NCBI RefSeq assembly: GCF_001540865.1
Contig: NC_033641.1
Span: 5,632,603 to 5,696,602, forward strand
Direction: 5' to 3'
DNA length: 64,000 bases
Source: Ananas comosus
Lineage: Eukaryota > Streptophyta > Magnoliopsida > Poales > Bromeliaceae
The position numbers and the translations under genes are program-made. Below are positions 1 through 64,000 of the stretch, one piece after another. The stretch's first letter is position 1, and every line of letters starts with the position of its first letter. The notes beneath the pieces are model-generated. The model was not told the DNA's origin. It saw only the letters and a list, made by a program, of their open reading frames with translations, and did no database searches.

Positions 1-239
1 GCAATGTATGTGATCGAAAGAGAATCATAGTACTTGTGTAAATGTTTAACTTCCTTTCTTTCACTCATGGCTATTGCTTACCCTCGTGTAAGCCGTTTAT
101 GTATGTTTCCGCTAGTGCACTTCTTGTTTGAAAATGTACAAGTGATGAGCCTTGGGCGGGCAGGGGAAACTCTGTCCGTTCGGCGTCTGTTTGACGTGCT
201 CGGGCCGGCCCAAATTGGTATCGGTCCCGGGGCGTGACA
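1..239 (-). mobile_element. LTR end fragment (layer D)
   Basis: The segment ends in GGGGCGTGACA at 239, the reverse complement of the TGTCACGCCCC terminus seen on every long LTR here. The block at 147-239 matches, inverted, the first ~90 bases of the LTR that starts at 4482. Its left part lies outside the window. It abuts an LTR interior in the opposite orientation at 240, so it was probably inserted there. The strand call follows the convention that sense LTRs run TGTAAG/TGTTAG to GTGACA, so this copy reads left to right; treat strand as tentative. Confidence 0.6.
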
Positions 240-1583
240 GTGCCACTCTTTCTCATGTTTAATGTCATTAGATGCCACTCGTTCTATGTTTATGGTTAAC
301 TAGATGCCACTCGTTCCCTTGACAAGTTCTCAATACACTAGTTTGCACTTTACTAGGTTCTTGTCCTCAAGCACGTTCATTCTTTATCAACTATCCTTTC
401 ATTATAGGGTCTCCAGTCATTTGACACTATCTTAAGCATACTAGATTTAGGTGTTAAGCAACTCAACTCTACACTACTTTACTAGCATGCAAGAATGTGT
501 AACAATTACATTAGCACCCTATAATGCAACATTACAATATGCAATTGATCGACTTGATAGACTTAGACATAGGGAACAGTTCAACTGCTTCGGGATGGTC
601 ACCACCCACCTCGTGGCGATGTCGCGACTCTTCGAATACGATTCGTCGACTTTACGACGCCTCGTTGGCCTTTTAGGCGAGAACGAAGCTCCGAGGGTCC
701 CTTTTCGACGATAACTTCGCACTCACTTGACGGATTCTCGAACCGTCTTCGCCTGCGCGTTTAGAGACCTAGCAATTAGGTTTCCGGCCTATCCAAATAG
801 ATCAAAACCCTAGATTTCCAAAAATCCCAAAACGTGCCCTAGGTTCGCAACAATGGAGAAATCCATGGTTCAAGCCTCAAATCTATACTAGAACCATCTA
901 TTTAACTCCATTAGACTCCATTCGAACCATTTCTAAGCGATTAAACCCTATCACAAGATATCTACCATTGTAGGGCTAGAAGCTTACCTCTTCAAGCTTG
1001 CTCCAACAAGAGGAAGATGATGAAGAAGATGATCTTCTTCTTCTTCCACTCCTTCTCCTTCATCTTCTTCTCTTTCTTCTTCTCCTTCTTCTTCTTTCTA
1101 GAGAGAGAGAGAAAGAGTATGAGGGTGTGGGAGAGGGGAAAATGAGAGGGTGTGAGTGAGAGGAGGGGTCCCCCAAGCCTCTCATATAGGCACTTTGCAA
1201 ATAAGCCCCTCAACTTTCCTTTTATAAAGCAGCCTTCACTGGGCCATTTCGGGCTATAAGGACCGGTCCCTCTGAGGGGAGGACCGGTCCCCCGAGAGCT
1301 GTCCAAAAATTACGCGTACGGGAACCGGTCCCCACCCTGAGGGACCGGTCCCCGAGAGCTTTCTCCAGAAATAAGGCTACGGGAACCGGTCCCCTCCTAA
1401 AGGGACCAGTCCCCGAGAGCATGAAATAAGGAGCAGATTTCACTCCAAGCTCTCGTGGGTCCGTCCTCAATGCACTTTTTGTGTTTTTGATGTTCTCGGA
1501 CTTTCCGAAGCACACCAACTCGACAATTAGTCGATTTTAAACGTAGTTTAGCTCCCGAACTTCGAGAATTCACTTCCCTTACA
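240..1583 (-). mobile_element. LTR fragment (layer B), U3/R part
   Basis: This is an LTR interior in the same orientation as the LTRs of element 1. It carries TGCCACTCGTTC motifs, the GGGATGGTCACCACCCACC block, a CT-rich tract (about 1020-1100), a minus-strand TATA-like site near 1184-1189 and a palindrome array at 1262-1410. It ends in CACTTCCCTTACA at 1583, matching the LTR end of element 1 (CACTTCCTAACA). The following CTCAC (1584-1588) would be its target duplication, but the other side is outside the window. Confidence 0.6.
1262..1410. promoter_or_regulatory. ACCGGT palindrome array in LTR
   Basis: ACCGGT cores start at 1262, 1283, 1324, 1344 and 1385, with a decayed ACCAGT at 1405. They form three pairs spaced 21, 20 and 20 bp. 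Flanks are mostly GGGA/TCCC, so each site is a 10-12 bp palindrome. The array lies about 73 bp upstream (LTR sense) of the TATA-like site near 1184-1189. Confidence 0.6.
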
Positions 1584-1808
1584 CTCACTACTCAACTACC
1601 CCCGAGACCGCCTGCGGAAAGCTAACGGCTATCCAGGCAGCACACGACGACTGCCCCTCAAGTGCTTAAACTCCGGAGTGCACAGCTTGTGTGGAGCGAC
1701 CACAACAAGCGCAGACAGGCTATGTAAGCACAATCCAATCCTTGTGAACTAGGGATACCCTTCTATCTAGGGTCATCATCATCATGGAATCAATGTATTC
1801 CTGTACTC

Positions 1809-2205
1809 AATCTCATAGTGTTTCAACTACACTAAGATTCTCATGCCACTCGTTCAAGTGTTCAATATTAACTAGATGCCACTCGTTCTTGATACATGAT
1901 CCCAATACACTAGTTTACACTTTACTAGATTTTCATCCACATAAGCATATTCATCATTTAACATCTCATTATAGGGTTTCGCATCATCGTGTCCTGATCT
2001 CATGCANAATCTCATAGTGTTTCAACTACACTAAGATTCTCATGCCACTCGTTCAAGTGTTCAATATTAACTAGATGCCACTCGTTCTTGATACATGATC
2101 CCAATACACTAGTTTACACTTTACTAGATTTTCATCCACATAAGCATATTCATCATTTAACATCTCATTATAGGGTTTCGCATCATCGTGTCCTGATCTC
2201 ATGCA
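1809..2205. repeat. 198-bp direct duplication flanking a single N
   Basis: Positions 1809-2006 and 2008-2205 appear identical, and the only base between them is the N at 2007. Two identical copies meeting exactly at an unknown base is the usual signature of overlapping contig ends joined without merging. A true tandem duplication is less likely. Confidence 0.8.
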
Positions 2206-3037
2206 TACTAGGTTCAAGTGTCCAAGCCAATAACACAATACTACACTAGCATGCAAGAATATGTAATAACACTAAGTACCCTATAATGCATAATGCTTAA
2301 TATGCAAATATAATCAACACAATAAACTTAGACATAGGGAGCAGCTCAACTGCTTCGGGATGGTCACCACCCACCTGTTGGCGATGCTACGCAATAGGAA
2401 ACCCAATTTCAAGACCACTCGTCGCCGCCTCGACCTTTCGAGTGGAAATGAAACCGAAACACCCTTCGCTTGGCGACATCTCCGCACCAACTTGACGAAT
2501 AGTCGAACCGTCTTCACTAACGCGTTTAGATTCCTAGCAATTAGGTTTACGACCAACTAATTTAGATCGAACTCATGGATTTCGCAAAAACCCATTTCGG
2601 AACCCTAGGTTGCAATTAATGCAAAATACTCCATTTAAACCCTAAATACTCGCCATTAGCACACCACTAGCATCATAGGATTCAACTAAAACCAATCCTA
2701 GAGCACACTATCAAAACCCTAGGAAGATACCATTAAAAGGGTTTGGAGCTTACCTCCAAAAGCTTCTCCAAACTTGAGGAAGAAGATGAAGAAGGTGATG
2801 CTATCCTCCTTGCCCTTCTTCTCCTTCTACTCCTTCTCCTCCTATCACCTCAAAGAGAGAGAGAGAGCAAGAGCTTAGAGAGAGAGAGATGAGTGTTTAG
2901 GTTGGTTCTTGGGGAAGAAATGAGAAGAGAGAGAGAGCATGAGCTCTCATATATTCTCACTTATGCATATATGCATTTTAGTCCCTCAACTTTGCTTCCT
3001 TGCATCAGCCCATTTTGGGCAATTTCGGGGTACGGGG

Positions 3038-3165
3038 TCCGAACTTTAAAGCTAGGGTCCGGACCCAGAGAGTTGAGAAACTATGAAAATTGCAGATTTT
3101 GCAATTCTCACGCCCAAAGGGGTTTTCGCAGCTACGGGGTCCGGACCCTACCACTAGGGTCCGGA
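3038..3165. promoter_or_regulatory. TCCGGA-type palindrome array in LTR
   Basis: Cores are at 3038 (TCCGAA, decayed), 3058, 3140 and 3160, forming two pairs with 20-bp spacing. Full sites read GGGTCCGGACCC. This is the ACCGGT palindrome with both symmetric core positions swapped. It sits about 83 bp upstream of a TATA-like site (2948-2955, minus strand). Confidence 0.55.
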
Positions 3166-3346
3166 TCCCGAGAGTGATGAAGTTGCGAAACCTTACAACT
3201 TTGCGAATCCTCAACTCTCCAAGGTCCACCCTAGTGCGCTTTTCGCATTTTCATGGCATTTGGACTCTCTGAAGCCCACCAAGTCGACAATAAGTCGATT
3301 CCAAATGAAGTTCAACTCTCGGATTTCGAGAATTCACTTTCTTACA

Positions 3347-4007
3347 CCTTACCTATGGGATTGCACTGTGAGTCGTGGGCAAATCTTCGGGTCAGCCAAG
3401 TGATTGGATGAAAACATGAAAGACATATTTTCTTGAACATAGTAGCATGATAGATAACTTCATTACGATGTAGATTACATTCATTGCTATTGATTGAGGC
3501 ATAGTAGCATGTTAGTAGAATGCATGTTAGTAGAATTCATGTTATGTGAGCAATTTATTTCCATATACACTTTGTTGCAGGGCCGAGTTTGAGTACACCG
3601 GGCGAGGACCGCGGTAAGGGCATAACGCCCTAGTAGCTAGCAGCTTCTATTTTGCATTAAAGTACCCTCATGTACGCGGTTGACATGTGATGTAGATGTA
3701 TTTTGGGAGCTACTTATGTATCTAGATAATGAACTTGTAAACCTTATGTATACATTTTGGGAGATGAAAATGTAAACTTGATGTAAATGGTTGAATGAAA
3801 TGTAATAGTTAAAACACTCTCTCTCTTTTGCTCTCTTGTATGCTTGTATAACTACTTGCTTGAATCATGTACATTATTTAAGTTTCCTGGGCAACTTATT
3901 GTACTTGATTGTTGTTGTTAGCCTTGGGCGGACAGGAGAGGTGCTGTCCGTTCGGCGTCTGTTCGACGTGCCCGAACCGACCAAACTGGCGGTTGCAGGG
4001 CGTGACA
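3347..4007 (+). mobile_element. LTR fragment (layer C), opposite orientation
   Basis: The sequence runs from an LTR interior (CTTCGGGTCAGCCAAG, then GGCATAGTAGCATG repeats and CGCCCTAGTAGCTAG) to GCAGGGCGTGACA at 4007. It matches, in the same orientation, the second half of the solo LTR at 39529-42436. Layer A interrupts it at 3346/3347. Its end abuts the broken plant gene at 4008. Confidence 0.6.
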
Positions 4008-4481
4008 TCTTCTCTATAAGATTTCGGGCTCGTAGCGGCCAAGTCTTGAAGAGAGTTAGCCAGTGGATCTGCCGATTCAAATACCAGTAGAGGAGCCGAG
4101 GTAGAAGCTTCGGCTGGAATCTCAGCTAGGAAGTCTATTTCTACTTCTCCTGCTACTTTATCTCTTTCTTTGTCGTGCTCCTTTTTTTTTGTCTTTCCTG
4201 CTCTATTCTCTGTTCTTCTACTCCCTTTTTCTTTTGTTCTTCTTTCTTTCTTTTCTTTCTGTTCTTCCTCCCATTTCTTTTGTTCTTCTTCTCCTCTCTT
4301 CTTCTGTTCTTCTTCTTCCTTGCCTTTTTTTCTTTCCTCCCCCTCTCTCCAATTGGCTATCCTTCTTTTTATTCTCTTTTGATTCCATTTTTTTTTCTCC
4401 TTCAAATTTTTTCTCCGCTTCCACCCTTTTCTTTTTTTCTTCCTATTTTTTGTCGAAGCGAGCTTCCCGGCAAACTTGCCT
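4008..4481 (-). pseudogene. Broken plant gene, downstream part (Lys/Glu-rich)
   Basis: The minus strand keeps an open frame from about 4405 to the LTR junction at 4008. It begins with a long stretch rich in Lys, Glu, Arg and Gln (probable coiled coil) and continues with an acidic Ala/Ser-rich segment. The opposite strand's Phe/Leu-rich frames are its shadow. Element 1 separates it from the upstream part at 14653-15430. Joining across the TGCCT duplication meets a stop soon after the insertion site, so the gene has decayed or an intron is present. I do not recognise the product. The charge pattern resembles C-terminal tails of plant mobile domain proteins, but that is a guess. Confidence 0.4.
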
Positions 4482-6961
4482 TGTCACGCCCCGAAACCGA
4501 TACCAATTTGGTTCGGTCCGGGCGCGTCGAACAGACGCCGAACGGACAGGACCTCCCCTGTCCACCCAAGGCTAGCCAACCGATCATGTATAGGGAATTG
4601 CCCAGGAAATCAATTCGTGAATACATGACCGCAGGGAGCACCACCAGTGCTAACAAAACGAGAGCAAGATACAAGTATGAGGCATACAAGTAGGTAAAGA
4701 GAGAAACTCTATCTATTACATTCATTCATTCAACTTAATACATTCAAATCCATCTCTTACAACTTCCAAAATATAAATACAATCACTCAAACCTCACTCT
4801 ATACAACATCTACTCTCAAGCATAATACAGGGTAAAGCTAGTGCAAAAAGTAGGTAGCTAATACAACTAGGGCGCTAGGCCCTTACCACGATCCTCGCCA
4901 TGCGAACTTGCGCTCGGCCCTGCAGTAAAATGGGGGTGAGAACTAACTTCCTTAGTTCCCAGTGGGTTCGGCCGCCGACTCCGCCAGTCTTCCCACTAGG
5001 TCCAAGTGGGCACAAGTAGATAACCGGGTAGATAAATAGTTAATAAGCAAAGCGGTAAAGACAGGATAGTAAAGCTACACTACTATGCCCGAATCATAAA
5101 CATATGGATGCATGTGCAATGAAATGGTAAGCAACTAACCCGTCAACATGTACAAAAAGTAAAGCTATGCACTTATTCGTCAATCTCATTTACTTGTTTC
5201 TTAATCTCGTGGCTTCTCTGAAAGCTCGCCTACTGCTCACTAGCCATCTCGAAGGTAGGGAAGGTCAACTCACATTACGAACCGAGACCGTCTGCCGGGA
5301 CCCAAAATAGGCAATCCCTTGGGACCCAAAATAGGCAATCCCACGTGACCAACTCCGGAGCGCACTTCTTGTGTGGGGCTTCCATCACAAGTTAAAAACA
5401 GACCGTGAGCATGATCCAATTCTCTCCACTCTAGGGTATCCTATCCTCTAGGGTTACTACCATCATGTAGTCCACAGGCGTCGTATACACGAAGTTTAAC
5501 ATGTATCACTTGTTTTCTTATACACTATCAACTAGATTGCCGCTCGTCCATTATTTACTATCGACTAGATGCCACTCGTTCTTTGTTTAACATCAGACCA
5601 ACCATTGAGCCCATCTCTTTCTCTGCACTATAGGATTCATAAGTCTCGACCCAATCCTAATCGATCCACTATGCCAAGTATCCAATACATGCTACGATAT
5701 CATCAAAGAAAGCATAAGGAAAGGCACTGCACAATCATCCTATAATATAATAATACAAGATGCAAGAATCGAAATGTACTAAGACATAGAAGGGGGCCCA
5801 GTTGCTTTGGGATGGTCACCACCCACCTCTTGGTGATGCCGCGATGATAGAAAACTCGACGTTGCGGTTCTTGCACGTCGCCCTAACTCCTCGGGGCGAA
5901 GTGAGCCCTTAAGTACCCGATTCGGCGATTTCTCCGCACCCGCTCGTTGGATCGAGAAACCGACTTCACCGACGCGTTCCGAGGCCTAGCAATTTAGTTT
6001 ACGACCTATTAAGATAGATCAAAACCCTAGATTTCCAAAAATCCCAAATCCGTGCCCTAGAATGGCAACGAGGGAGAAATCCGTGGTGCGAGCTTCGATT
6101 TCGAGCTCGAACCATCTATTTATCTCCAATAGGTTCTATTCGAACCAATCCTAAACAATAAAACTCAATCCTAGGAAATCTACCATGGATGGATTTGGAG
6201 CTTACCTCTAAGCCAAGCTCCAAGCTTGCCCTAGCTTGAAGGAGAGAGGGAAGAAGACCTTCTTCTTCTCCTTCTTCTTCTTCTTGGACCTCTCCTTCCA
6301 CTTCTTCTTCTTTTCCTTTCTTTCTTTCTTCTCCTTCTTCTTTTCTTTCTAGAGAGAGAGAAGGAAAGAGTGTGAGAGGGAGAGACGGCAAACGAGAGGG
6401 AGAGAGAGGTCCCCCAGCCTCTAATAAAGGATATTTTGCAGATAGCCCCCTCAACTTTTCATCCTTTAAACCAACCCTCTCTGGGCATTTTCGCAGTGAG
6501 GGACCGGTCCCAGCTCGGGGAGACCGGTCCCCGAGCGCTGCCATCTCAAGCAGAGGGGTTTTCGCGTTCGGGAACCGGTCTTTGCCTGAGAGACCGGTCC
6601 CCGGGAGACCGGTCCTTGTCCGAGAGACCGGTTCCCGAAAGCTGAGTTTTCGGGACTTAGCCAAATTTCGGCTATTTTCGCTCGGCCAACGTTCGGGAAC
6701 CGGTCCCTCACTGCCAGGGACCGGTCTCATCAGAGACCCCCGCAGCCCAGCCTGATGGGACCGGTCCCTCACTGCCAGGGACCGGTCCCCTAGAGCATTT
6801 TTGTTCTAGTGCAGGTTTTGCACTGGTGCTCTCGCGGACCTTTCCTTAATGCACTTTATACATTATAATCACCTTCGGACTTTCCGAAGCCTACGCACTC
6901 GACAACTAGTCGATTCTAACCGAAGTCTAATCCTCGAATTTCGAGAATTCACTTCCTAACA
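4482..6961 (-). repeat. Element 1 3' LTR
   Basis: This 2,480-bp LTR starts TGTCACGCCCC and ends CTTCCTAACA on the plus strand, giving TG...CA ends on both strands. A 24-bp unit (GGGACCCAAAATAGGCAATC) occurs twice near 5298-5341. U3 carries ten ACCGGT sites at 6503-6786. A GA/CT-rich leader lies near 6260-6370. It is nearly identical to the 5' LTR except in one indel-rich stretch of that copy. Confidence 0.92.
6503..6786. promoter_or_regulatory. ACCGGT palindrome array in LTR
   Basis: Cores start at 6503, 6523, 6574, 6593, 6608, 6627, 6699, 6720, 6760 and 6781. Paired spacings are 20, 19, 19, 21 and 21 bp, with a 15-bp step joining two middle pairs. Arms vary between GGGA/TCCC and GGAA/TCTT. 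The near edge is about 74 bp from a weak TATA-like stretch (TTTATTAG, minus strand, near 6423-6429). Confidence 0.6.
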
Positions 6962-6985
6962 TCCTCCCCACCTTAAAAGAGTTTC
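6962..6985 (-). other. Element 1 polypurine tract
   Basis: Next to the 3' LTR the minus strand reads AAGGTGGGGAGGA. This purine run primes plus-strand DNA synthesis in LTR retrotransposons. It is followed by the conserved stretch encoding GTTTCGAGGACGAAAC, typical just upstream of gypsy PPTs. Confidence 0.8.
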
Positions 6986-7052
6986 GTCCTCGAAACGAAC
7001 TCAATACTACAAAACTTATTTAGAACTTTAAATTCTAAACTCATACCTTGGC

Positions 7053-9448
7053 TTAATCCTCGAACAAGTGAGGATGATTCGCCTTCATCTCCTCCTCAAG
7101 CTCCCAGGTGGCTTCGCGATCATCATGATTGCTCCACCAGACTCGAACATAAGGAATTTCCCGATTCCTTAACACTTCACGAGCGGTAATTGCCACCGAA
7201 AACTCCTCGTAGCTCAGGTCTTCCTGAAGTTCGGACGATTCGTATAACATTGCATGCTCGGGATCGGGTATGTATTTGCGAAGATTGGAGACGTGGAATA
7301 CATTATGCACATCTGCAAGCTTTGGCGGCAACGCGAGCCGATAAGCCACCGTCCCAGTCCGTTCCAAGATCTCATAGGGGCTAATATATCGGGGACTTAA
7401 CTTGCCCCGAACACCAAATCGTTTAACGCCCCTCATAGGAGATACCTTCAAGAAAACGCGGTCGCCCACCGCAAACTCCAAATCTCGTCGGCGCCTATCC
7501 GCATAACTCTGTTGTCGAGATTGCGCCGTGAGTAGCTGTCTGCGAGCAAGGCGGACCTTTTCTTCCGCCTCCCGCAACACATCAGGGTCAAATTCCGTCC
7601 GCTCGCCCACGTCACTCCAATAAATGGGAGAGCGGCACTTCCGCCCATAAAGAGCTTCGAACGGTGCCATCTCCACACTAGCGTGATAACTGTTGTTGTA
7701 GGCGAACTCGGCCATTGGCAAGTACTTACACCAGCCCCCTTTGTAATCGATGACACACGCTCGCAACATATCCTCCAGAGTCTGAATAGTTCTCTCGGTT
7801 TGCCCATCTGTCTGGGGATGGAATGCAGTGCTAAAATCGAGCCGTGTGCCAAGGGCCTCTTGCAGGTTTTTCCAGAAATGCGAAGTGAACTTGGGGTCTC
7901 TATCCGACATAATTGATTTCGGCACCCCGTGTAACCTCACTACTTCGTCAAGATATACCTGCGCCAACTTATCTCCCGCCCAGGTGGTGTGGACCGGCAA
8001 AAAGTGCGCTGACTTCGTCAAGCGATCCACAATCACCCAGATTGCGTCGTGGCCCCCTATCGAACGAGGTAAGCCAACGATAAAATCCATAGATACGTCC
8101 TCCCATTTCCAAACGAGGATAGGTAGACTCTGAAGCTTTCCCGCTGGAAACCGGCGCTCTGCCTTTACTTGCTGACAAGTCAAACACTTCGCCACGAAGC
8201 GCCCAATATCAGCCTTCATCCCCGGCCACCAATAGAGTGCTCTCAACTCATGATACATTTTGGTGCCGCCCGGGTGATCCGCGTATGGAGACCGGTGGGC
8301 TTCCTGCAAAATCAGCTCGCGGAGCTCTTCATTCTCGGGTACGCGCCACCGGTTTCGAAATCGGAGCACGCCACCGGCGTCCACACTGAAATCGCCATTT
8401 CGTCCTTCCTCAATGTTACGCCGCACCCTTTGGAGGCTCGGATCTGCAGGTTGCAAATTTCTGATCCTCTCCAATAAGGTCGGTTGAATAACGAGCGCCA
8501 TCAACTGAGCCGGGACCTCGGGAGCGACCACTTCGAGGTCCAGTCGCTCCATTTCCAGCCCTAGGGGTGTTTGCCGGGTAACATCAAAAGCGAGGTTCCT
8601 CGCCGACTTCCTGCTAAGCGCATCCGCGACCACATTTGCTTTGCCGGGGTGGTAGAGAATGTCGACATCATAATCCTTTAATAGTTCTAGCCACCGCCTT
8701 TGTCGCATGTTTAGCTCCTTCTGGATAAATAGATACTTCAGACTTTTGTGGTCAGTGTAGATCTTGTAGTGTGCACCATACAGGTAGTGCCTCCACAGTT
8801 TCAGCACAAAGATCACCGCCGCCAACTCCAAGTCATGTGTGGGGTAATTCTTCTCGTGGTCTTTTAGCTGACGGGATGCATAAGCTATCACCCTCCCGCC
8901 TTGCATCAGGACACACCCCAAGCCCAGATAGGATGCATCACTATAGACTGCAAAGTCCTCGCCCTGTACCGGTAAGCCGAGTATTGGAGCCGACGTCAAT
9001 CTTTTCTTCAACTCGTTGAAGCTTTGATCACATTCGTCGCTCCAAATAAACTTGACGCCCTTTTGTGTTAGACCGGTAAGCGGAGTCACAATCTTCGAAA
9101 AGCCCTCCACAAACCGTCGATAGTAGCCCGCTAAGCCTATGAAGCTCCGGACCTCCGTGACATTCGTCGGGCGTGGCCAATTCTCTACTGCTTCGACTTT
9201 CCTCGGGTCAACTGAAACACCGCCCTCGGAAATCACATGCCCCAAGAAAGCAATCTCTCGAAGCCAGAAATCACATTTCTTCAGCTTTGCGAATAGCTTC
9301 TCCTCCCGAAGGATTTGAAGCACTATCCGCAGATGCTCCACGTGCTCCTCGTCGTTCCTCGAGTAGACCAAGATGTCGTCTATGAAGACCACGACAAATC
9401 GGTCCAAGCACGCTTTGAACACATGGTTCATTAGATCCATGAATGCTG
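7053..9448 (-). CDS. Element 1 pol, C-terminal part: RT end, RNase H, integrase, chromodomain
   Basis: This is a long open frame of about 795 residues in the Ty3/gypsy pol family. It starts inside reverse transcriptase with the FIDD catalytic box (about residue 20), then RNase H (SDASY near residue 165), the integrase zinc-binding region ([20 protein letters not shown]), the integrase core with [17 protein letters not shown] and DGQTERT carrying the D, D and E residues, and a C-terminal chromodomain-like segment ([20 protein letters not shown]). It acts in replication and insertion of the element; chromodomains of this family steer insertion to particular chromatin. The start is not a real initiation site: the frame is cut from the upstream RT half by a one-base deletion near 9449. 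Domain calls are firm; activity is unlikely. Confidence 0.9.
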
Positions 9449-9449
9449 C

Positions 9450-10302
9450 GGGGCATTAGTGAGCCCGAAAGGCATAACCGTGTACTCATAGTGTCCATAA
9501 CGCGTACGAAACGCGGTCTTCTGAATATCCTCCGACTTAATCTTTAACTGATGGTAGCCGGATTGTAGGTCTATCTTCGAGTACACTCGTGACCCTTGTA
9601 ACTGATCAAATAAGTCGTCGATTCGGGGCAACGGGTACTTATTCTTTATTGTGACCCTATTCAACTCTCGATAATCCACGCAGAGTCGAAACGAGCCATC
9701 CTTCTTGCGCACGAACAACACCGGCGCTCCCCACGGTGATACGCTCGGCCGGATAAACCCCTTGTCGAGGAGATCTTGCAACTGATCCCTCAGTTCCCTC
9801 AGCTCCGCCGACGCCATGCGGTATGGGGCCTTGGAGATCGGCGCCGTCTCGGGAGTCAAGTCTATAACAAACTTGATCTCCCGATCCAGCGGCATCCCCA
9901 GTAACTTCGTGGGAAATACATCTGGAAATTCCCGCACCACCGATAAATCTTCTAATTTCGGCACCACCTGGTCCACCTCCACGACGGTCGCCAAAAATGC
10001 CGCGCAACCGCCGTTGACCAACTTCCTAGCTCTCGTCGCCGATACTGTCGCGACGAAGCAAGAACTCCGACAGGCTCGGTAAACAAACTCCTTCTGTCCT
10101 AGCTCCCGAAAGGTGATCGATTTATTCTTACAATCGATCGTGGCGTAATACTTCGAGAGCCAATCCATGCCCAAAATGACGTCATACGCCTCCAATTTAG
10201 TGAGTTCCAACATCCGGATGGGCATTATCCAGTCACCCACTTGTACTGGGCATGACGAGCATTCCGTGTAGGTATTGAACGACGATTCAGGACCCTCGAC
10301 TC
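9450..10302 (-). pseudogene. Element 1 pol, N-terminal part: protease end and RT palm/fingers
   Basis: The minus-strand frame encodes the C-terminal part of protease ([11 protein letters not shown]) and the first half of reverse transcriptase, with [35 protein letters not shown] and [10 protein letters not shown]. Upstream it is out of frame with the protease start because of the 7-bp repeat expansion at 10303-10330. Downstream it is out of frame with the remaining pol because one base is missing near 9449-9450. Comparison with element 2, which has the extra base, supports the deletion. Confidence 0.85.
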
Positions 10303-10330
10303 GCCACTTGCCACTTGCCACTTGCCACTT
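10303..10330. repeat. 7-bp tandem repeat (GCCACTT x4) in protease
   Basis: Four copies of GCCACTT lie inside the protease coding region. The readable frame on one side fits about two copies, so two extra copies (14 bp) would explain the frame change seen here. That is inferred from frame continuity and not from a reference copy. Confidence 0.7.
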
Positions 10331-10524
10331 GCTTCTATGGGTATGTCATGCATGCGTGCAAATGCTCTACTAATAAACGAATGCGTGGCACCTGTATCAA
10401 ACATGGCCCTGGAGCGAATTCCATTGATTAGAACCATACCTGCCACAACAACAGGCTCCTCGGCTTGGGCAGGCTCCTCGGCACGGGCCTGAGCGGTGAA
10501 TACCCATCCGCTCGGCGCTGATCA
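10331..10524 (-). pseudogene. Element 1 aspartic protease, N-terminal part
   Basis: The minus strand carries the retroviral-type aspartic protease motif FDTGATHSFIS, with catalytic D and the T-G that follow. The frame is the same as gag, separated only by a TGA at 10524-10522, so gag and pol were probably one continuous frame, as in Tekay-type chromoviruses. The change is consistent with C-to-T deamination of an arginine codon (inference). The frame breaks at the GCCACTT repeat. Confidence 0.75.
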
Positions 10525-11793
10525 AGTCACCTCCGGCTGGCGTGGCGCCAGTGCACGCCCTGCTGACACGGGAACATATGGGGCCCCTCCCTGATAAGGC
10601 GGGGGTGCTGGAGTCGATGCGACTGACGGAGTAGACGAGGCCCTTGCCGAACAGTCACGGCTGATGTGTCCTTCTTGTCCACAATTAAAGCACCTTCCCT
10701 GTCGTTGTCTACACTGCGGTGCCCGATGGCCTCGATCTCCACAGATAGGGCACCGCTGCGGCCCACGGCCCCACGACTGCGACCGCGGATACTTCGGGGG
10801 TCTCTTAGAGCTCGACTGGCACCCCGAACTACCGCCCGGTCGCTTCTTCCCCTTGTCTTGGGATCCGGCCAACAACTCACGTTCCTCTCGCACGTGGGCA
10901 TCTCCATGCTCTGCCCATAGTGCCTTATTGAAAACCTCGGCGAAAGTTCTGAGTTGGAACAATTGCACTGCCCGATATATCCATGGCCGAAGTCCCCGCA
11001 AGAACCATTCGGCCCGATCCGCGTCGTCCTTGACCACGTCCGGGACGCAGTCTATAATGTGGGAGAACTCCTGCTCGTAGTCCGCCACGGAACGATCCCC
11101 CTGCCTCAATTTGCGAAACTTCTTCTTTAGCTTCCGCTTCTCGGTGTCGGGGAAATAATTTCCAAACATTTTCCTCTTAAACTCCTCCCAGAGCATCGGT
11201 GGAAGATCAGAGGGTCGATCACGCTTCAATCGCTTCCACCACACCTTCGCCGCCTTGTCGAGGCAATGGGTGGCGAAAGGCACCTTATCCTTCTCCGGGG
11301 TGTATAGGTCCTCGAAGAGAGTCTCCATAGAGTCTACCCAAGACTTCACCGCCGACGGCTCCACCTTCCCCTTTTCAAAGGTTGGTGGCTTAAACTTCAT
11401 GAACTTCATCAGAGCCGTTAGCGCACGCTCCCGCTCCACTTCGTCGGCCGTCGTATCGAGTGTTGCCGAACCCGAAGCGGTCGGGGGCGCACTAGTCGGC
11501 GGGGGAACTGCCGCCACCGAAACCGCCACTACGCCCTCACCCTCAGCGGCTTCAGGCGCGCGCGCCGAGGGTGCGAGTGGATCACGGCTCTCCGTCGCCG
11601 CCGCGGCCACCGCCGCCGCCTGTCGCTCTACAAATCCCTGGAGCTGCTCGAGCCGAGCCTCCTGGCGCTGCATCACGCCCAACATCGTAGTGACCTGCTC
11701 TCGCAGTTCCTGCATCTCCTCCAATCTTGCCTGCTCGGGCTCCACAGAAGGCGGTACCGGAACAGACCTACGCACGTATCGCCTTGGGGACAT
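10522..11793 (-). CDS. Element 1 gag polyprotein
   Basis: The capsid/nucleocapsid protein of the element has about 423 residues from the ATG at 11793; an upstream in-frame ATG at 11895 exists, but MSPRRYVRR matches the gag start of element 2. An N-terminal coiled-coil-like segment (LEEMQELREQV) is followed by an Ala/Pro-rich linker, then the gag core (VDSMETLFEDLY, WWKRLK, YFPDTEKRKLK, KLRQGDRSVADYEQEF). Two zinc knuckles close the protein (CPICGDRGHRAPQC and CFNCGQEGHISRDC, both CX2CX4HX4C). These bind element RNA during packaging. The stop is a TGA at 10524-10522. Confidence 0.92.
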   Translation of the reverse strand: MSPRRYVRRSVPVPPSVEPEQARLEEMQELREQVTTMLGVMQRQEARLEQLQGFVERQAAAVAAAATESRDPLAPSARAPEAAEGEGVVAVSVAAVPPPTSAPPTASGSATLDTTADEVERERALTALMKFMKFKPPTFEKGKVEPSAVKSWVDSMETLFEDLYTPEKDKVPFATHCLDKAAKVWWKRLKRDRPSDLPPMLWEEFKRKMFGNYFPDTEKRKLKKKFRKLRQGDRSVADYEQEFSHIIDCVPDVVKDDADRAEWFLRGLRPWIYRAVQLFQLRTFAEVFNKALWAEHGDAHVREERELLAGSQDKGKKRPGGSSGCQSSSKRPPKYPRSQSWGRGPQRCPICGDRGHRAPQCRQRQGRCFNCGQEGHISRDCSARASSTPSVASTPAPPPYQGGAPYVPVSAGRALAPRQPEVT

Positions 11794-12141
11794 TTGCTCC
11801 TGAAAAGCAACAACTCGATTAGTTATCTTAATCCGATAACTTCTCAACGTTCGCCAAAGTAAACGACTCGACAATAAAATCGGGCAGAAGCTCACAAGTG
11901 TTCTAGTTCTGGACCCTTAGCGTCGCGTCGTCGGCCGCCGACACAACCACTACGAGCCGAGAAACTAGTATCACTTGGATCCGTCTCTATTCATGGCTAG
12001 AGACATAACATCAACTCCGACCCAATCGATCTACTTCCGCCGCCGTCATGGGTTCACGTTCACTCACGTCCCTATAACCTTAGGGTTCACCAACCTAGGG
12101 TCTCCTAGGTCATCCTAGACTCTCTCTTTACTTGCTCTGGT

Positions 12142-12153
12142 GCTCTGATACCA
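12142..12153 (-). other. Element 1 primer binding site (tRNA-iMet)
   Basis: The minus strand reads TGGTATCAGAGC, complementary to the 3' end of plant initiator tRNA-Met, which primes minus-strand DNA synthesis. It lies 7 bases inside the 5' LTR end at 12161. Confidence 0.92.
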
Positions 12154-12160
12154 CTTTATC

Positions 12161-14647
12161 TGTCACGCCCCGAAACCGATACCAATTTGGTTCGGTCCGG
12201 GCGCGTCGAACAGACGCCGAACGAACAGGACCTCCCCTGTCCGCCCAAGGCTAGCCAACCGATCATGTATAGGGAATTGCCCAAGAAATCAATTCGTGAA
12301 TACATGACCACAGGGAGCACCACCAGTGCTAACAAAACGAGAGCAAGATACAAGTATGAGGCATACAAGTAGGTAAAGAGAGAAACTCTATCTATTACAT
12401 TCATTCATTCAACTTAATACATTTAAATCCATCTCTTACAACTTCCAAAATATAAATACAATCACTTAAATCTCACCCTATACAACATCTACTCTCAAGC
12501 ATAATATAGGGTAAAGCTAGTGCAAAAGGTAGGTAGCTAATGCAACTAGGGCGCTAGGCCCTTACCGCGATCCTCGCCATGCGAACTTGCGCTCGGCCCT
12601 GCAATAAAATGAGGGTGAGAACTAACTTCCTTAGTTCCCAGTGGGTTCGGCCACCGACTCCGCCGGTCTCCCCACTAGGTCCAAGTGGGCACAAGTAGAT
12701 AACCGGGTTGATAAATAGGTAATAAGCAAAGCGGTAAAGACAGGATAGTAAAGCTACACTACTATGCCCGAATCATAAACATATGGATGCATGTGCAATG
12801 AAATGGTAAGTAACTAACCCGTCAACATGTACAAAAAGTAAAGCTATGCACTTATTCATCAATCTCATTTACTTGTTTCTTAATCTCGTGGCTTCTCTGA
12901 AAGCTCGCCTACTACTCACTAGCCATCTCGAAGGTAGGGAGGGTCAACTCGCACTGCGAACCGAGATCGTCTGCCGGGACCCAAAATAGGCAATCCCTTG
13001 GGACCCAAAATAGGCAATTCCACGTGACCAACTCCGGAGCGCACTTCTTGTGTGGGGCTTCCATCACAAGTTAAAATCAGACCGTGAGCATGATCCAATT
13101 CTCTCCACTCTAGGGTACCCTATCCTCTAGGGTTACTACCATCATGTAGTCCATAGGCGTCGTATACACCAAGTTTAACATGTATCACTTGTTTTCTTAT
13201 ACACTATCAACTAGATTGCCACTCGTCCATTATTTACTATCGACTAGATGCCACTCGTTCTTTGTTTAACATCAGACCAACCATTGAGCCCATCTCTTTC
13301 TCTGCACTATAGGATTCATAAGTCTCGACCCAATCCTAATCGATCCACTATGCCAAGTATCCAATACATGCTACGATATCATCAAAGAAAGCATAAAGAA
13401 AGGCAATGCACAATCATCCTATAATGCAATAATACAAGATGTAAGAATCGAAATGTACTAAGACATAGAAGGGGGCCCAGTTGCTTCAGGATGGTCACCA
13501 CCCACCACTCTTGGTGATGCCGCAATGATAGAAAAACTCGACGTTGCGGTTCTTGCACGTTGCCCTACTCCTCGGGGCGAAGCGAGCCTTAAGTACCCGA
13601 TTCGGCGTTTTCTCCGCACCGCTCTTGGATCGAGAAACACTTCACCGACGCGTTCGAGGCCTAGCAATTAGTTTACGACCTATTAAGATAGATCAAAACC
13701 TATATTCCAAAAATCCCAAATCGTGCCCTAGAATGGCAACGAGGGGAAATCCGTGTGCAGCTCATTCACGAGCTCGAACCATCTATTTATCTCCAATAGT
13801 TCTATTCGAACCAATCCTAAACAATAAAATCAATCCTAGGAAATCTACCATGGATGGGTTTGGAGCTTACTCTAAGCCAAGCTCCAAGCTTGCCCTAGCT
13901 TGAAGGAGAGAGGGAAGAAGACCTTCTTCTTCTCCTTCTTCTTCTTCGTGGACCTCTCCTTCCACTTCTTCTTCTTTTCCTTCCTTTCTTTCTTTCTTCT
14001 CCTTCCTTTCTTTCTTCTCCTTCTTCTTTTCTTTCTAGAGAGAGAGAAGGAAAGAGTGTGAGGGGCAGAGAGGGCAAACGAGAGGGAGAGAGAGGTCCCC
14101 CAGCCTCTAATAAAGGCCATTTTGCAGATAGCCCCCTCAACTTTTCATCCTTTAAACCAACCCTCTCTGGGCATTTTCGCAGTGAGGGACCGGTCCCAGC
14201 TCGGGGAGACCGGTCCCCGAGCGCTGCCATCTCAAGTAGAGGGGTTTTCGCGTTCGGGAACCGGTCTTTGCCTGAGAGACCGGTCCCCGGGAGACCGGTC
14301 CTTGTCCGAGAGATCGGTTCCCGAAAGCTGAGTTTTCGGGACTTAGCCAAATTTCGGCTATTTTCGCTGGGCCAACGTTCGGGAACCGGTCCCTCACTGC
14401 CAGGGACCGGTCTCATCAGAGACCCCCGCAGCCCAGCCTGATGGGACCGGTCCCTCACTGCCAGGGACCGGTCCCCTAGAGCATTTTTGTTCTAGTGCAG
14501 GTTTTGCACTGGTGCTCTCGCGGACCTTTCCTTAATGCACTTTATACATTATAATCACCTTCGGACTTTCCGAAGCCTACGCACTCGACAACTAGTCGAT
14601 TCTAATCTAAGTCTAATCCTCGAATTTCGAGAATTCACTTCCTAACA
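12161..14647 (-). repeat. Element 1 5' LTR
   Basis: This 2,487-bp partner of the LTR at 4482 begins TGTCACGCCCC and ends CTTCCTAACA. Most of it is nearly identical to the 3' LTR, indicating a fairly recent insertion. The exception is about 13500-13810, where many single bases are missing relative to the partner. U3 holds the palindrome array at 14189-14472. Confidence 0.92.
14189..14472. promoter_or_regulatory. ACCGGT palindrome array in LTR
   Basis: Cores are at 14189, 14209, 14260, 14279, 14294, 14313 (ATCGGT), 14385, 14406, 14446 and 14467. This is the same ten-site layout as the other LTR of the element, with one site decayed. It lies in U3 just upstream of the presumed promoter. Confidence 0.6.
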
Positions 14648-14652
14648 TGCCT

Positions 14653-15430
14653 CCTGACATCAAACATTACTTGCTCCAAGGATGAAGCAAAACGAGCACG
14701 AGAAACCCTTCTCGAAGGTGCCTGCTTGACCGAAGGGGATAGCGAAGGTGATCTAACTGAAGAATGAGAAGAAGAATTAATTGGAATGGACTGAGGAGTT
14801 ACCTTTGCAGATACTGGGTCGATAGGAGTCGATTGAACAGAATCCACCTCCTCGGCTAAAGTGTCAGCTGGTGGAATTTTCGCTCGAGATGCATCTTCGG
14901 CCGGCACAGGAGGAGGGATAGAACGGATCTTGATGGCAACAATTTTACACCGCTTCTGCTGCGGCAGTTGGGCTAGTTGGTCAGACTCTATCGACCGCTT
15001 ATCAGAACGTTGGGCCGATAAATTAAAAGCAGGAACTGGCTGAAAATTAAGGATATGTTAGCCGAATAAATCTTTTATAAAAGAATACACACTGAGAGAC
15101 AGGATTTACCGTTGATTGGTGAGATGAATTCTCAGGATCTTCGTCTGAATTTTATCCCGAAAAATCTTCTGGGAGAATGCGCAAAGGTTCTTTAACTATA
15201 AGACTAATTAACTATTCACAAAAGAAAGAGAAAAGAACGAAATCGAATTGATTGAAAGATAGCTTACCTTCTATATGAAAAATTTTACGAAAGACAGAAT
15301 GCACGACGGTGGAAAAATGTTGTTCACAAAAAGCTTCCCTCGCTCTGGTAAAACGAAAATCCAATACCATGCATGATTTGGCCGAAAGCTCACAAGTTTG
15401 AAGAAACATCAAATACGATTCCCCATTTAA
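14653..15430 (-). pseudogene. Broken plant gene, upstream exons
   Basis: Three candidate minus-strand exons are visible. The first ends at 15268 before a GTAAGC donor (frame with LDFRFTRAREAFCEQHF). The second is 15189-15110 before GTAAAT. The third starts at 15039 after a TTTCAG acceptor and runs into the insertion site of element 1. The third is Ser/Pro-rich with a basic stretch (QQKRCKIVAIKIR). The remainder lies at 4008-4481, beyond the element. I do not recognise the family. The second exon has a TAA in one phase, so the gene may already have been broken. Confidence 0.45.
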
Positions 15431-16045
15431 TATTTAATGACTTTTACAAAGCATCAATTACTTTAGAATAGGCAATGAATTTTCTATTATATTTTTCCTT
15501 TATTACTTTTCGCGTTGTATTTTGATTTTTATTACTACTGGTTCTTGCTCAATTTGTTAAATTTTCTACAAGGTTTATACAGCTTCTCCTATTTAATTTG
15601 TTAAACTTTTTATAAAGTTCAATATTACCCGTAGTTAGTTAATTCGGATTCGGCAAAAATTCGGTACGGATATAATTCGGATAAAATTCGTCTTCTATTT
15701 TTTAAATTTGTTGAAAAATACGGCTAAAAATCGGATTCGGTAATTATTCGGATACATGATTTATACGGATATTATACGTTCACCAATTAAAAATTCGGGA
15801 TCAAAAATTTGGCTATTAAATTAAATTTTTTTTCTCTCAAGATTTATGCTATTAGCATAAATACTCATATTTCTTAAGAATATAAGAATAAAAAGCTACA
15901 AAATTAAGCTAATTAAGTAAAAAAAATAGCAAACTATATTATCCTTGAAATAAAATATTATATAATAATATTTTTATATAAAAATAGAATACTATATATA
16001 ATAAATAAATATATATTTATAAATAAAATTATATATACATATATA
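15431..16045. other. AT-rich stretch without a recognisable gene
   Basis: This stretch is very AT-rich, with repeated ATTCGG motifs between about 15640 and 15800. Similar ATTCG-rich and AAAGTTCAATAT motifs recur at 33600-33710, which suggests both are remnants of the same old repeat. It ends in a (TA)-rich tract that borders the MITE at 16046. Confidence 0.4.
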
Positions 16046-17488
16046 GAGTCCGGCTACGGTGCTTGTAAAAGCACCAAGTATTTGGTGCTTGTAAATTTTT
16101 TACCGTTAGATCTACTTCTCTAATCATTTTTAACCATTAGATTATACTATTCAACCAACCACCCACTCAACCCTAGGGGGCCCACATGATCCTAAACGCA
16201 CATCCCTTAATTCAAGGGCTAAAAATCTACCAGCACCAATAACTTTGTCACGCCCCAATCCCCGCCAATTTGGTCGGGTTCGGGTCACGTCAACAGATGC
16301 TGAACGGACAGCATTTTTCCTGTACGCCCAAGGCTCCAACAACATGTATAATTAAACAATCAACAAAGAGATATGCAATTATACAAGGCTTGCACGAGGG
16401 CAAGCAACACGGAAGCGAAAGCTCTAAGCTAGTATATACAAACATACATAATACTTGATTACTTTTGAACCAAATAAAAGTAAACTACCACTATTACATT
16501 CTTTTCCATTCAACATAATTCTTTACATTTAGCCATTCACCCAATTACATATTTGTTTTCAACTATACAACTTTATCAACAAAGAAAGTTGATACATGTA
16601 AACTAAAAGGGAAATGACTACAAAATGTGAAATGGTCCCGGTGGCCGCTATCTACGGCGCTAAACCCTTGCCTCGGTCCTCCACCGCCCCACTCGTGCTA
16701 GGACCTGTAGGGTTAGTGGTGTGAGAACTACAACGAAGTTTTCAGTGGGTTCGACAACCGACCTCGCCGACTGTTACGCCTCGGGACCCAACGGAAGCCC
16801 GCCCGGCGCGTGCCCAAACCCGCCGTACGTCTAAAACATACAAGGCATCTAAAATAAAGCGATAAATAAAGCAATAGAAGAAAGCATCTAGGAGTATCAG
16901 AGCAAAGTACTACGAAGTGCTACAACAAGGAGAAGATCATAAAACTGATAATCCACTAAGTAAAACTCAAGATAATACAAACAGAGTCCCATAACAAGTA
17001 CTAATCTGAATACAAGGTGGTCTCTCTATACATGGTGCAAAATCTCTCCCTCTCTCTAACACAACAAAGAAGGAGTAACCACCTATAGCAAAACGGACTC
17101 TTTCCGAGCTAGCTACGCGACACCCTTGCCGCGATCCCGTGCCTCCGCCGGTGCCGAAGGCTCTGAAAAGGAAACATAGAAACAGGGGCGTGAGAACTAT
17201 TAAATAATAGTTTCCAGTGGGTAATTACTGACTTAAGTGAAGTGCGCCACTAGGCCCAAAAGCTACAAAAAGGGGGTCAGTGTATAAGCATAAGCAAAAG
17301 CGATAAATACAACGGGTAAGTAAAGATAAATACTGCTCAACCATGACATCACTACTTAGCATGATTTGCATAAGTAATAAAGCAACTACCAGAGGTATGT
17401 ACATGAGAGTAACCAATATGTAAATGCATGAGTATGCAACTACCCCAATGTCCACAATGTGAATAGCAATAATGTCATTGTTCACTAT

Positions 17489-19993
17489 TGTCACGCCCCG
17501 GGACCCAGCGGGAGCCCGCCCGGCGCGTGCCCAGACCCGCCATATGTCTACAACATATAAGGCGTCTAAAAACAACAATAATAACAGCAATAATAAAAGA
17601 CATCTAGAAGTATCAGAGCATAATAAATGTCTAAATGCTACCACAAGAGATAAGGATAAAACAGTAAATCCACTAAATAAAACATAGAGTAAGAACAATA
17701 GGAAATCCCAAATACAAGAGCTATAAGTAGGTACATAGGTGGTCTCTATACATGGATACAAAATCTCTCACTCTCTCTCAACTACAAAAAGAAAGAGTAA
17801 ACCACCTAGGCAAAGTACCGCTCCTCGCTAGCTAGCTAAGCGATCCCCTTGCCGCGATCCCGTGCCTCCGCCGGTGCCGAAGGCTCTGAAAAGTAAACCA
17901 TAAAACAGGGGCGTGAGAACTATTAAAAATAGTTCCCAGTGGGCAATTACTGACTTCAGTGAATGCACCACAAGGCCCAAAGCTACAAAAGATGTCAGTG
18001 ACTATAAAAGTAGAAAAGCGAAAGGTAAGTAAAAATGTAACTTACTACAACATGATATCTCTACTTAGCATAATTAGCATAAGTATGAAGCAACTATGCA
18101 TGAAGTAAAAGTCTCCAACTATCATAATGTTCACAATGCGAAATAGTAAAGTTCCGTTGTTTACTATTCTAGTCAATGTCCAAATAATACTCTAAGTCAT
18201 CATCTATCCACATGTCGTAACGGATATATAAAGTCCAATCTGAAGAGACCCACCCGAAGGCTGTCTATGGCCCTGAGACCCACCCGTAGGCTGTCTGGCC
18301 GGTGCCGAGCCTAATGGCCCCGTGGTAGTCATCATCCCCACCCTAGGAATGAGCCTGGCCCACGGCAATCCACTTCGGCGCCCAATCCCGCACGGCGAAT
18401 ATGTATCGCGATGGCCATCTCCGGAGTGCCGGCTTGTAGGGAGCGACCCTCACAAGCATGTGCGAATGAGCACAATGGCAAGTAGTCAAACGATCAGTCG
18501 CAAGTATCAAGTCCTCATGTCCAATAACATGGTATATATAGTAAATGTCCTCGTGGCCAAGTCACTATTTCATCATATCTCAAATATGGAATATAGTTGA
18601 TGTCAATGTGGCCTATTCTCAAGTCTCTATGTTGCAGTTTAATAATTCTCTAGTCCAAGTGCCTCTTTATGACACTATGGCTCATTTTGTCCCAACATGG
18701 ATACTAAGTTCAAGAACTTACAATTCTAGTCAAACCGAAGCATGAAACTTGATTTCCTATCATCTCATAGAATATTTGTCGCATGCATATTAACAAAGCA
18801 CATTGTCTCTCTCTCTCTACTATATAGAGTAAATTTTCTTGATGCACAACAAATGAGTTCTAAGCATTCAAAACTCTCATAAATGCTACTAAACATGAAT
18901 TTAAGGAGCATGAAAGCATTTAACCACTTAGGAGGAATTTCCTCCAATTTTCAAGGAAGCCAAACCCACCGATGGCAACGAAACTCCTCGTGCGCTCCAA
19001 CGAGGGTGTCCTCTAGTCTCCTAGTATCCTAGAGGTACAAGAACATGTGTCATACGGGCCAAACAAACAAAACCTAGCTCAAACATTAAGCTAATCAATC
19101 ATAGGTGAGGAAAACTCACCTCTAGTGCAAAAATCTCCTCTAAAGCTCCAAAATGAAGCTAGGGCTCATCCAATCCAACCTAATGGAAGCCTCTAATCCA
19201 AACAATCTAGCTTCAAAAGCCCTAGATCCAAAATGCCCAATATAAACCCTAATATTCCAATTCTAGGGTTTAATCTCACAAAAACCTCAAATCAAGGATC
19301 AAAGGGAGAAATCAAGTCTCTAACCTCTCAAGAAGCTCCAAACTTAGCTCCAATCCAAGTGGGGTGGGAGATCTCCTCAGCCACAAGCTCCTCTCCAAGC
19401 TCTAAGCCATCAACAATGGTGGAGAAGCCACCAAGATGCAAAAAGAGAAGAGAAAACCCAAATAAAAACCAAGCAAAGGGGTAAAAATGCAAAGAAAGGG
19501 AGAGAGAGCTCCTCTCACCTTCTCCTCCTCAGGTCCCAGCACAAAAGAAGCCCTAAGGGGCGTGGGTGCTGTTATAGATAGGCTACAATCGCGAAAAACC
19601 CCCTGCAGTTCAAACTGCACGAAATCTGCCTCCTTGTACCGGTACACGGGCTCTTGTACCGGTACAAGGCCGACGAAATTGCAAACCCGAGGCTCGGGTC
19701 GCGCGGTCTGCGGCTCTGTACCGGTACAAGCCCGATGGCTGTACCGGTACAACCATCAACCCTTGTACCGGTACAAGGCCAGTCTTGTTCCGGTACAAGC
19801 CCTGCTGCGGGCTACCCGAGAGCTGTCCAAAAATTCCAATTTTGGAATTTTGGTGCCAAGTCCCACTCCAACATCCTCGGGATGCGTGCCAGGGGTCGGG
19901 ACACTATCAACGACCCTCCAAAAACTGTGGAAAGGCTCCACACACAGATCAAACACTCGAATCTTGCGATTTGCTGAGATCCAGTGCATTACA
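17489..19993 (-). mobile_element. Solo LTR nested in a solo LTR
   Basis: This 2,505-bp solo LTR begins TGTCACGCCCCGGGACCC and ends CAGTGCATTACA. The target duplication ACTAT is perfect (17484-17488 and 19994-19998). It belongs to the same broad family as its host LTR but differs in U3, where it carries TGTACCGGTACA palindromes (19638-19794) instead of the GGGACCGGTCTC type. Confidence 0.92.
19638..19794. promoter_or_regulatory. TGTACCGGTACA palindrome array
   Basis: Cores are at 19638, 19658, 19720, 19743, 19767 and 19789 (TCCGGT, decayed), spaced 20, 62, 23, 24 and 22 bp. Sites are 12-14 bp palindromes (TTGTACCGGTACAA). A minus-strand TATA-like site (CTATAAC) lies at 19572-19579, about 59 bp downstream in LTR sense. 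Confidence 0.65.
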
Positions 19994-21456
19994 ACTATTC
20001 TAGTCAATGTCCACTTGTCACTTTAACTGTTTAAAGTTCAACTCTGATAAGACCCACCCGAAGGCTGTCTGGCTTAAGACCCACCCAAAGGCTGTCTGGC
20101 TTTACCGTGCCTAATGGCCCCGTGGTAGTCAACATCCCCACCCTAGGAATGAGCCTTTCCCACGGCAATCCACTTCGACGCCCAATCCCACACGGCGAAT
20201 ATGTATCGCGATGGCTAACTCCGGAGCGCCGGCTTGTAGGGAGCGACCTTCGCAAGCATGTGTGAATGAGCACAATGGCAAGCATGCGTATAAGTCTGTC
20301 TCAAGTCTCAAGTCCTCATGTCTATGAACATGGAATATATCAAATATCACAAAGGCCTATCACTATGTCATCATGTCTCTAACATGGAATATAGTCGATG
20401 TCCAATGGCCTATCACTATGTCTCTATGTTGCATTTTTATAGTTCACTAGTTTCAAGTGCCCCTTTATGACACTTTTGTTCAACGAGTCCAAGCATGATA
20501 ATTAGGTTCTCGAATGCATAATATGAGTCATTTTAAACATAGAAGACAAGTTTTTCACTCGGTAATGCGATTACTTTTCTCATACATGCAGCATATCCAT
20601 AAAGCTCTACTATATAGAGTGAAATTTTCATCATTCATAATGCATGCATTTTAAGTGATCTAAAATTTACATAATTCATATTTAGCATGGATTTGCATTC
20701 AAAAATACTTTACGACAAGTATAGGAAACATAGGGGCCATTTTGCCCCATGTTCATGAAGCCAAACCCACCGTTGATACCGAAACCCTTCGTAAGCTCCG
20801 ACGAAGGTGTCGACTAGTCTCCTAGCACCCTAAAGATGTAGGAACAAGGGTCAAGCAAATCTTACGGTCAACCCTAAGCTCAATCAATAAGCAACATAAG
20901 CTAAGGTGAAGAAAAACTCACCTAGATGAAGAAATCCTCTCTCAAACTCCAAATAGGAGTTAGAGTTCTTCAAATCCAACCTAAATAAAGGTTCTAAACC
21001 CATCAATTAGGTTTCAAAACCCTCAAATCAAAAATTCCCAAAATAAACCCTAAGTCCCAAAATCTAGGGTTTCATAAGGTAAAATCTAGAAAAACTTGTA
21101 TTAAATAAAAAATACAAGCTACCAACTCAAGAGAAGCTCCAATCCAAGCTCTAAACCAAGTAGGGTTGGAGTTTGATCCTCCACAAGGCTCCAACCGCAA
21201 GCTCCAAGCCACCAAGGGTGAGGGATGAGGGGAAGAAGATGATCCAAAGCCTCAAAATCTAGCTCTCCTCCAACTCTTCGTCTTCTCCTCCTTCTTCTTC
21301 TCTCTCTAAAAGTGTAGGGAGAGTGTGAGGGAAAGAAAATGAGGATGAGAGGGAGGGGAGAGGCTCTATAAGCCTTCAAATGTAACAAAATCCACTTAGG
21401 TCCCTTAAAAATCCACTCTGTGCACTGCCCGGTCTGGGCAGTTTTCGCGCTGAGGG

Positions 21457-21668
21457 ACCGGTCTCCCCGACACCTGGGACCGGTCTCTCAGTTCGTCCCG
21501 CAAAACCAACGTTCGGGAACCGGTCTCTCCCCGCCAGGGACCGATCTCTCAGACCATTCTCGCAAAATACGCGTTCGGAAACCGATCTCTTCCAGCCAGG
21601 GACTGGTTGCCTCAAGCCCTGCCGCAGCATTGTTCTGAGGGGACCGGTCTCTCCTATCAAGGACCGGT
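21457..21668. promoter_or_regulatory. ACCGGT palindrome array in solo LTR
   Basis: Cores are at 21457, 21479, 21519, 21540 (ACCGAT), 21581 (ACCGAT), 21602 (ACTGGT), 21643 and 21663. That gives four pairs spaced 22, 21, 21 and 20 bp, about 40 bp apart. The minus-strand TATA-like GGCTTATAGAG is about 85 bp away. Confidence 0.6.
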
Positions 21669-23362
21669 CCCCGAGAGTGAAAACTCTCAGGACAAAGTCA
21701 AAACTCTAGAGATCGAACTTTTATGCCGGAATACCATCTACGGCCTTCCACCAAGTATGAAAAAGTTCAGAGTACATATCAAATATTCGAACATCGCAAT
21801 TTGCAAAGGTCCAGTGTGCTACACCGACTTACCCACTAGGTCTATTTCAGACATAAGCATTTCAACGGAAAGAAAATAGTAGCCAAACTAATGCTAATAC
21901 TATGCCTGCAAGAAAGATGTCAGCGGATATAGATATGAAAGCAATAAATATGCATGCATGCTTGTTCGATACTTTTTTTTGGCTTTTTACCCAATCTTAT
22001 TGGTTAACTTTGTTAACCCCAATGACTCACAACCCAAAATCCCTTTTGATCGAGGAGGCTTCAAGCACTTCCACTCAAGAGACCGTCCTTCGGGGCCACT
22101 ATCCCCGTGGTGACCTACTCCGGAGCGCACCGCTTGAGGAGGAGCTACCGCCCTCAAGCCAAGACTTATCGTGAGTATTGATCCAATTTCCAACTCGGGA
22201 ACTTATAGCCACTAGTCACAATGCCACTATCATAAAAGGTTTTCTACGTATTTGTTCATGCCACTCTTGGTTAAACTATGTTTAACAATCACTATCTCAA
22301 AGCCAATTTTGTCTCTATAGTCAATGTCACCTTTGTTTACTAAGATCAATGTCCAAGTCTCCTATTCATACATCTCTAGGGTTCTAGCATACATGTCCAT
22401 TACGGTTCTATCATTCTTTATGTCCAACTACATTATAAGCATATAAATAAAGTTACACCAAAGTTCACATGTAAGGAACCCTAATATGTATGAACGACTA
22501 CATACAGTATGCTCAAATAAAAGTGACATAGACATAAAAGGGAATCCAACGATCCCGGAATGCACCCCCACCTCGCATGGTCGTGTAGGTGTAGAATATG
22601 ACGACTCCCGAACTTTACGAAAATCGATTCCGCGTCCTATAACCAAAATAGTGCCATATTAGGCCCTTTGTACATGAACCATACTTAAACATTTTCGTAA
22701 CGTCGAACGGAGTTGTCCAACGCGTCGAGGACACCCCCAATTAGGTTTCTACGAGGTCAATTCGCCCTCGAAAAATCCTAGGGCAAAAGCCCCAAATTTG
22801 AGCCCTAACAATGCCCTATAGCAATAGCTCCTAGATTGATCTCTTCCCTAAGCAAAAGATAGCTTAGAATCATCTAAGAAGCATTCTAATAAAGTTTCCA
22901 AGCCTCTTGGACCAACCTTAGGGCATCTACTTTGAGCCCTAGTGATCCACCATGAGAGCTCTACAAGAAAACCATGGATTTCATGGTTTCTTAGCTCAAC
23001 AAGGGTTCTAAAGCTAGAAATAAACTCAAAACCCTACAAGTTTGGGTTAAAATCCAAACCCTAGACTCTTATGAACCAAAACCTCACCTTTGCCCAAGTT
23101 CCACCAAGCTCCTTCTTGTAGGTGAGCTCCTTGGACCACCAAAACCCTAAACTCCCTCTTCTCCAAGTTCTTCTTCTTCTTCTTCTCCTTCAAGCCCTAG
23201 GTGAGTTCTAGAGAGAGAGAGAAGAGGAAATGAGAGGAAGGTGAAAAATGGCTGAGGAAAGGGAGAAGGGTTGAGTATATAAGGTGTTGTAACAATTACA
23301 ACAAGGTCCTCCCACTATTTCCCTTGTGCACTGCCCAGACTGGGCATTTTTCGCAGTGAGGG

Positions 23363-23584
23363 ACCGGTCTCCCCAACTAGGGACCGGTCCACGAAAGCTT
23401 CTCCCGCGGTCTGCGCAGGCTGCGCGCGATGCAACCGGTCTCCCTCAATGGAACCGGTCTCTGGGGACCGGTCTCTCCTCGCAGAGACCGGTTCCCGAGA
23501 GCTGGTTTTCCAGGACTTAGCCGATGTTTTGGCCATCTCGCTGCCTACACGTTCGGGGACCGGTCTCTCCCACCAGGGACCGGT
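23363..23584. promoter_or_regulatory. ACCGGT palindrome array in element 2 3' LTR
   Basis: Cores are at 23363, 23383, 23434, 23453, 23467, 23487, 23559 and 23579. Pair spacings are 20, 19, 20 and 20 bp, with one 14-bp step. The TATA box near 23275-23284 is about 79 bp downstream in LTR sense. Confidence 0.65.
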
Positions 23585-23762
23585 CCCCGAGAGCACAAAA
23601 CCTGCAGTTTTGCATATTTTAATTTTCAAAGCTCTCAAAGATTTTCAGTAATGCATTTTTGCATTATTTGACGCCTTCGGCCTTTCCGAAGTGTACTAAC
23701 CTCGCACTTTGGTCAATTTGACCAAGGTTCGAATTTGATTACCGAAGTTTTAGTATGTTACA

Positions 23763-23781
23763 TTCTCCACCCCTTAAATTT
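23763..23781 (-). other. Element 2 polypurine tract
   Basis: The minus strand reads AAGGGGTGGAGAA immediately before the 3' LTR end (TGTAACATACT). It is followed in sequence by the same GTTTCG-rich block as in element 1. Confidence 0.78.
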
Positions 23782-23826
23782 AGTTTCGTCCGCGAAACTA
23801 ATTATTTAGAGATTGAGGTGCATACC

Positions 23827-26800
23827 TCAATCCAGTTCCTCGAAGAGATGGGGATAACGCTCCTTCATCGCGTCCTCAAGCTCCCACGTTTCTTCCCGAT
23901 CGCCGTGTTCGCTCCAATGAATTTTAACATACGGGATATCGCGGTTCCGTAGTTTTCTCATTTCCCGATCCACGATGTAAGCCAAGAACTCCTCGTAAGT
24001 CATATCCTCTTGAAGCTCTATCGGTATATACGAGAGAATATGCTCCGGATCATGGACATACTTGCGGAGATTGGATACATGAAACACGTCGTGCACCCCC
24101 ACAAGCCTTGGTGGTAATGCTAACTTGTATGCCACCGCGCCGACTCGTTCCAAAATCTCGAAGGGTCCGATATAGCGGAGACTTAGCTTCCCGCGAACAC
24201 CGAACCGGTTAACTCCTCACATCGGTGATACTTTTAAGAATACACGGTCGCCAACCGCGAACTTAATATCCCTCCGCCACTTGTCGGCATAACTTTTGTG
24301 CCTTGATTGCGCCGTCGCTAATCTTTGTCGGGCAAGGCGAATTTTTTCCTCTGCCTCCCACACCACATCCGGGCCAAGAACAACTTTCTCGCCCACCTCG
24401 CTCCAATGTATAGGCGAGCGACACTTCCTTCCATAAAGTGCCTCGAATGGCGCCACCGCAATACTTTCTTGATAGCTATTGTTGTATGCGAATTCCGCCA
24501 TCGGCAAATGATTGTGCCATCCGCCCTTATAATCGAGTACACACGCTCGAAGCATGTCCTCAAGTATTTGAATAGTTCTCTCCGATTGACCATCACTTTG
24601 AGGATGAAATGCTGTACTAAAGTCGAGCCGTGTGCCCATTGCATCCTGCAAGCTCTTTCAAAAATGAGATGTGAACCTAGGGTCCCGATCCGATACAATG
24701 GATACCGGAACCCCGTGAACTCTCACCACCTCGTCGAGATAGACTTGTGCTAGCTTGTCTCCCGACCAAGTAGTGTGGATCGGCAAAAAGTGTGCCGATT
24801 TTGTCAACCGGTCCACAACTACCCAAATCGCATTATGTCCACCTTGTGATCTAGGCAAACCCGTCACGAAATCCATTGCGATATTTTTCATTTCCACACG
24901 GGTATAGGTAGCCTTTGCAATTTTCCCGCCGAAAATCAATGTTCCGCCTTGACTTGTTGGCACGTGAGACACTGCACCACGAACTCTCCTATATCTTTCT
25001 TCATGCTCGGCCACCAATAATATAATTTCAGATCTCGATACTATAGGAGGATTGATGCGCTTCTTGGATAATGCCCTCCGAAGGTCATCATTCTTGGGTA
25101 CGCACCAATTTTCCCGATATCGAAGTGCACTATCGGTTCCAATGCCAAAATCGTTGGCACTACTGCTTTCTACCTTGCTCCGCATCTTTTGGAGAAATTC
25201 ATCGGAAGCTTGCAATCCTTTTATCTTCTCCAACAAGGTTGGTTGCACGATCAGTGTGGCAAGTGTTGCCGGCACTCCCGGCGCCACAACTTCTAGACCA
25301 AACCGCTGCATCACTTTTTGCAGAGCCGGTTGAGGTGTAACTTCCGTCGCCAAATTTTTCGCCGATTTTCTACTTAGAGCATCGGCCACGATGTTTGCTT
25401 TTCCGGGGTGGTAGAGAATCGTGAAATCATAATCTTTGAGCAACTCTAACCACCGCGTCTGTCGCAGATTTAACTCCTTCTGGGTGAACAAGTATTTGAG
25501 ACTCTTATGGTCAGTATAGATCTCACAACATTCACCATACAAGTAATGCCTCCATAGTTTTAGCGCGAAGATAACCGCCGCTAATTCGAGATCATGCATC
25601 GGGTAGTTCTTCTCATAGCTCTTCAATTGGCGCGAAGCATAAGTTATGACTCAGCCGTTTTGCATTAAGACACACCCGAGACCAATGTATGAAGCATCAC
25701 TGTATATGACATAACTCTCTCCCGGTGTCGGCAAGGCAAGCACCGGAGTAGATGTCAATCTATTCTTTAGCTCCTCAAAGCTCCGCTCACACTCGGGGCT
25801 CCAAACATTCTTCACCCCTTTGAGCGTAAGGCGTGTTAGTGGAGTTATAATCTTAGCAAACCCCTTCACGAACCGCCGGTAGTAGCCCGCAAGTCCAAGG
25901 AAGCTACGAATTTCCGCCACACTTGTCGGGCGAGGCCAATCTTTAATCGCCTCAACTTTCTTTGGGTCTGCCGAGATGCCATCCCTGGATATAACGTGAC
26001 CCAAGAAAGTAACCTCCGAAAGCCAAAACTCAAATTTCTTCAGTTTTGAATAACGCTTTTCCTTCCAGAGTATCTCCAACACGAGCCTTAAATGCTCTTC
26101 GTGTTCTTCTTCGGTCCGAGAATATACCAATACGTCGTCAATGAATACCACGACGCACCGGTCTAATAGCGGATGGAAGACTCTATTCATTAGGTCCATA
26201 AATGCTGCCGGAGCATTAGTGAGCCCGAATGGCATGACTGTAAACTCATAATGGCCATACCGCGTACGGTACGCCGTTTTATGCACGTCTTTAGGCCGTA
26301 TCTTCAACTGATGATACCCCGACTGCAGATCAATCTTAGAATATACCCTTGACCCCTGCAACTGATCGAACAGATCATCAATCCTCGGCAACGGGTACCT
26401 GTTCTTGATAGTCACCTTGTTCAACTCGCGATAATCAACGCAGAGTCGAAGTGTGCCGTCCTTCTTCTTTACAAATAACACCGGAGCTCTCCACGGAGAC
26501 ACGCTCGGCCGCACGAAGCCTTTATCGAGCAAGTCTTGCAACTGAGCTTTTAGCTCATTTAGCTCTACCGGTGCCATTCTATACGGAGCCTTCGAAACTG
26601 GCGCCGCCCCGGGAATCAAGTCAATAACAAACTCGACTTTCCGGTCCGGTGGCAATCCCGGTAACTCCGCCGGAAATACATCCGGGTACTCGCATACCAC
26701 CCGAATCTTTTCCAACTCCGGGTACTCTTTTTGAAGGTCCACAATGGTCGCCAAATAAGCCTTGCAACCACCCTTTATCATCTTTCTAGCCCTCACCGAC

Positions 26801-27060
26801 GATATAGTCGCCGTGAAGCGTGCTCCATTGCATGCCTTATAAACCATCTCCTCTTGGTTAGGCTCACGAAAAGTGATCACCTTCCTTTCGCAATCGATGA
26901 CCGTGTAATACTTGGAAAGCCAATTGGTACCCAAGATTGCGTCAAAGCCCCACAGATGCTTTAACACTAATAGGTCGATCGGCATGATCCAATCGCCTAT
27001 CTGCACTGGGCAGTCCAAACACTCGCCATGCACATGAAACGTAAGTCTAGGTGCTGTCAC
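23827..27060 (-). pseudogene. Element 2 pol: protease end, RT, RNase H, integrase, chromodomain
   Basis: In minus-strand order: protease C-terminus ([14 protein letters not shown]), reverse transcriptase ([38 protein letters not shown], and FIDD catalytic box), RNase H ([10 protein letters not shown]), integrase ([24 protein letters not shown] with the D, D, E triad) and a chromodomain ([20 protein letters not shown]). Three in-frame stops cut it: 25651-25653, 24658-24660 and 24217-24219. The integrase zinc-binding region near 25000-25070 also loses frame. At least two of the stops fit C-to-T decay. It is unlikely to be active. Confidence 0.88.
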
Positions 27061-27334
27061 CGTCCAATACTCCTCATTATGCGTGACCTCTATGTCATGA
27101 GCAAGTGCAAATGATGCTGTTATGAATGATTAAGATGCACCTGTGTCAAATATGGCTCTAGCTCTAGTGCCTCTGACAAGGATAATACCTGCCACGACAT
27201 CGTCGGGAACGGTAATCGGCGGCTTCTCCACCTGAGTGGCAAATACCCGCCCACTAGGTGCTCGAGAAGCCTCCGGCTGACGAAGCCGACGATCGTCCAG
27301 CAGACGTAGCGGGTGGCAGTCCCGCCAGCTGTCG
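27061..27334 (-). pseudogene. Element 2 aspartic protease
   Basis: The minus strand shows the protease motif FDTGAS, with a TAA immediately after it at 27132-27130, then SFITASFA. Upstream the frame is broken by a TAG at the gag end. It lies between gag and RT as expected for gypsy elements. Confidence 0.7.
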
Positions 27335-28510
27335 CTAAGTATACTGAACTGAAGCTGATGACGGAGCTGGGGATGTGCCGCCCGGGCACTCTCGTCCTAT
27401 GTGTCCCAGTTGGCGGCATCGGAAACACCGCCCCTCCCGCTGAGGGCAAGTAGTAACTCGGTGGTCTCCGCCACATATCACACACAGGTAGGTAGTCTGG
27501 CTCTGAGTCTGACTCCTGCCTCCCCACCACTGCCATCGTTGTTGCCGCGGGGGTCGCTTAGAACTCGATTGCCCCGCAGATCCACCAGCTGCCCGCTTCT
27601 TGGACTTGTCCTTTTCCTTATCTTTCTCAAATGCCTCGCACTCATCTCGCGCAATGGCATTGCCGCGCTCCACCCAAAGCGCGCGATCTAACACTTCCTC
27701 GTAGGTCTTTAAGCGGAATGCGTGAATAACCTTGAATATTTCGGGTCGCAACCCGCGCTCGAAAACCTCCGCTCGGTCCCTATCACCATGAACAAAGCTC
27801 GGCACGCAATTGACGAGGTGCGTGAACTCCCGTTCATACTCCCGCACCCTGCGACTTCCTTGCCTTAGCTTCCGAAAATCCTCCTTGATTTTTCTTTTGT
27901 CGCTCTCAAGAAAATACTCCATAAGTAGCATCTCCCGAAACGCCTCCCAAGTAATAGCAGCGTGCTCCAACGAATGATTTTTCTTTGCCTCAGTCCACCA
28001 CAACCGAGCTGACCCGTCGTGAGCCGCAAGGTGAACTTTATCCTTCTCGAGGGTGTAGATATCCTCGAACAACGCCTCCATCGCGGCTAGCCAACTCTCC
28101 ATCACCCACGGATCCTTCACATCACCGTTGAAGGTCGAAGGGTTGAACCGCTTGAATGCCGTCAGCGCCGCCAACGTGCGCTCCTACTCGGCCTCAAGTA
28201 CATCGGGAATAGGAGCCGATGAACCCGATGCCGTCAGAGGAATAGCCGTCACTGGTGCCGCCGCCACCGCAGGAGGTGGTGCTATAGGAGCAGCAGGTGC
28301 GGGCGGATCCCTCGGCACAGATGCCGCCGCCGCCGCCTGTTGCGCCATCATCTCGTGGAGCTGTCCAATCTGCTCCCCTTGTAGCCGCATAGCCCCGGCC
28401 AAAGCCGCTACTTGGGCTCGCAACTCGCGCACTTCATCCGATCCCGATTGTTCAGGCACTTCATCGAGCAGTGCCGAAGTGGCTCTACGTGTGTAGCGTC
28501 TCGGGGACAT
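27335..28510 (-). pseudogene. Element 2 gag
   Basis: The frame starts MSPRRYTRR at 28510, like element 1. It is stopped by an in-frame TAG at 28186-28184 and continues in the same frame to 27335. The core reads MEALFEDIYTLEKDKV, YFLESDKRKIKEDF and KLRQGSRRVREYEREF, followed by a basic segment and zinc knuckles (CVICGGDHRVTTC, with one spacing change, and CFRCRQLGHIGREC). The first knuckle lacks the canonical spacing, so it may be decayed. Confidence 0.88.
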
Positions 28511-28834
28511 TGATCCTGAAACGCATCACACGCATTAGTACTCGACACACGTGACTCTTACACGTTCCAAGTAACTACCCAATTAAGCGAAAGCAACCAA
28601 GCATAATTATTTCCAACTCTCGGTGTTATGTGGTCGGCCGCCCGACAAAGTCCCTTAAGAAGGCAACAATTAAGCCTTCTAATCCATCTCTACTTCCTTC
28701 TAGAGAAGTGTTATCGCTAACCCAATCATTCGCTTTCGCATAAGCCAAATCCACGTTGAAACGTTTCCTAAGCTCCTAAGGTCTCCAATTCCTAGGATTC
28801 TTAGGTCATTCCTAGACTTTTGCTTTCAACTTCT

Positions 28835-28845
28835 CTCTGATACCA
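28835..28845 (-). other. Element 2 primer binding site
   Basis: The minus strand reads TGGTATCAGAG, an 11-base match to initiator tRNA-Met priming sites. It sits 7 bases from the 5' LTR end at 28853. Confidence 0.85.
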
Positions 28846-28852
28846 TTATATC

Positions 28853-31310
28853 TGTCACGCCCCAATCCCCGCCAATTTGGTCAGATTCGGGTCACGTCAA
28901 CAGACGCCGAACGGACAGCATTTCCCCTATCCGCCCAAGGCTCCAATAACATGTATAATTAAACAATGAACAAAGAGATATGCAATTATACAAGGCTTGC
29001 ACGAGGGCAAGCAACACGGAAGCGGAAGCTCTAAGCTAGTATATACAAACATACATAATACGTGATTACTTTTGAACCAAATAAAAGTAAACTACCACTA
29101 TTACATTCTTTTCTATTCAACATAATTCTTTACATTTAGCCATTCACCCAATTACATATTTGTTTTCAACTATACAACTTTCTAAATCAACAAAGGAAGT
29201 TGATACATGTAAACCAAAAGAAAAATGACTACAAAATGTGAAATGGTCCCGGTGGCCGCTATCTACGGTGCTAAACCCTTGCCTCGGTCATCCACTGCCC
29301 CGCTCGTGCTAGGACCTATAGGGTTAGTGGTGTGAGAACTACAACGAAGTTCCCAGTGGGTTCGGCAACCGACCTCGCCGACTTACCCACTAGGTCTATT
29401 TCAAGCATAAGCATTTCAACGGAAAGAAAATAGTAGCCAAACTAATGCTAATACTATGCCTGCGAGAAAGATATCAGCGGATATAGATATGAAGCAATAA
29501 ATATGCATGCATGCTTGTTCGATACTTTCCTTTGGCTTTTTACCCAATCTTACCGGTTAACTTTGTTAACCCCAATGACTCACAACCCAAAATCCCTTTT
29601 GATCGAGGAGGCTTCGAGCACTTTCACTCGAGGGACCGTCCTTCGGGGCCATTATCCCCGTGGTGACCTACTCCGGAGCGCACCGCTTGAGGGGGAGCTA
29701 TCGCCCTCAAGCCAAGACTTATCGTGAGTATTGATCTAATTCCCAACTCGGGAACGTATAGCCACTAGTCACAATGCCACTATCATAATAGGTTTTCTAC
29801 CTATTTGTTCAAGCCACTCTTGGTTAAACTATATTTAACAATCACTATCTCAATGCCAACTTGTCTCTATAGTCAATGTCACATTTGTTTACTAAAATCA
29901 AGGTCCAAGTCTCCTATTGATACATCTCTAGGGTTCTAGCATACATGTCCATTATGGTTTTATCATTCTTTATGTCCAACTACATTATAAGCATATAAAT
30001 AAAGTTACACCAAAGTTCACATGTAAGCAACCCTAATATGCATGAACGACTATATACAGTATGCTCAAATAAAAGTGACATAGACATAAAAGGGAATCCA
30101 ACGATTCCGGAATGCACCCCCCACCTCGCGTGGTCGTGTAGGTGTAGAATATGACGACTCCCGAACTTTACGAAAGCCGATTCCGCGTCCTATAACCAAA
30201 ATAGTGCCATATTAGACCCTTTGTACATTAACCATACTTAAACATTTCGTAACGTCGAACATAGTTGTCCAACGCATCGAGGACACCCCCAATTAGGTTT
30301 CTACGAGGTCAATTCGCCCTCGAAAAATTCTAGGACAAAAGCCTCAAATTTGAGCCCTAACAATGCCCTATAGCAATAGCTCCTAGATTGATCTCTTCCC
30401 TAAGTAAAAGATAGCTTAGAATCATCTAAGAAGTATTCTAACAAAGTTTCCAAGCCTCTTGGACCAACCTTAGGGCATCTACTTTGAGCCCTAGTGATCC
30501 ACCATGAGAGCTCTACAAGAAAACCATGGATTTCATAGTTTCTTAGCTCAACAAGAGTTCTAAAGCTAGAAATAAACTCAAAACCCTACAACTTTGGGTT
30601 AAAATTCAAACCCTAGACTCTTATGAACCAAAACCTTACCTTTGCCAAAGTTCCACCAAGCTCCTTCTTGTAGGTGAGCTACTTGGACCACCAAAACCCT
30701 AAACTCCCTCTTCTCCAAGTTCTTCTTCTTCTTCTCCTTCAAGCCCTAGGTGAGTTCTAGAGAGAGAGAGGAGAGGAAATAAGAGGATGGTGAAAAATGG
30801 CTGAGGAAAGGGAGAAGGGTTGAGTATATAAGGTGTTATAACAATTCCAACAATGTCCTCCCACTATTTCCCTTGTGCACTGCCCAAACTGGACATTTTT
30901 CGCAGTGAGGGACCGGTCTCCCCGACCAGGGACCGATTCCGGAGAGTTTCTCCCGCAGTCTGCGCAGGTTGCGCGCGATGCAACCAGTCTCCCTCAATAA
31001 AACCGGTCTCTCAGGACCGGTCTCTTCTCGCAGGGACCGATTCCCGAAAGCTGGTTTTCCAGGACTTAGCCGATTTTTCGGCCATCTCGCTGCCTACGCG
31101 TTCGGGGACCGGTCTCTCCCACCAGGGACCGGTCCCCGAGAGCACAAAACCTGCAGTTTGAAGATTTTGATTTCCAAAGCTCTCGAAGATCCCCAGTAAT
31201 GCATTTTTGCATTATTTGACGCCTTCGGCCTTTCCGAAGTATACCAATCTCGCACTTTGGTCAATTTGACCAAGGCTCAAATTTGATTACCGAAGTTTCG
31301 GTATGTTACA
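28853..31310 (-). repeat. Element 2 5' LTR
   Basis: This intact 2,458-bp LTR starts TGTCACGCCCCAATCC and ends GGTATGTTACA. It carries a TATA box (minus strand, around 30825-30832) and a palindrome array at 30912-31133. Several sites in the array differ from those in the 3' copy. Confidence 0.92.
30912..31133. promoter_or_regulatory. ACCGGT palindrome array in element 2 5' LTR
   Basis: Cores are at 30912, 30932 (ACCGAT), 30983 (ACCAGT), 31002, 31016, 31036 (ACCGAT), 31108 and 31128. Pair spacings are 20, 19, 20 and 20 bp. Three of the eight sites carry single changes relative to the other LTR, all consistent with C/G to T/A changes. Confidence 0.65.
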
Positions 31311-31340
31311 AACTTGGTACTTTTAAAAGCATAGGAGCTC

Positions 31341-31342
<2 letters not shown>

Positions 31343-31393
<51 letters not shown>
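31343..31393. repeat. (TA)n microsatellite
   Basis: About 50 bp of TA dinucleotides lie immediately after the right end of the split MITE. A second TE-like sequence (CACGGAGCGCTCCGTG) follows directly. Confidence 0.9.
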
Positions 31394-31396
<3 letters not shown>

Positions 31397-31600
31397 GGAG
31401 CGCTCCGTGCGACCAAGTTGTGTAAGATCAAGCGGCTTCCAAATCGACGATCGGCTCCGATACACATTGATCGACACTATGGAAAATAGTTAGAAACCAA
31501 AGTTCATAATTTGGCGATATCAGGTACCTATCAAACAAGTAGTCTAAAAGTGAACGGCTGAAAATAAAAATCGGCGTAGCTCCGTAGATAGAGCCTTACC
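31394..31600. mobile_element. Decayed non-autonomous element beside (TA)n
   Basis: It starts with the perfect palindrome CACGGAGCGCTCCGTG right at the TA tract. I see no coding potential. The position next to TA repeats suggests another microsatellite-associated element, but I cannot define the right end. Confidence 0.3.
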
Positions 31601-31679
31601 ATTCTGACCAGAGATAGCGATACCCCAAGGTGGTCTAGCTTAGGGGTGTAGAGATGAAGGAAACAACTTGTAATAACCT

Positions 31680-31939
31680 TGTGATTGTTGATTGTATTTG
31701 GAAGTCAAATGTAAAAGAGAATGTAATATAAAGCATATGATGTGAATGCTTGTAATAACTTAGTTGTTTTATGTTTTTGATACTTCCTTATGCAATCTGT
31801 GCTTGAATACTGTTCCTGGTCAGAACCTCGTGTATTATATGAATTGTGACGCCTAGGACGTATAGGAAAAACTCTGTCCGTTCGGCAATCTGTCGGCGGG
31901 CCCGAATCCAACCAAATAGGCGGGTCTCGGGGTGTGCCA
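31680..31939 (+). mobile_element. LTR end fragment, inverted
   Basis: The end, GGGTCTCGGGGTGTGCCA, is a decayed form of the GCGGGGCGTGACA terminus. The segment from about 31725 matches, inverted, the LTR fragment at 32838-33096 (shared GATACTTCCTTATGCAATCT). The left limit is uncertain. Confidence 0.5.
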
Positions 31940-32048
31940 AAGTGAGTTCTAAGATATTTGACCATAAAGTTTTCAATAATGCGCAATAAAATTTGGAGTG
32001 TAGAAAATCCGTTCATGGAGTATGATTAATTTGAGACATGTGGGAGAT
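31940..32048 (+). mobile_element. Copia element 3' internal end with PPT
   Basis: The short stretch ends in the motif GACATGTGGGAGATT, followed by TGTTAG. That is the usual polypurine tract plus 3' LTR start of plant Ty1/copia elements. The rest of the coding body is missing; truncation is at about 31940. Confidence 0.6.
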
Positions 32049-32837
32049 TGTTAGTATTTCCATAAATATGGCCCAATTAATCTGTGTTATCCCTGGAGTA
32101 CAGCAGGTGAGGTTTGTCGACACGTCGGGAGAGTGTCGGGACAAGTCCGAGTCGCGTTAGCGCGATATGGAGGCCGAACGGACTCAGTGGAGATGCGAGG
32201 GCATGAGTTAGCGCTGGAATCTGCAAAATGCAGATTTTCTGCTTGCTGTACAGGTACAACCATCAAGGCATACCGGTACATCTTGCTGTACCGGTACAAC
32301 ATCAGAGGTGTACCAGTACACAGCGCATGTCCCCGCGCAGACTGCTCTCGGGTTGCCATTTGTACCGGTACAAATGCCCGTGTACCGGTACACCAGGGTA
32401 GGCAAGGGGCTTTTTGGTAATTCTCTTGCCTTGATTGTATTACCACCCCTTCTCCCTCCCTATATAGGATAGAGAGATCAGAGAGGAGAGGATTAGTGCG
32501 CTCTCTCTCTCTTCCCCTTGTGCTTGACCGTGCGTGGTGGAGGAGCTCGGGTGAAGTTCGGGTGTCGTCGACGTCGCGCCGCGGTGCCGTTCGAGCGTGT
32601 TTTCGTCATCGTAGAGCTGCGGGGAGGCCGGGCGAGGGTGCATTTTCGCCGTTCTCGACGTCGTGCCGGTTTTTCAGGTGGGTTAATCGTCGGTTTGTCT
32701 TCTAAGTATATAGAGATAGTCGGCATGTGTCGTTGTAGTTGTTTTTGCATATTCTATTTGCTCGATTCATGGATTTGGTGTTTCTTTTACAAAAATCTGA
32801 ATTCGAGCCTAGTGTTACTAAATCTACTTGCACATGT
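32049..32837 (+). repeat. Copia-type 3' LTR
   Basis: It starts TGTTAGTATTTCC and ends about 32834 in TGCACA, some 786 bp. The U3 holds a TGTACCGGTACA palindrome array (32250-32389), then a TATA box (CTATATAGG, 32459-32467), then GA-rich and GC-rich leader sequence. An LTR of a different type has inserted at 32838. Confidence 0.6.
32250..32389. promoter_or_regulatory. TGTACCGGTACA palindrome array in Copia LTR
   Basis: Cores are at 32250 (ACAGGT), 32272, 32290, 32312 (ACCAGT), 32364 and 32384. Spacings are 22, 18, 22, 52 and 20 bp. The array ends about 71 bp upstream of the TATA box. The motif is the same as in the gypsy solo LTR 17489-19993, although the two LTRs are otherwise unrelated. Confidence 0.65.
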
Positions 32838-33096
32838 TGTCACGCCCCGCGACCAACCGCCTATTTGGACCGGGTCGCGGCGCCGACGACAGACCGCCGA
32901 ACGGACCGAAAATTCCCTTGTACGCGGACAGAGTCTCCCCAGTACGTCCAAGGCGTCGCAATCCAAACAATCAACGAATGTTCCAACAAGGAACGGATAT
33001 CAATCCAGATTGCATAAGGAAGTATCAAATACATAATCTACTTGCTATTACAAGCATTTATTTTACAACCACTCTTTACATCACAGTTTCAGTTTA
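32838..33096 (-). mobile_element. LTR fragment ending at an N
   Basis: It starts TGTCACGCCCCGCGACC and continues for 259 bases to the N at 33097, where the assembly meets a TA tract. The other end of this LTR is not seen. It is a third type of LTR, related to the inverted fragment at 31680-31939. Confidence 0.6.
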
Positions 33097-33119
33097 NATA
33101 TATATATATATAATGACTA

Positions 33120-33186
33120 ATGAGAGGGAGGTCCACCGTGGACCTCCCTCTCATGCAGTCCACGAGGCCAAAGTGGCCTCGTGGAC
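33120..33186. repeat. Two adjacent perfect hairpins
   Basis: Hairpin 1 has a 17-bp perfect stem (33120-33136 with 33138-33154) around one base. Hairpin 2 has a 13-bp perfect stem (33158-33170 with 33174-33186) around AAG. They are three bases apart and sit just after a (TA)n tract and the N at 33097. Confidence 0.85.
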
Positions 33187-35160
33187 GGCGCGCCATCTTC
33201 TTCCCCAAACGCCTCGATATCCCAATTCCCAAATGCCGCGCCAGCGCCATTTCTATCGCGAGCTCCCAAGTCCCGAACTCAATTTTTTTCCCAAAATTTA
33301 TAAAATAATTATTTCAAAAAAAATTTTAGGGACAACCATTGTTTGGGAAAAAAAATTTTCAGCGGAAATTTTTTTTTCGAAGGGATTTTACAGTGATCCA
33401 AAGTTCCGCGACGAAAGTAGCGGAGGAGGAGGAGGAGGACGACGACGACGACGATGGCGCGACGACGCGACCCGCGAGTTCGCGACCACCGTTTTTTTGG
33501 ACGAGTCATTCGCAAATCGTGAATCGTTCGCGGATAATTATTTTTGATGAAAATAATGCGTTTTTTTACGCATTTTGTTTGGAAAAATGCGGATGCAGGC
33601 ATTTAATTCGGTTTTCTAAAAATTCGTGAATAATTCGCGAATTATACGCGAATTAACTAACTAAGATATTACCTATATAGTTGTTGAACTTTTCTCAAAG
33701 TTCAATATCATTTCTTCTATTATTCTTTTGCTTTTTTTTCCTCCCTTTTTTTAATAGGGAAAAGTAATTACGATTAACCAATAGAAAGAAGGAATTTGTG
33801 CAGCGTTTCTTCTATAGGTTCTTTTTTCCTACCGACTAAACTATCACTGCTAAGGCTTTTGATACTGTGGTTGTTGTTGCTGCTCCTACTACACCTATTT
33901 CTTTTATTCTTCTTATGTATTAACTGTTGCTGGTTCTCTAATATAGCTTGAAGTTTATATTTCCTCATGTTAATACGTGCTTTCTATTAGAATTGTAAAA
34001 TTTTTTCTTTTCTATAAATTTCGCTATTGGTTTTTATACATTTATTTTTTCTTTTGCTTCATTTTTCTCTTGAAGTTTGATTTTTATCATTTTTGCTTCA
34101 TTTGATAAAATTACCGAGTAGGGAAAGTGTTGAAAGTAATTTGCTTTCTCTAATAGGTCTGTGTTTTTTGGATTTTTTTAAGAGATAATATGGAAGAGGA
34201 TAAGCTCCTCCAAGAGAGTTCCAGAAGCATTGCAAACCCTTTATTGAGTTTGAAAATGCTCTTGGTTAGATATATAAGATATACATAAAGTTTAGATCTT
34301 AACTGTACTATACTATTTCTTCTGTGTTATGCGATTTTCATGGCTCTCTCTTCAATTTTTTTCTCTCTTCGTATATGGAGAAAAGATTTATAATTCTTTT
34401 TAAGTCCAATCTATTTTTTTTTTACTATAAAAATTTAAAATATATAAATAATTTTTAAATAGTTTAGTCAGTTTGTATTAAATATAAATTTTAATTTTAT
34501 ACTATTGAGAATTTAGATATAGATTGTACATTAAAAAATTTTAATTTTATACTATTGAGCGTTTACGTTAATTTTATATTTTATAAAATTTAATTGCGAG
34601 ATTCGCATAAAATATACTATCTAAATCTGTAGAACTAAGCGATGCATTCAGATTTTTAAAGCCAAAGTACCATCGACTGACTCAAATCTAATATATCGTA
34701 AAATTGGATAATCAAAATAAAATTTTGAAAGATTGGATTTTAAAAAATTATAGAATCATTTTAACCAGGGATGCGGTAAATTGCTTTTTCTAAAATATTT
34801 AAAATTAAATAGTTAAAATTAAAAATTGAGTGGGTTTAGAGTTTATTCCTAAATTTTTCTGTAATATGTTTTGACATTTTTATCCCTATTATATTATACA
34901 ATTATTGTTCTTGAAGGCGCATTTATGATGGCAAAATTAAAAATATAAACAGTTAAAAATATTATACTATTATGATTTATCCCTAAATTTATAGAAGTAT
35001 TATTATTATTTTTTTTTTTTTTACAACAATAGTTGCTTATTCTTCAATTGCTTCTTTTTTTATATATATAATTCCTTAACTCTTTTTTTACTATTTTTTA
35101 TTTTATTTATTTATTTATTTCTACAGAATCATCCCGCCGCAACGCACGAGTCCTTCGCTA
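33187..35160. other. Mostly AT-rich, no gene seen
   Basis: A GC-rich patch with GAG/GAC trinucleotide runs (about 33422-33455) is followed by ATTCGCGAAT-type repeats (33600-33655) and about 1.5 kb of AT-rich sequence with short tandem runs. I found no protein-coding signal. The whole right part may belong to the Helitron whose 3' end is at 35161, but I cannot find its 5' end. Confidence 0.4.
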
Positions 35161-35161
35161 G
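35131..35161 (+). mobile_element. Probable Helitron 3' end
   Basis: The sequence CCCGCCGCAACGCACGAG, followed by CTAG and then T, fits the plant Helitron 3' end: a GC-rich short hairpin about 10 bases before CTRR, inserted next to a T. The hairpin stem here is imperfect, so this copy is old. The 5' TC end was not found. Confidence 0.5.
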
Positions 35162-35869
35162 TAATTACCATATCTGATAAAACACAACAGATTAGCTACA
35201 ATCAAGCAGTTAAGGATAACAACAGACGGAAGAGGAACTTCACAGCACACAAATAGTTGAGATCAATAGTTGAGATCATCGTCAGCGCCACAATATCACA
35301 CGGGAGAAACATTATCTCTTCCTCCACCGAGCATGAAGAGTGAAATCTCAATTCTTAGGCAATCATAATTCTTTGTATGATTTAAGAAACTTATGGTCCT
35401 TTCACATTCCAGCTATTTGATAATCTCATGCCATAAAGTTGTCACTATATGTAGTTTGCCAAAATATATTTCTAAACCTTACATGAATGAAATGACAGTG
35501 ATTATAATGACGATGAGGCTGCTAATTTCTCAATGGATTGCCATACCTAAGCCGCGTATTAATCACGTAGCAATAAAATCAAAGAATTAGCTACACCTAA
35601 TAGATGCCTACAATGAGCTCCTCCGCATATTTGTGCCACCAGGCTTTATGCCCCTTGCAACATGCTATTGAAATTTGAGTATTGACCACCATTGTCGACT
35701 GTTGAGCCGCCGCCGCCGCCGCCTAGTATACTAACTGCCATCTCGGTAGCATATTCGCCTGAGAAGGGTGCATTACAAGAGCTACAACCAAGAAGCTGTA
35801 AGGTGTTGGAGCTGGGACTCGCACTTTCTGTTAAAACAGTGTTGGTAAAAACCAACGAAGAGCCACAAG

Positions 35870-38032
35870 TTAACTTTCAAGTGCGGACAGCTCAACCTCT
35901 CGGGTGCAAGGTCGGTACGCGGCAAAGGTGTTGTCATTGGAGAAGGAACCAGGATTGAAACATGTGATCCCCGTGTACTTGAAAGCCTTCTGTTCGCTCC
36001 TGTCCCCCAAAACTATCTGCAACATAGCAAAAAGGAAACGTTCGCTAGGAATGCAGAAGTTTAGTTATATCTATGTGATCGAAACCCTAGCAGACATACA
36101 GTGTGTGGAGTTGGATATAATCGGAGGCAGTGGTCATAGTTCCAAATAATAGGTTGCACGGTGAGAGGCAACGGGCAAAGATGACTCTGATGAGTAATGG
36201 TTGCAACTAGCTGAAAGAACCCAAATTAAAAAAGAAAAAACAATCAGTTGCTTTCTAAGAATAACAAACTGCCAATAACAATGAAGGCTAACGACTAACA
36301 TGCTCAAAGGGATCACTTGTTTCTTCTGTTGACGGTGGAATCAGACAGGATCGACGCATCCTGTAGAGCAGGTCTTGCCGGAAAAATACGATTTCTTGGG
36401 TGTAAAATTTAATTCTGATGAATAGCAAACAAGAGGCTTCAAATTTTGATTCGCTTTCAAAAAAACAAAACAAGAAATGCAGATTTAGTCATAATTTCTT
36501 TGACCGCAACAGAGGTTATTATAAGATTTAGGCACTCAACCAAGTCATTTAAACTATTTCTTTTTTTCGGCGACACCATTAGGGATGCGGCAACGAAATC
36601 AAATTGAGGGCCACAACTTACCTTATGATAATCTAGGTTGTGAACAGATATTCGACTATTCGGTCAGAGAACATTTTTCTTTTACATGTTAGTCATTAGG
36701 TCAAAATTTTCTGGTTGGAGAAAATATTTTTTTCCATATTTTCATTTTAACATATCTTTACAAGCATGGAATTTCAGTATCACTTTGTCCAACAGACAGA
36801 ATTTCAGATCATCATCAATAGGCACGAAGAGGAGAACTAGCTTCGAGTCGAACCTGCAGGGATTGCTAGAAAAAATTGCATTAGGAATGTGTTTCTGAAG
36901 TTCTTCAGTTAAATATTTAGGAAGCGCACACCTCGGTAGAACTTTCGAGGGACCTGCAATAATTGAAGTAGCAAAGCATTTGTTATATCGTGGAAATGAG
37001 AATTTATATGTTCATATCGCTCCCAGCATAGTTTGCAGCATATCGTCACGGATAAATGCCACTGACGCTTCTCAGGTAGTATAATGCGTGTTATGCAACA
37101 TAAAACAAATTTTATCACCTTGTCACAGATCATTGAGCAACTTCATCAAAGATTTTAGGAGTTACGAACCAAGCAATAAACCAACAAACCCACATATGGT
37201 GGAATCATAGGCACCATGCAACTTCTTAAACGAGTAATAGTTTGATTATCTTAGCAGATGGATTCACTACGAAAAAAATTAAGAATGGACCACTGGAAGA
37301 TACCTGCATCATCAGGACCTGGAATAAACAGGAAACGACTGTGCTCTTTTAGTCTTGATCGAGCTTCAATTATTTCACCAAGCTTTTTAAACTGGGCTCT
37401 GCAGTAGCTGACCAAGTTTAGATAATTTCTTTTTCGAACAGAAACTAATCCATACAAACCTCCTAAGCAAAATATTTGGAATGAACAAATTCTTTCTGAG
37501 TCTGAAATTATAGGAGTGTAGGACTGACCTGAGATTCGAGAATGCATTGTAAGAAAGATTGCAGGGGCGAGAGCAGAAATTTCCCATTAAAATGAATAAA
37601 GAAGGAACAATCTCTACACTATCATAACCATCCAATACCACAGCAAGCTTTTCCATAGTCTTCTCTACGACATAAAAGACATGGCCATTATGATAAGAAG
37701 CATCAACAAGATCGCACAAAACAAAATCGAGAACTAAGAGAATGTACCTCTTCATTATCTAACCAAACATCTGAAAGTACAACAAACATGTCATTCACTG
37801 CCTTCTTCTCCAGTCCTGATAATCTGAGCTGTTGGTATAAAAACCACAACAAACTCAACCTTTTCACTAAGATACTTTTCTAGTGTTTAGAACAGTTTAT
37901 ATATAGGTAATGTTTTATGAAGTTTACAGTTTCTTCGGTTGATAGAACACCACCACCAAAGAAGTCAAGGCCCATCAGTAGTGAAAGTGAGGCTTCTCGC
38001 TCCTCCAGGGGCGGAAATCCACATGTATTAAC
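35870..38032 (-). CDS. DPB2: DPB2 exons 6-13
   Basis: Eight closely spaced exons encode residues 237-531, the phosphoesterase-like domain. Each is bounded by GT-AG introns of 83-439 bp with matching phase. The last exon ends with VELSALES and TAA at 35872-35870. Frame is intact throughout, which shows purifying selection despite the surrounding transposons. Confidence 0.93.
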
Positions 38033-41000
38033 CTATATAGCAATCGGAACTCAGCATTTTTCCATAAAGCTCTAAAGATGATGAGAATTTTAGATAGCCA
38101 TTTAAAAGGAATTATCTGAATTATGATTTCAAGACTATAACTTCGTGGATGATAAATGGAATATTATAGTGGAAACTTTGAAGCTTGATGTATAAGTCTG
38201 TTCAGAAAACAAAGAAAAACATAGACTAAAATTTATGATTTGTTACAAAGAAAATGGACGAAAATTGATGATTTAAAACAAATCCTATTAGACCTTGTTG
38301 CTCCCATCTCACATTTCTCAATTTTTAATTAACAAACACTATACTTGAATATAATAGTTGATTTTTGGAGCTACTCTCCAGTCAACATAGGTCAATACGT
38401 GCCGTATTTACCTATATGTGATAGTAGCTGCTTGTATTGATAAATAAGATACTTGTAAGTGGTTTTGGGCAACTAGACACTAAAAATAATTTTATGTTTT
38501 GAAGAAAGCGGCGAATAATTTGCCGCATTTAGAACACGATGATTCATTCACCACTTAGGCCTAGTTTTGTAAATAAATTTAGTAAAGGACTACTTCTATA
38601 ATTATAATGCTTGTTAAGCTTATTAATAAAAGAATTTCTATTAGTAATGTTTTCGAAGTTCGTCTGAGTTCCAACATATGTTTTCAAATTAACATGGTAA
38701 AGAGCTATTTCTTTTTTTCTAGAAACATTAATCCTACTAGGAAGAGAGTGAATTAAAGCATAACCTAAGAGAATTGCCGACCGTGATGATGTTATTTATC
38801 CTCAAATAAAAAACCTAAATTTCTTGTTATTTTCTTCTTCCTACTTATTTGCTTATACTTTCTTCCTACTTGTTATTTGCTTATACTTTCCTGTGAGCAT
38901 AATCTTTTTATTACTGTAAGATTATACCATTTTTCCTTCATGAATGCAAAATGTCTAGTAATGTTTCTCCCATGGAAGATGCTGGTAATGTTTTTCGAAA
39001 AAAGGATAAAAAGTTGACATCCGGTGTATGGAAAATTATGAAAAGATAGTTGAAATAAAAAAAAATTTGATGGAAAGAATATAAAACATATGATCCCTAA
39101 CAATAACCCAAAATCCCCTACACGATTAGTTACGAAAGCTTTTTGACAAAAGTGGCTAAAGAAAAATGTAGGCAAAAGAATAAAGTGTCTGATGCGAAAA
39201 GCTCTCTAGGGACAACACGTTTATGGAATCACTATAAAAGCACCCATAGCCAACTAACTTATCAAGAAATTTTACAAGCATCAGAAAGTGCGGAGGGGAT
39301 ATGTTCTTTTGGCTGCATATAAGTACGATGAAGAGGATATATTATAAGCTCTGCATATAAGTATGATGAAGAGGATTAATTACAAGCTTTTTGTCAATGT
39401 TTACCAAGCATGAATATCTATTCGCCATGGCAGAACATTAAGGACTTACTCATTTCATCAAATCTTTGCACCTGACATTTTCTATAAAATCTCATGCTAC
39501 TATTTCTAAGGATGTTGTGGATCACGATTGTAAGGTACCGAACTTCTGAAATTATGAAGTTGCAGGGTATGTTGGTTTGGAAAGCCATTAGAATGATTCC
39601 GGTGAAGTTCGGAAGCATTCGGGCGTTTTCGGAGCGGGTAGGCGCGAAAATGGGACCCGAAAGGCTATGTTGGACCATAAACTAAATCCGGCATTAGCGC
39701 GGATGAAAAAATGATGAAAATACGCTCGAAAACATGTTTGGAGAGTCTCGGTTCGATTTGAAAAGAATCGGAGGCCAAACGAGCGAAAACGAGTGAAAAC
39801 AGAGAAGAAACGAAAAAGGCTGAAATTTGGCTAAGTCCTAAAAATGCTAAAATTCTGGACCTACGGGGACCGGTCCCTCAAGTCCAAGGACCGGTCCCTT
39901 ATACAAAAAATTGCCCCGCGGGGGCAGTGCATAAAATACAAAGTTGAGGGGCTGTTTTGCAATTGTTGCATGAGTTGGGGTATATGGGTGATGTAGGACT
40001 CATTCCCTCTCATTTCTCTCATTTGCAACCACCCAATACACCCTCTCTCTCTCTCTCTCTCTAGAAGCTCTCCCTCTCTCTAGACGTGGAATCAAGAGGA
40101 GGATTGGTGGAGATTTAGAGCTTAAAGGAGGATCACCATTGTTGTCTTCTTCCTTAGCTTGGAGAAGAAGCTTAGTAGAGGTAAGCTCTTTGCCTTCTCA
40201 TGGTAGAATGCTTGGATTAGGGTTTTACACTCTAGAAATGAAACTTAATGATGCTCTAGAAGTAATTAATCTCATTTATTGCTTGGGATAATGCTTGTAT
40301 GAAGCTAATTGCAATAATTGGGATTTAGGGCTCCAAAAAGAGGGCTTTTGCTCATGAGTAGTTTTGATCTAAATTGATCACTCTCTAACCTAATTGTTAG
40401 GCCTACGAACGCGTTCGTGCACTCAGTTTGAGTATTCATCGAGCCTACGCGAAGATATTGAGGAAATGGACTGTTAGAGCTTCGTTTCCGCCTGGAGGGC
40501 CGACGAGGCATCTAAAAATTATGAGATAAAGATCGTAGCATCGTGGCATCAAGTTATAGACCTTTAATTTCCGGATTGCAGATTGGTGGTCGTTCGGTGG
40601 TCGAGCGTGAGATTGAGCCGAACCGGGCGGCGTGTGCCGCGGGAGGCCGATTGCAAGTGACTATAAGCAATCGGAACGCAATAAAAGGTGGGGGGTGTCC
40701 ATCCCGAAGCAACTGGGCTTCCTTTTATGTCTAAGTTCTATTTTGATCATATTCATATATTGATATTATGCATTATAGGATTAGTAGATGATTACATTCC
40801 ATTTTCTTGCATTGGGGGCTTGACACTTGAACTTAGGTTGCATGAGGATTGGGTCATGTGACAAGAATTCTATAGTGACAAGAATGATGATGAACTTGGA
40901 CTTGTGATGATGAAAACAAGTGGCATTCAAATTAGTATAGTAGAGATACTATAATATGAACGAGTAGCATGTCAATTTAGTGTATTGAGACACATACAAC

Positions 41001-44000
41001 CTCATGACATATTGAGTGGCATTTGGACTAGTGTAATAGAGACACTATAATATGGACGAGTGGCACCTCAATTTAGTGTATCGAGACACATATAACATCA
41101 TGACATAAATGAGTGGCAACAAATCTAGTATAGTGGAACACTATGGCATTTGAACCTAGAGATAGTAGATTTTCCAAATTGTCATGTTGTAGATATTATG
41201 CATTGGCATTAGTGCAGTTGAGGCATTGTGACCCTGGTAGATAGGGTATCCTCTTGTGAGGATTTGATCATACTCACTAGTCTATTTTCGCTTGTCGGTG
41301 GTCGCTCCACCGAAGCAATGGTCTCCGGAGTACTTCACATAAAGGCAGGCGTAGTTGTCCCGCAGACGGTCTCGGTATGCGAGTGCAGCTTCTCCTCACC
41401 TATAAAATTGAGAGTGATCGACAACCTTCGGGTTGGCCATGAGATTGGATATTATCGAGGCATAGTTGCATGACGCACTATGTAGTAGCTCGTTCATTCA
41501 TGTGATTATTTGAGGCATAGTATCATGTATAGATTGTATACTATGTAGTAGCTCATGCATTTCACTTGGATATGGCATTCGGATATTTGAGTCATAGTAT
41601 CATGTATAGTTTGCATACTATGTAGTAGCTTATTTCTTTTATTGTTGAGGCATAGTATCATGTATAGTTTACATTACTATGTAGTAGCTCATTTTCATTA
41701 TTGTTGAGGTATAGTAGCATGTGTAGATTGCATACTATGTAGTTGCTCATACATCGAATCATTGAGGCATAAATCATATACTATGTTGTAGCTCATATCC
41801 TTGATTATTGAAGGCATAGTAGATTGTTGCAGATTACTTTACTATGTTGCACTTCAATTTCATATCTATCTATCTACCTATCTACTTGTGCCTGCTTGGA
41901 TCTAGTGGGAAGATCGGCGGAGTCGGCGGCCGAACCCACTGGGAACTATATTTATATAGTTCTCATCCCACTTTGTTGCAGAGCCTAGCGAGAGCGTACC
42001 GGCAGAGGACCGTAGTAAGGGCATAGCGCCCTAGTAGCTAGTAGCTTCCTTATGCATTAGAGTACCCTCGTGTACGTAGAAATATGATGTATTTGAGAGT
42101 TACTTATGTATTTGGAGAGCTGTTTTGTATTATGAGAAGAATATGTATTCATTTTGGAAGATGAAAATGTAAATCAATATGTAAAGGTTAAATATGATGT
42201 AATAGCTAGATGTATCTCTCTTTATTTCACTTGTATGATACTTGTGATTCTTGCTCTTAATTGTATAGCACTTGTGGTGCTTCGTATTGATCATGTATGT
42301 TGAATGAATTTTCCTGGGCAATTCTTGTACATGATCTTGTTGTTCTAGCCTTGGACGGACAGGGGATGTGCTGTCCGTTCGGCGTCTGATCGACGTGCCC
42401 GGATCCGACCAAATTGGCGGGTCGCGGGGCATGACAACGATGATGAAGAAAAAAAAACACTAGTACACTACACAACATTTTTAATCCAATTTCTTATCGA
42501 TTAAGTTTTACTATGGACAGATGGACAAAACAAGAAATATTTCTGCATGGCAGCCCACTATACTGATGATGACTGGGTCTTTAAAAAAAAAAATCAACTT
42601 TATGCATACCGGTGGCCCACAAACCAGACTAAATTTGTGCAACACATTCATAAAAGGGGATTTTGCTTATTTACTCCTGACTACTAAAAATTTTCAAATT
42701 TACCCTAAAATTACCAAAACACCCTTCTAAACCCCAAATCCTATTAGTAAACCCTAGGGGTTTGGGGATATTTGAAGGAATTTTTGGAAATCAGTGAAGG
42801 CATTTTAGTCGACCAAGGGTATACTAGATATTTTTGAAGTTTTAGAGGGTATATTAGATATTATCCCTACATAAAAAATATGGTTGAGTGGAATCTTGAT
42901 TGAAAAATGATGGCTTTGACTCTCGATAATGATAGCGCTAACAATGTATTTGTTAAAGTAATTGTCGATCACTTACAAAACCAAAATGTTCTTATATGTA
43001 ATGATATGTTTTTCCATTTTAGAGGTGCACTCATATTGTAAAGGGATAATATCTAATATACTATTCGAAAGTACAATAATATCTAATATACCCCTGATTG
43101 ACTAAAATGCCCTCATTGATTTCCAAAATTCCTTCAAATATCCCCAAAACCTTAGGGTTTACTAATGGGATTTGGGTTTGGAATGGTATTTTGGCAATTT
43201 CAAGGTATACTTAAAAATTTTGAATAGTGTTCAGGTGTATATAAGCAAAAGCCCCCATCATAAATTTGGTTGTAAGAGAAGGCATGGCAAGGATGTGTAA
43301 TGCAGTTACAAATATTAGGGGCATTATCAAAGTTGTTAAAGATTCTCTCCTACAAACAGAAGAATTTAATAAATGGACCAAAGTATGTAATTTGGATGTT
43401 CAAGAACATCTCTCTTCATTGTAGCACACGTTGAAACTCCACTTAATTGATGCTTACAAATGCTCTTTATTTGAAGGAATCAAGCAAAAGACCATCCAAC
43501 AACTATACCTTTTCTTAATTTTGAACTTCAAATTTAATTTAAATTTTGAGTTTGAAATTTAATTTTTTAATTTTAAATTCAATTTGGTTGGGTTTAAGTT
43601 GGACTTGGACCACCTCAGCCAGTGCAGCTGACTATCTGGGCATGAAGCTTCCTCAACTACTGTAATTTTGGCAGTTCGATTTACTATTGCACTTGTTCTC
43701 CAACTCTTTGCTGTCCTACCTGCCACTGCAGCAACTATGACTCCAGCCATTATTGGCGCCTACTGCTAGTGCACCAGCTATTCCTTCCCCACCTGCTGCA
43801 CCTTAATCTGCTACTAAAGGACGACGACCTTGCACTCAAGGTCGTATCCACGCCATGGCCGAGCAAGAAGCTAAGGCAAGTCACTTGGTCATGTCAAGTA
43901 TAATACGACTTACAACTCTCCTTTGGTACGTTGCTATATTTGTTCTAATTGACTAGTAAATTGTATGTGATGATGTGTTCTACTATTAGGTATCATTCGT

Positions 44001-47000
44001 ATTTCTTTGTATTTCAGGCTTGTTTTATTTGATCCGAGGTCTACCGATTCTTTTGTCTTGTCTACGTTCGTTCAAAAGCATTCTATTCCTATAGAGGCCC
44101 TTAATTATGAGTGGTGTTGACACGCCTGTCGAAAAGGTGGCACACATGACCTAAGTTGTCGAGGGATTTCTATCTATTTGATAGTCATCAATTGTCAACA
44201 GACTTGCACATCCTAGATATGCTCAATTGTCAACTGACTTGCACATCCTAAATATGCATGACTTTGATGTCATCTTGGGGATGGATTGGCTCACTTGGCG
44301 ATGGATTGGCTCACTCGTCACTATACCTGCGTGGATTGTTGGGAGAAAATGGGGACTTTTGGCATCCTATTGAGGGCACCATCTCTTTCTAGTGGAGTGG
44401 CACTCACGTACTGCCTCAGCTGCTTTCGTCTATCTAAGCTAGGCAGTTATGTCAAAAGGAATGTAAGGCTTTCTAGGCCTCGATGGTCGATGCCTGTTCT
44501 TCGGAGCCTCGTTTGGATACTTTGGTGGTTTCAGGAGTTTCCTAGGGACTTGTCCTGTTTTGTTAGAGCACATTGTTGCAACCCAGCCTTCGAACCGGTT
44601 TTTGCAGAAAATCTCTAAAAAGCTTGATAGTGGATCTCGGTCTGGCTTCCAATGGTATGATAATGGATCGTTAAGGTTTCAAGATCGAGTCTATGTGCCA
44701 GATAATGCAGCTGTGAGAGATTTTTGGATAAGGCACACTGCTCTCCTTGCTCAGTTCACGCTGGAGGGGTGAAAATTTATCAAAATCTCCAACAGCATTA
44801 CCGGTCGCGGAATATGAAGAGAAATTGCCCAGTATATTGCTCAGTATGTTGTCCACTATCTGACCTATCAGAAGGTCAAGACTAAGTACTAGAGGATTGA
44901 TGGACTTCTAGAGAGCTTGCCTATTTCAGAGTAGAAGTGGGAGCACATCATTATGGATTTCATCAGTGGACTTCCAAAAACGACAAAGGGACAATGGCAT
45001 TTGGGTTATAGTAGATCGGTTTACCAAGTTAGCTTGCTCTCTGTGTGTTCGAGTAGGGATTACTTTGGACCAACCCACCAAGCTCTACATCAACACTATG
45101 GTTCAAGCTCCAAGAGTTTCGATTTCCATCACCTCCGATCAGGACATGTGTTTTGTGTCTCACTTCTAGGCTAGTCTTCAATTCTTCATCGATATTTGGG
45201 CACCTCATACATTTTAGCACCCTTTATCATCCGCAGATAGATGACCAATCGGAATTCACTATTCAGACTTTAAAGAATATGCTGCGAGCTTGCGCACTTG
45301 ACTTTAAGAACTTGTGGATTCCAATCTGCCTCGAATGGAGTTCTTCTATGACAACAGTTACCAGGCGAGCCATGAGCTAGTTCAGAGGACTGTTGAGACT
45401 GTTCAAGTAGTTCAAGAAAGACTTCAAGCAACTCAGAGTGGAGTCGACATAAGCACTACACCAACACTCGTCGCCAAGAGTTTTGAGTTTGCAATAGGAG
45501 ATCACATCTTCCTTCGAGTTTCCCCTCTCCGAGGAGTGATAAGATTTGGTCCTGGGAGGAAACTCAATACATGCTATATTCAAATTGGGTGTGTAGCTTA
45601 CAGCAAAGCATTACCACAATCCTTGTCACAAATCCACGGGATCTTCCACATGTCGCAGCTACAGAAGTATGTGCGAGACCCCAATCATGCGTATGACATC
45701 TTCCACCACTACGAGAGGATTTGACTTATGAAGAGAGGCTTGCTAGCATCATGGATCGCAAGGAGTAGAATCTTCGCACACGATCCATTCTGTACATAAA
45801 GGTCCAGTGGTGCAGCGACATTGGCGACCTCACTTGGGAGCTCGATAATGAGATGAAGAATAAATATCCTCAACTTTTCGAGTCATAGTTATGATGTATG
45901 TCTTTCCCACCTTATTTAAACTTTTGAAGACGAAATTTTGTAAAAGGGAAAGGATGTAATGACTATACCTTTCCTAAATTTTAAATTTTAAATTTAATTT
46001 AAATTTACAGTTTGAAATTTAAATTTAATTCAAATTTAGAGTTTGAAATTTAATTTTGAGATTTTTAATTTGATTTGGTTGGGGATGAAATTGAAGTTGG
46101 CCACCTCTTGGGCCTTAAATCTCCAATTGATTCGATTTCACCCAAAATCTCATAAGTTTTTTTCCTTTCTTCTATACAGCTGAAGCTATTTTCTTAAAAG
46201 CTGAGTCAAACAAATTTAAATTTGGGATTGAAACTTGCACCGTTGGATTCATCTTCAAAAAATCTTTTCGATGACACCTTATTTGTTGAAAACCTAATTT
46301 CGAAGCACAAGTCATGATATTTTTATTTGAATAATTCACCGTGCCACATCATCACCACTTAGGCGCCACCCATGCGCCACATGGTAGCCCTTTTGCCACG
46401 TCATCCCGGCAAACTAGAATATTCTAACCTCTATCTTATCTCTAATTAATTACGTTTAAAGCCTAATCCTCCACTACCACTTATAACTAATCTATTATTC
46501 CTCTCTCCATAGAAACCCACTAAACTAGCCATATTCCTCTATTTTACCCACTTGTAAACCCACTCCTCTACTCTTTCTTCTTCCCCAAGCTTCTCCCGTC
46601 TCCATTCTCTCTCTTCATTCTCTTCTATTCTCTCTCACCTAAACCCTATTTCATTGGAGAAGAAGCCCTTGGTTTTGGGCAATGGTGGTGGAGAGGTCTT
46701 CTTCCACCATAAAAACCCACCTCTATCTTTGCGGTTTCTAACCATTGGAGAAGACATTTGAAGCTTTGAGAGAAGAATCAAGCTCTACCAGAGCTCTTTT
46801 CAAACTAGAGTAAATTCCAACTTCATATTTGAAACCCTTGCAAATTTAATATTTGTTTGGTGTTTAAAGGTAATATCATGCTTAGGTTTGTTGAACTTGA
46901 TGATGTTCATCTTGTATTTTTGTTTGGATTTTCAAGTTGGATTTTGAAGTTTAATGATAGTATTGTACTTGGGTTTGTTGAATTTGATAATGTTCATTTT

Positions 47001-50000
47001 GTATTTTTATTTGATTTCAAGTTGGTTTTGGTGACTTTTGAAACCTTTAGAATGTATCTTGATTGATGAGTAGTGTCTTACTTTTGGCCTCTTTGACCAC
47101 AGATTCCTCATCTTTCCCTCACCTTCTTCGAACCTTGTCAATCCATGTAAGTAGAAATTACCCTCCGAGTTCGCCATCAAAATTAAATTAAATCCCCTTG
47201 CTAAATAGTTGCAATATTCATTTTATTCTATATATCTATTTGCATGATAACTTGTGCTTACTTTTACATGTATTTATGAACATGTGATTTTTTGCTTACC
47301 ATACATTGCTTCTTACTTAAACCCTTAGATTGATGCATTCCATTTAGATAGGGATAAAGTGATTAAATTGCATGACCTTGAAACTATATGCTTACTACCT
47401 ATAGTTACTAATTGTTATATATTGTAGTAGTTAGGATACATTTTGAAACATAAGCTTGTATTGAAATTCCACCTAACTTTTTACACTTCGAAAATAGGAA
47501 TCTTGACATTACGTGATATTTTTGTTGAACAAAATTTGATGGGATAGCACATTGCCATAAGAGTGCGTTTGGTTCAGATTATCCTAGCTGGATTACAGGC
47601 AAACCTGTCAGGATTACTACGTTTGGTTCATCTAGTATGTAATCTGATCAATAATGTAGTATTACAAATGATGCAAGATTACACCAAAAATATTACCAAA
47701 CGAGGGATGGAAATCTCGTATTACTGATGACGGGTTATCCTGCATTCATGTAAAATTACAAGTTTATCCCTTCGAACCCACTAACCTTTTCAATGCTTCA
47801 CTTTTAAAATATTAATTAAATTTTTAAATTGTCAAATTTTAAATTTTAAATTTTAAATTTCTCGTTTCAAGTTTCAAGTTTCAAGTTTCAAAATTTTAAA
47901 ATTTAAAATTTTAAACTTCAAATTTAGATTTTAATTCTAAATTTTAAATTTATATTTATATTTTAAATTTTAAATTTTAAAATTTAAATTTATAAATTAT
48001 ATATTTATATTTTAAATTAAAATATTAAATTTTATGTTTTTGTTCAAATTTTAAATTTTAAATTTTAAATTTAAAAATAAAATTTAAATTCAAATTTTAA
48101 ATTATTTAAAAGAAAATTTACTAGAAAATTTATTATTTGTAAATAGTAAAAAATTTTAGCCAAATATAATTACGGGCAACTTTGGAATAAATTATACTTT
48201 GTTGTCAGGATCACTGAATTTTATAAACTGAACCAAACATAATAATTCTATATACATTGCAATCCAACATTACATTACTGCATTAAACTAAATACGCTAA
48301 TGCAGTATCAGTAGTAACCTCATTCAGAAATCCAAGATACCTGGATATGTCGAAATTAATCTGCAATGTTACATAACGTGAACCAAACGCGCCCTAATTG
48401 ACATCTTAGATGCATTATTTTGAAAACCCTGAACATTAGTTTCTCCCAATACTAAATTACTTGTTACTTTATTATTGTTCTCTTATGCTTGTGAAATGAT
48501 TATGTTATGACTGTGGAGAGAGATTAGATGTAGATTTTATGGTAATGTGAGATGTGGATTCCTAGCGTAGAGATGTGATTATGATTATGGCTATGTGATA
48601 AGGATTATGTAGTGGATCGAGACCGGGGGTCCTAATTGTATGTGAGATATGTGATGATGGTCGAGATTGAGAGCGATATTCTAGATGGAGGTCAGGTATA
48701 GTTTGTGCTAATTGAGACTATAAGACCTATACTCTAGACGAATGTTGGATATAGTGTTGTGGAGTGGAGCTTAGATAACTACACTCTGGACGAATGTCGA
48801 ATGTAGCTAGGGCGGTGAGGCATTGCACGCAAGTGAACTGTCCGGAGACGAGAGTTAAACTGCAGACGGACGAGTACAAACAAAATGACAGTTCCGCAAA
48901 ACACGCACTGTGGGGGGGTGATATGCTAGACAAATATCATATATCACAAGTAGAATAAATAATGTGAGGCTAGACGAATGTCGTCTTATATTATGACTGT
49001 GATTTTGGATGGAAATGTGGTGTTGGAGATGGAGGTACCATCTGCAAATAAATGATGGTTTAATTGCTTTTTGTGGGGAAATAAGGCAGCTTAGTTGTTA
49101 TTTGTGGGGATATAAGAGGGTTTTGATTGCTTTGTGCTGGGAGATAATGGAGGACGCAATATGTATTGTGGGGCATAATTTTTTTTATTTTACTATGAGT
49201 TTAATGTTAAAATTGCATTTATATTTTATTAAAAATTAAAGTTTATTGAACAAAACATATGCATATAGGTTGCGTTCTATTCGAGAACTAAATTTTGGAA
49301 ATAAACTTTGTTCCTTAGAAGAAAGGATATCTTGATATAACTGTAAATTTATATTTGGATGCAATCAAAGGATATTCTCGAGGATATCTTTAATTCCATT
49401 TGAATAAAAAGTCTAGAACATTGTCTAAATATGTTTTAAAAAATTGAAAAATACAATACATAAGAAATTCCAACTTTTATATTTATCCAATATTGATATA
49501 ATGAAAAATATAAATAATTTTATAAAAGAACTTTTTAATATAAGTTATATTTTAATATATCTATAATATATATATTATATCTAATAATTTATAATATAAT
49601 ATTATCAATTCAAAATATTATACTATACTAATAAGATAGTATTAATTTTAATGAACAATAATATTAATTTTAATACAATTTCATTAACATACATCAGAAA
49701 ATAATATAATATATACTAAATACATATATAATAAAATAATATAATAATAATATATATAATATGACTTAATGAATAAAATAATATATCATGTTTTAATAAA
49801 ATATATTATAGTTAGTAAAAATTATTTTATAACAAAAATATTTATATTAATATATTTTTTTATTTATTTATATATTTATAAAAGAAATTGTATTTATATT
49901 TATTATATTAAATTTTATTGAACAAAACATATGTATATAGGTTGCGTTCTATTCGAGAACTAACTTTTGGAAATAAACTTTGTTCCCTAGAAGAAAAGAT

Positions 50001-53000
50001 ATCCTGATATAACTGTAAATTTACATTTGGATGCAATCAAAGGATATTCTCGAGGATATCTTTAATAGCATTTCAATAAAAAGTCTATAACATTGTCTAA
50101 ATATGTTTTAAAAAATTGAAAAATACAAATATTTTTTATAGAGAATTATAAATTCCAACTTTTATATTTATCCAATATTGATATAATGAAAAATATAAAT
50201 AATGTTATAAAAGTACTTTTTAATATATGTTATATTTTAATATATCTGTAATATATATATATATATATATATATATAATAATTTATAATATAATATTATC
50301 AATTCATAATATTATATTATACTAGTAATTTTAATACAATTTTATTAACATACATCAGAAAATAATATAATATATACAAAATACATATATAATAAAGTAA
50401 TATAATAATATATATAAAATGACTTCCACTTGCAACATTCCTTTATTTTTCTAAACCTTCCTAATTTTGTTTCACATTAAGCTTTCAAATGCTTACTAAA
50501 CACATAATTGCCTTAGAAAGGAACATGTTCTCACTGACAAAATATTCAGATTAAATTTATGTCAATACACGAGACAATTTAAAGTGTTACCAAAAATCAA
50601 TAAAACAAACTATAAAGAGTAACACTACTACTATGTATAAGATGGTGGAAAGTTGACATCATACAAAGATTAAAAGATGCAATAAGAGCCCAAAAACAAA
50701 TGAAAAAGCACTTATCAAGAAATCAAAGATAGCCTAACCTGAAATATCCCATTTGAAAGCAACTCGCCTTCAGCAACAATAATGGTGTTCTCGACAAAGA
50801 ACCCTGAAGTGATTTTGTACTCTCATATTAAGGAAACAAGTTGTTCGATAGTTCTCCTTATTGAAGAAAGAAAGACAAAAAGGTTGGAAATTCACTGCTT
50901 GAAGGCAGCTAGCTATAACTAAGAGACTGCTTGGCCCAACTGGAGATTTTGCAAGGACTATTGTGTAAGTGATGCTGTTTGAAAAAGACTCAGCTTTTTC
51001 AGTTGAAAAAAACAAAACATTCCAATAACTTCGCAGTTCGCACCAAAGGTGGAAGCAGAAACATCAAGTCGGACCTGCTTTTGGACATCAAAAGCTCATT
51101 CTAGTTTCCTTCTCCAGCTGCAAACTCCAAACTTTTGGTTTGTGATTATTAGCTTCTACTTCTCCAGTCGAAGTGTTCCATAAGTTAAGGCCAAATAGGA
51201 CTGGTTTTAAGACAGCTTGATATAGCAGTTTCGAAAGCATTCTCATGAGTAAATTCAGATAAATGTCGTCATTCTTCCTACCAATCAACTTCAGATTGGA
51301 AGACTATTTGCAAGTTTGAATAGCATATTGGACACTTGCTATCAATCAGGTTTAGATTCTCTTATGCATGATAGAAAGAAATCACAGAATCATCAACTTC
51401 ATTTAAAAAAAAAAATAGCAGGAGGACAATATAACAATCATTATACGCGGCAGTAAAAGGAAGAAATCAGAATACAAGGACAAAAATGTAATGTAACACA
51501 ATCTTCTAATAACCACAGAGCGCAGATATATTCAGTATCTAGGATTGTCTTTGATTTCTTTGCTAGATCGCAACTTAAGTTAAAATCGAACTTCCTCAAT
51601 CGGCTAACTTTTATGCTTGAAATTTAGGTAAAATATGGAATTACCCCTCAAACTATGGCATTTTAAAATAGCTCCTTCAACTTCATTTATCGACACACCC
51701 TCAATGTTAATCAATTCGATTTAAGTTATTCCTTTAGAAAATTAAGGATCCCAATAAAGTTAACTGATCTACCTTGCTTCCAGCTAACATGATTGTTAAT
51801 TACTTTAGCAATTAATGGTTAAAACTTCCAGATTTACTACAAAGGGCAGATGAAATAATAGAAAGCGAAATAAACAAAAGCTGAGGGGATGTCAATCAAC
51901 ATAATGTTACTTTTCTCCAAAAACTAAAAAAAAATTAAAAAAAAAAAATAACGTAGCCTTACGGGATCTATTTCAAAATAACCATTAGTTTAGGGTTATT
52001 TGTACACAAATTAATACAAATATATCTTACTCTACTACTTCATCAACAGTTAGCATTTTAGCATGTTTTATTGCAGATAATGTTTAGAATTATAACAAAA
52101 ACTTTGTTAATCAGCTTCTCCATACAGATTAAATGTAGAACAGAAATATTTGCCATAGACACAAGAACAGCATATGATTTATTGCCTTCGCCAAAGCCTA
52201 CTTGAAAACTAGTCAATGAATGCTCTACCTAGTTTCAATGAGGGAAAAGACAATGGCACTGCAATTATTTACCACGATGTGCGTGTATCACTGAATATGT
52301 AGTGAAATGTTGCATAGGATGTGCTGGATGGTTTAGCACCATAGGCATAGTTGGTGTGTCTGCGAATCATTTGGAAACAAATTGTGTATGACATGACATA
52401 ATAGATGGGAACTATAGTGAGCTAATGGAAATCGTGTCAAGACAATTAAATTAAACAAAAAATCGATATCGCAAGTATAAACTAAAAGCCTTTAGGATAT
52501 TGCATTGGACAAATCAATCGGGACTGCAGCGGTCGGATCTTCCAAGAAGAATTGGCCTTCCTCCAGCTGAGAAATCACCCCCATAATCCATCTCCTCCCA
52601 GCGCATCCAATCAGAGACTGTACTGGGGTTATCTGCTCAGCGGCAAAACTCAAAAATAAAAGAATCAATCAGACGAAGAGAGAAAAGCATTTTACCGACC
52701 AAAGATCTTGAACACCGAAAATTAGCTAGAATGCACGCAAATTTCATATCGGAGGGTGGTCGGGACACGTATGCAAAAGGGTTTAAGAAGAAACAAGAAA
52801 AGGCCGTAGCAAAATGTTCACGAAGTACATATACCTCACAGCTCTCGGCTTCACTCATTTCAAAATCAAACGACGACCTGGAGAAATACTTATCGCGGGA
52901 AAGCCTCTGGAGAAGCAGTTGGTGCCGGTCCCTGTACAAGTCGGCTTTGTCGCCAGCTTCCCCGTGGATGGGCAACTGCCCCGTGCGCCTATTTCGAACG

Positions 53001-53651
53001 AAAAGCACTCGTTCGTGATTTTGCTCGAGCGTAAAACCGACCGACCGACGGAAACATGAATGAAATCTATCTTTGAAGAAGAGGAGGAGGTTCATACTCA
53101 CTCGTAGAACACTTTTTTGATGGGGTCGTATTGAAATCGAGGTACGACAAAGGCGTCGATCACGCGTAAGGCCGAGCGGCTGCTGACGGCGGCGGACGCC
53201 GGATCTACGGCGGCTTCGGCTTCGAGGAGGAGGCTAACCACTCGGCGAACGGCCTCCTTGTCCAGAATGGACGATTTTACTGGGGAGGAAAAGAAGAGAA
53301 GAGAAGAGAAGAGAAGAGAAGAGGATCCCTCTGCGGTTAGGGTTGAGAATGGAAAATTAAAATAAAAATAAGAATAAGAATAGAAAAGGATAGAGAGGGA
53401 GAGAAGACACTAGAGAAGCGTGCGCGGAAGGAAGGGAAGGAGGGGGAATGAATAATGATGTTTTTTTTTAGCGGTGGAGAATTACGAGACTCCTTGTCGA
53501 TCTCGTCGATCAGGAGGTCGAGGGCGTCGTCCTCGGCGTCGGGGAAGCGGGAGAGGAAGGAGACGACCTCCTCCAAGGCGTCCACCTTCAAGGTGAAGCC
53601 TCGGAGTTTAAACCTGCGCTGCACCTTCTTCCGAGTCCCCGCCGCCCCCAT
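35870..53651 (-). CDS. DPB2: DNA polymerase epsilon subunit B
   Basis: This is the accessory B subunit of DNA polymerase epsilon, the leading-strand replicase; it holds the complex together in the nucleus. Exons (minus strand, each high to low): 53651-53486, 53279-53102, 52988-52835, 52632-52504, 50819-50739, 38032-37928, 37828-37748, 37662-37529, 37398-37304, 36953-36854, 36414-36300, 36210-36100, 36016-35870. Phases agree at every junction and give 531 codons plus TAA, close to the roughly 530 residues of plant homologues. The N-terminus ([17 protein letters not shown]) is the helical domain; the C-terminal two thirds is the inactive calcineurin-like phosphoesterase fold, with [43 protein letters not shown] and [18 protein letters not shown]. 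Introns are 83-439 bp except introns 4 (1.7 kb) and 5 (12.7 kb, full of transposons). All donors are GT except intron 4, which seems to use GC. Confidence 0.93.
39869..39895. promoter_or_regulatory. ACCGGT palindrome pair in solo LTR
   Basis: There are two cores, at 39869 and 39890, 21 bp apart, with GGGGACCGGTCCC and GGACCGGTCCC flanks. The TATA-like TATATGG at 39981 lies about 86 bp downstream. Confidence 0.6.
41455..41830. repeat. Degenerate GGCATAGTATCATG repeats in LTR
   Basis: About seven degenerate units combine GAGGCATAGTA, CATGTATAG and CTATGTAGTAGCTCAT and recur every 40-60 bp. They lie in the U5-side half of the solo LTR. The fragment at 3347-4007 has related units. Confidence 0.55.
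42656..42868 (+). mobile_element. Small MITE copy 1
   Basis: The 213-bp unit starts GGGGATTTTGCTTATT and ends GATATTATCCCT. CATAAAA occurs on both sides (42649-42655 and 42870-42876), consistent with an 8-9 bp target duplication as made by Mutator-like elements (inference). It interrupts the hAT coding sequence. Confidence 0.55.
43042..43256 (-). mobile_element. Small MITE copy 2, inverted
   Basis: This 215-bp unit is the reverse complement of copy 1 with scattered changes, starting AGGGATAATATCTAAT and ending GCAAAAGCCCCC. About 170 bases of hAT sequence separate the copies. Flanks CTCATATTG and ATCATAAAT are only weakly alike. Confidence 0.55.
43497..45954 (+). pseudogene. Decayed Ty3/gypsy element lacking RT
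   Basis: The left end (43497-43617) matches the start of the 3' LTR at 45955, so it is a truncated 5' LTR. It is followed by a gag/protease remnant (about 43740-44330, with [16 protein letters not shown] sequence) and then directly by the integrase region ([48 protein letters not shown]) and a C-terminal region near 45480-45890. Reverse transcriptase and most of RNase H are missing. There are many stops and frameshifts. A polypurine tract (AAAAGGGAAAGGAT) ends at about 45954. Confidence 0.75.
45955..47557 (+). repeat. 3' LTR of the decayed gypsy element (start)
   Basis: It begins TGTAATGACTATACC after the PPT, with AAATTT-rich repeats to about 46080. A CT-rich leader-like tract lies at 46560-46640. 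The right end is not clear: the MITE at 47561 interrupts it, and LTR-like sequence (CTAGACGAATGTCG motifs) continues to about 49000. Confidence 0.5.
47561..48394. mobile_element. PIF/Harbinger (Tourist-like) MITE
   Basis: The terminal inverted repeats are GAGTGCGTTTGGTTCA and, reverse complemented, GGGCGCGTTTGGTTCA. The 3-bp TAA duplication (47558-47560 and 48395-48397) is the typical PIF/Harbinger target. Its 834 bp contain no transposase. The middle is a long run of AAATTTTAAATTT-like sequence. Confidence 0.75.
48398..49242. other. Intron stretch with CTAGACGAATGTCG repeats
   Basis: Variants of CTAGACGAATGTCG or CTGGACGAATGTCG recur at about 48735, 48785 and 48965. The stretch may be the end of the gypsy LTR that starts at 45955. 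There are no coding signals. Confidence 0.35.
49243..50425. repeat. Direct repeat pair of ~0.5 kb in intron 5
   Basis: About 520 bases from 49243 recur from 49915, offset 672, starting at TTATTGAACAAAACATATG. Copies differ by small changes and by a TA-tract length change near 50255. Both end in AT-rich ATAATATAATAATATATA. Short identical flanks were not found, so a local duplication is as likely as LTRs. Confidence 0.7.
50739..50819 (-). CDS. DPB2: DPB2 exon 5
   Basis: This 81-bp exon (27 codons) reads [20 protein letters not shown] then SNGIFQ, ending before GTTAGG. It is isolated between the 1.7-kb intron 4 and the 12.7-kb intron 5, so annotation programs may easily miss it. Confidence 0.9.
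50820..52503 (-). other. DPB2 intron 4, candidate GC-AG intron
   Basis: The coding frame runs to 52504 and the next bases on the minus strand are GCAATA; no GT is available before an in-frame stop. The acceptor at 50821-50820 is AG, and phase 0 agrees on both sides. No gene or clear transposon is visible inside. Confidence 0.6.
52504..53651 (-). CDS. DPB2: DPB2 exons 1-4
   Basis: Exon 1 (53651-53486) begins with ATG and covers residues 1-55, ending in phase 1 before GTAATT. Exon 2 (53279-53102) follows a CCCCAG acceptor and ends before GTGAGT. Exon 3 (52988-52835) reads [20 protein letters not shown] and ends before GTATAT. Exon 4 (52632-52504) reads [20 protein letters not shown] to residue 209. 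The start was chosen because it begins the conserved N-terminal helical domain and gives the family's usual length. Confidence 0.92.
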
Positions 53652-53800
53652 TCCTAACGGGGACGCTCGCTCGCTCGATAACCCTACCTCGCTCTTCTGG
53701 GCGAAGGGCGGGAAGACGAGAAACTTATACTTATTAGATCCCCTTCGGCCTTCGGGGATGGGAAAAGTAATATATATTTTTTATTATTCTTTCTTGAGCT
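53652..53800 (-). promoter_or_regulatory. DPB2 5' region with an E2F-like site
   Basis: The minus strand carries TTCCCGCC at 53714-53707, close to the E2F binding consensus that is common in replication-gene promoters. It lies about 56 bases upstream of the ATG. No clear TATA box was identified. Confidence 0.35.
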
Positions 53801-54074
53801 TAAAGAAGGTCAATTTGCAAAAAAAAAATTCGCTTATTTTGGGCTTTTATAAAAACGGACCATCTTTTTCATTTTTACGGATTCAAACCACTTTTTCGGT
53901 GAACTGATCAAAATATCCTCATACTTTTTTCTCTATCCTCTTTTTTTTTCTCTCGTTCTTTTTTTTCTCTCTCCACAGAAGGCAGCAGAGACGGAGGCAA
54001 AAACAGCCCGCCTCGCCTCCGCCCCGCACGCCCTCGCCCTCGCCCTCGCCCTCGCCCGTACACCCCGGCTCTCC

Positions 54075-55210
54075 TCGTCTTCTACCCTGCTGAAGCCACG
54101 CCACCACCTTCTTCTCCACTAGGGCACGGCGACATCGAGACGCGGGCTCTTCTCCTCCACCGCGCGTCGGAACGCCGAGACATCGTCGGAGGCTGCGAGA
54201 TCGTCTTCGACGACGTTTCGGTGGTTGCGACAGAAAGTAAGGAAGAGGTGGTGACAAAAAAAATTATAAAAAAAAGAATAATAAAAGATAAAAATAAAAA
54301 TTATTTTTTTCTTACAGAAAAGGTCAAAAAATATAGAAGAGAAAAGAAAATAATGAAATTACACTCTTAAAATATAATTATACTGTTTTAAAAAAATTTA
54401 CACTGTTTTAATAAAATTACACTATTTGATATATAAATTACACTCTTGTGAAATAGACTTTACACTCTTTAAGCCAAGCTTGCACCATTTAGAAAAATTT
54501 TGCACTATTTCGTTTTTTTTTTTCTTTTTCTCTTCTTCTTCTTCCTCTTCTTCCTGCGGGCGATGGATGCTACCTTCCTTCTGCCCTTGCTCCCCCAGGT
54601 CAGCAGCAGCTCCAGGGCGTGCCGCATGTTCAGCGCCCCCACGACGACACCAGCTTCCCCTGCGAGATGCTCGCCACGATTGCGTCCCTCAGCAGCGGCG
54701 GCGTTGAACTCGACGAGCGACGACGACGCGCCGGAGTTGAGGAGCGGACGACGTCGAGGGCGAACTCGGTGGGGCTCTCGCTGCCGGGGACAGGGCACCC
54801 GAATGCGGCGAGGAAGTTGGCAAGGCGGCACGGGTCGCCGCAGTAGGCGGCGCGGTCGCACGAGAGGATGAGGAGGCGGTCTACGAGCACTAGCACGCCC
54901 CCGCTCTCCTCGTCTTCGACCCTGCCGAGGCCACGCCACCACCTTTTTTCTCCACTAGGGCACGGCGACGTCGAGACACGAGCTCTTCTCCTCCACCACG
55001 CGTCGGAACGCCGAGACATCGTCGGAGGCTGCGAAATCGTCTCCGACGACGTCGCGGTGGTTGCGACAGAAAGCAAGGAAGAGGTGGTGACAAAAAAAAT
55101 TATAAAAAAAAGAATAATAAAAGATAAAAATAAAAATTATTTTTTTCTTACAGAAAAGGTCAAAAAATATAGAAGAGAAAAGAAAATGATGAAATTACAC
55201 TCTTAAAATA
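54075..55210. repeat. Duplicated mosaic block A (two copies)
   Basis: Copy 1 is about 54075-54373 and copy 2 about 54895-55210. Both run from CTCCTCGTCTTC through GGGCACGGCGAC and GAGGTGGTGACAAA to GAAATTACACTC. They differ by a few bases. Copy 2 ends exactly at the NN at 55211-55212. I cannot identify the source of the GC-rich part. Confidence 0.75.
54505..54890 (-). pseudogene. ABCG transporter fragment, copy 1
   Basis: The minus strand reads VLVLVDRLLILSCDRAAYCG, then FGCPVPGSESPTEFALDVV, then (in another frame) SGASSSLVEFN and, in the first frame, ASISQGKLVSS. This is the segment after the nucleotide-binding H-loop in plant half-size ABCG transporters. It lacks Walker A, the signature motif and all membrane segments, and it has a frameshift. 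It is a gene scrap and not a transporter. Confidence 0.7.
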
Positions 55211-55212
55211 NN
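55211..55212. other. Undetermined bases (NN)
   Basis: Two unknown bases lie exactly at the end of block A copy 2. Because they coincide with a repeat end, the join may be an assembly artefact. Confidence 0.9.
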
Positions 55213-56000
55213 TATAAAATTCTCACGTTAAAGTAATAACCGAAAAGCGAAGCTATAAAAACCTGGAAAAGACCTTCTTTTTTTCTTAAAGCTAGGGCTA
55301 GCGCGTGCTACGAAAAAACCTATTAAAAAACGGAGTGGTGGAGAGGGGAATGAGAGATCCCAGTCGTCGTGGTGGTTTTGCAGCGGCTTCTGCTAGTCGC
55401 GTCGGCGGGCAAGTCGCGGGACGCAGCGCGGTTGCGGGGATGGAGGCGGGTGCGGCCCAAGAGCACGCGGTGGTGCGGCGGCGGCGGTGCGGCCCAAGAA
55501 GAAGGAAACGAAGGACAGCCTCTACCTACGGAGGAAGGGAAAGGAGAACGAAAGGGCCCAGTCGTTGTCTAGGCGCCGCGCGGCGCGCGACTGTGGTCGA
55601 AGGGGGCGCTCTACGAACGGCACTAGCGCAGGAAGTCGCCGTCGCCACAACTTGAGCCGCTCGCTGCTGCTACGCGGCCCGAGCTCCTCGCCTGCCGCAG
55701 CTCCCGCTTGAGCCGCCCCCAGAGCGGCCGCCCCTACCCCGTGGGCTTACGCCGCTCCTTCAGCCGCTCCGCCACGCCCAGCGGCGTCATCCGCCGCACC
55801 GGCGCGCTCTCCTATTCCTCCGCCAGTTGCTCGGGCTCGTGCGTTGCCGAGCCGACCACCTGCCTCCACTGCTGCTGCGAGGGCTGCGCGCGGTACATCT
55901 ACGGAGGGAGGGAGAGGGGAACGAGGGGTCCCAGTCGTCGTCGAAGCCCCTCGCGGCACGCAAATCGCGCGGCGCGCAAGTCGCGGGGCGCGGCGCGGTC
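55213..56000. other. GC-rich region with internal repeats, no recognised gene
   Basis: The stretch is GC-rich with several open frames of low complexity (Arg/Ala/Gly). The phrases GGGGATGGA, GGAGGGA and AAGTCGCGGG recur around 55410-55520 and 55900-56000, so parts are duplicated. Nothing matches a family I know. Confidence 0.4.
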
Positions 56001-56007
56001 GCGGGGA

Positions 56008-56532
56008 TGGAATTACACTGTTTTAAAAAAAATTTACACTATTTTAATAAAATTTCACTATTTGATATATAAATTACACTCTTTTGAAATAGACTTTACA
56101 CTCTTTAAGCCAAGCTTGCACCATTTAGAAAAATTTTGCACTATTTTGTTTTTTTTTTCTCTATCTTCTTCTTCTTCTTCCTCTTCTTCTTGCGGGCGAT
56201 GGATGCCACCCTCCTTCTCCCCTTGCTCCCTCAGGTCAACAGCAGCTCTAGGGCGCGCCACATGTTCAGCACCCCCACGACGACACCAGCTTCCCCTGCG
56301 AGATGCTCGCCGCGATCGCGTCCCTCAGCAGCGGCGATGTTGAACTCGATGAGCGACGATGACGCGCCGGAGTTAAAGAGCGGACGGCGTCGAGGGCGAA
56401 CTCGGCGGGGCTCTCGCCAGCGGGGACAGGGCACCCGAATGCGGCGAGGAAGTTGGCAAGGCGGCGCGGGTCACCGCAGTAGGCGGCGTGATCGCACGAG
56501 AGGATGAGGAGGCGGTCTATGAGCACCAGCAC
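56008..56532 (-). pseudogene. ABCG fragment copy 2, with AT-rich lead-in
   Basis: Positions 56008-56160 repeat the TTACACT-rich stretch of 54385-54510. Positions 56170-56532 repeat the ABCG fragment (VLVLIDRLLILSCDHAAYCG, FGCPVPAGESPAEFALDAV, ASISQGKLVSS). It is split at 56532 by a solo LTR and continues at 59459-59525. The same frameshift as in copy 1 shows that it predates the duplication. Confidence 0.7.
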
Positions 56533-59458
56533 TGTCACGCCCCAAGACCGCTACCCATTTGGTTCGGTTCGGGCGCGTCGAACAGACGCCGGACGGACAG
56601 TACCTTCCCTGTCCGCCCAAGGCTCAACAACAAGATCATGTACAAGAGTTGCCCAAAATAAACTCAATTAACATACATGATTCAACAAGCACCACAAGTG
56701 CTATACCAACAAGAGCAAGAATCACAAGTAACATACAAGTGAAATAAAGAGAGATACATCTAGCTATTACATCACATTCAACATTGATTTGATTTACATT
56801 TCCATCTCCCAAAAATGAATACATGATCCTCTCACAAACATAATGCTAGCTATCCAAAATACATCATGTCTATAAACATGCACACGAGGGTGCTCTAGAA
56901 CAAATAGGAAACTCTACTAGCTAGCTAGGGCGCTACGCCCTTACCGCGATCCTCCCCCGGAACGCTTGCACACGGCCCTGCAACAAAGTGGGGTGAGAAC
57001 TATATAAATATAGTTTCCAGTGGGTTCGGCCGCTGACTCCGCCGATCTTTCCACTATGTTTAAACAGGTACAGATAGATAAATAAATATGAAATTGCAAC
57101 TATGCTCATCCATGCCTTCAAATGCAAGCAATGCATGGAATATCATCTAACAACAAGCCTACTATCATGCTAGTATGCTTCAACAATGTAATGAATACAA
57201 ATACAATATAGTTATGCAATTCACTAACATATACTATGTCTAATCAGGGTATGAATGCAAATCCACTTATGCTATTCATGTCATTACCCAATCTACTAGG
57301 CTACCCCGCCTCAGATCTCAAATCTCATAGGTACTCACACCACAAATCTAGTAGGTGAAGAGGTGAAGAACTACCCCGCTCTTCGCCCCGACTGATATCT
57401 CAAATCTCACAGGTGAGGAGCTACCCCGCTCTTATCTCACCCGTCTCACATCTCAAGCCATAGGTCTTCAGCTACCCCGCTCTAATCTCATAAGTAATGA
57501 GCTACCCCGCTCAATTCTCATAAGTAATGAGCTACCCCGCTCAATCCTCATAGGGGAAGGGCTACCCCGCCATTCACCCCAACTCACTTCCCAGTCCAAT
57601 GGGTGAGAAGCTACCCCGCTCGTATCCCACCCGGTGAGCTACCCCGCTCGTGAGCTACCCGGCTCATGTGACAACTCCGGAGTGCATTGCTTGTGTGGAG
57701 CGAGCACCACAAGCTCAAAATAGACTATGTGAGTATGATCCAATCCTCGCCAACTAAGGATACCCTGTCAACTAGGTTAACAAATACTCGAAAATCCACC
57801 TATCCCTAGGTCCATGTCAAGTGTCTCAACCACACTAATCAACTCACACTAGGGAATTGAACTATCCCTATGTTTGATGCCATAGTGTCTCAATTACACT
57901 AATTCTCATGCAATATGCCACGATTAGGGAAACTCACCTATTCCCTATGCTCAATGCCACAAGTGTTTCTATTACACTAAGTTCCAATGCCACTCGTCAT
58001 GTTGTTAACATTATTTACATGCCACTCGTCCAAGTCATAGTGTTTTCTATACGCTAGTTCGCATGTCACTAGTTTTCATCATCAAGTCCGAGTTCATCGT
58101 TTTCTTATCACTATAGGATCTCATGTCACAAACCCTAATCCTCATGCATTCTATATTTAAGTGTCAAGTCCATAATGCTACACAACTAGACATGCATGCA
58201 AGGAAATAGAAATGCAACTATACATACATCCTATAATGCATAAGAACAATATGTGTAATATGACCAAAAATCTAACTCGGACATAGAAGGAAGGCTAGTT
58301 GCTTCGGGATGGACACCCCGCAACTTTTAATGCTACCAAGAGGCTAGGGTTCCGATTTCGTGATTTTTGGAAGCTTTCGCCGCAGCTGCGGCAATTTGTA
58401 CCGAAACAGGCCTTTTCTCCAATATCTTCGCGTAGCCTCGTCGTATCGCCGAACCGACTTCGCCAACGCGTCAGAATACCTATCAATTTGGTTTATACAT
58501 GATCAATTTAGATCGAACCCTCACATATTTCAAAATCCCATTTTTGAGCCCTAACATGCAATTACTTCCAAATAATCCAAATTAAATGGAGCAACATGCT
58601 AAGAATGCTCATTAGAGGCTACTAGAACACTTAAGGTTAAGGACTAAGCCAAATCCCAAAAGTTTACCAAAATGTGTACGCCGAGACGGAAGCACGCCGC
58701 TCCAACGGGCGCACGAAAGCTCGATCCGTTGCTCCCAACGCGTTCGCAACTTGTTCTCCGCCAACGCCGTGAATTTGGACGAAAGATCTAGAGAGATGAG
58801 AGAGTTATTTAGAGAGAGAAAGTGAGGATTTCTCTCACTACCACCATGAACGTGTGGTGTTGTGGGGGTGGTGGTGGCTGTGAAGAAGAAGAAGACTAGA
58901 AGCTTCTACTTATAGTCAACATCCCAATAGTAGCATACACTATTCACTTTAGGCAGTACGAAATCTGATATCTTTCGTTGGAGCCCTCTGAATATCCGTT
59001 TGAGCTCAAATTTGACAGTTATATTCGGTTTTGCTTAACTTAACGAAAGAAATTTTAATCTTTCAGTTTCGACCCCGCTTGGTCACCGAAAGCTGTACCG
59101 AACTGTAATCTTTATCAAATAGCAGTTCGATTTTATTCTCCACCTTCCGAGTGTCAGAATGACATGAAACTTTAAATCTAGCCTCATAAAAATAATTCTG
59201 ACATACTCTCCAGTTTTCATAATTTTCCGACACTGTGCATTTTCTGCTAATTTACCAGCACCGCTTTTCATAGAAAATTCTAAATCTTTTGTTTTCGCTC
59301 CGATTTTAGCACAGGTCATTTTCAACTTATACCTTACACCCTTAAGTCCAATAAAAATAATATCTCACACTATTTTTATTTACACTTAATTTTATATTAA
59401 ATTTCGGTATACTACATCCCATCGTAACTTCATAATTTCAGAAGTTCGGTACCTTACA
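56533..59458 (-). mobile_element. Solo LTR in ABCG fragment
   Basis: The 2,926-bp LTR starts TGTCACGCCCCAAGACC and ends GGTACCTTACA. The target duplication AGCAC is perfect (56528-56532 and 59459-59463). The terminal ~35 bases match the solo LTR at 39529, inverted. Unlike that copy it has no ACCGGT array in U3. A TATA-like site (minus strand TATAAG, about 58910) is present. A GAGCTACCCCGCTC array lies at 57300-57665. Confidence 0.93.
57300..57665. repeat. GAGCTACCCCGCTC short repeat array
   Basis: Roughly ten copies of CTACCCCGC[TC] occur, several as GAGCTACCCCGCTC, which can form a 4-bp stem (GAGC/GCTC). Intervals are about 20-50 bp, with ATCTCATAAGTAAT spacers repeated. This array is only in this LTR. 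Confidence 0.7.
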
Positions 59459-59525
59459 AGCACGCGACGGCTCGGCTGGTGGATGGAGGCGACGACGACG
59501 CTCCCGGCGCGCGCGATGCGTGCGG
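59459..59525 (-). pseudogene. ABCG fragment copy 2, upstream part with H-loop
   Basis: The minus strand reads ARIARAGSVVVASIHQPSRR, joining in frame to the part at 56532 once the LTR and one AGCAC are removed. SIHQPS is the conserved H-loop of ABCG ATP-binding domains. This supports the family call. Confidence 0.72.
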
Positions 59526-59539
59526 GAGAAGAGAGATTA

Positions 59540-59547
59540 ACATATTA

Positions 59548-59582
<35 letters not shown>
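59540..59582. repeat. (TA)n(CA)n microsatellite
   Basis: TATATATATA is followed by about eleven CA units. It separates the ABCG scrap from the bromodomain-gene scrap. Confidence 0.85.
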
Positions 59583-59700
59583 CCATCTTTAATAACTTTT
59601 AAAAGGGAAAGAAAAAAAGAAAAAAGAAGAAATTACGACACCAAAAACCTAGAACAGAGAAAAAAAAAAGGAAGAGCGTGAGAGAGAGAACAAGGAGATA

Positions 59701-59978
59701 TGGGGGACGTGGGAGGAGCTCCTCCTCGCCTGCGCCGTTAGCCGCCACAGCGCGCGGAGCTGGGACTCCGTCGCCATGGAGGTCCAGGCGCGGAGCCCCT
59801 TCGTCCACCTCCTCACCCCACACAACTGCCGCCTCTATTTCTGCCACCTTCGCCGCCGCTTCTCCGACGCCGATGCCGACGCCGATCCAGACCTTGCCGA
59901 CGCCATCCCTTAGCTCGAGGAGCTCTGCAAGCTCCGCGTCGTTGAGCTTCGCCGTGAGGTCGAGCGATACCATCTCTC
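59701..59978 (+). pseudogene. Exon of a bromodomain/Myb protein gene
   Basis: The frame reads WGTWEELLLACAVSRHSARS, then WDSVAMEVQARSP and LTPHNCR, then LEELCKLRVVELRREVERYH. This is the N-terminal Myb/SANT-like region of plant DNA-binding bromodomain proteins. A TAG at 59911-59913 interrupts it and no ATG starts this frame nearby. A GTGTAT donor-like site follows at about 59978. No bromodomain is nearby, so only one exon was captured. Confidence 0.65.
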
Positions 59979-60089
59979 GATTGTGTATGCCTCATCTGAA
60001 TCACTCCTCGCGTCCTATTTCATTTTTTTTTCTCCATTTATTTGCACGCGTCGTTAATATTTTTTTCATTTATTTGTATGCGCCCACCA

Positions 60090-60232
60090 GGAAGAAGAGG
60101 AATCCATCGCCCGCAGGAAGAAGAGGAAGAAGAAGAAGAGAAAGAGAAAAAAAAAAATGAAATAGTGCAAACTTTTTCTAAATGGTGCAAGTTTGGCTTA
60201 AAGAGTGTAAAATGTAAAGTATCTCGGGCGGT
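60090..60232. repeat. Inverted copy of the ABCG-block edge
   Basis: This stretch is the reverse complement of about 56092-56200: ATCGCCCGCAGGAAGAAG, then AATAGTGCAAAC and TGGCTTAAAGAGTGTAAA. With 56092-56200 it forms an inverted pair about 4 kb apart that encloses the ABCG and bromodomain scraps. Confidence 0.65.
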
Positions 60233-60350
60233 CTCTGTCTAGGGCGCAATACCCTTACCGCCATCGTCTGCCGGCTCGCTCGGTTCCAACTCTGTAAAAA
60301 ATAGGGTGTGAGAACTACAACAAAATTTTCAGTGGGTTCGGCAACCAACC
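60233..60350 (-). mobile_element. Older LTR fragment, left part
   Basis: LTR interior (GGGCGCAATACCCTTACCGCC, GAGAACTACAAC, CAGTGGGTTCGGCAACC). It continues at 62839 beyond the solo LTR. Confidence 0.6.
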
Positions 60351-62833
60351 TGTCACGCCCCAATCCCCGCCAATTTGGTCGGGTTCGGGTTACGTCAACA
60401 GACGCCGAACGGACAGCATCTCCCCTGTCCGCCCAAGGCTCCAACAACTAGTATAATTAAGCAATCAACAAAGAGATATGCAATTATACAAGGCTTGCAC
60501 GAGGGCAAGCAACAACGGAAGTGAAAGTTCTAAGCTAAGCATACAACCATACACAATATTCGATTACATTTAAACCAAATACTTGTAACTAAAACTATTA
60601 CATTCATTTTGCTTTCATCCATAATTCTTTACATTTCTGTTATTCTCCAAAATACACGATATGTTTTCAACTTTACAAATCTAAATCAACAAAATAAAAA
60701 TTGATACATGTAGGCAAAAGGAATGACTAATGCATAAGTCCCGGTGGCCACTAGCTATGGCACAATAGCCTTGCCACGGTCCTCCGCCGCCCCGCTCGCG
60801 CTCGGACCTGTAGGGTTAGTGGTGTGAGAACTACAACGAAGTTTTCAGTGGGTTCGGCAACTGACCTCGCCGACTTACCCACTAGGCCTATTCAGGCATA
60901 AGTATTTCAAAGAAACGGAAACTGTAACCAATACTAATGCTAATACTATGCCTGCAAGAAAAATGTTAGTGGATATATAATCGAATAATGAATGCTCATG
61001 TTTGCATGCTTGTTCCATAACTTTACTTTGGCTTTTACCGAATCATGCCGGTTAACCTTGTTAACCCCAATAACTCACAACCCGAAATTCCTTAATAACG
61101 GGGGACTTGAACCACCCTAGGGACCGTCCTCTGGGGGGACTTTACCACGCTCAATGGTGACCAACTCCGGAGCGCACCGCTCGAGGAGGAGCTACCTCCC
61201 TCAAGCCAAGACTTGTCGTGAGTGTCGATCCAATTCTCAACTTAAGGATACATAGCCACTAGTCACAATGCCATTGTCATAATAGGTTTCTACCTATTTA
61301 TTCATGCTACTTTCCAAGTCATACTTGTCACAATGTCACTATGGTTAAACTATGTTTAACAACTCATTTCTCAATGCCAATCATCTCTCTATTGTCAATG
61401 TCACCTTTGTTTACTATTATCCAAGTCCAAGTCTCACATTTATACAACTTTAGGGTTCAACCATATATGTCCATTGTGGTTCTATCATTCTCAATGTTCA
61501 ACTACGTTAGAAATATGTAAATGAAATCAAACCAAGGTTCACATGTAATTTAACCCTACTATGCATGAATGACTATACATCAATATGCTCAACAAAAAGG
61601 TGAAATAGACATAAAGGGGAATCCGATGATTCCGGTGTACACCCCCCACCTCAAATAGTGTAGAAGGGTTGTAGTTCGACTCCTGGGATTTTAGGACGCC
61701 TCTCCCGCAACCTAAACCCAAAATAAAGCAAAATTAGGCCCTATATACAAAATCTCATACTAAACCTTTTCGTAACGTTAAACCGAGTGCACGAACGCGT
61801 CGGGAATACCCCCAATTAGGTTTCTACATGATAAATTTTGATCTAAACCCCTCCAATACAAAAGCCCCAATTTGGGTGCCCTAACAATGCCATATTCAAA
61901 TTTCTCCTAGATTGATTTCATCTCTAAGCAAATGATAGGTTAGAATCACCTAGGAAGCTCTCTAATATCATTTCCAAGCTATTGGAACCATTCCTAGAGC
62001 ATCTAACATGATCCCTAATTAACCACCATGAGAGCACCTTAAGAAACCATGGATTTTCATGGGTTCAAGGTTCTACTATACCTCTAAAGCCTCTAAAGAG
62101 ACCAAAACTCCAAACCTAAGGTTTAAATCCTAACCCTAGCGGAGTTCGTGCACAAAATTTACCTTAGCCACGAACTCACCCAAGATCCTTCTTGTTGCAG
62201 AGCCCCAAGAACCACCAAAGCCTCCAAAACCCACTTCTCCAAGCTTCTTCTTCTTCTCTCCTTCTTCTTCTCCTTCTAGAGAAAGAGAGAGAGAGAAATA
62301 TGAGAGAGTGTGAGAGGGAGAGAATGAGAGAAAAGAGCTCTCATCACCCTATATATAACCTCACCATGGCATATTTGCATTTAGGCCCCTCAACATTGCA
62401 TCCTGTGCACTGCCCAGACTGGGCCCTTTTCGGGCACGGGGACCGGTCTCTCTAGCAGGGGACCGGTCCCCGAGAGCACCCTTTGCAGTTTATGCAGCCG
62501 GGGTTCGGTCTCACCCTGAGGGACCGGTCTCACGAGGACCGGTCTCTTCCCGCAGGGACCGGTCCTCGAGAGCAAAACTTCCAGGACTTAGCCGATTTTT
62601 TTCCTCTTCTCGCTGGCCGCGCGTACGGGAACCGGTCTCTCCTTCAGGGACCGATCTCCAAGAGCACAAAATTTGCAATGGTGCATATTTGCTCCAGGTT
62701 GCTCTTCGAGACCTCCTATAATGTACTTTTGCTCTTTTTGACGCCTTCGGCCTTTCCGAAGTGTACCCACCTCGCATTTTGGTTATTTTGACTAAAGTTC
62801 GATATTCGTTTACTGAGGTTTCGGTATATTACA
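60351..62833 (-). mobile_element. Solo LTR related to element 2
   Basis: The 2,483-bp LTR starts TGTCACGCCCCAATCC and ends GGTATATTACA. The target duplication CAACC is perfect (60346-60350 and 62834-62838). It is similar to the element 2 LTRs but clearly diverged. A TATA box (minus strand TTATATATAG, about 62350-62358) and a palindrome array (62442-62656) are present. Confidence 0.93.
62442..62656. promoter_or_regulatory. ACCGGT palindrome array in solo LTR
   Basis: Cores are at 62442, 62462, 62504 (decayed), 62523, 62538, 62558, 62632 and 62651 (ACCGAT). Pair spacings are 20, 19, 20 and 19 bp with one 15-bp step, almost the same layout as the element 2 LTRs. The TATA box is about 84 bp away. 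Confidence 0.62.
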
Positions 62834-62838
62834 CAACC

Positions 62839-63456
62839 ACGTCGACTTTCCCACTAAGTCTAAATCAGGCATAATAGAAGAAAAGAGATATAGATAGTAA
62901 CCAAACTATACAAATGCAGCTAATATGACTGAACAATAATCAATGCAATGCTCAATAGTATGCTCATGATGAATACAAGATCACAATCTCATTGCCCAAT
63001 CTTTTGGCTAACCCGTAGGTTTCGACCTCAACAACTCACAAACCAAATCCCTACTATCGGGAAGATACCCGCTACTACCCGACGGGACCGTCCTCTGGGG
63101 AGATACTCGCTACGACCCAGTGATGACAACTCCGGAGCACATCGCCCGAGGGGGAGCTACCACCCTCGAGCAAGGATTTACAGGTGAGTATGATCCAATC
63201 CTTAACTATAAGGATGCCGAGTTCAATCAATTCCTTAACTATAAGGAAACAATGTACATATGACCCTTAACTTCAAGGTTGTTATGTCATAATGTTACTA
63301 CCTTTGTATACTTGTATTCGTTAAACTTTACTAGTGTCGTATACACTACTTGTTCTTTGTACTCATACAATGATGCCACACTTGTTCTCTAAGTGTTCAA
63401 AACTAGTAGATGCCACTCTCTACGACTCATGTCCACATGTCATATTTGTTTACTAA
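62839..63456 (-). mobile_element. Older LTR fragment, right part
   Basis: It continues the interior begun at 60233, with GTGATGACAACTCCGGAGCAC and TGCCACTCTCTACG motifs. It lacks the promoter half. The MITE starting at 63457 interrupts or ends it. Confidence 0.55.
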
Positions 63457-64000
63457 GGCTGTGTTTGGTTCCGGTATAAGTAAGAACTACTAGTTCCAGG
63501 GATAGGTACAAGTTCAGGTATAAGCAGGAACTAGATCAATTTTGCGTTTGGATGAAAATTGGGTTGTTTTTAGGAATAAGGTAAATAGTATTTGGATGGT
63601 TAGATTGGAGCAAGAGGAATAAGAGTTATAATTTGAAATTAAAATTATATTATATAATTAATTAACATCAAAATATTATTTAAAAATAAATAATAAATTA
63701 ATTATTAATAATTAATTATAAATAATAATAATTATCAGTAATTAATTATAAATAATAAATTAATAATATCGATTATCTAATTAATAATAATAATTATTAA
63801 TAAATAATAATAATTATTAATTATTCTTATTAATTAATTATAAATAATAAATTAATAATAATATTGATTATCTAATTATTAATAATAATTAATATTAATA
63901 TTTATTAATAAATAATAATAATTATTATTATTTAATTATAAATAATAAATTAATAATAATATCCATTATCTAATTATTAAGAATAAGAATTATTAATTAA
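63457..64000. mobile_element. Start of a Tourist-like MITE
   Basis: TAA is followed by GGCTGTGTTTGGTTCCGG, a typical terminal inverted repeat of PIF/Harbinger MITEs. From 63640 the sequence is almost pure A/T with AATAATAATTATTAA units. The right end is outside the window. Confidence 0.55.

Follow-up and report, generated by a model that had tools for sequence, protein, structure and literature searches.

The borrowing of host regulators by LTR elements is known family by family. The LTRs of ONSEN/COPIA78, COPIA37 and TERESTRA contain heat-responsive elements, which are composed of nGAAn motifs for heat shock factors (PMC5059998, in part). In animals and a fungus, Grainyhead/CP2 homodimers are reported to bind a palindrome with ACCGGTT, AACCGGTT (PMC3348937, in part), while the consulted part of PMC1940011 names ACCGGT solely as a rare microsatellite motif. 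In the pineapple assembly, Del and TR_GAG account for 16.4% and 7.7%, respectively (PMC6022998, in part); in its main text, the terms 'promoter', 'palindrom' and 'motif' have 0 occurrences each. No description of arrays of the kind reported below was found in the portion of the open-access PMC literature that was consulted.

The window, i.e. the whole stretch of DNA that was analysed (64,000 nt), contains LTRs with clusters of short palindromes centred on ACCGGT. The array coordinates given in a preliminary description of this DNA were borne out, each array having 2-10 sites. The features are as follows.

1262..1390, minus strand: array A1, five exact ACCGGT sites, GG type, in an LTR of family F5 with an LTR-start-like sequence at 1584
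3058..3165, minus strand: array A2, TCCGGA-core variant (GGGTCCGGACCC), in an LTR of family F5 with an LTR-start-like sequence at 3347
6503..6786, minus strand: array A3, ten sites, GG type, in the 3' LTR of a gypsy F5 element, LTR start at 6961
7053-9455: pol ORF of the gypsy F5 element that carries A3
14189..14472, minus strand: array A4, nine exact sites, GG type, in the matching LTR of the A3 element, start at 14647
19638..19794, minus strand: array A5, five exact sites and one decayed site, TGT type, in a gypsy F1 LTR, start at 19993
21457..21668, minus strand: array A6, five exact and further decayed sites in 62-bp units, GG type, in a gypsy F1 LTR, start at 21823
23363..23584, minus strand: array A7, eight sites, GG type, in a gypsy F2 LTR, start at about 23762
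30912..31133, minus strand: array A8, five exact sites, GG type, in a gypsy F2 LTR, start at 31310
32083..32839, plus strand: truncated LTR of gypsy family F3, called Copia in the preliminary description
32250..32389, plus strand: array A9, four exact and about two decayed sites, TGT type, inside the F3 LTR
39869..39895, plus strand: array A10, two sites only, GG type
62442..62636, minus strand: array A11, six exact sites, GG type, in a gypsy F2 LTR, start at about 62832

The array originally placed at 3038 is present, but its core is TCCGGA, found at 3058, 3140 and 3160, and not ACCGGT. In A4 one site has been lost through a C to T change, and in A9 the site at 32250 is decayed, the first exact one being at 32272. 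In several arrays, a 61-62-bp unit that contains a site pair ∼20 bp apart is repeated in tandem.

ACCGGT occurs 71 times in the window compared to 8.7 expected from dinucleotides (200 dinucleotide shuffles: mean 8.7, maximum 18). There are 25 pairs with a spacing of 19-24 bp, compared to a mean of 0.01 and a maximum of 1 in these shuffles. The listed LTR arrays (4,041 bp in total) hold 59 of the 71 occurrences, and the remaining 12 are spread over ∼60 kb, which is near background. Genome-wide, pairs with a spacing of 19-22 bp were counted 30,583 times, against 616 for the reversed pattern used as a control, which is itself elevated at these spacings (154 per spacing, compared to 25-30 elsewhere). 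The corresponding counts are 5,146 against 388 at 6-18 bp, 3,159 against 100 at 23-26 bp and 23,933 against 894 at 31-60 bp. Pairs at a spacing of 11 showed no excess (24 against 16). The preliminary description had proposed a comparison with base composition, and by both the window shuffles and the genome-wide control the clusters proved far commoner than composition predicts.

The symmetry of the sites extends beyond the core. Among 152 sites, the partner is matched at flank position 1 in 79% and at flank position 3 in 68% (shuffled, 41% and 36%), as determined for 29 of 34 arrays, those dropped being second LTRs or near-copies. Covariation is absent at position 2, and small excesses are left at positions 7 and 9. 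The symmetry mostly stops 4 nt beyond the core, and none runs from site to site. Among the matches listed, 80 of 90 distinct pairs have complementary inner neighbours (shuffled mean 47, maximum 61). Both arm types, TGT and GG, are present within the F1, F2-type and F4 lineages; 12 regions outside the 16-array sample were hand-picked for typing and for unusual pairs. A single factor of fixed specificity would not account for two arm types and a TCCGGA-core form, and the two arm types could point to more than one factor.

Any two sites of an array can pair with each other because they share arms, and some doublets, e.g. at 23559, also have complementary outer flanks. The palindromes of a pair might thus fold on each other as a hairpin or cruciform, in the 3' LTR RNA or in DNA. 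This is very improbable: over 63 doublets, outer-flank complementarity did not differ from that of the shuffles at positions 4-8 and 10 and was in excess solely at position 9 (0.44 compared to 0.30), so that complementarity between sites does not extend beyond each dyad.

Spacings of at least 30 bp have a best period of 10.5 with a phase near 0 (R 0.63, n=39; 30 of 34 arrays used, second LTRs or near-copies having been dropped), and their p-values are overstated because of common ancestry among lineages and the copying of spacings by tandem duplication. When F4 is taken alone, the helical rule does not reach significance (R 0.51, n=8, p 0.13). Among the matches listed, adjacent pairs 31-60 bp apart fall at 40-42 bp in 24 of 53 cases and at 50-52 bp in 13 of 53, with a best period of 9.8; these pairs and many arrays of the period analysis share a chromosome stretch, so the former are not independent of the latter. 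A 62-bp unit spans roughly six turns of the helix, so duplication alone would repeat internal spacings, and several arrays are indeed tandem repeats. A repeat-prone U3 segment that happened to contain palindromes, its 61-62-bp unit setting the spacing with no protein reader, might therefore suffice, nucleosome positioning being a variant of this explanation. We consider it unlikely, as a fixed core and symmetric, co-switching arms recur across lineages with differing linkers, and the arrays have a fixed place before TATA-like sites.

This place was determined by a scan that allowed one mismatch and used 31 of 34 arrays (W4, W8 and L071, second LTRs or near-copies, were dropped). Downstream of the last exact site, TATA-like sites peak at 60-79 bp (15 arrays) and 80-99 bp (10 arrays), every other 20-bp bin holding at most 4 arrays. 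In A9, the last site is followed by TATATAG at a distance of 71 bp, and TATAAATAA is present in all six F4 arrays examined, 55-78 bp away. The strict TATA pattern was found in only 17 of 34 arrays, in a scan that used approximate LTR starts for W1, W3 and W4 (later placed at 1584, 6961 and 14647). The TATA-like site near the arrays that had been noted earlier is thus supported, as a peak 60-100 bp downstream when one mismatch is allowed.

The LTR around A9 had been presented as a Copia LTR. This identity was rejected, as at loci L021 and L026 this LTR adjoins gypsy pol and is preceded by gypsy integrase/chromodomain ends and a polypurine tract. The integrase end before the F3 3' LTR matched SH3_Tf2-1 (E 2.6e-9, above the cut-off) and Chromo (E 0.034, below the cut-off), and tblastn of the F3-adjoining coding sequence to the gypsy ORF of the window gave 58-74%. 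F3 thus appears to be a gypsy chromovirus, its 3' LTR being preceded by an integrase with an SH3 and chromodomain end. Within the window, no gypsy pol was found directly upstream of the 32083 LTR. The sole Copia-like part is presumably the 42 bp just before 32083.

The claim that the element is common to unrelated LTR families loses its original example in this way but stands on another family, F4. This is a high-copy family with a copia-type gag, whose arrays occupy the same place in the LTR as the gypsy ones. A PBS-like sequence and a gag start follow the 5' LTR at 4 of 16 F4 loci, and the gag of L069, the sole locus scanned, matches PF14223 (E 1.3e-22) and DUF4219. In a sample of 16 separate arrays taken from the initial part of one chromosome, two belong to F4. 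No copia reverse transcriptase (RVT_2) was seen in the ∼1.5 kb read on each side of the F4 LTR start. An extra ORF of F4 matches PF20167 (E 9.6e-18 and 2e-18 in the two copies scanned). Among copia elements at large, 20 loci (8 clusters) were sampled from 150 scored RVT_2 matches (2,322 first-look candidates), and none had an array of its own, a limited negative since in most of them the sequence read extended only ∼0.8 kb beyond the pol stop. The lone array among these loci, at L029, lies within an inserted gypsy F1 LTR.

As to the origin of the sharing, one recent conversion between gypsy and copia-type LTRs, which the preliminary description had named as a source of such likeness, is unsupported because the site-masked linkers of F4 and gypsy arrays are only weakly similar: four comparisons gave z 2.4-3.4 in whichever orientation scored better and -0.1 to 1.7 in the other (two TGT-type and one GG-type F4 arrays). 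An older event may be considered, in which recombination or template switching moved a ready-made array between the two kinds of LTR, gypsy and copia-type, followed by spread by descent. With the sites included, the GG-type array of F4 L015 can be aligned with that of gypsy F1 L007 over 115 bp at 75%, and therefore an old transfer is possible. The spacing order 22-17-23 is common to gypsy L028 and F4 L058 (22-17-24 in F4 L069), and at F4 locus L066 gypsy RNase H-like coding sequence lies directly before the F4 3' end. The better-orientation z values also point this way, but the likeness is weak, its orientation differs from comparison to comparison, and within gypsy the F3 and F1 linkers score z 6.0 and 5.7. 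Moreover, CTCTCGGG is present in 22 of 28 gypsy arrays and in 0 of 6 F4 arrays. We rate such a transfer at somewhat below even odds; it concerns origin and is compatible with a reading of the arrays as binding sites.

Our main reading, to which we assign a probability of about 0.55 on the basis of the sequence patterns, is that these are U3 upstream activating arrays with sites for a dimeric DNA-binding protein. Each 12-14-bp dyad with its ACCGGT core would be a putative site of a dimeric, sequence-specific protein. The sites of a pair lie about two helical turns apart and pairs are repeated at further whole turns, and therefore the dimers would occupy one face of the DNA. Bound 60-100 bp before the TATA box, they would act together and activate, rather than repress, the U3 promoters of LTR retrotransposons. 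As both gypsy families and the copia-type F4 carry the arrays, the protein would act in trans, most simply as a host factor, which it probably is. Within lineages, arrays enlarge by tandem duplication and sites switch arm type together; old copies decay by C-to-T change.

Several gypsy families and one copia-type family have the palindrome in common, together with its position in the promoter and a similar rule of spacing. Given tens of thousands of pairs in one genome, one or a few factors may therefore control much of the mobile DNA of this plant. A tentative and somewhat doubtful extension is a shared promoter code, in which a few trans factors, made by the host or by one mobile element, would read phased arrays in two LTR superfamilies, with parallel, arms-race-like switching between TGT and GG in unrelated lineages. 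Since two arm types occur within several lineages, co-evolution of factor and target would be readable from sequence. Should a mobile element encode the factor, for instance in the PF20167 ORF of F4, its motif would be in use by other families. The definition of the sites is sufficient for their use as bait, which makes the factor, its tissue, and activation versus repression directly testable.

Alternatively, the arrays might be landing sites for a protein that is encoded by a mobile element and removes silencing, as VANC does at the motif repeats of VANDAL elements; the extra PF20167 ORF of F4 would be in keeping with this. VANC targets are likewise motif arrays that grow as tandem repeats and whose units change type together (PMC5735166, in part). 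Nevertheless, this is improbable, as VANC motifs are family-specific and in one orientation (same source), whereas the ACCGGT dyads are common to families and lie before TATA-like sites. With respect to Grainyhead/CP2, no CP2 domain was matched in this genome (0 matches); 14 control genomes likewise gave 0, so the search had no working positive control.

In comparison with known systems, the shares of Del and TR_GAG in the assembly (PMC6022998, in part) fit the gypsy families and F4 found here. The Grainyhead/CP2 site has the same core and is palindromic and bound by a homodimer, but its arms are A/T, while those of the present sites are mostly GT or GG (PMC3348937, in part). With the VANC target arrays the present ones have in common dense short motifs in non-coding DNA, tandem-repeat growth and joint change of type; VANDALs differ in not being LTR elements and in having a family-specific motif in one orientation that is read by an element-encoded protein (PMC5735166, in part). 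As with the heat-responsive elements, putative host-factor sites are clustered in LTRs and were gained repeatedly by different families, in some cases by duplication (PMC5059998, in part). Unlike those nGAAn motifs of copia families, the arrays described here consist of helically spaced ACCGGT sites for a putative factor, and within a single genome they occur in LTRs of both gypsy and copia type.

The clusters of ACCGGT-core palindromes (sites) reported for the window LTRs far exceed what base composition yields. ACCGGT occurs 71 times in the window, against 8.7 predicted from dinucleotide content (mean 8.7, maximum 18 in 200 dinucleotide shuffles), and 59 of these copies lie within the listed arrays (4,041 bp), the remaining 12 being close to background. 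Pairs spaced 19-24 bp apart numbered 25; the 200 shuffles averaged 0.01 and never gave more than 1. Genome-wide counts covered 381,958,007 bases in 3,128 contigs, with spacing measured start to start and the pattern read backwards (TGGCCA, which likewise forms pairs of palindromic hexamers but lacks CpG) as control. At 19-22 bp, 30,583 ACCGGT pairs were found versus 616 in the control, which is itself elevated about five times at these spacings (154 pairs per spacing versus 25-30 elsewhere), so that the ratio does not set the signal against noise alone. The corresponding counts were 5,146 versus 388 at 6-18 bp, 3,159 versus 100 at 23-26 bp and 23,933 versus 894 at 31-60 bp; spacing 11 gave 24 versus 16. 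The TGGCCA excess hints at another repeat family.

The arrays begin approximately 150-340 bp into the LTR, and in several a 61-62-bp unit containing a site pair ∼20 bp apart is repeated in tandem. The site arms take the forms GGGACCGGTCYC and TGTACCGGTACA, or carry one extra base (TGTNACCGGTNACA). One array has a different core:

window 3058-3165: array form with a TCCGGA core

The sites are clearly symmetric at flank positions 1 and 3 and weakly so at 4, while position 2 hardly varies; beyond position 4, small excesses appear at 7 and 9 alone. Between the two members of a doublet, pairing reached no further except at flank position 9, and a longer dyad (24 bp) was present in one genome locus, L018. 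As the preliminary description had proposed, TATA-like sites are concentrated near the array edge, 60-100 bp downstream of the last exact site. Of 15 one-mismatch sites within the window arrays, 12 were C>T or G>A, as expected for post-insertion change in methylated DNA.

Longer spacings tend towards whole turns of the helix. For adjacent spacings of at least 30 bp, with duplicates within a lineage removed (39 of 69 values, from 127), the best period was 10.5 bp with a phase of approximately zero (R 0.63 versus a 95% null of 0.36). By lineage, R was 0.71 in gypsy LTR family F1 (n = 14), 0.96 in F2 and F5 (n = 11), 0.84 in F3 (n = 8), 0.82 in F3b (n = 8) and 0.51 in the high-copy family F4 (n = 8, p 0.13), such p-values being overstated because copies, shared descent and duplication make the values non-independent. 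Among the 95 genome pairs listed at 31-60 bp, 53 had no third site in between; 24 of these lay at 40-42 and 13 at 50-52, with none at 36-38, 43, 49 or 53-58. Their best-fit period was 9.8, over a range too short to fix it.

In a sample from the start of one chromosome (24 loci, 16 separate arrays), every array was assigned to an LTR family by sequence: F1 (4), F2 (1), F3 (7), F3b (2) and F4 (2). Gypsy integrase with SH3_Tf2-1 (E 2.2e-26) lies ahead of an F1 LTR (L002). In F3, SH3_Tf2-1 was matched in L021 (E 2.6e-9; chromodomain match weak, E 0.034, below cut-off), and gypsy coding was also backed by tblastn in L021 and L026. F3b adjoins gypsy pol in L055, and gypsy coding sequence also precedes the LTRs of F2 and of F5, the family of window arrays A1-A4. 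These families fit the Del lineage; PMC6022998 gives Del as 16.4% of the 382 Mb pineapple assembly. Both main arm types, GG and TGT, occur in F1 (GG in A6, L007 and L029; TGT in A5, L002, L018, L022 and L005), in F2 and F2-like loci (GG in A7, A8, A11 and L011; TGT-like in L051 and L057) and in F4 (GG in L015/L050; TGT in L010/L049, L056, L069 and L071), and the observed F3 arrays are of the TGT type. The F2-like LTR at L051:1196-1390 holds an 84-bp tandem repeat in which ACCGGT with GTA/GAC flanks alternates with ACCGGT with GTAC arms.

The LTR with the array at 32250 had been labelled Copia-type. This truncated LTR (32083-32839) is instead gypsy, of family F3: it shares 75-77% full-length identity with L020, L021 and L028 and 67-73% with parts of other F3 copies, and the homologous LTRs in L021 and L026 start directly after gypsy pol and GTAGTGGGGGAGG, although gypsy pol was not found immediately ahead of the LTR in the window. 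Sequences at 31745-31880 and 32925-33058, flanking it, show inverted similarity (78%).

Sharing across superfamilies, as earlier proposed, nevertheless stands through F4, although the original example does not. The F4 search gave 1,081 first-look candidates, of which 40 were scored and 16 loci fetched. A PBS-like sequence and gag start followed the LTR in four of the 16 (L062, L067, L069, L071), and the gag of the one locus scanned matched copia-type PF14223 (E 1.3e-22) and DUF4219. An extra ORF precedes the 3' LTR in seven copies (L061, L065, L068, L070, L073, L074, L075), matching PF20167 ('putative plant transposon protein') in both copies scanned (L070, L075). No reverse transcriptase was seen in the ∼1.5 kb flanks, and F4 may therefore be a non-autonomous, TR_GAG-like element, its copia status coming from gag. 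The L066 copy, either nested or chimeric, has gypsy RNase H-like coding abutting its F4 3' end, ∼1.2-0.5 kb before the LTR start. In F4, TATAAATAA lies 55-78 bp downstream of the last exact site in 6/6 arrays. Twenty sampled copia reverse-transcriptase loci (8 clusters) had no array of their own.

The window holds 12 copies of a second motif, CTCTCGGG (1.3 expected), 11 of them in array regions:

window 1291, 1351, 1412, 3167, 19815, 21670, 23494, 23586, 31135, 32345 and 62469: CTCTCGGG in array regions
window 35897: CTCTCGGG outside arrays

Of 28 gypsy arrays, 22 carry this motif in sense orientation and none in antisense; the six F4 arrays lack it. When arrays were aligned with sites masked, in the same and inverted orientations, the linkers of gypsy F3 and F1 gave z 6.0 and 5.7. 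For F4, z was 2.4 (same) and 0.1 (inverted) with F3, and 1.7 and 3.2 with F1; for F4b, 3.0 and -0.1 with F1, and 1.6 and 3.4 with F2/F5. The spacing order 22-17-23 is common to L028 (gypsy F3) and L058 (F4). From the linker scores, this shared order and the CTCTCGGG distribution, we read the arrays as inherited by descent within the gypsy lineage, and those of F4 as either an old transfer or a convergent gain.

The dyad sites, their near-whole-turn spacing, their fixed place before a TATA-like site and their presence in two superfamilies would be accounted for most simply by a trans-acting, probably host-encoded dimeric activator, for which we infer both binding to the arrays and activation. 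In animals and in a fungus, the same core is a target of Grainyhead proteins (PMC3348937). A CP2 domain search of this genome gave no match, in a run in which the positive control did not work. The consulted sections of a review of plant LTR host factors contain neither 'palindrom' nor 'pineapple' (PMC12786077), and no description of such arrays was found in the parts of the open-access literature searched. The nearest known systems, by analogy, are the heat-responsive elements gained repeatedly in copia LTRs (PMC5059998) and the VANC target motifs (PMC5735166).
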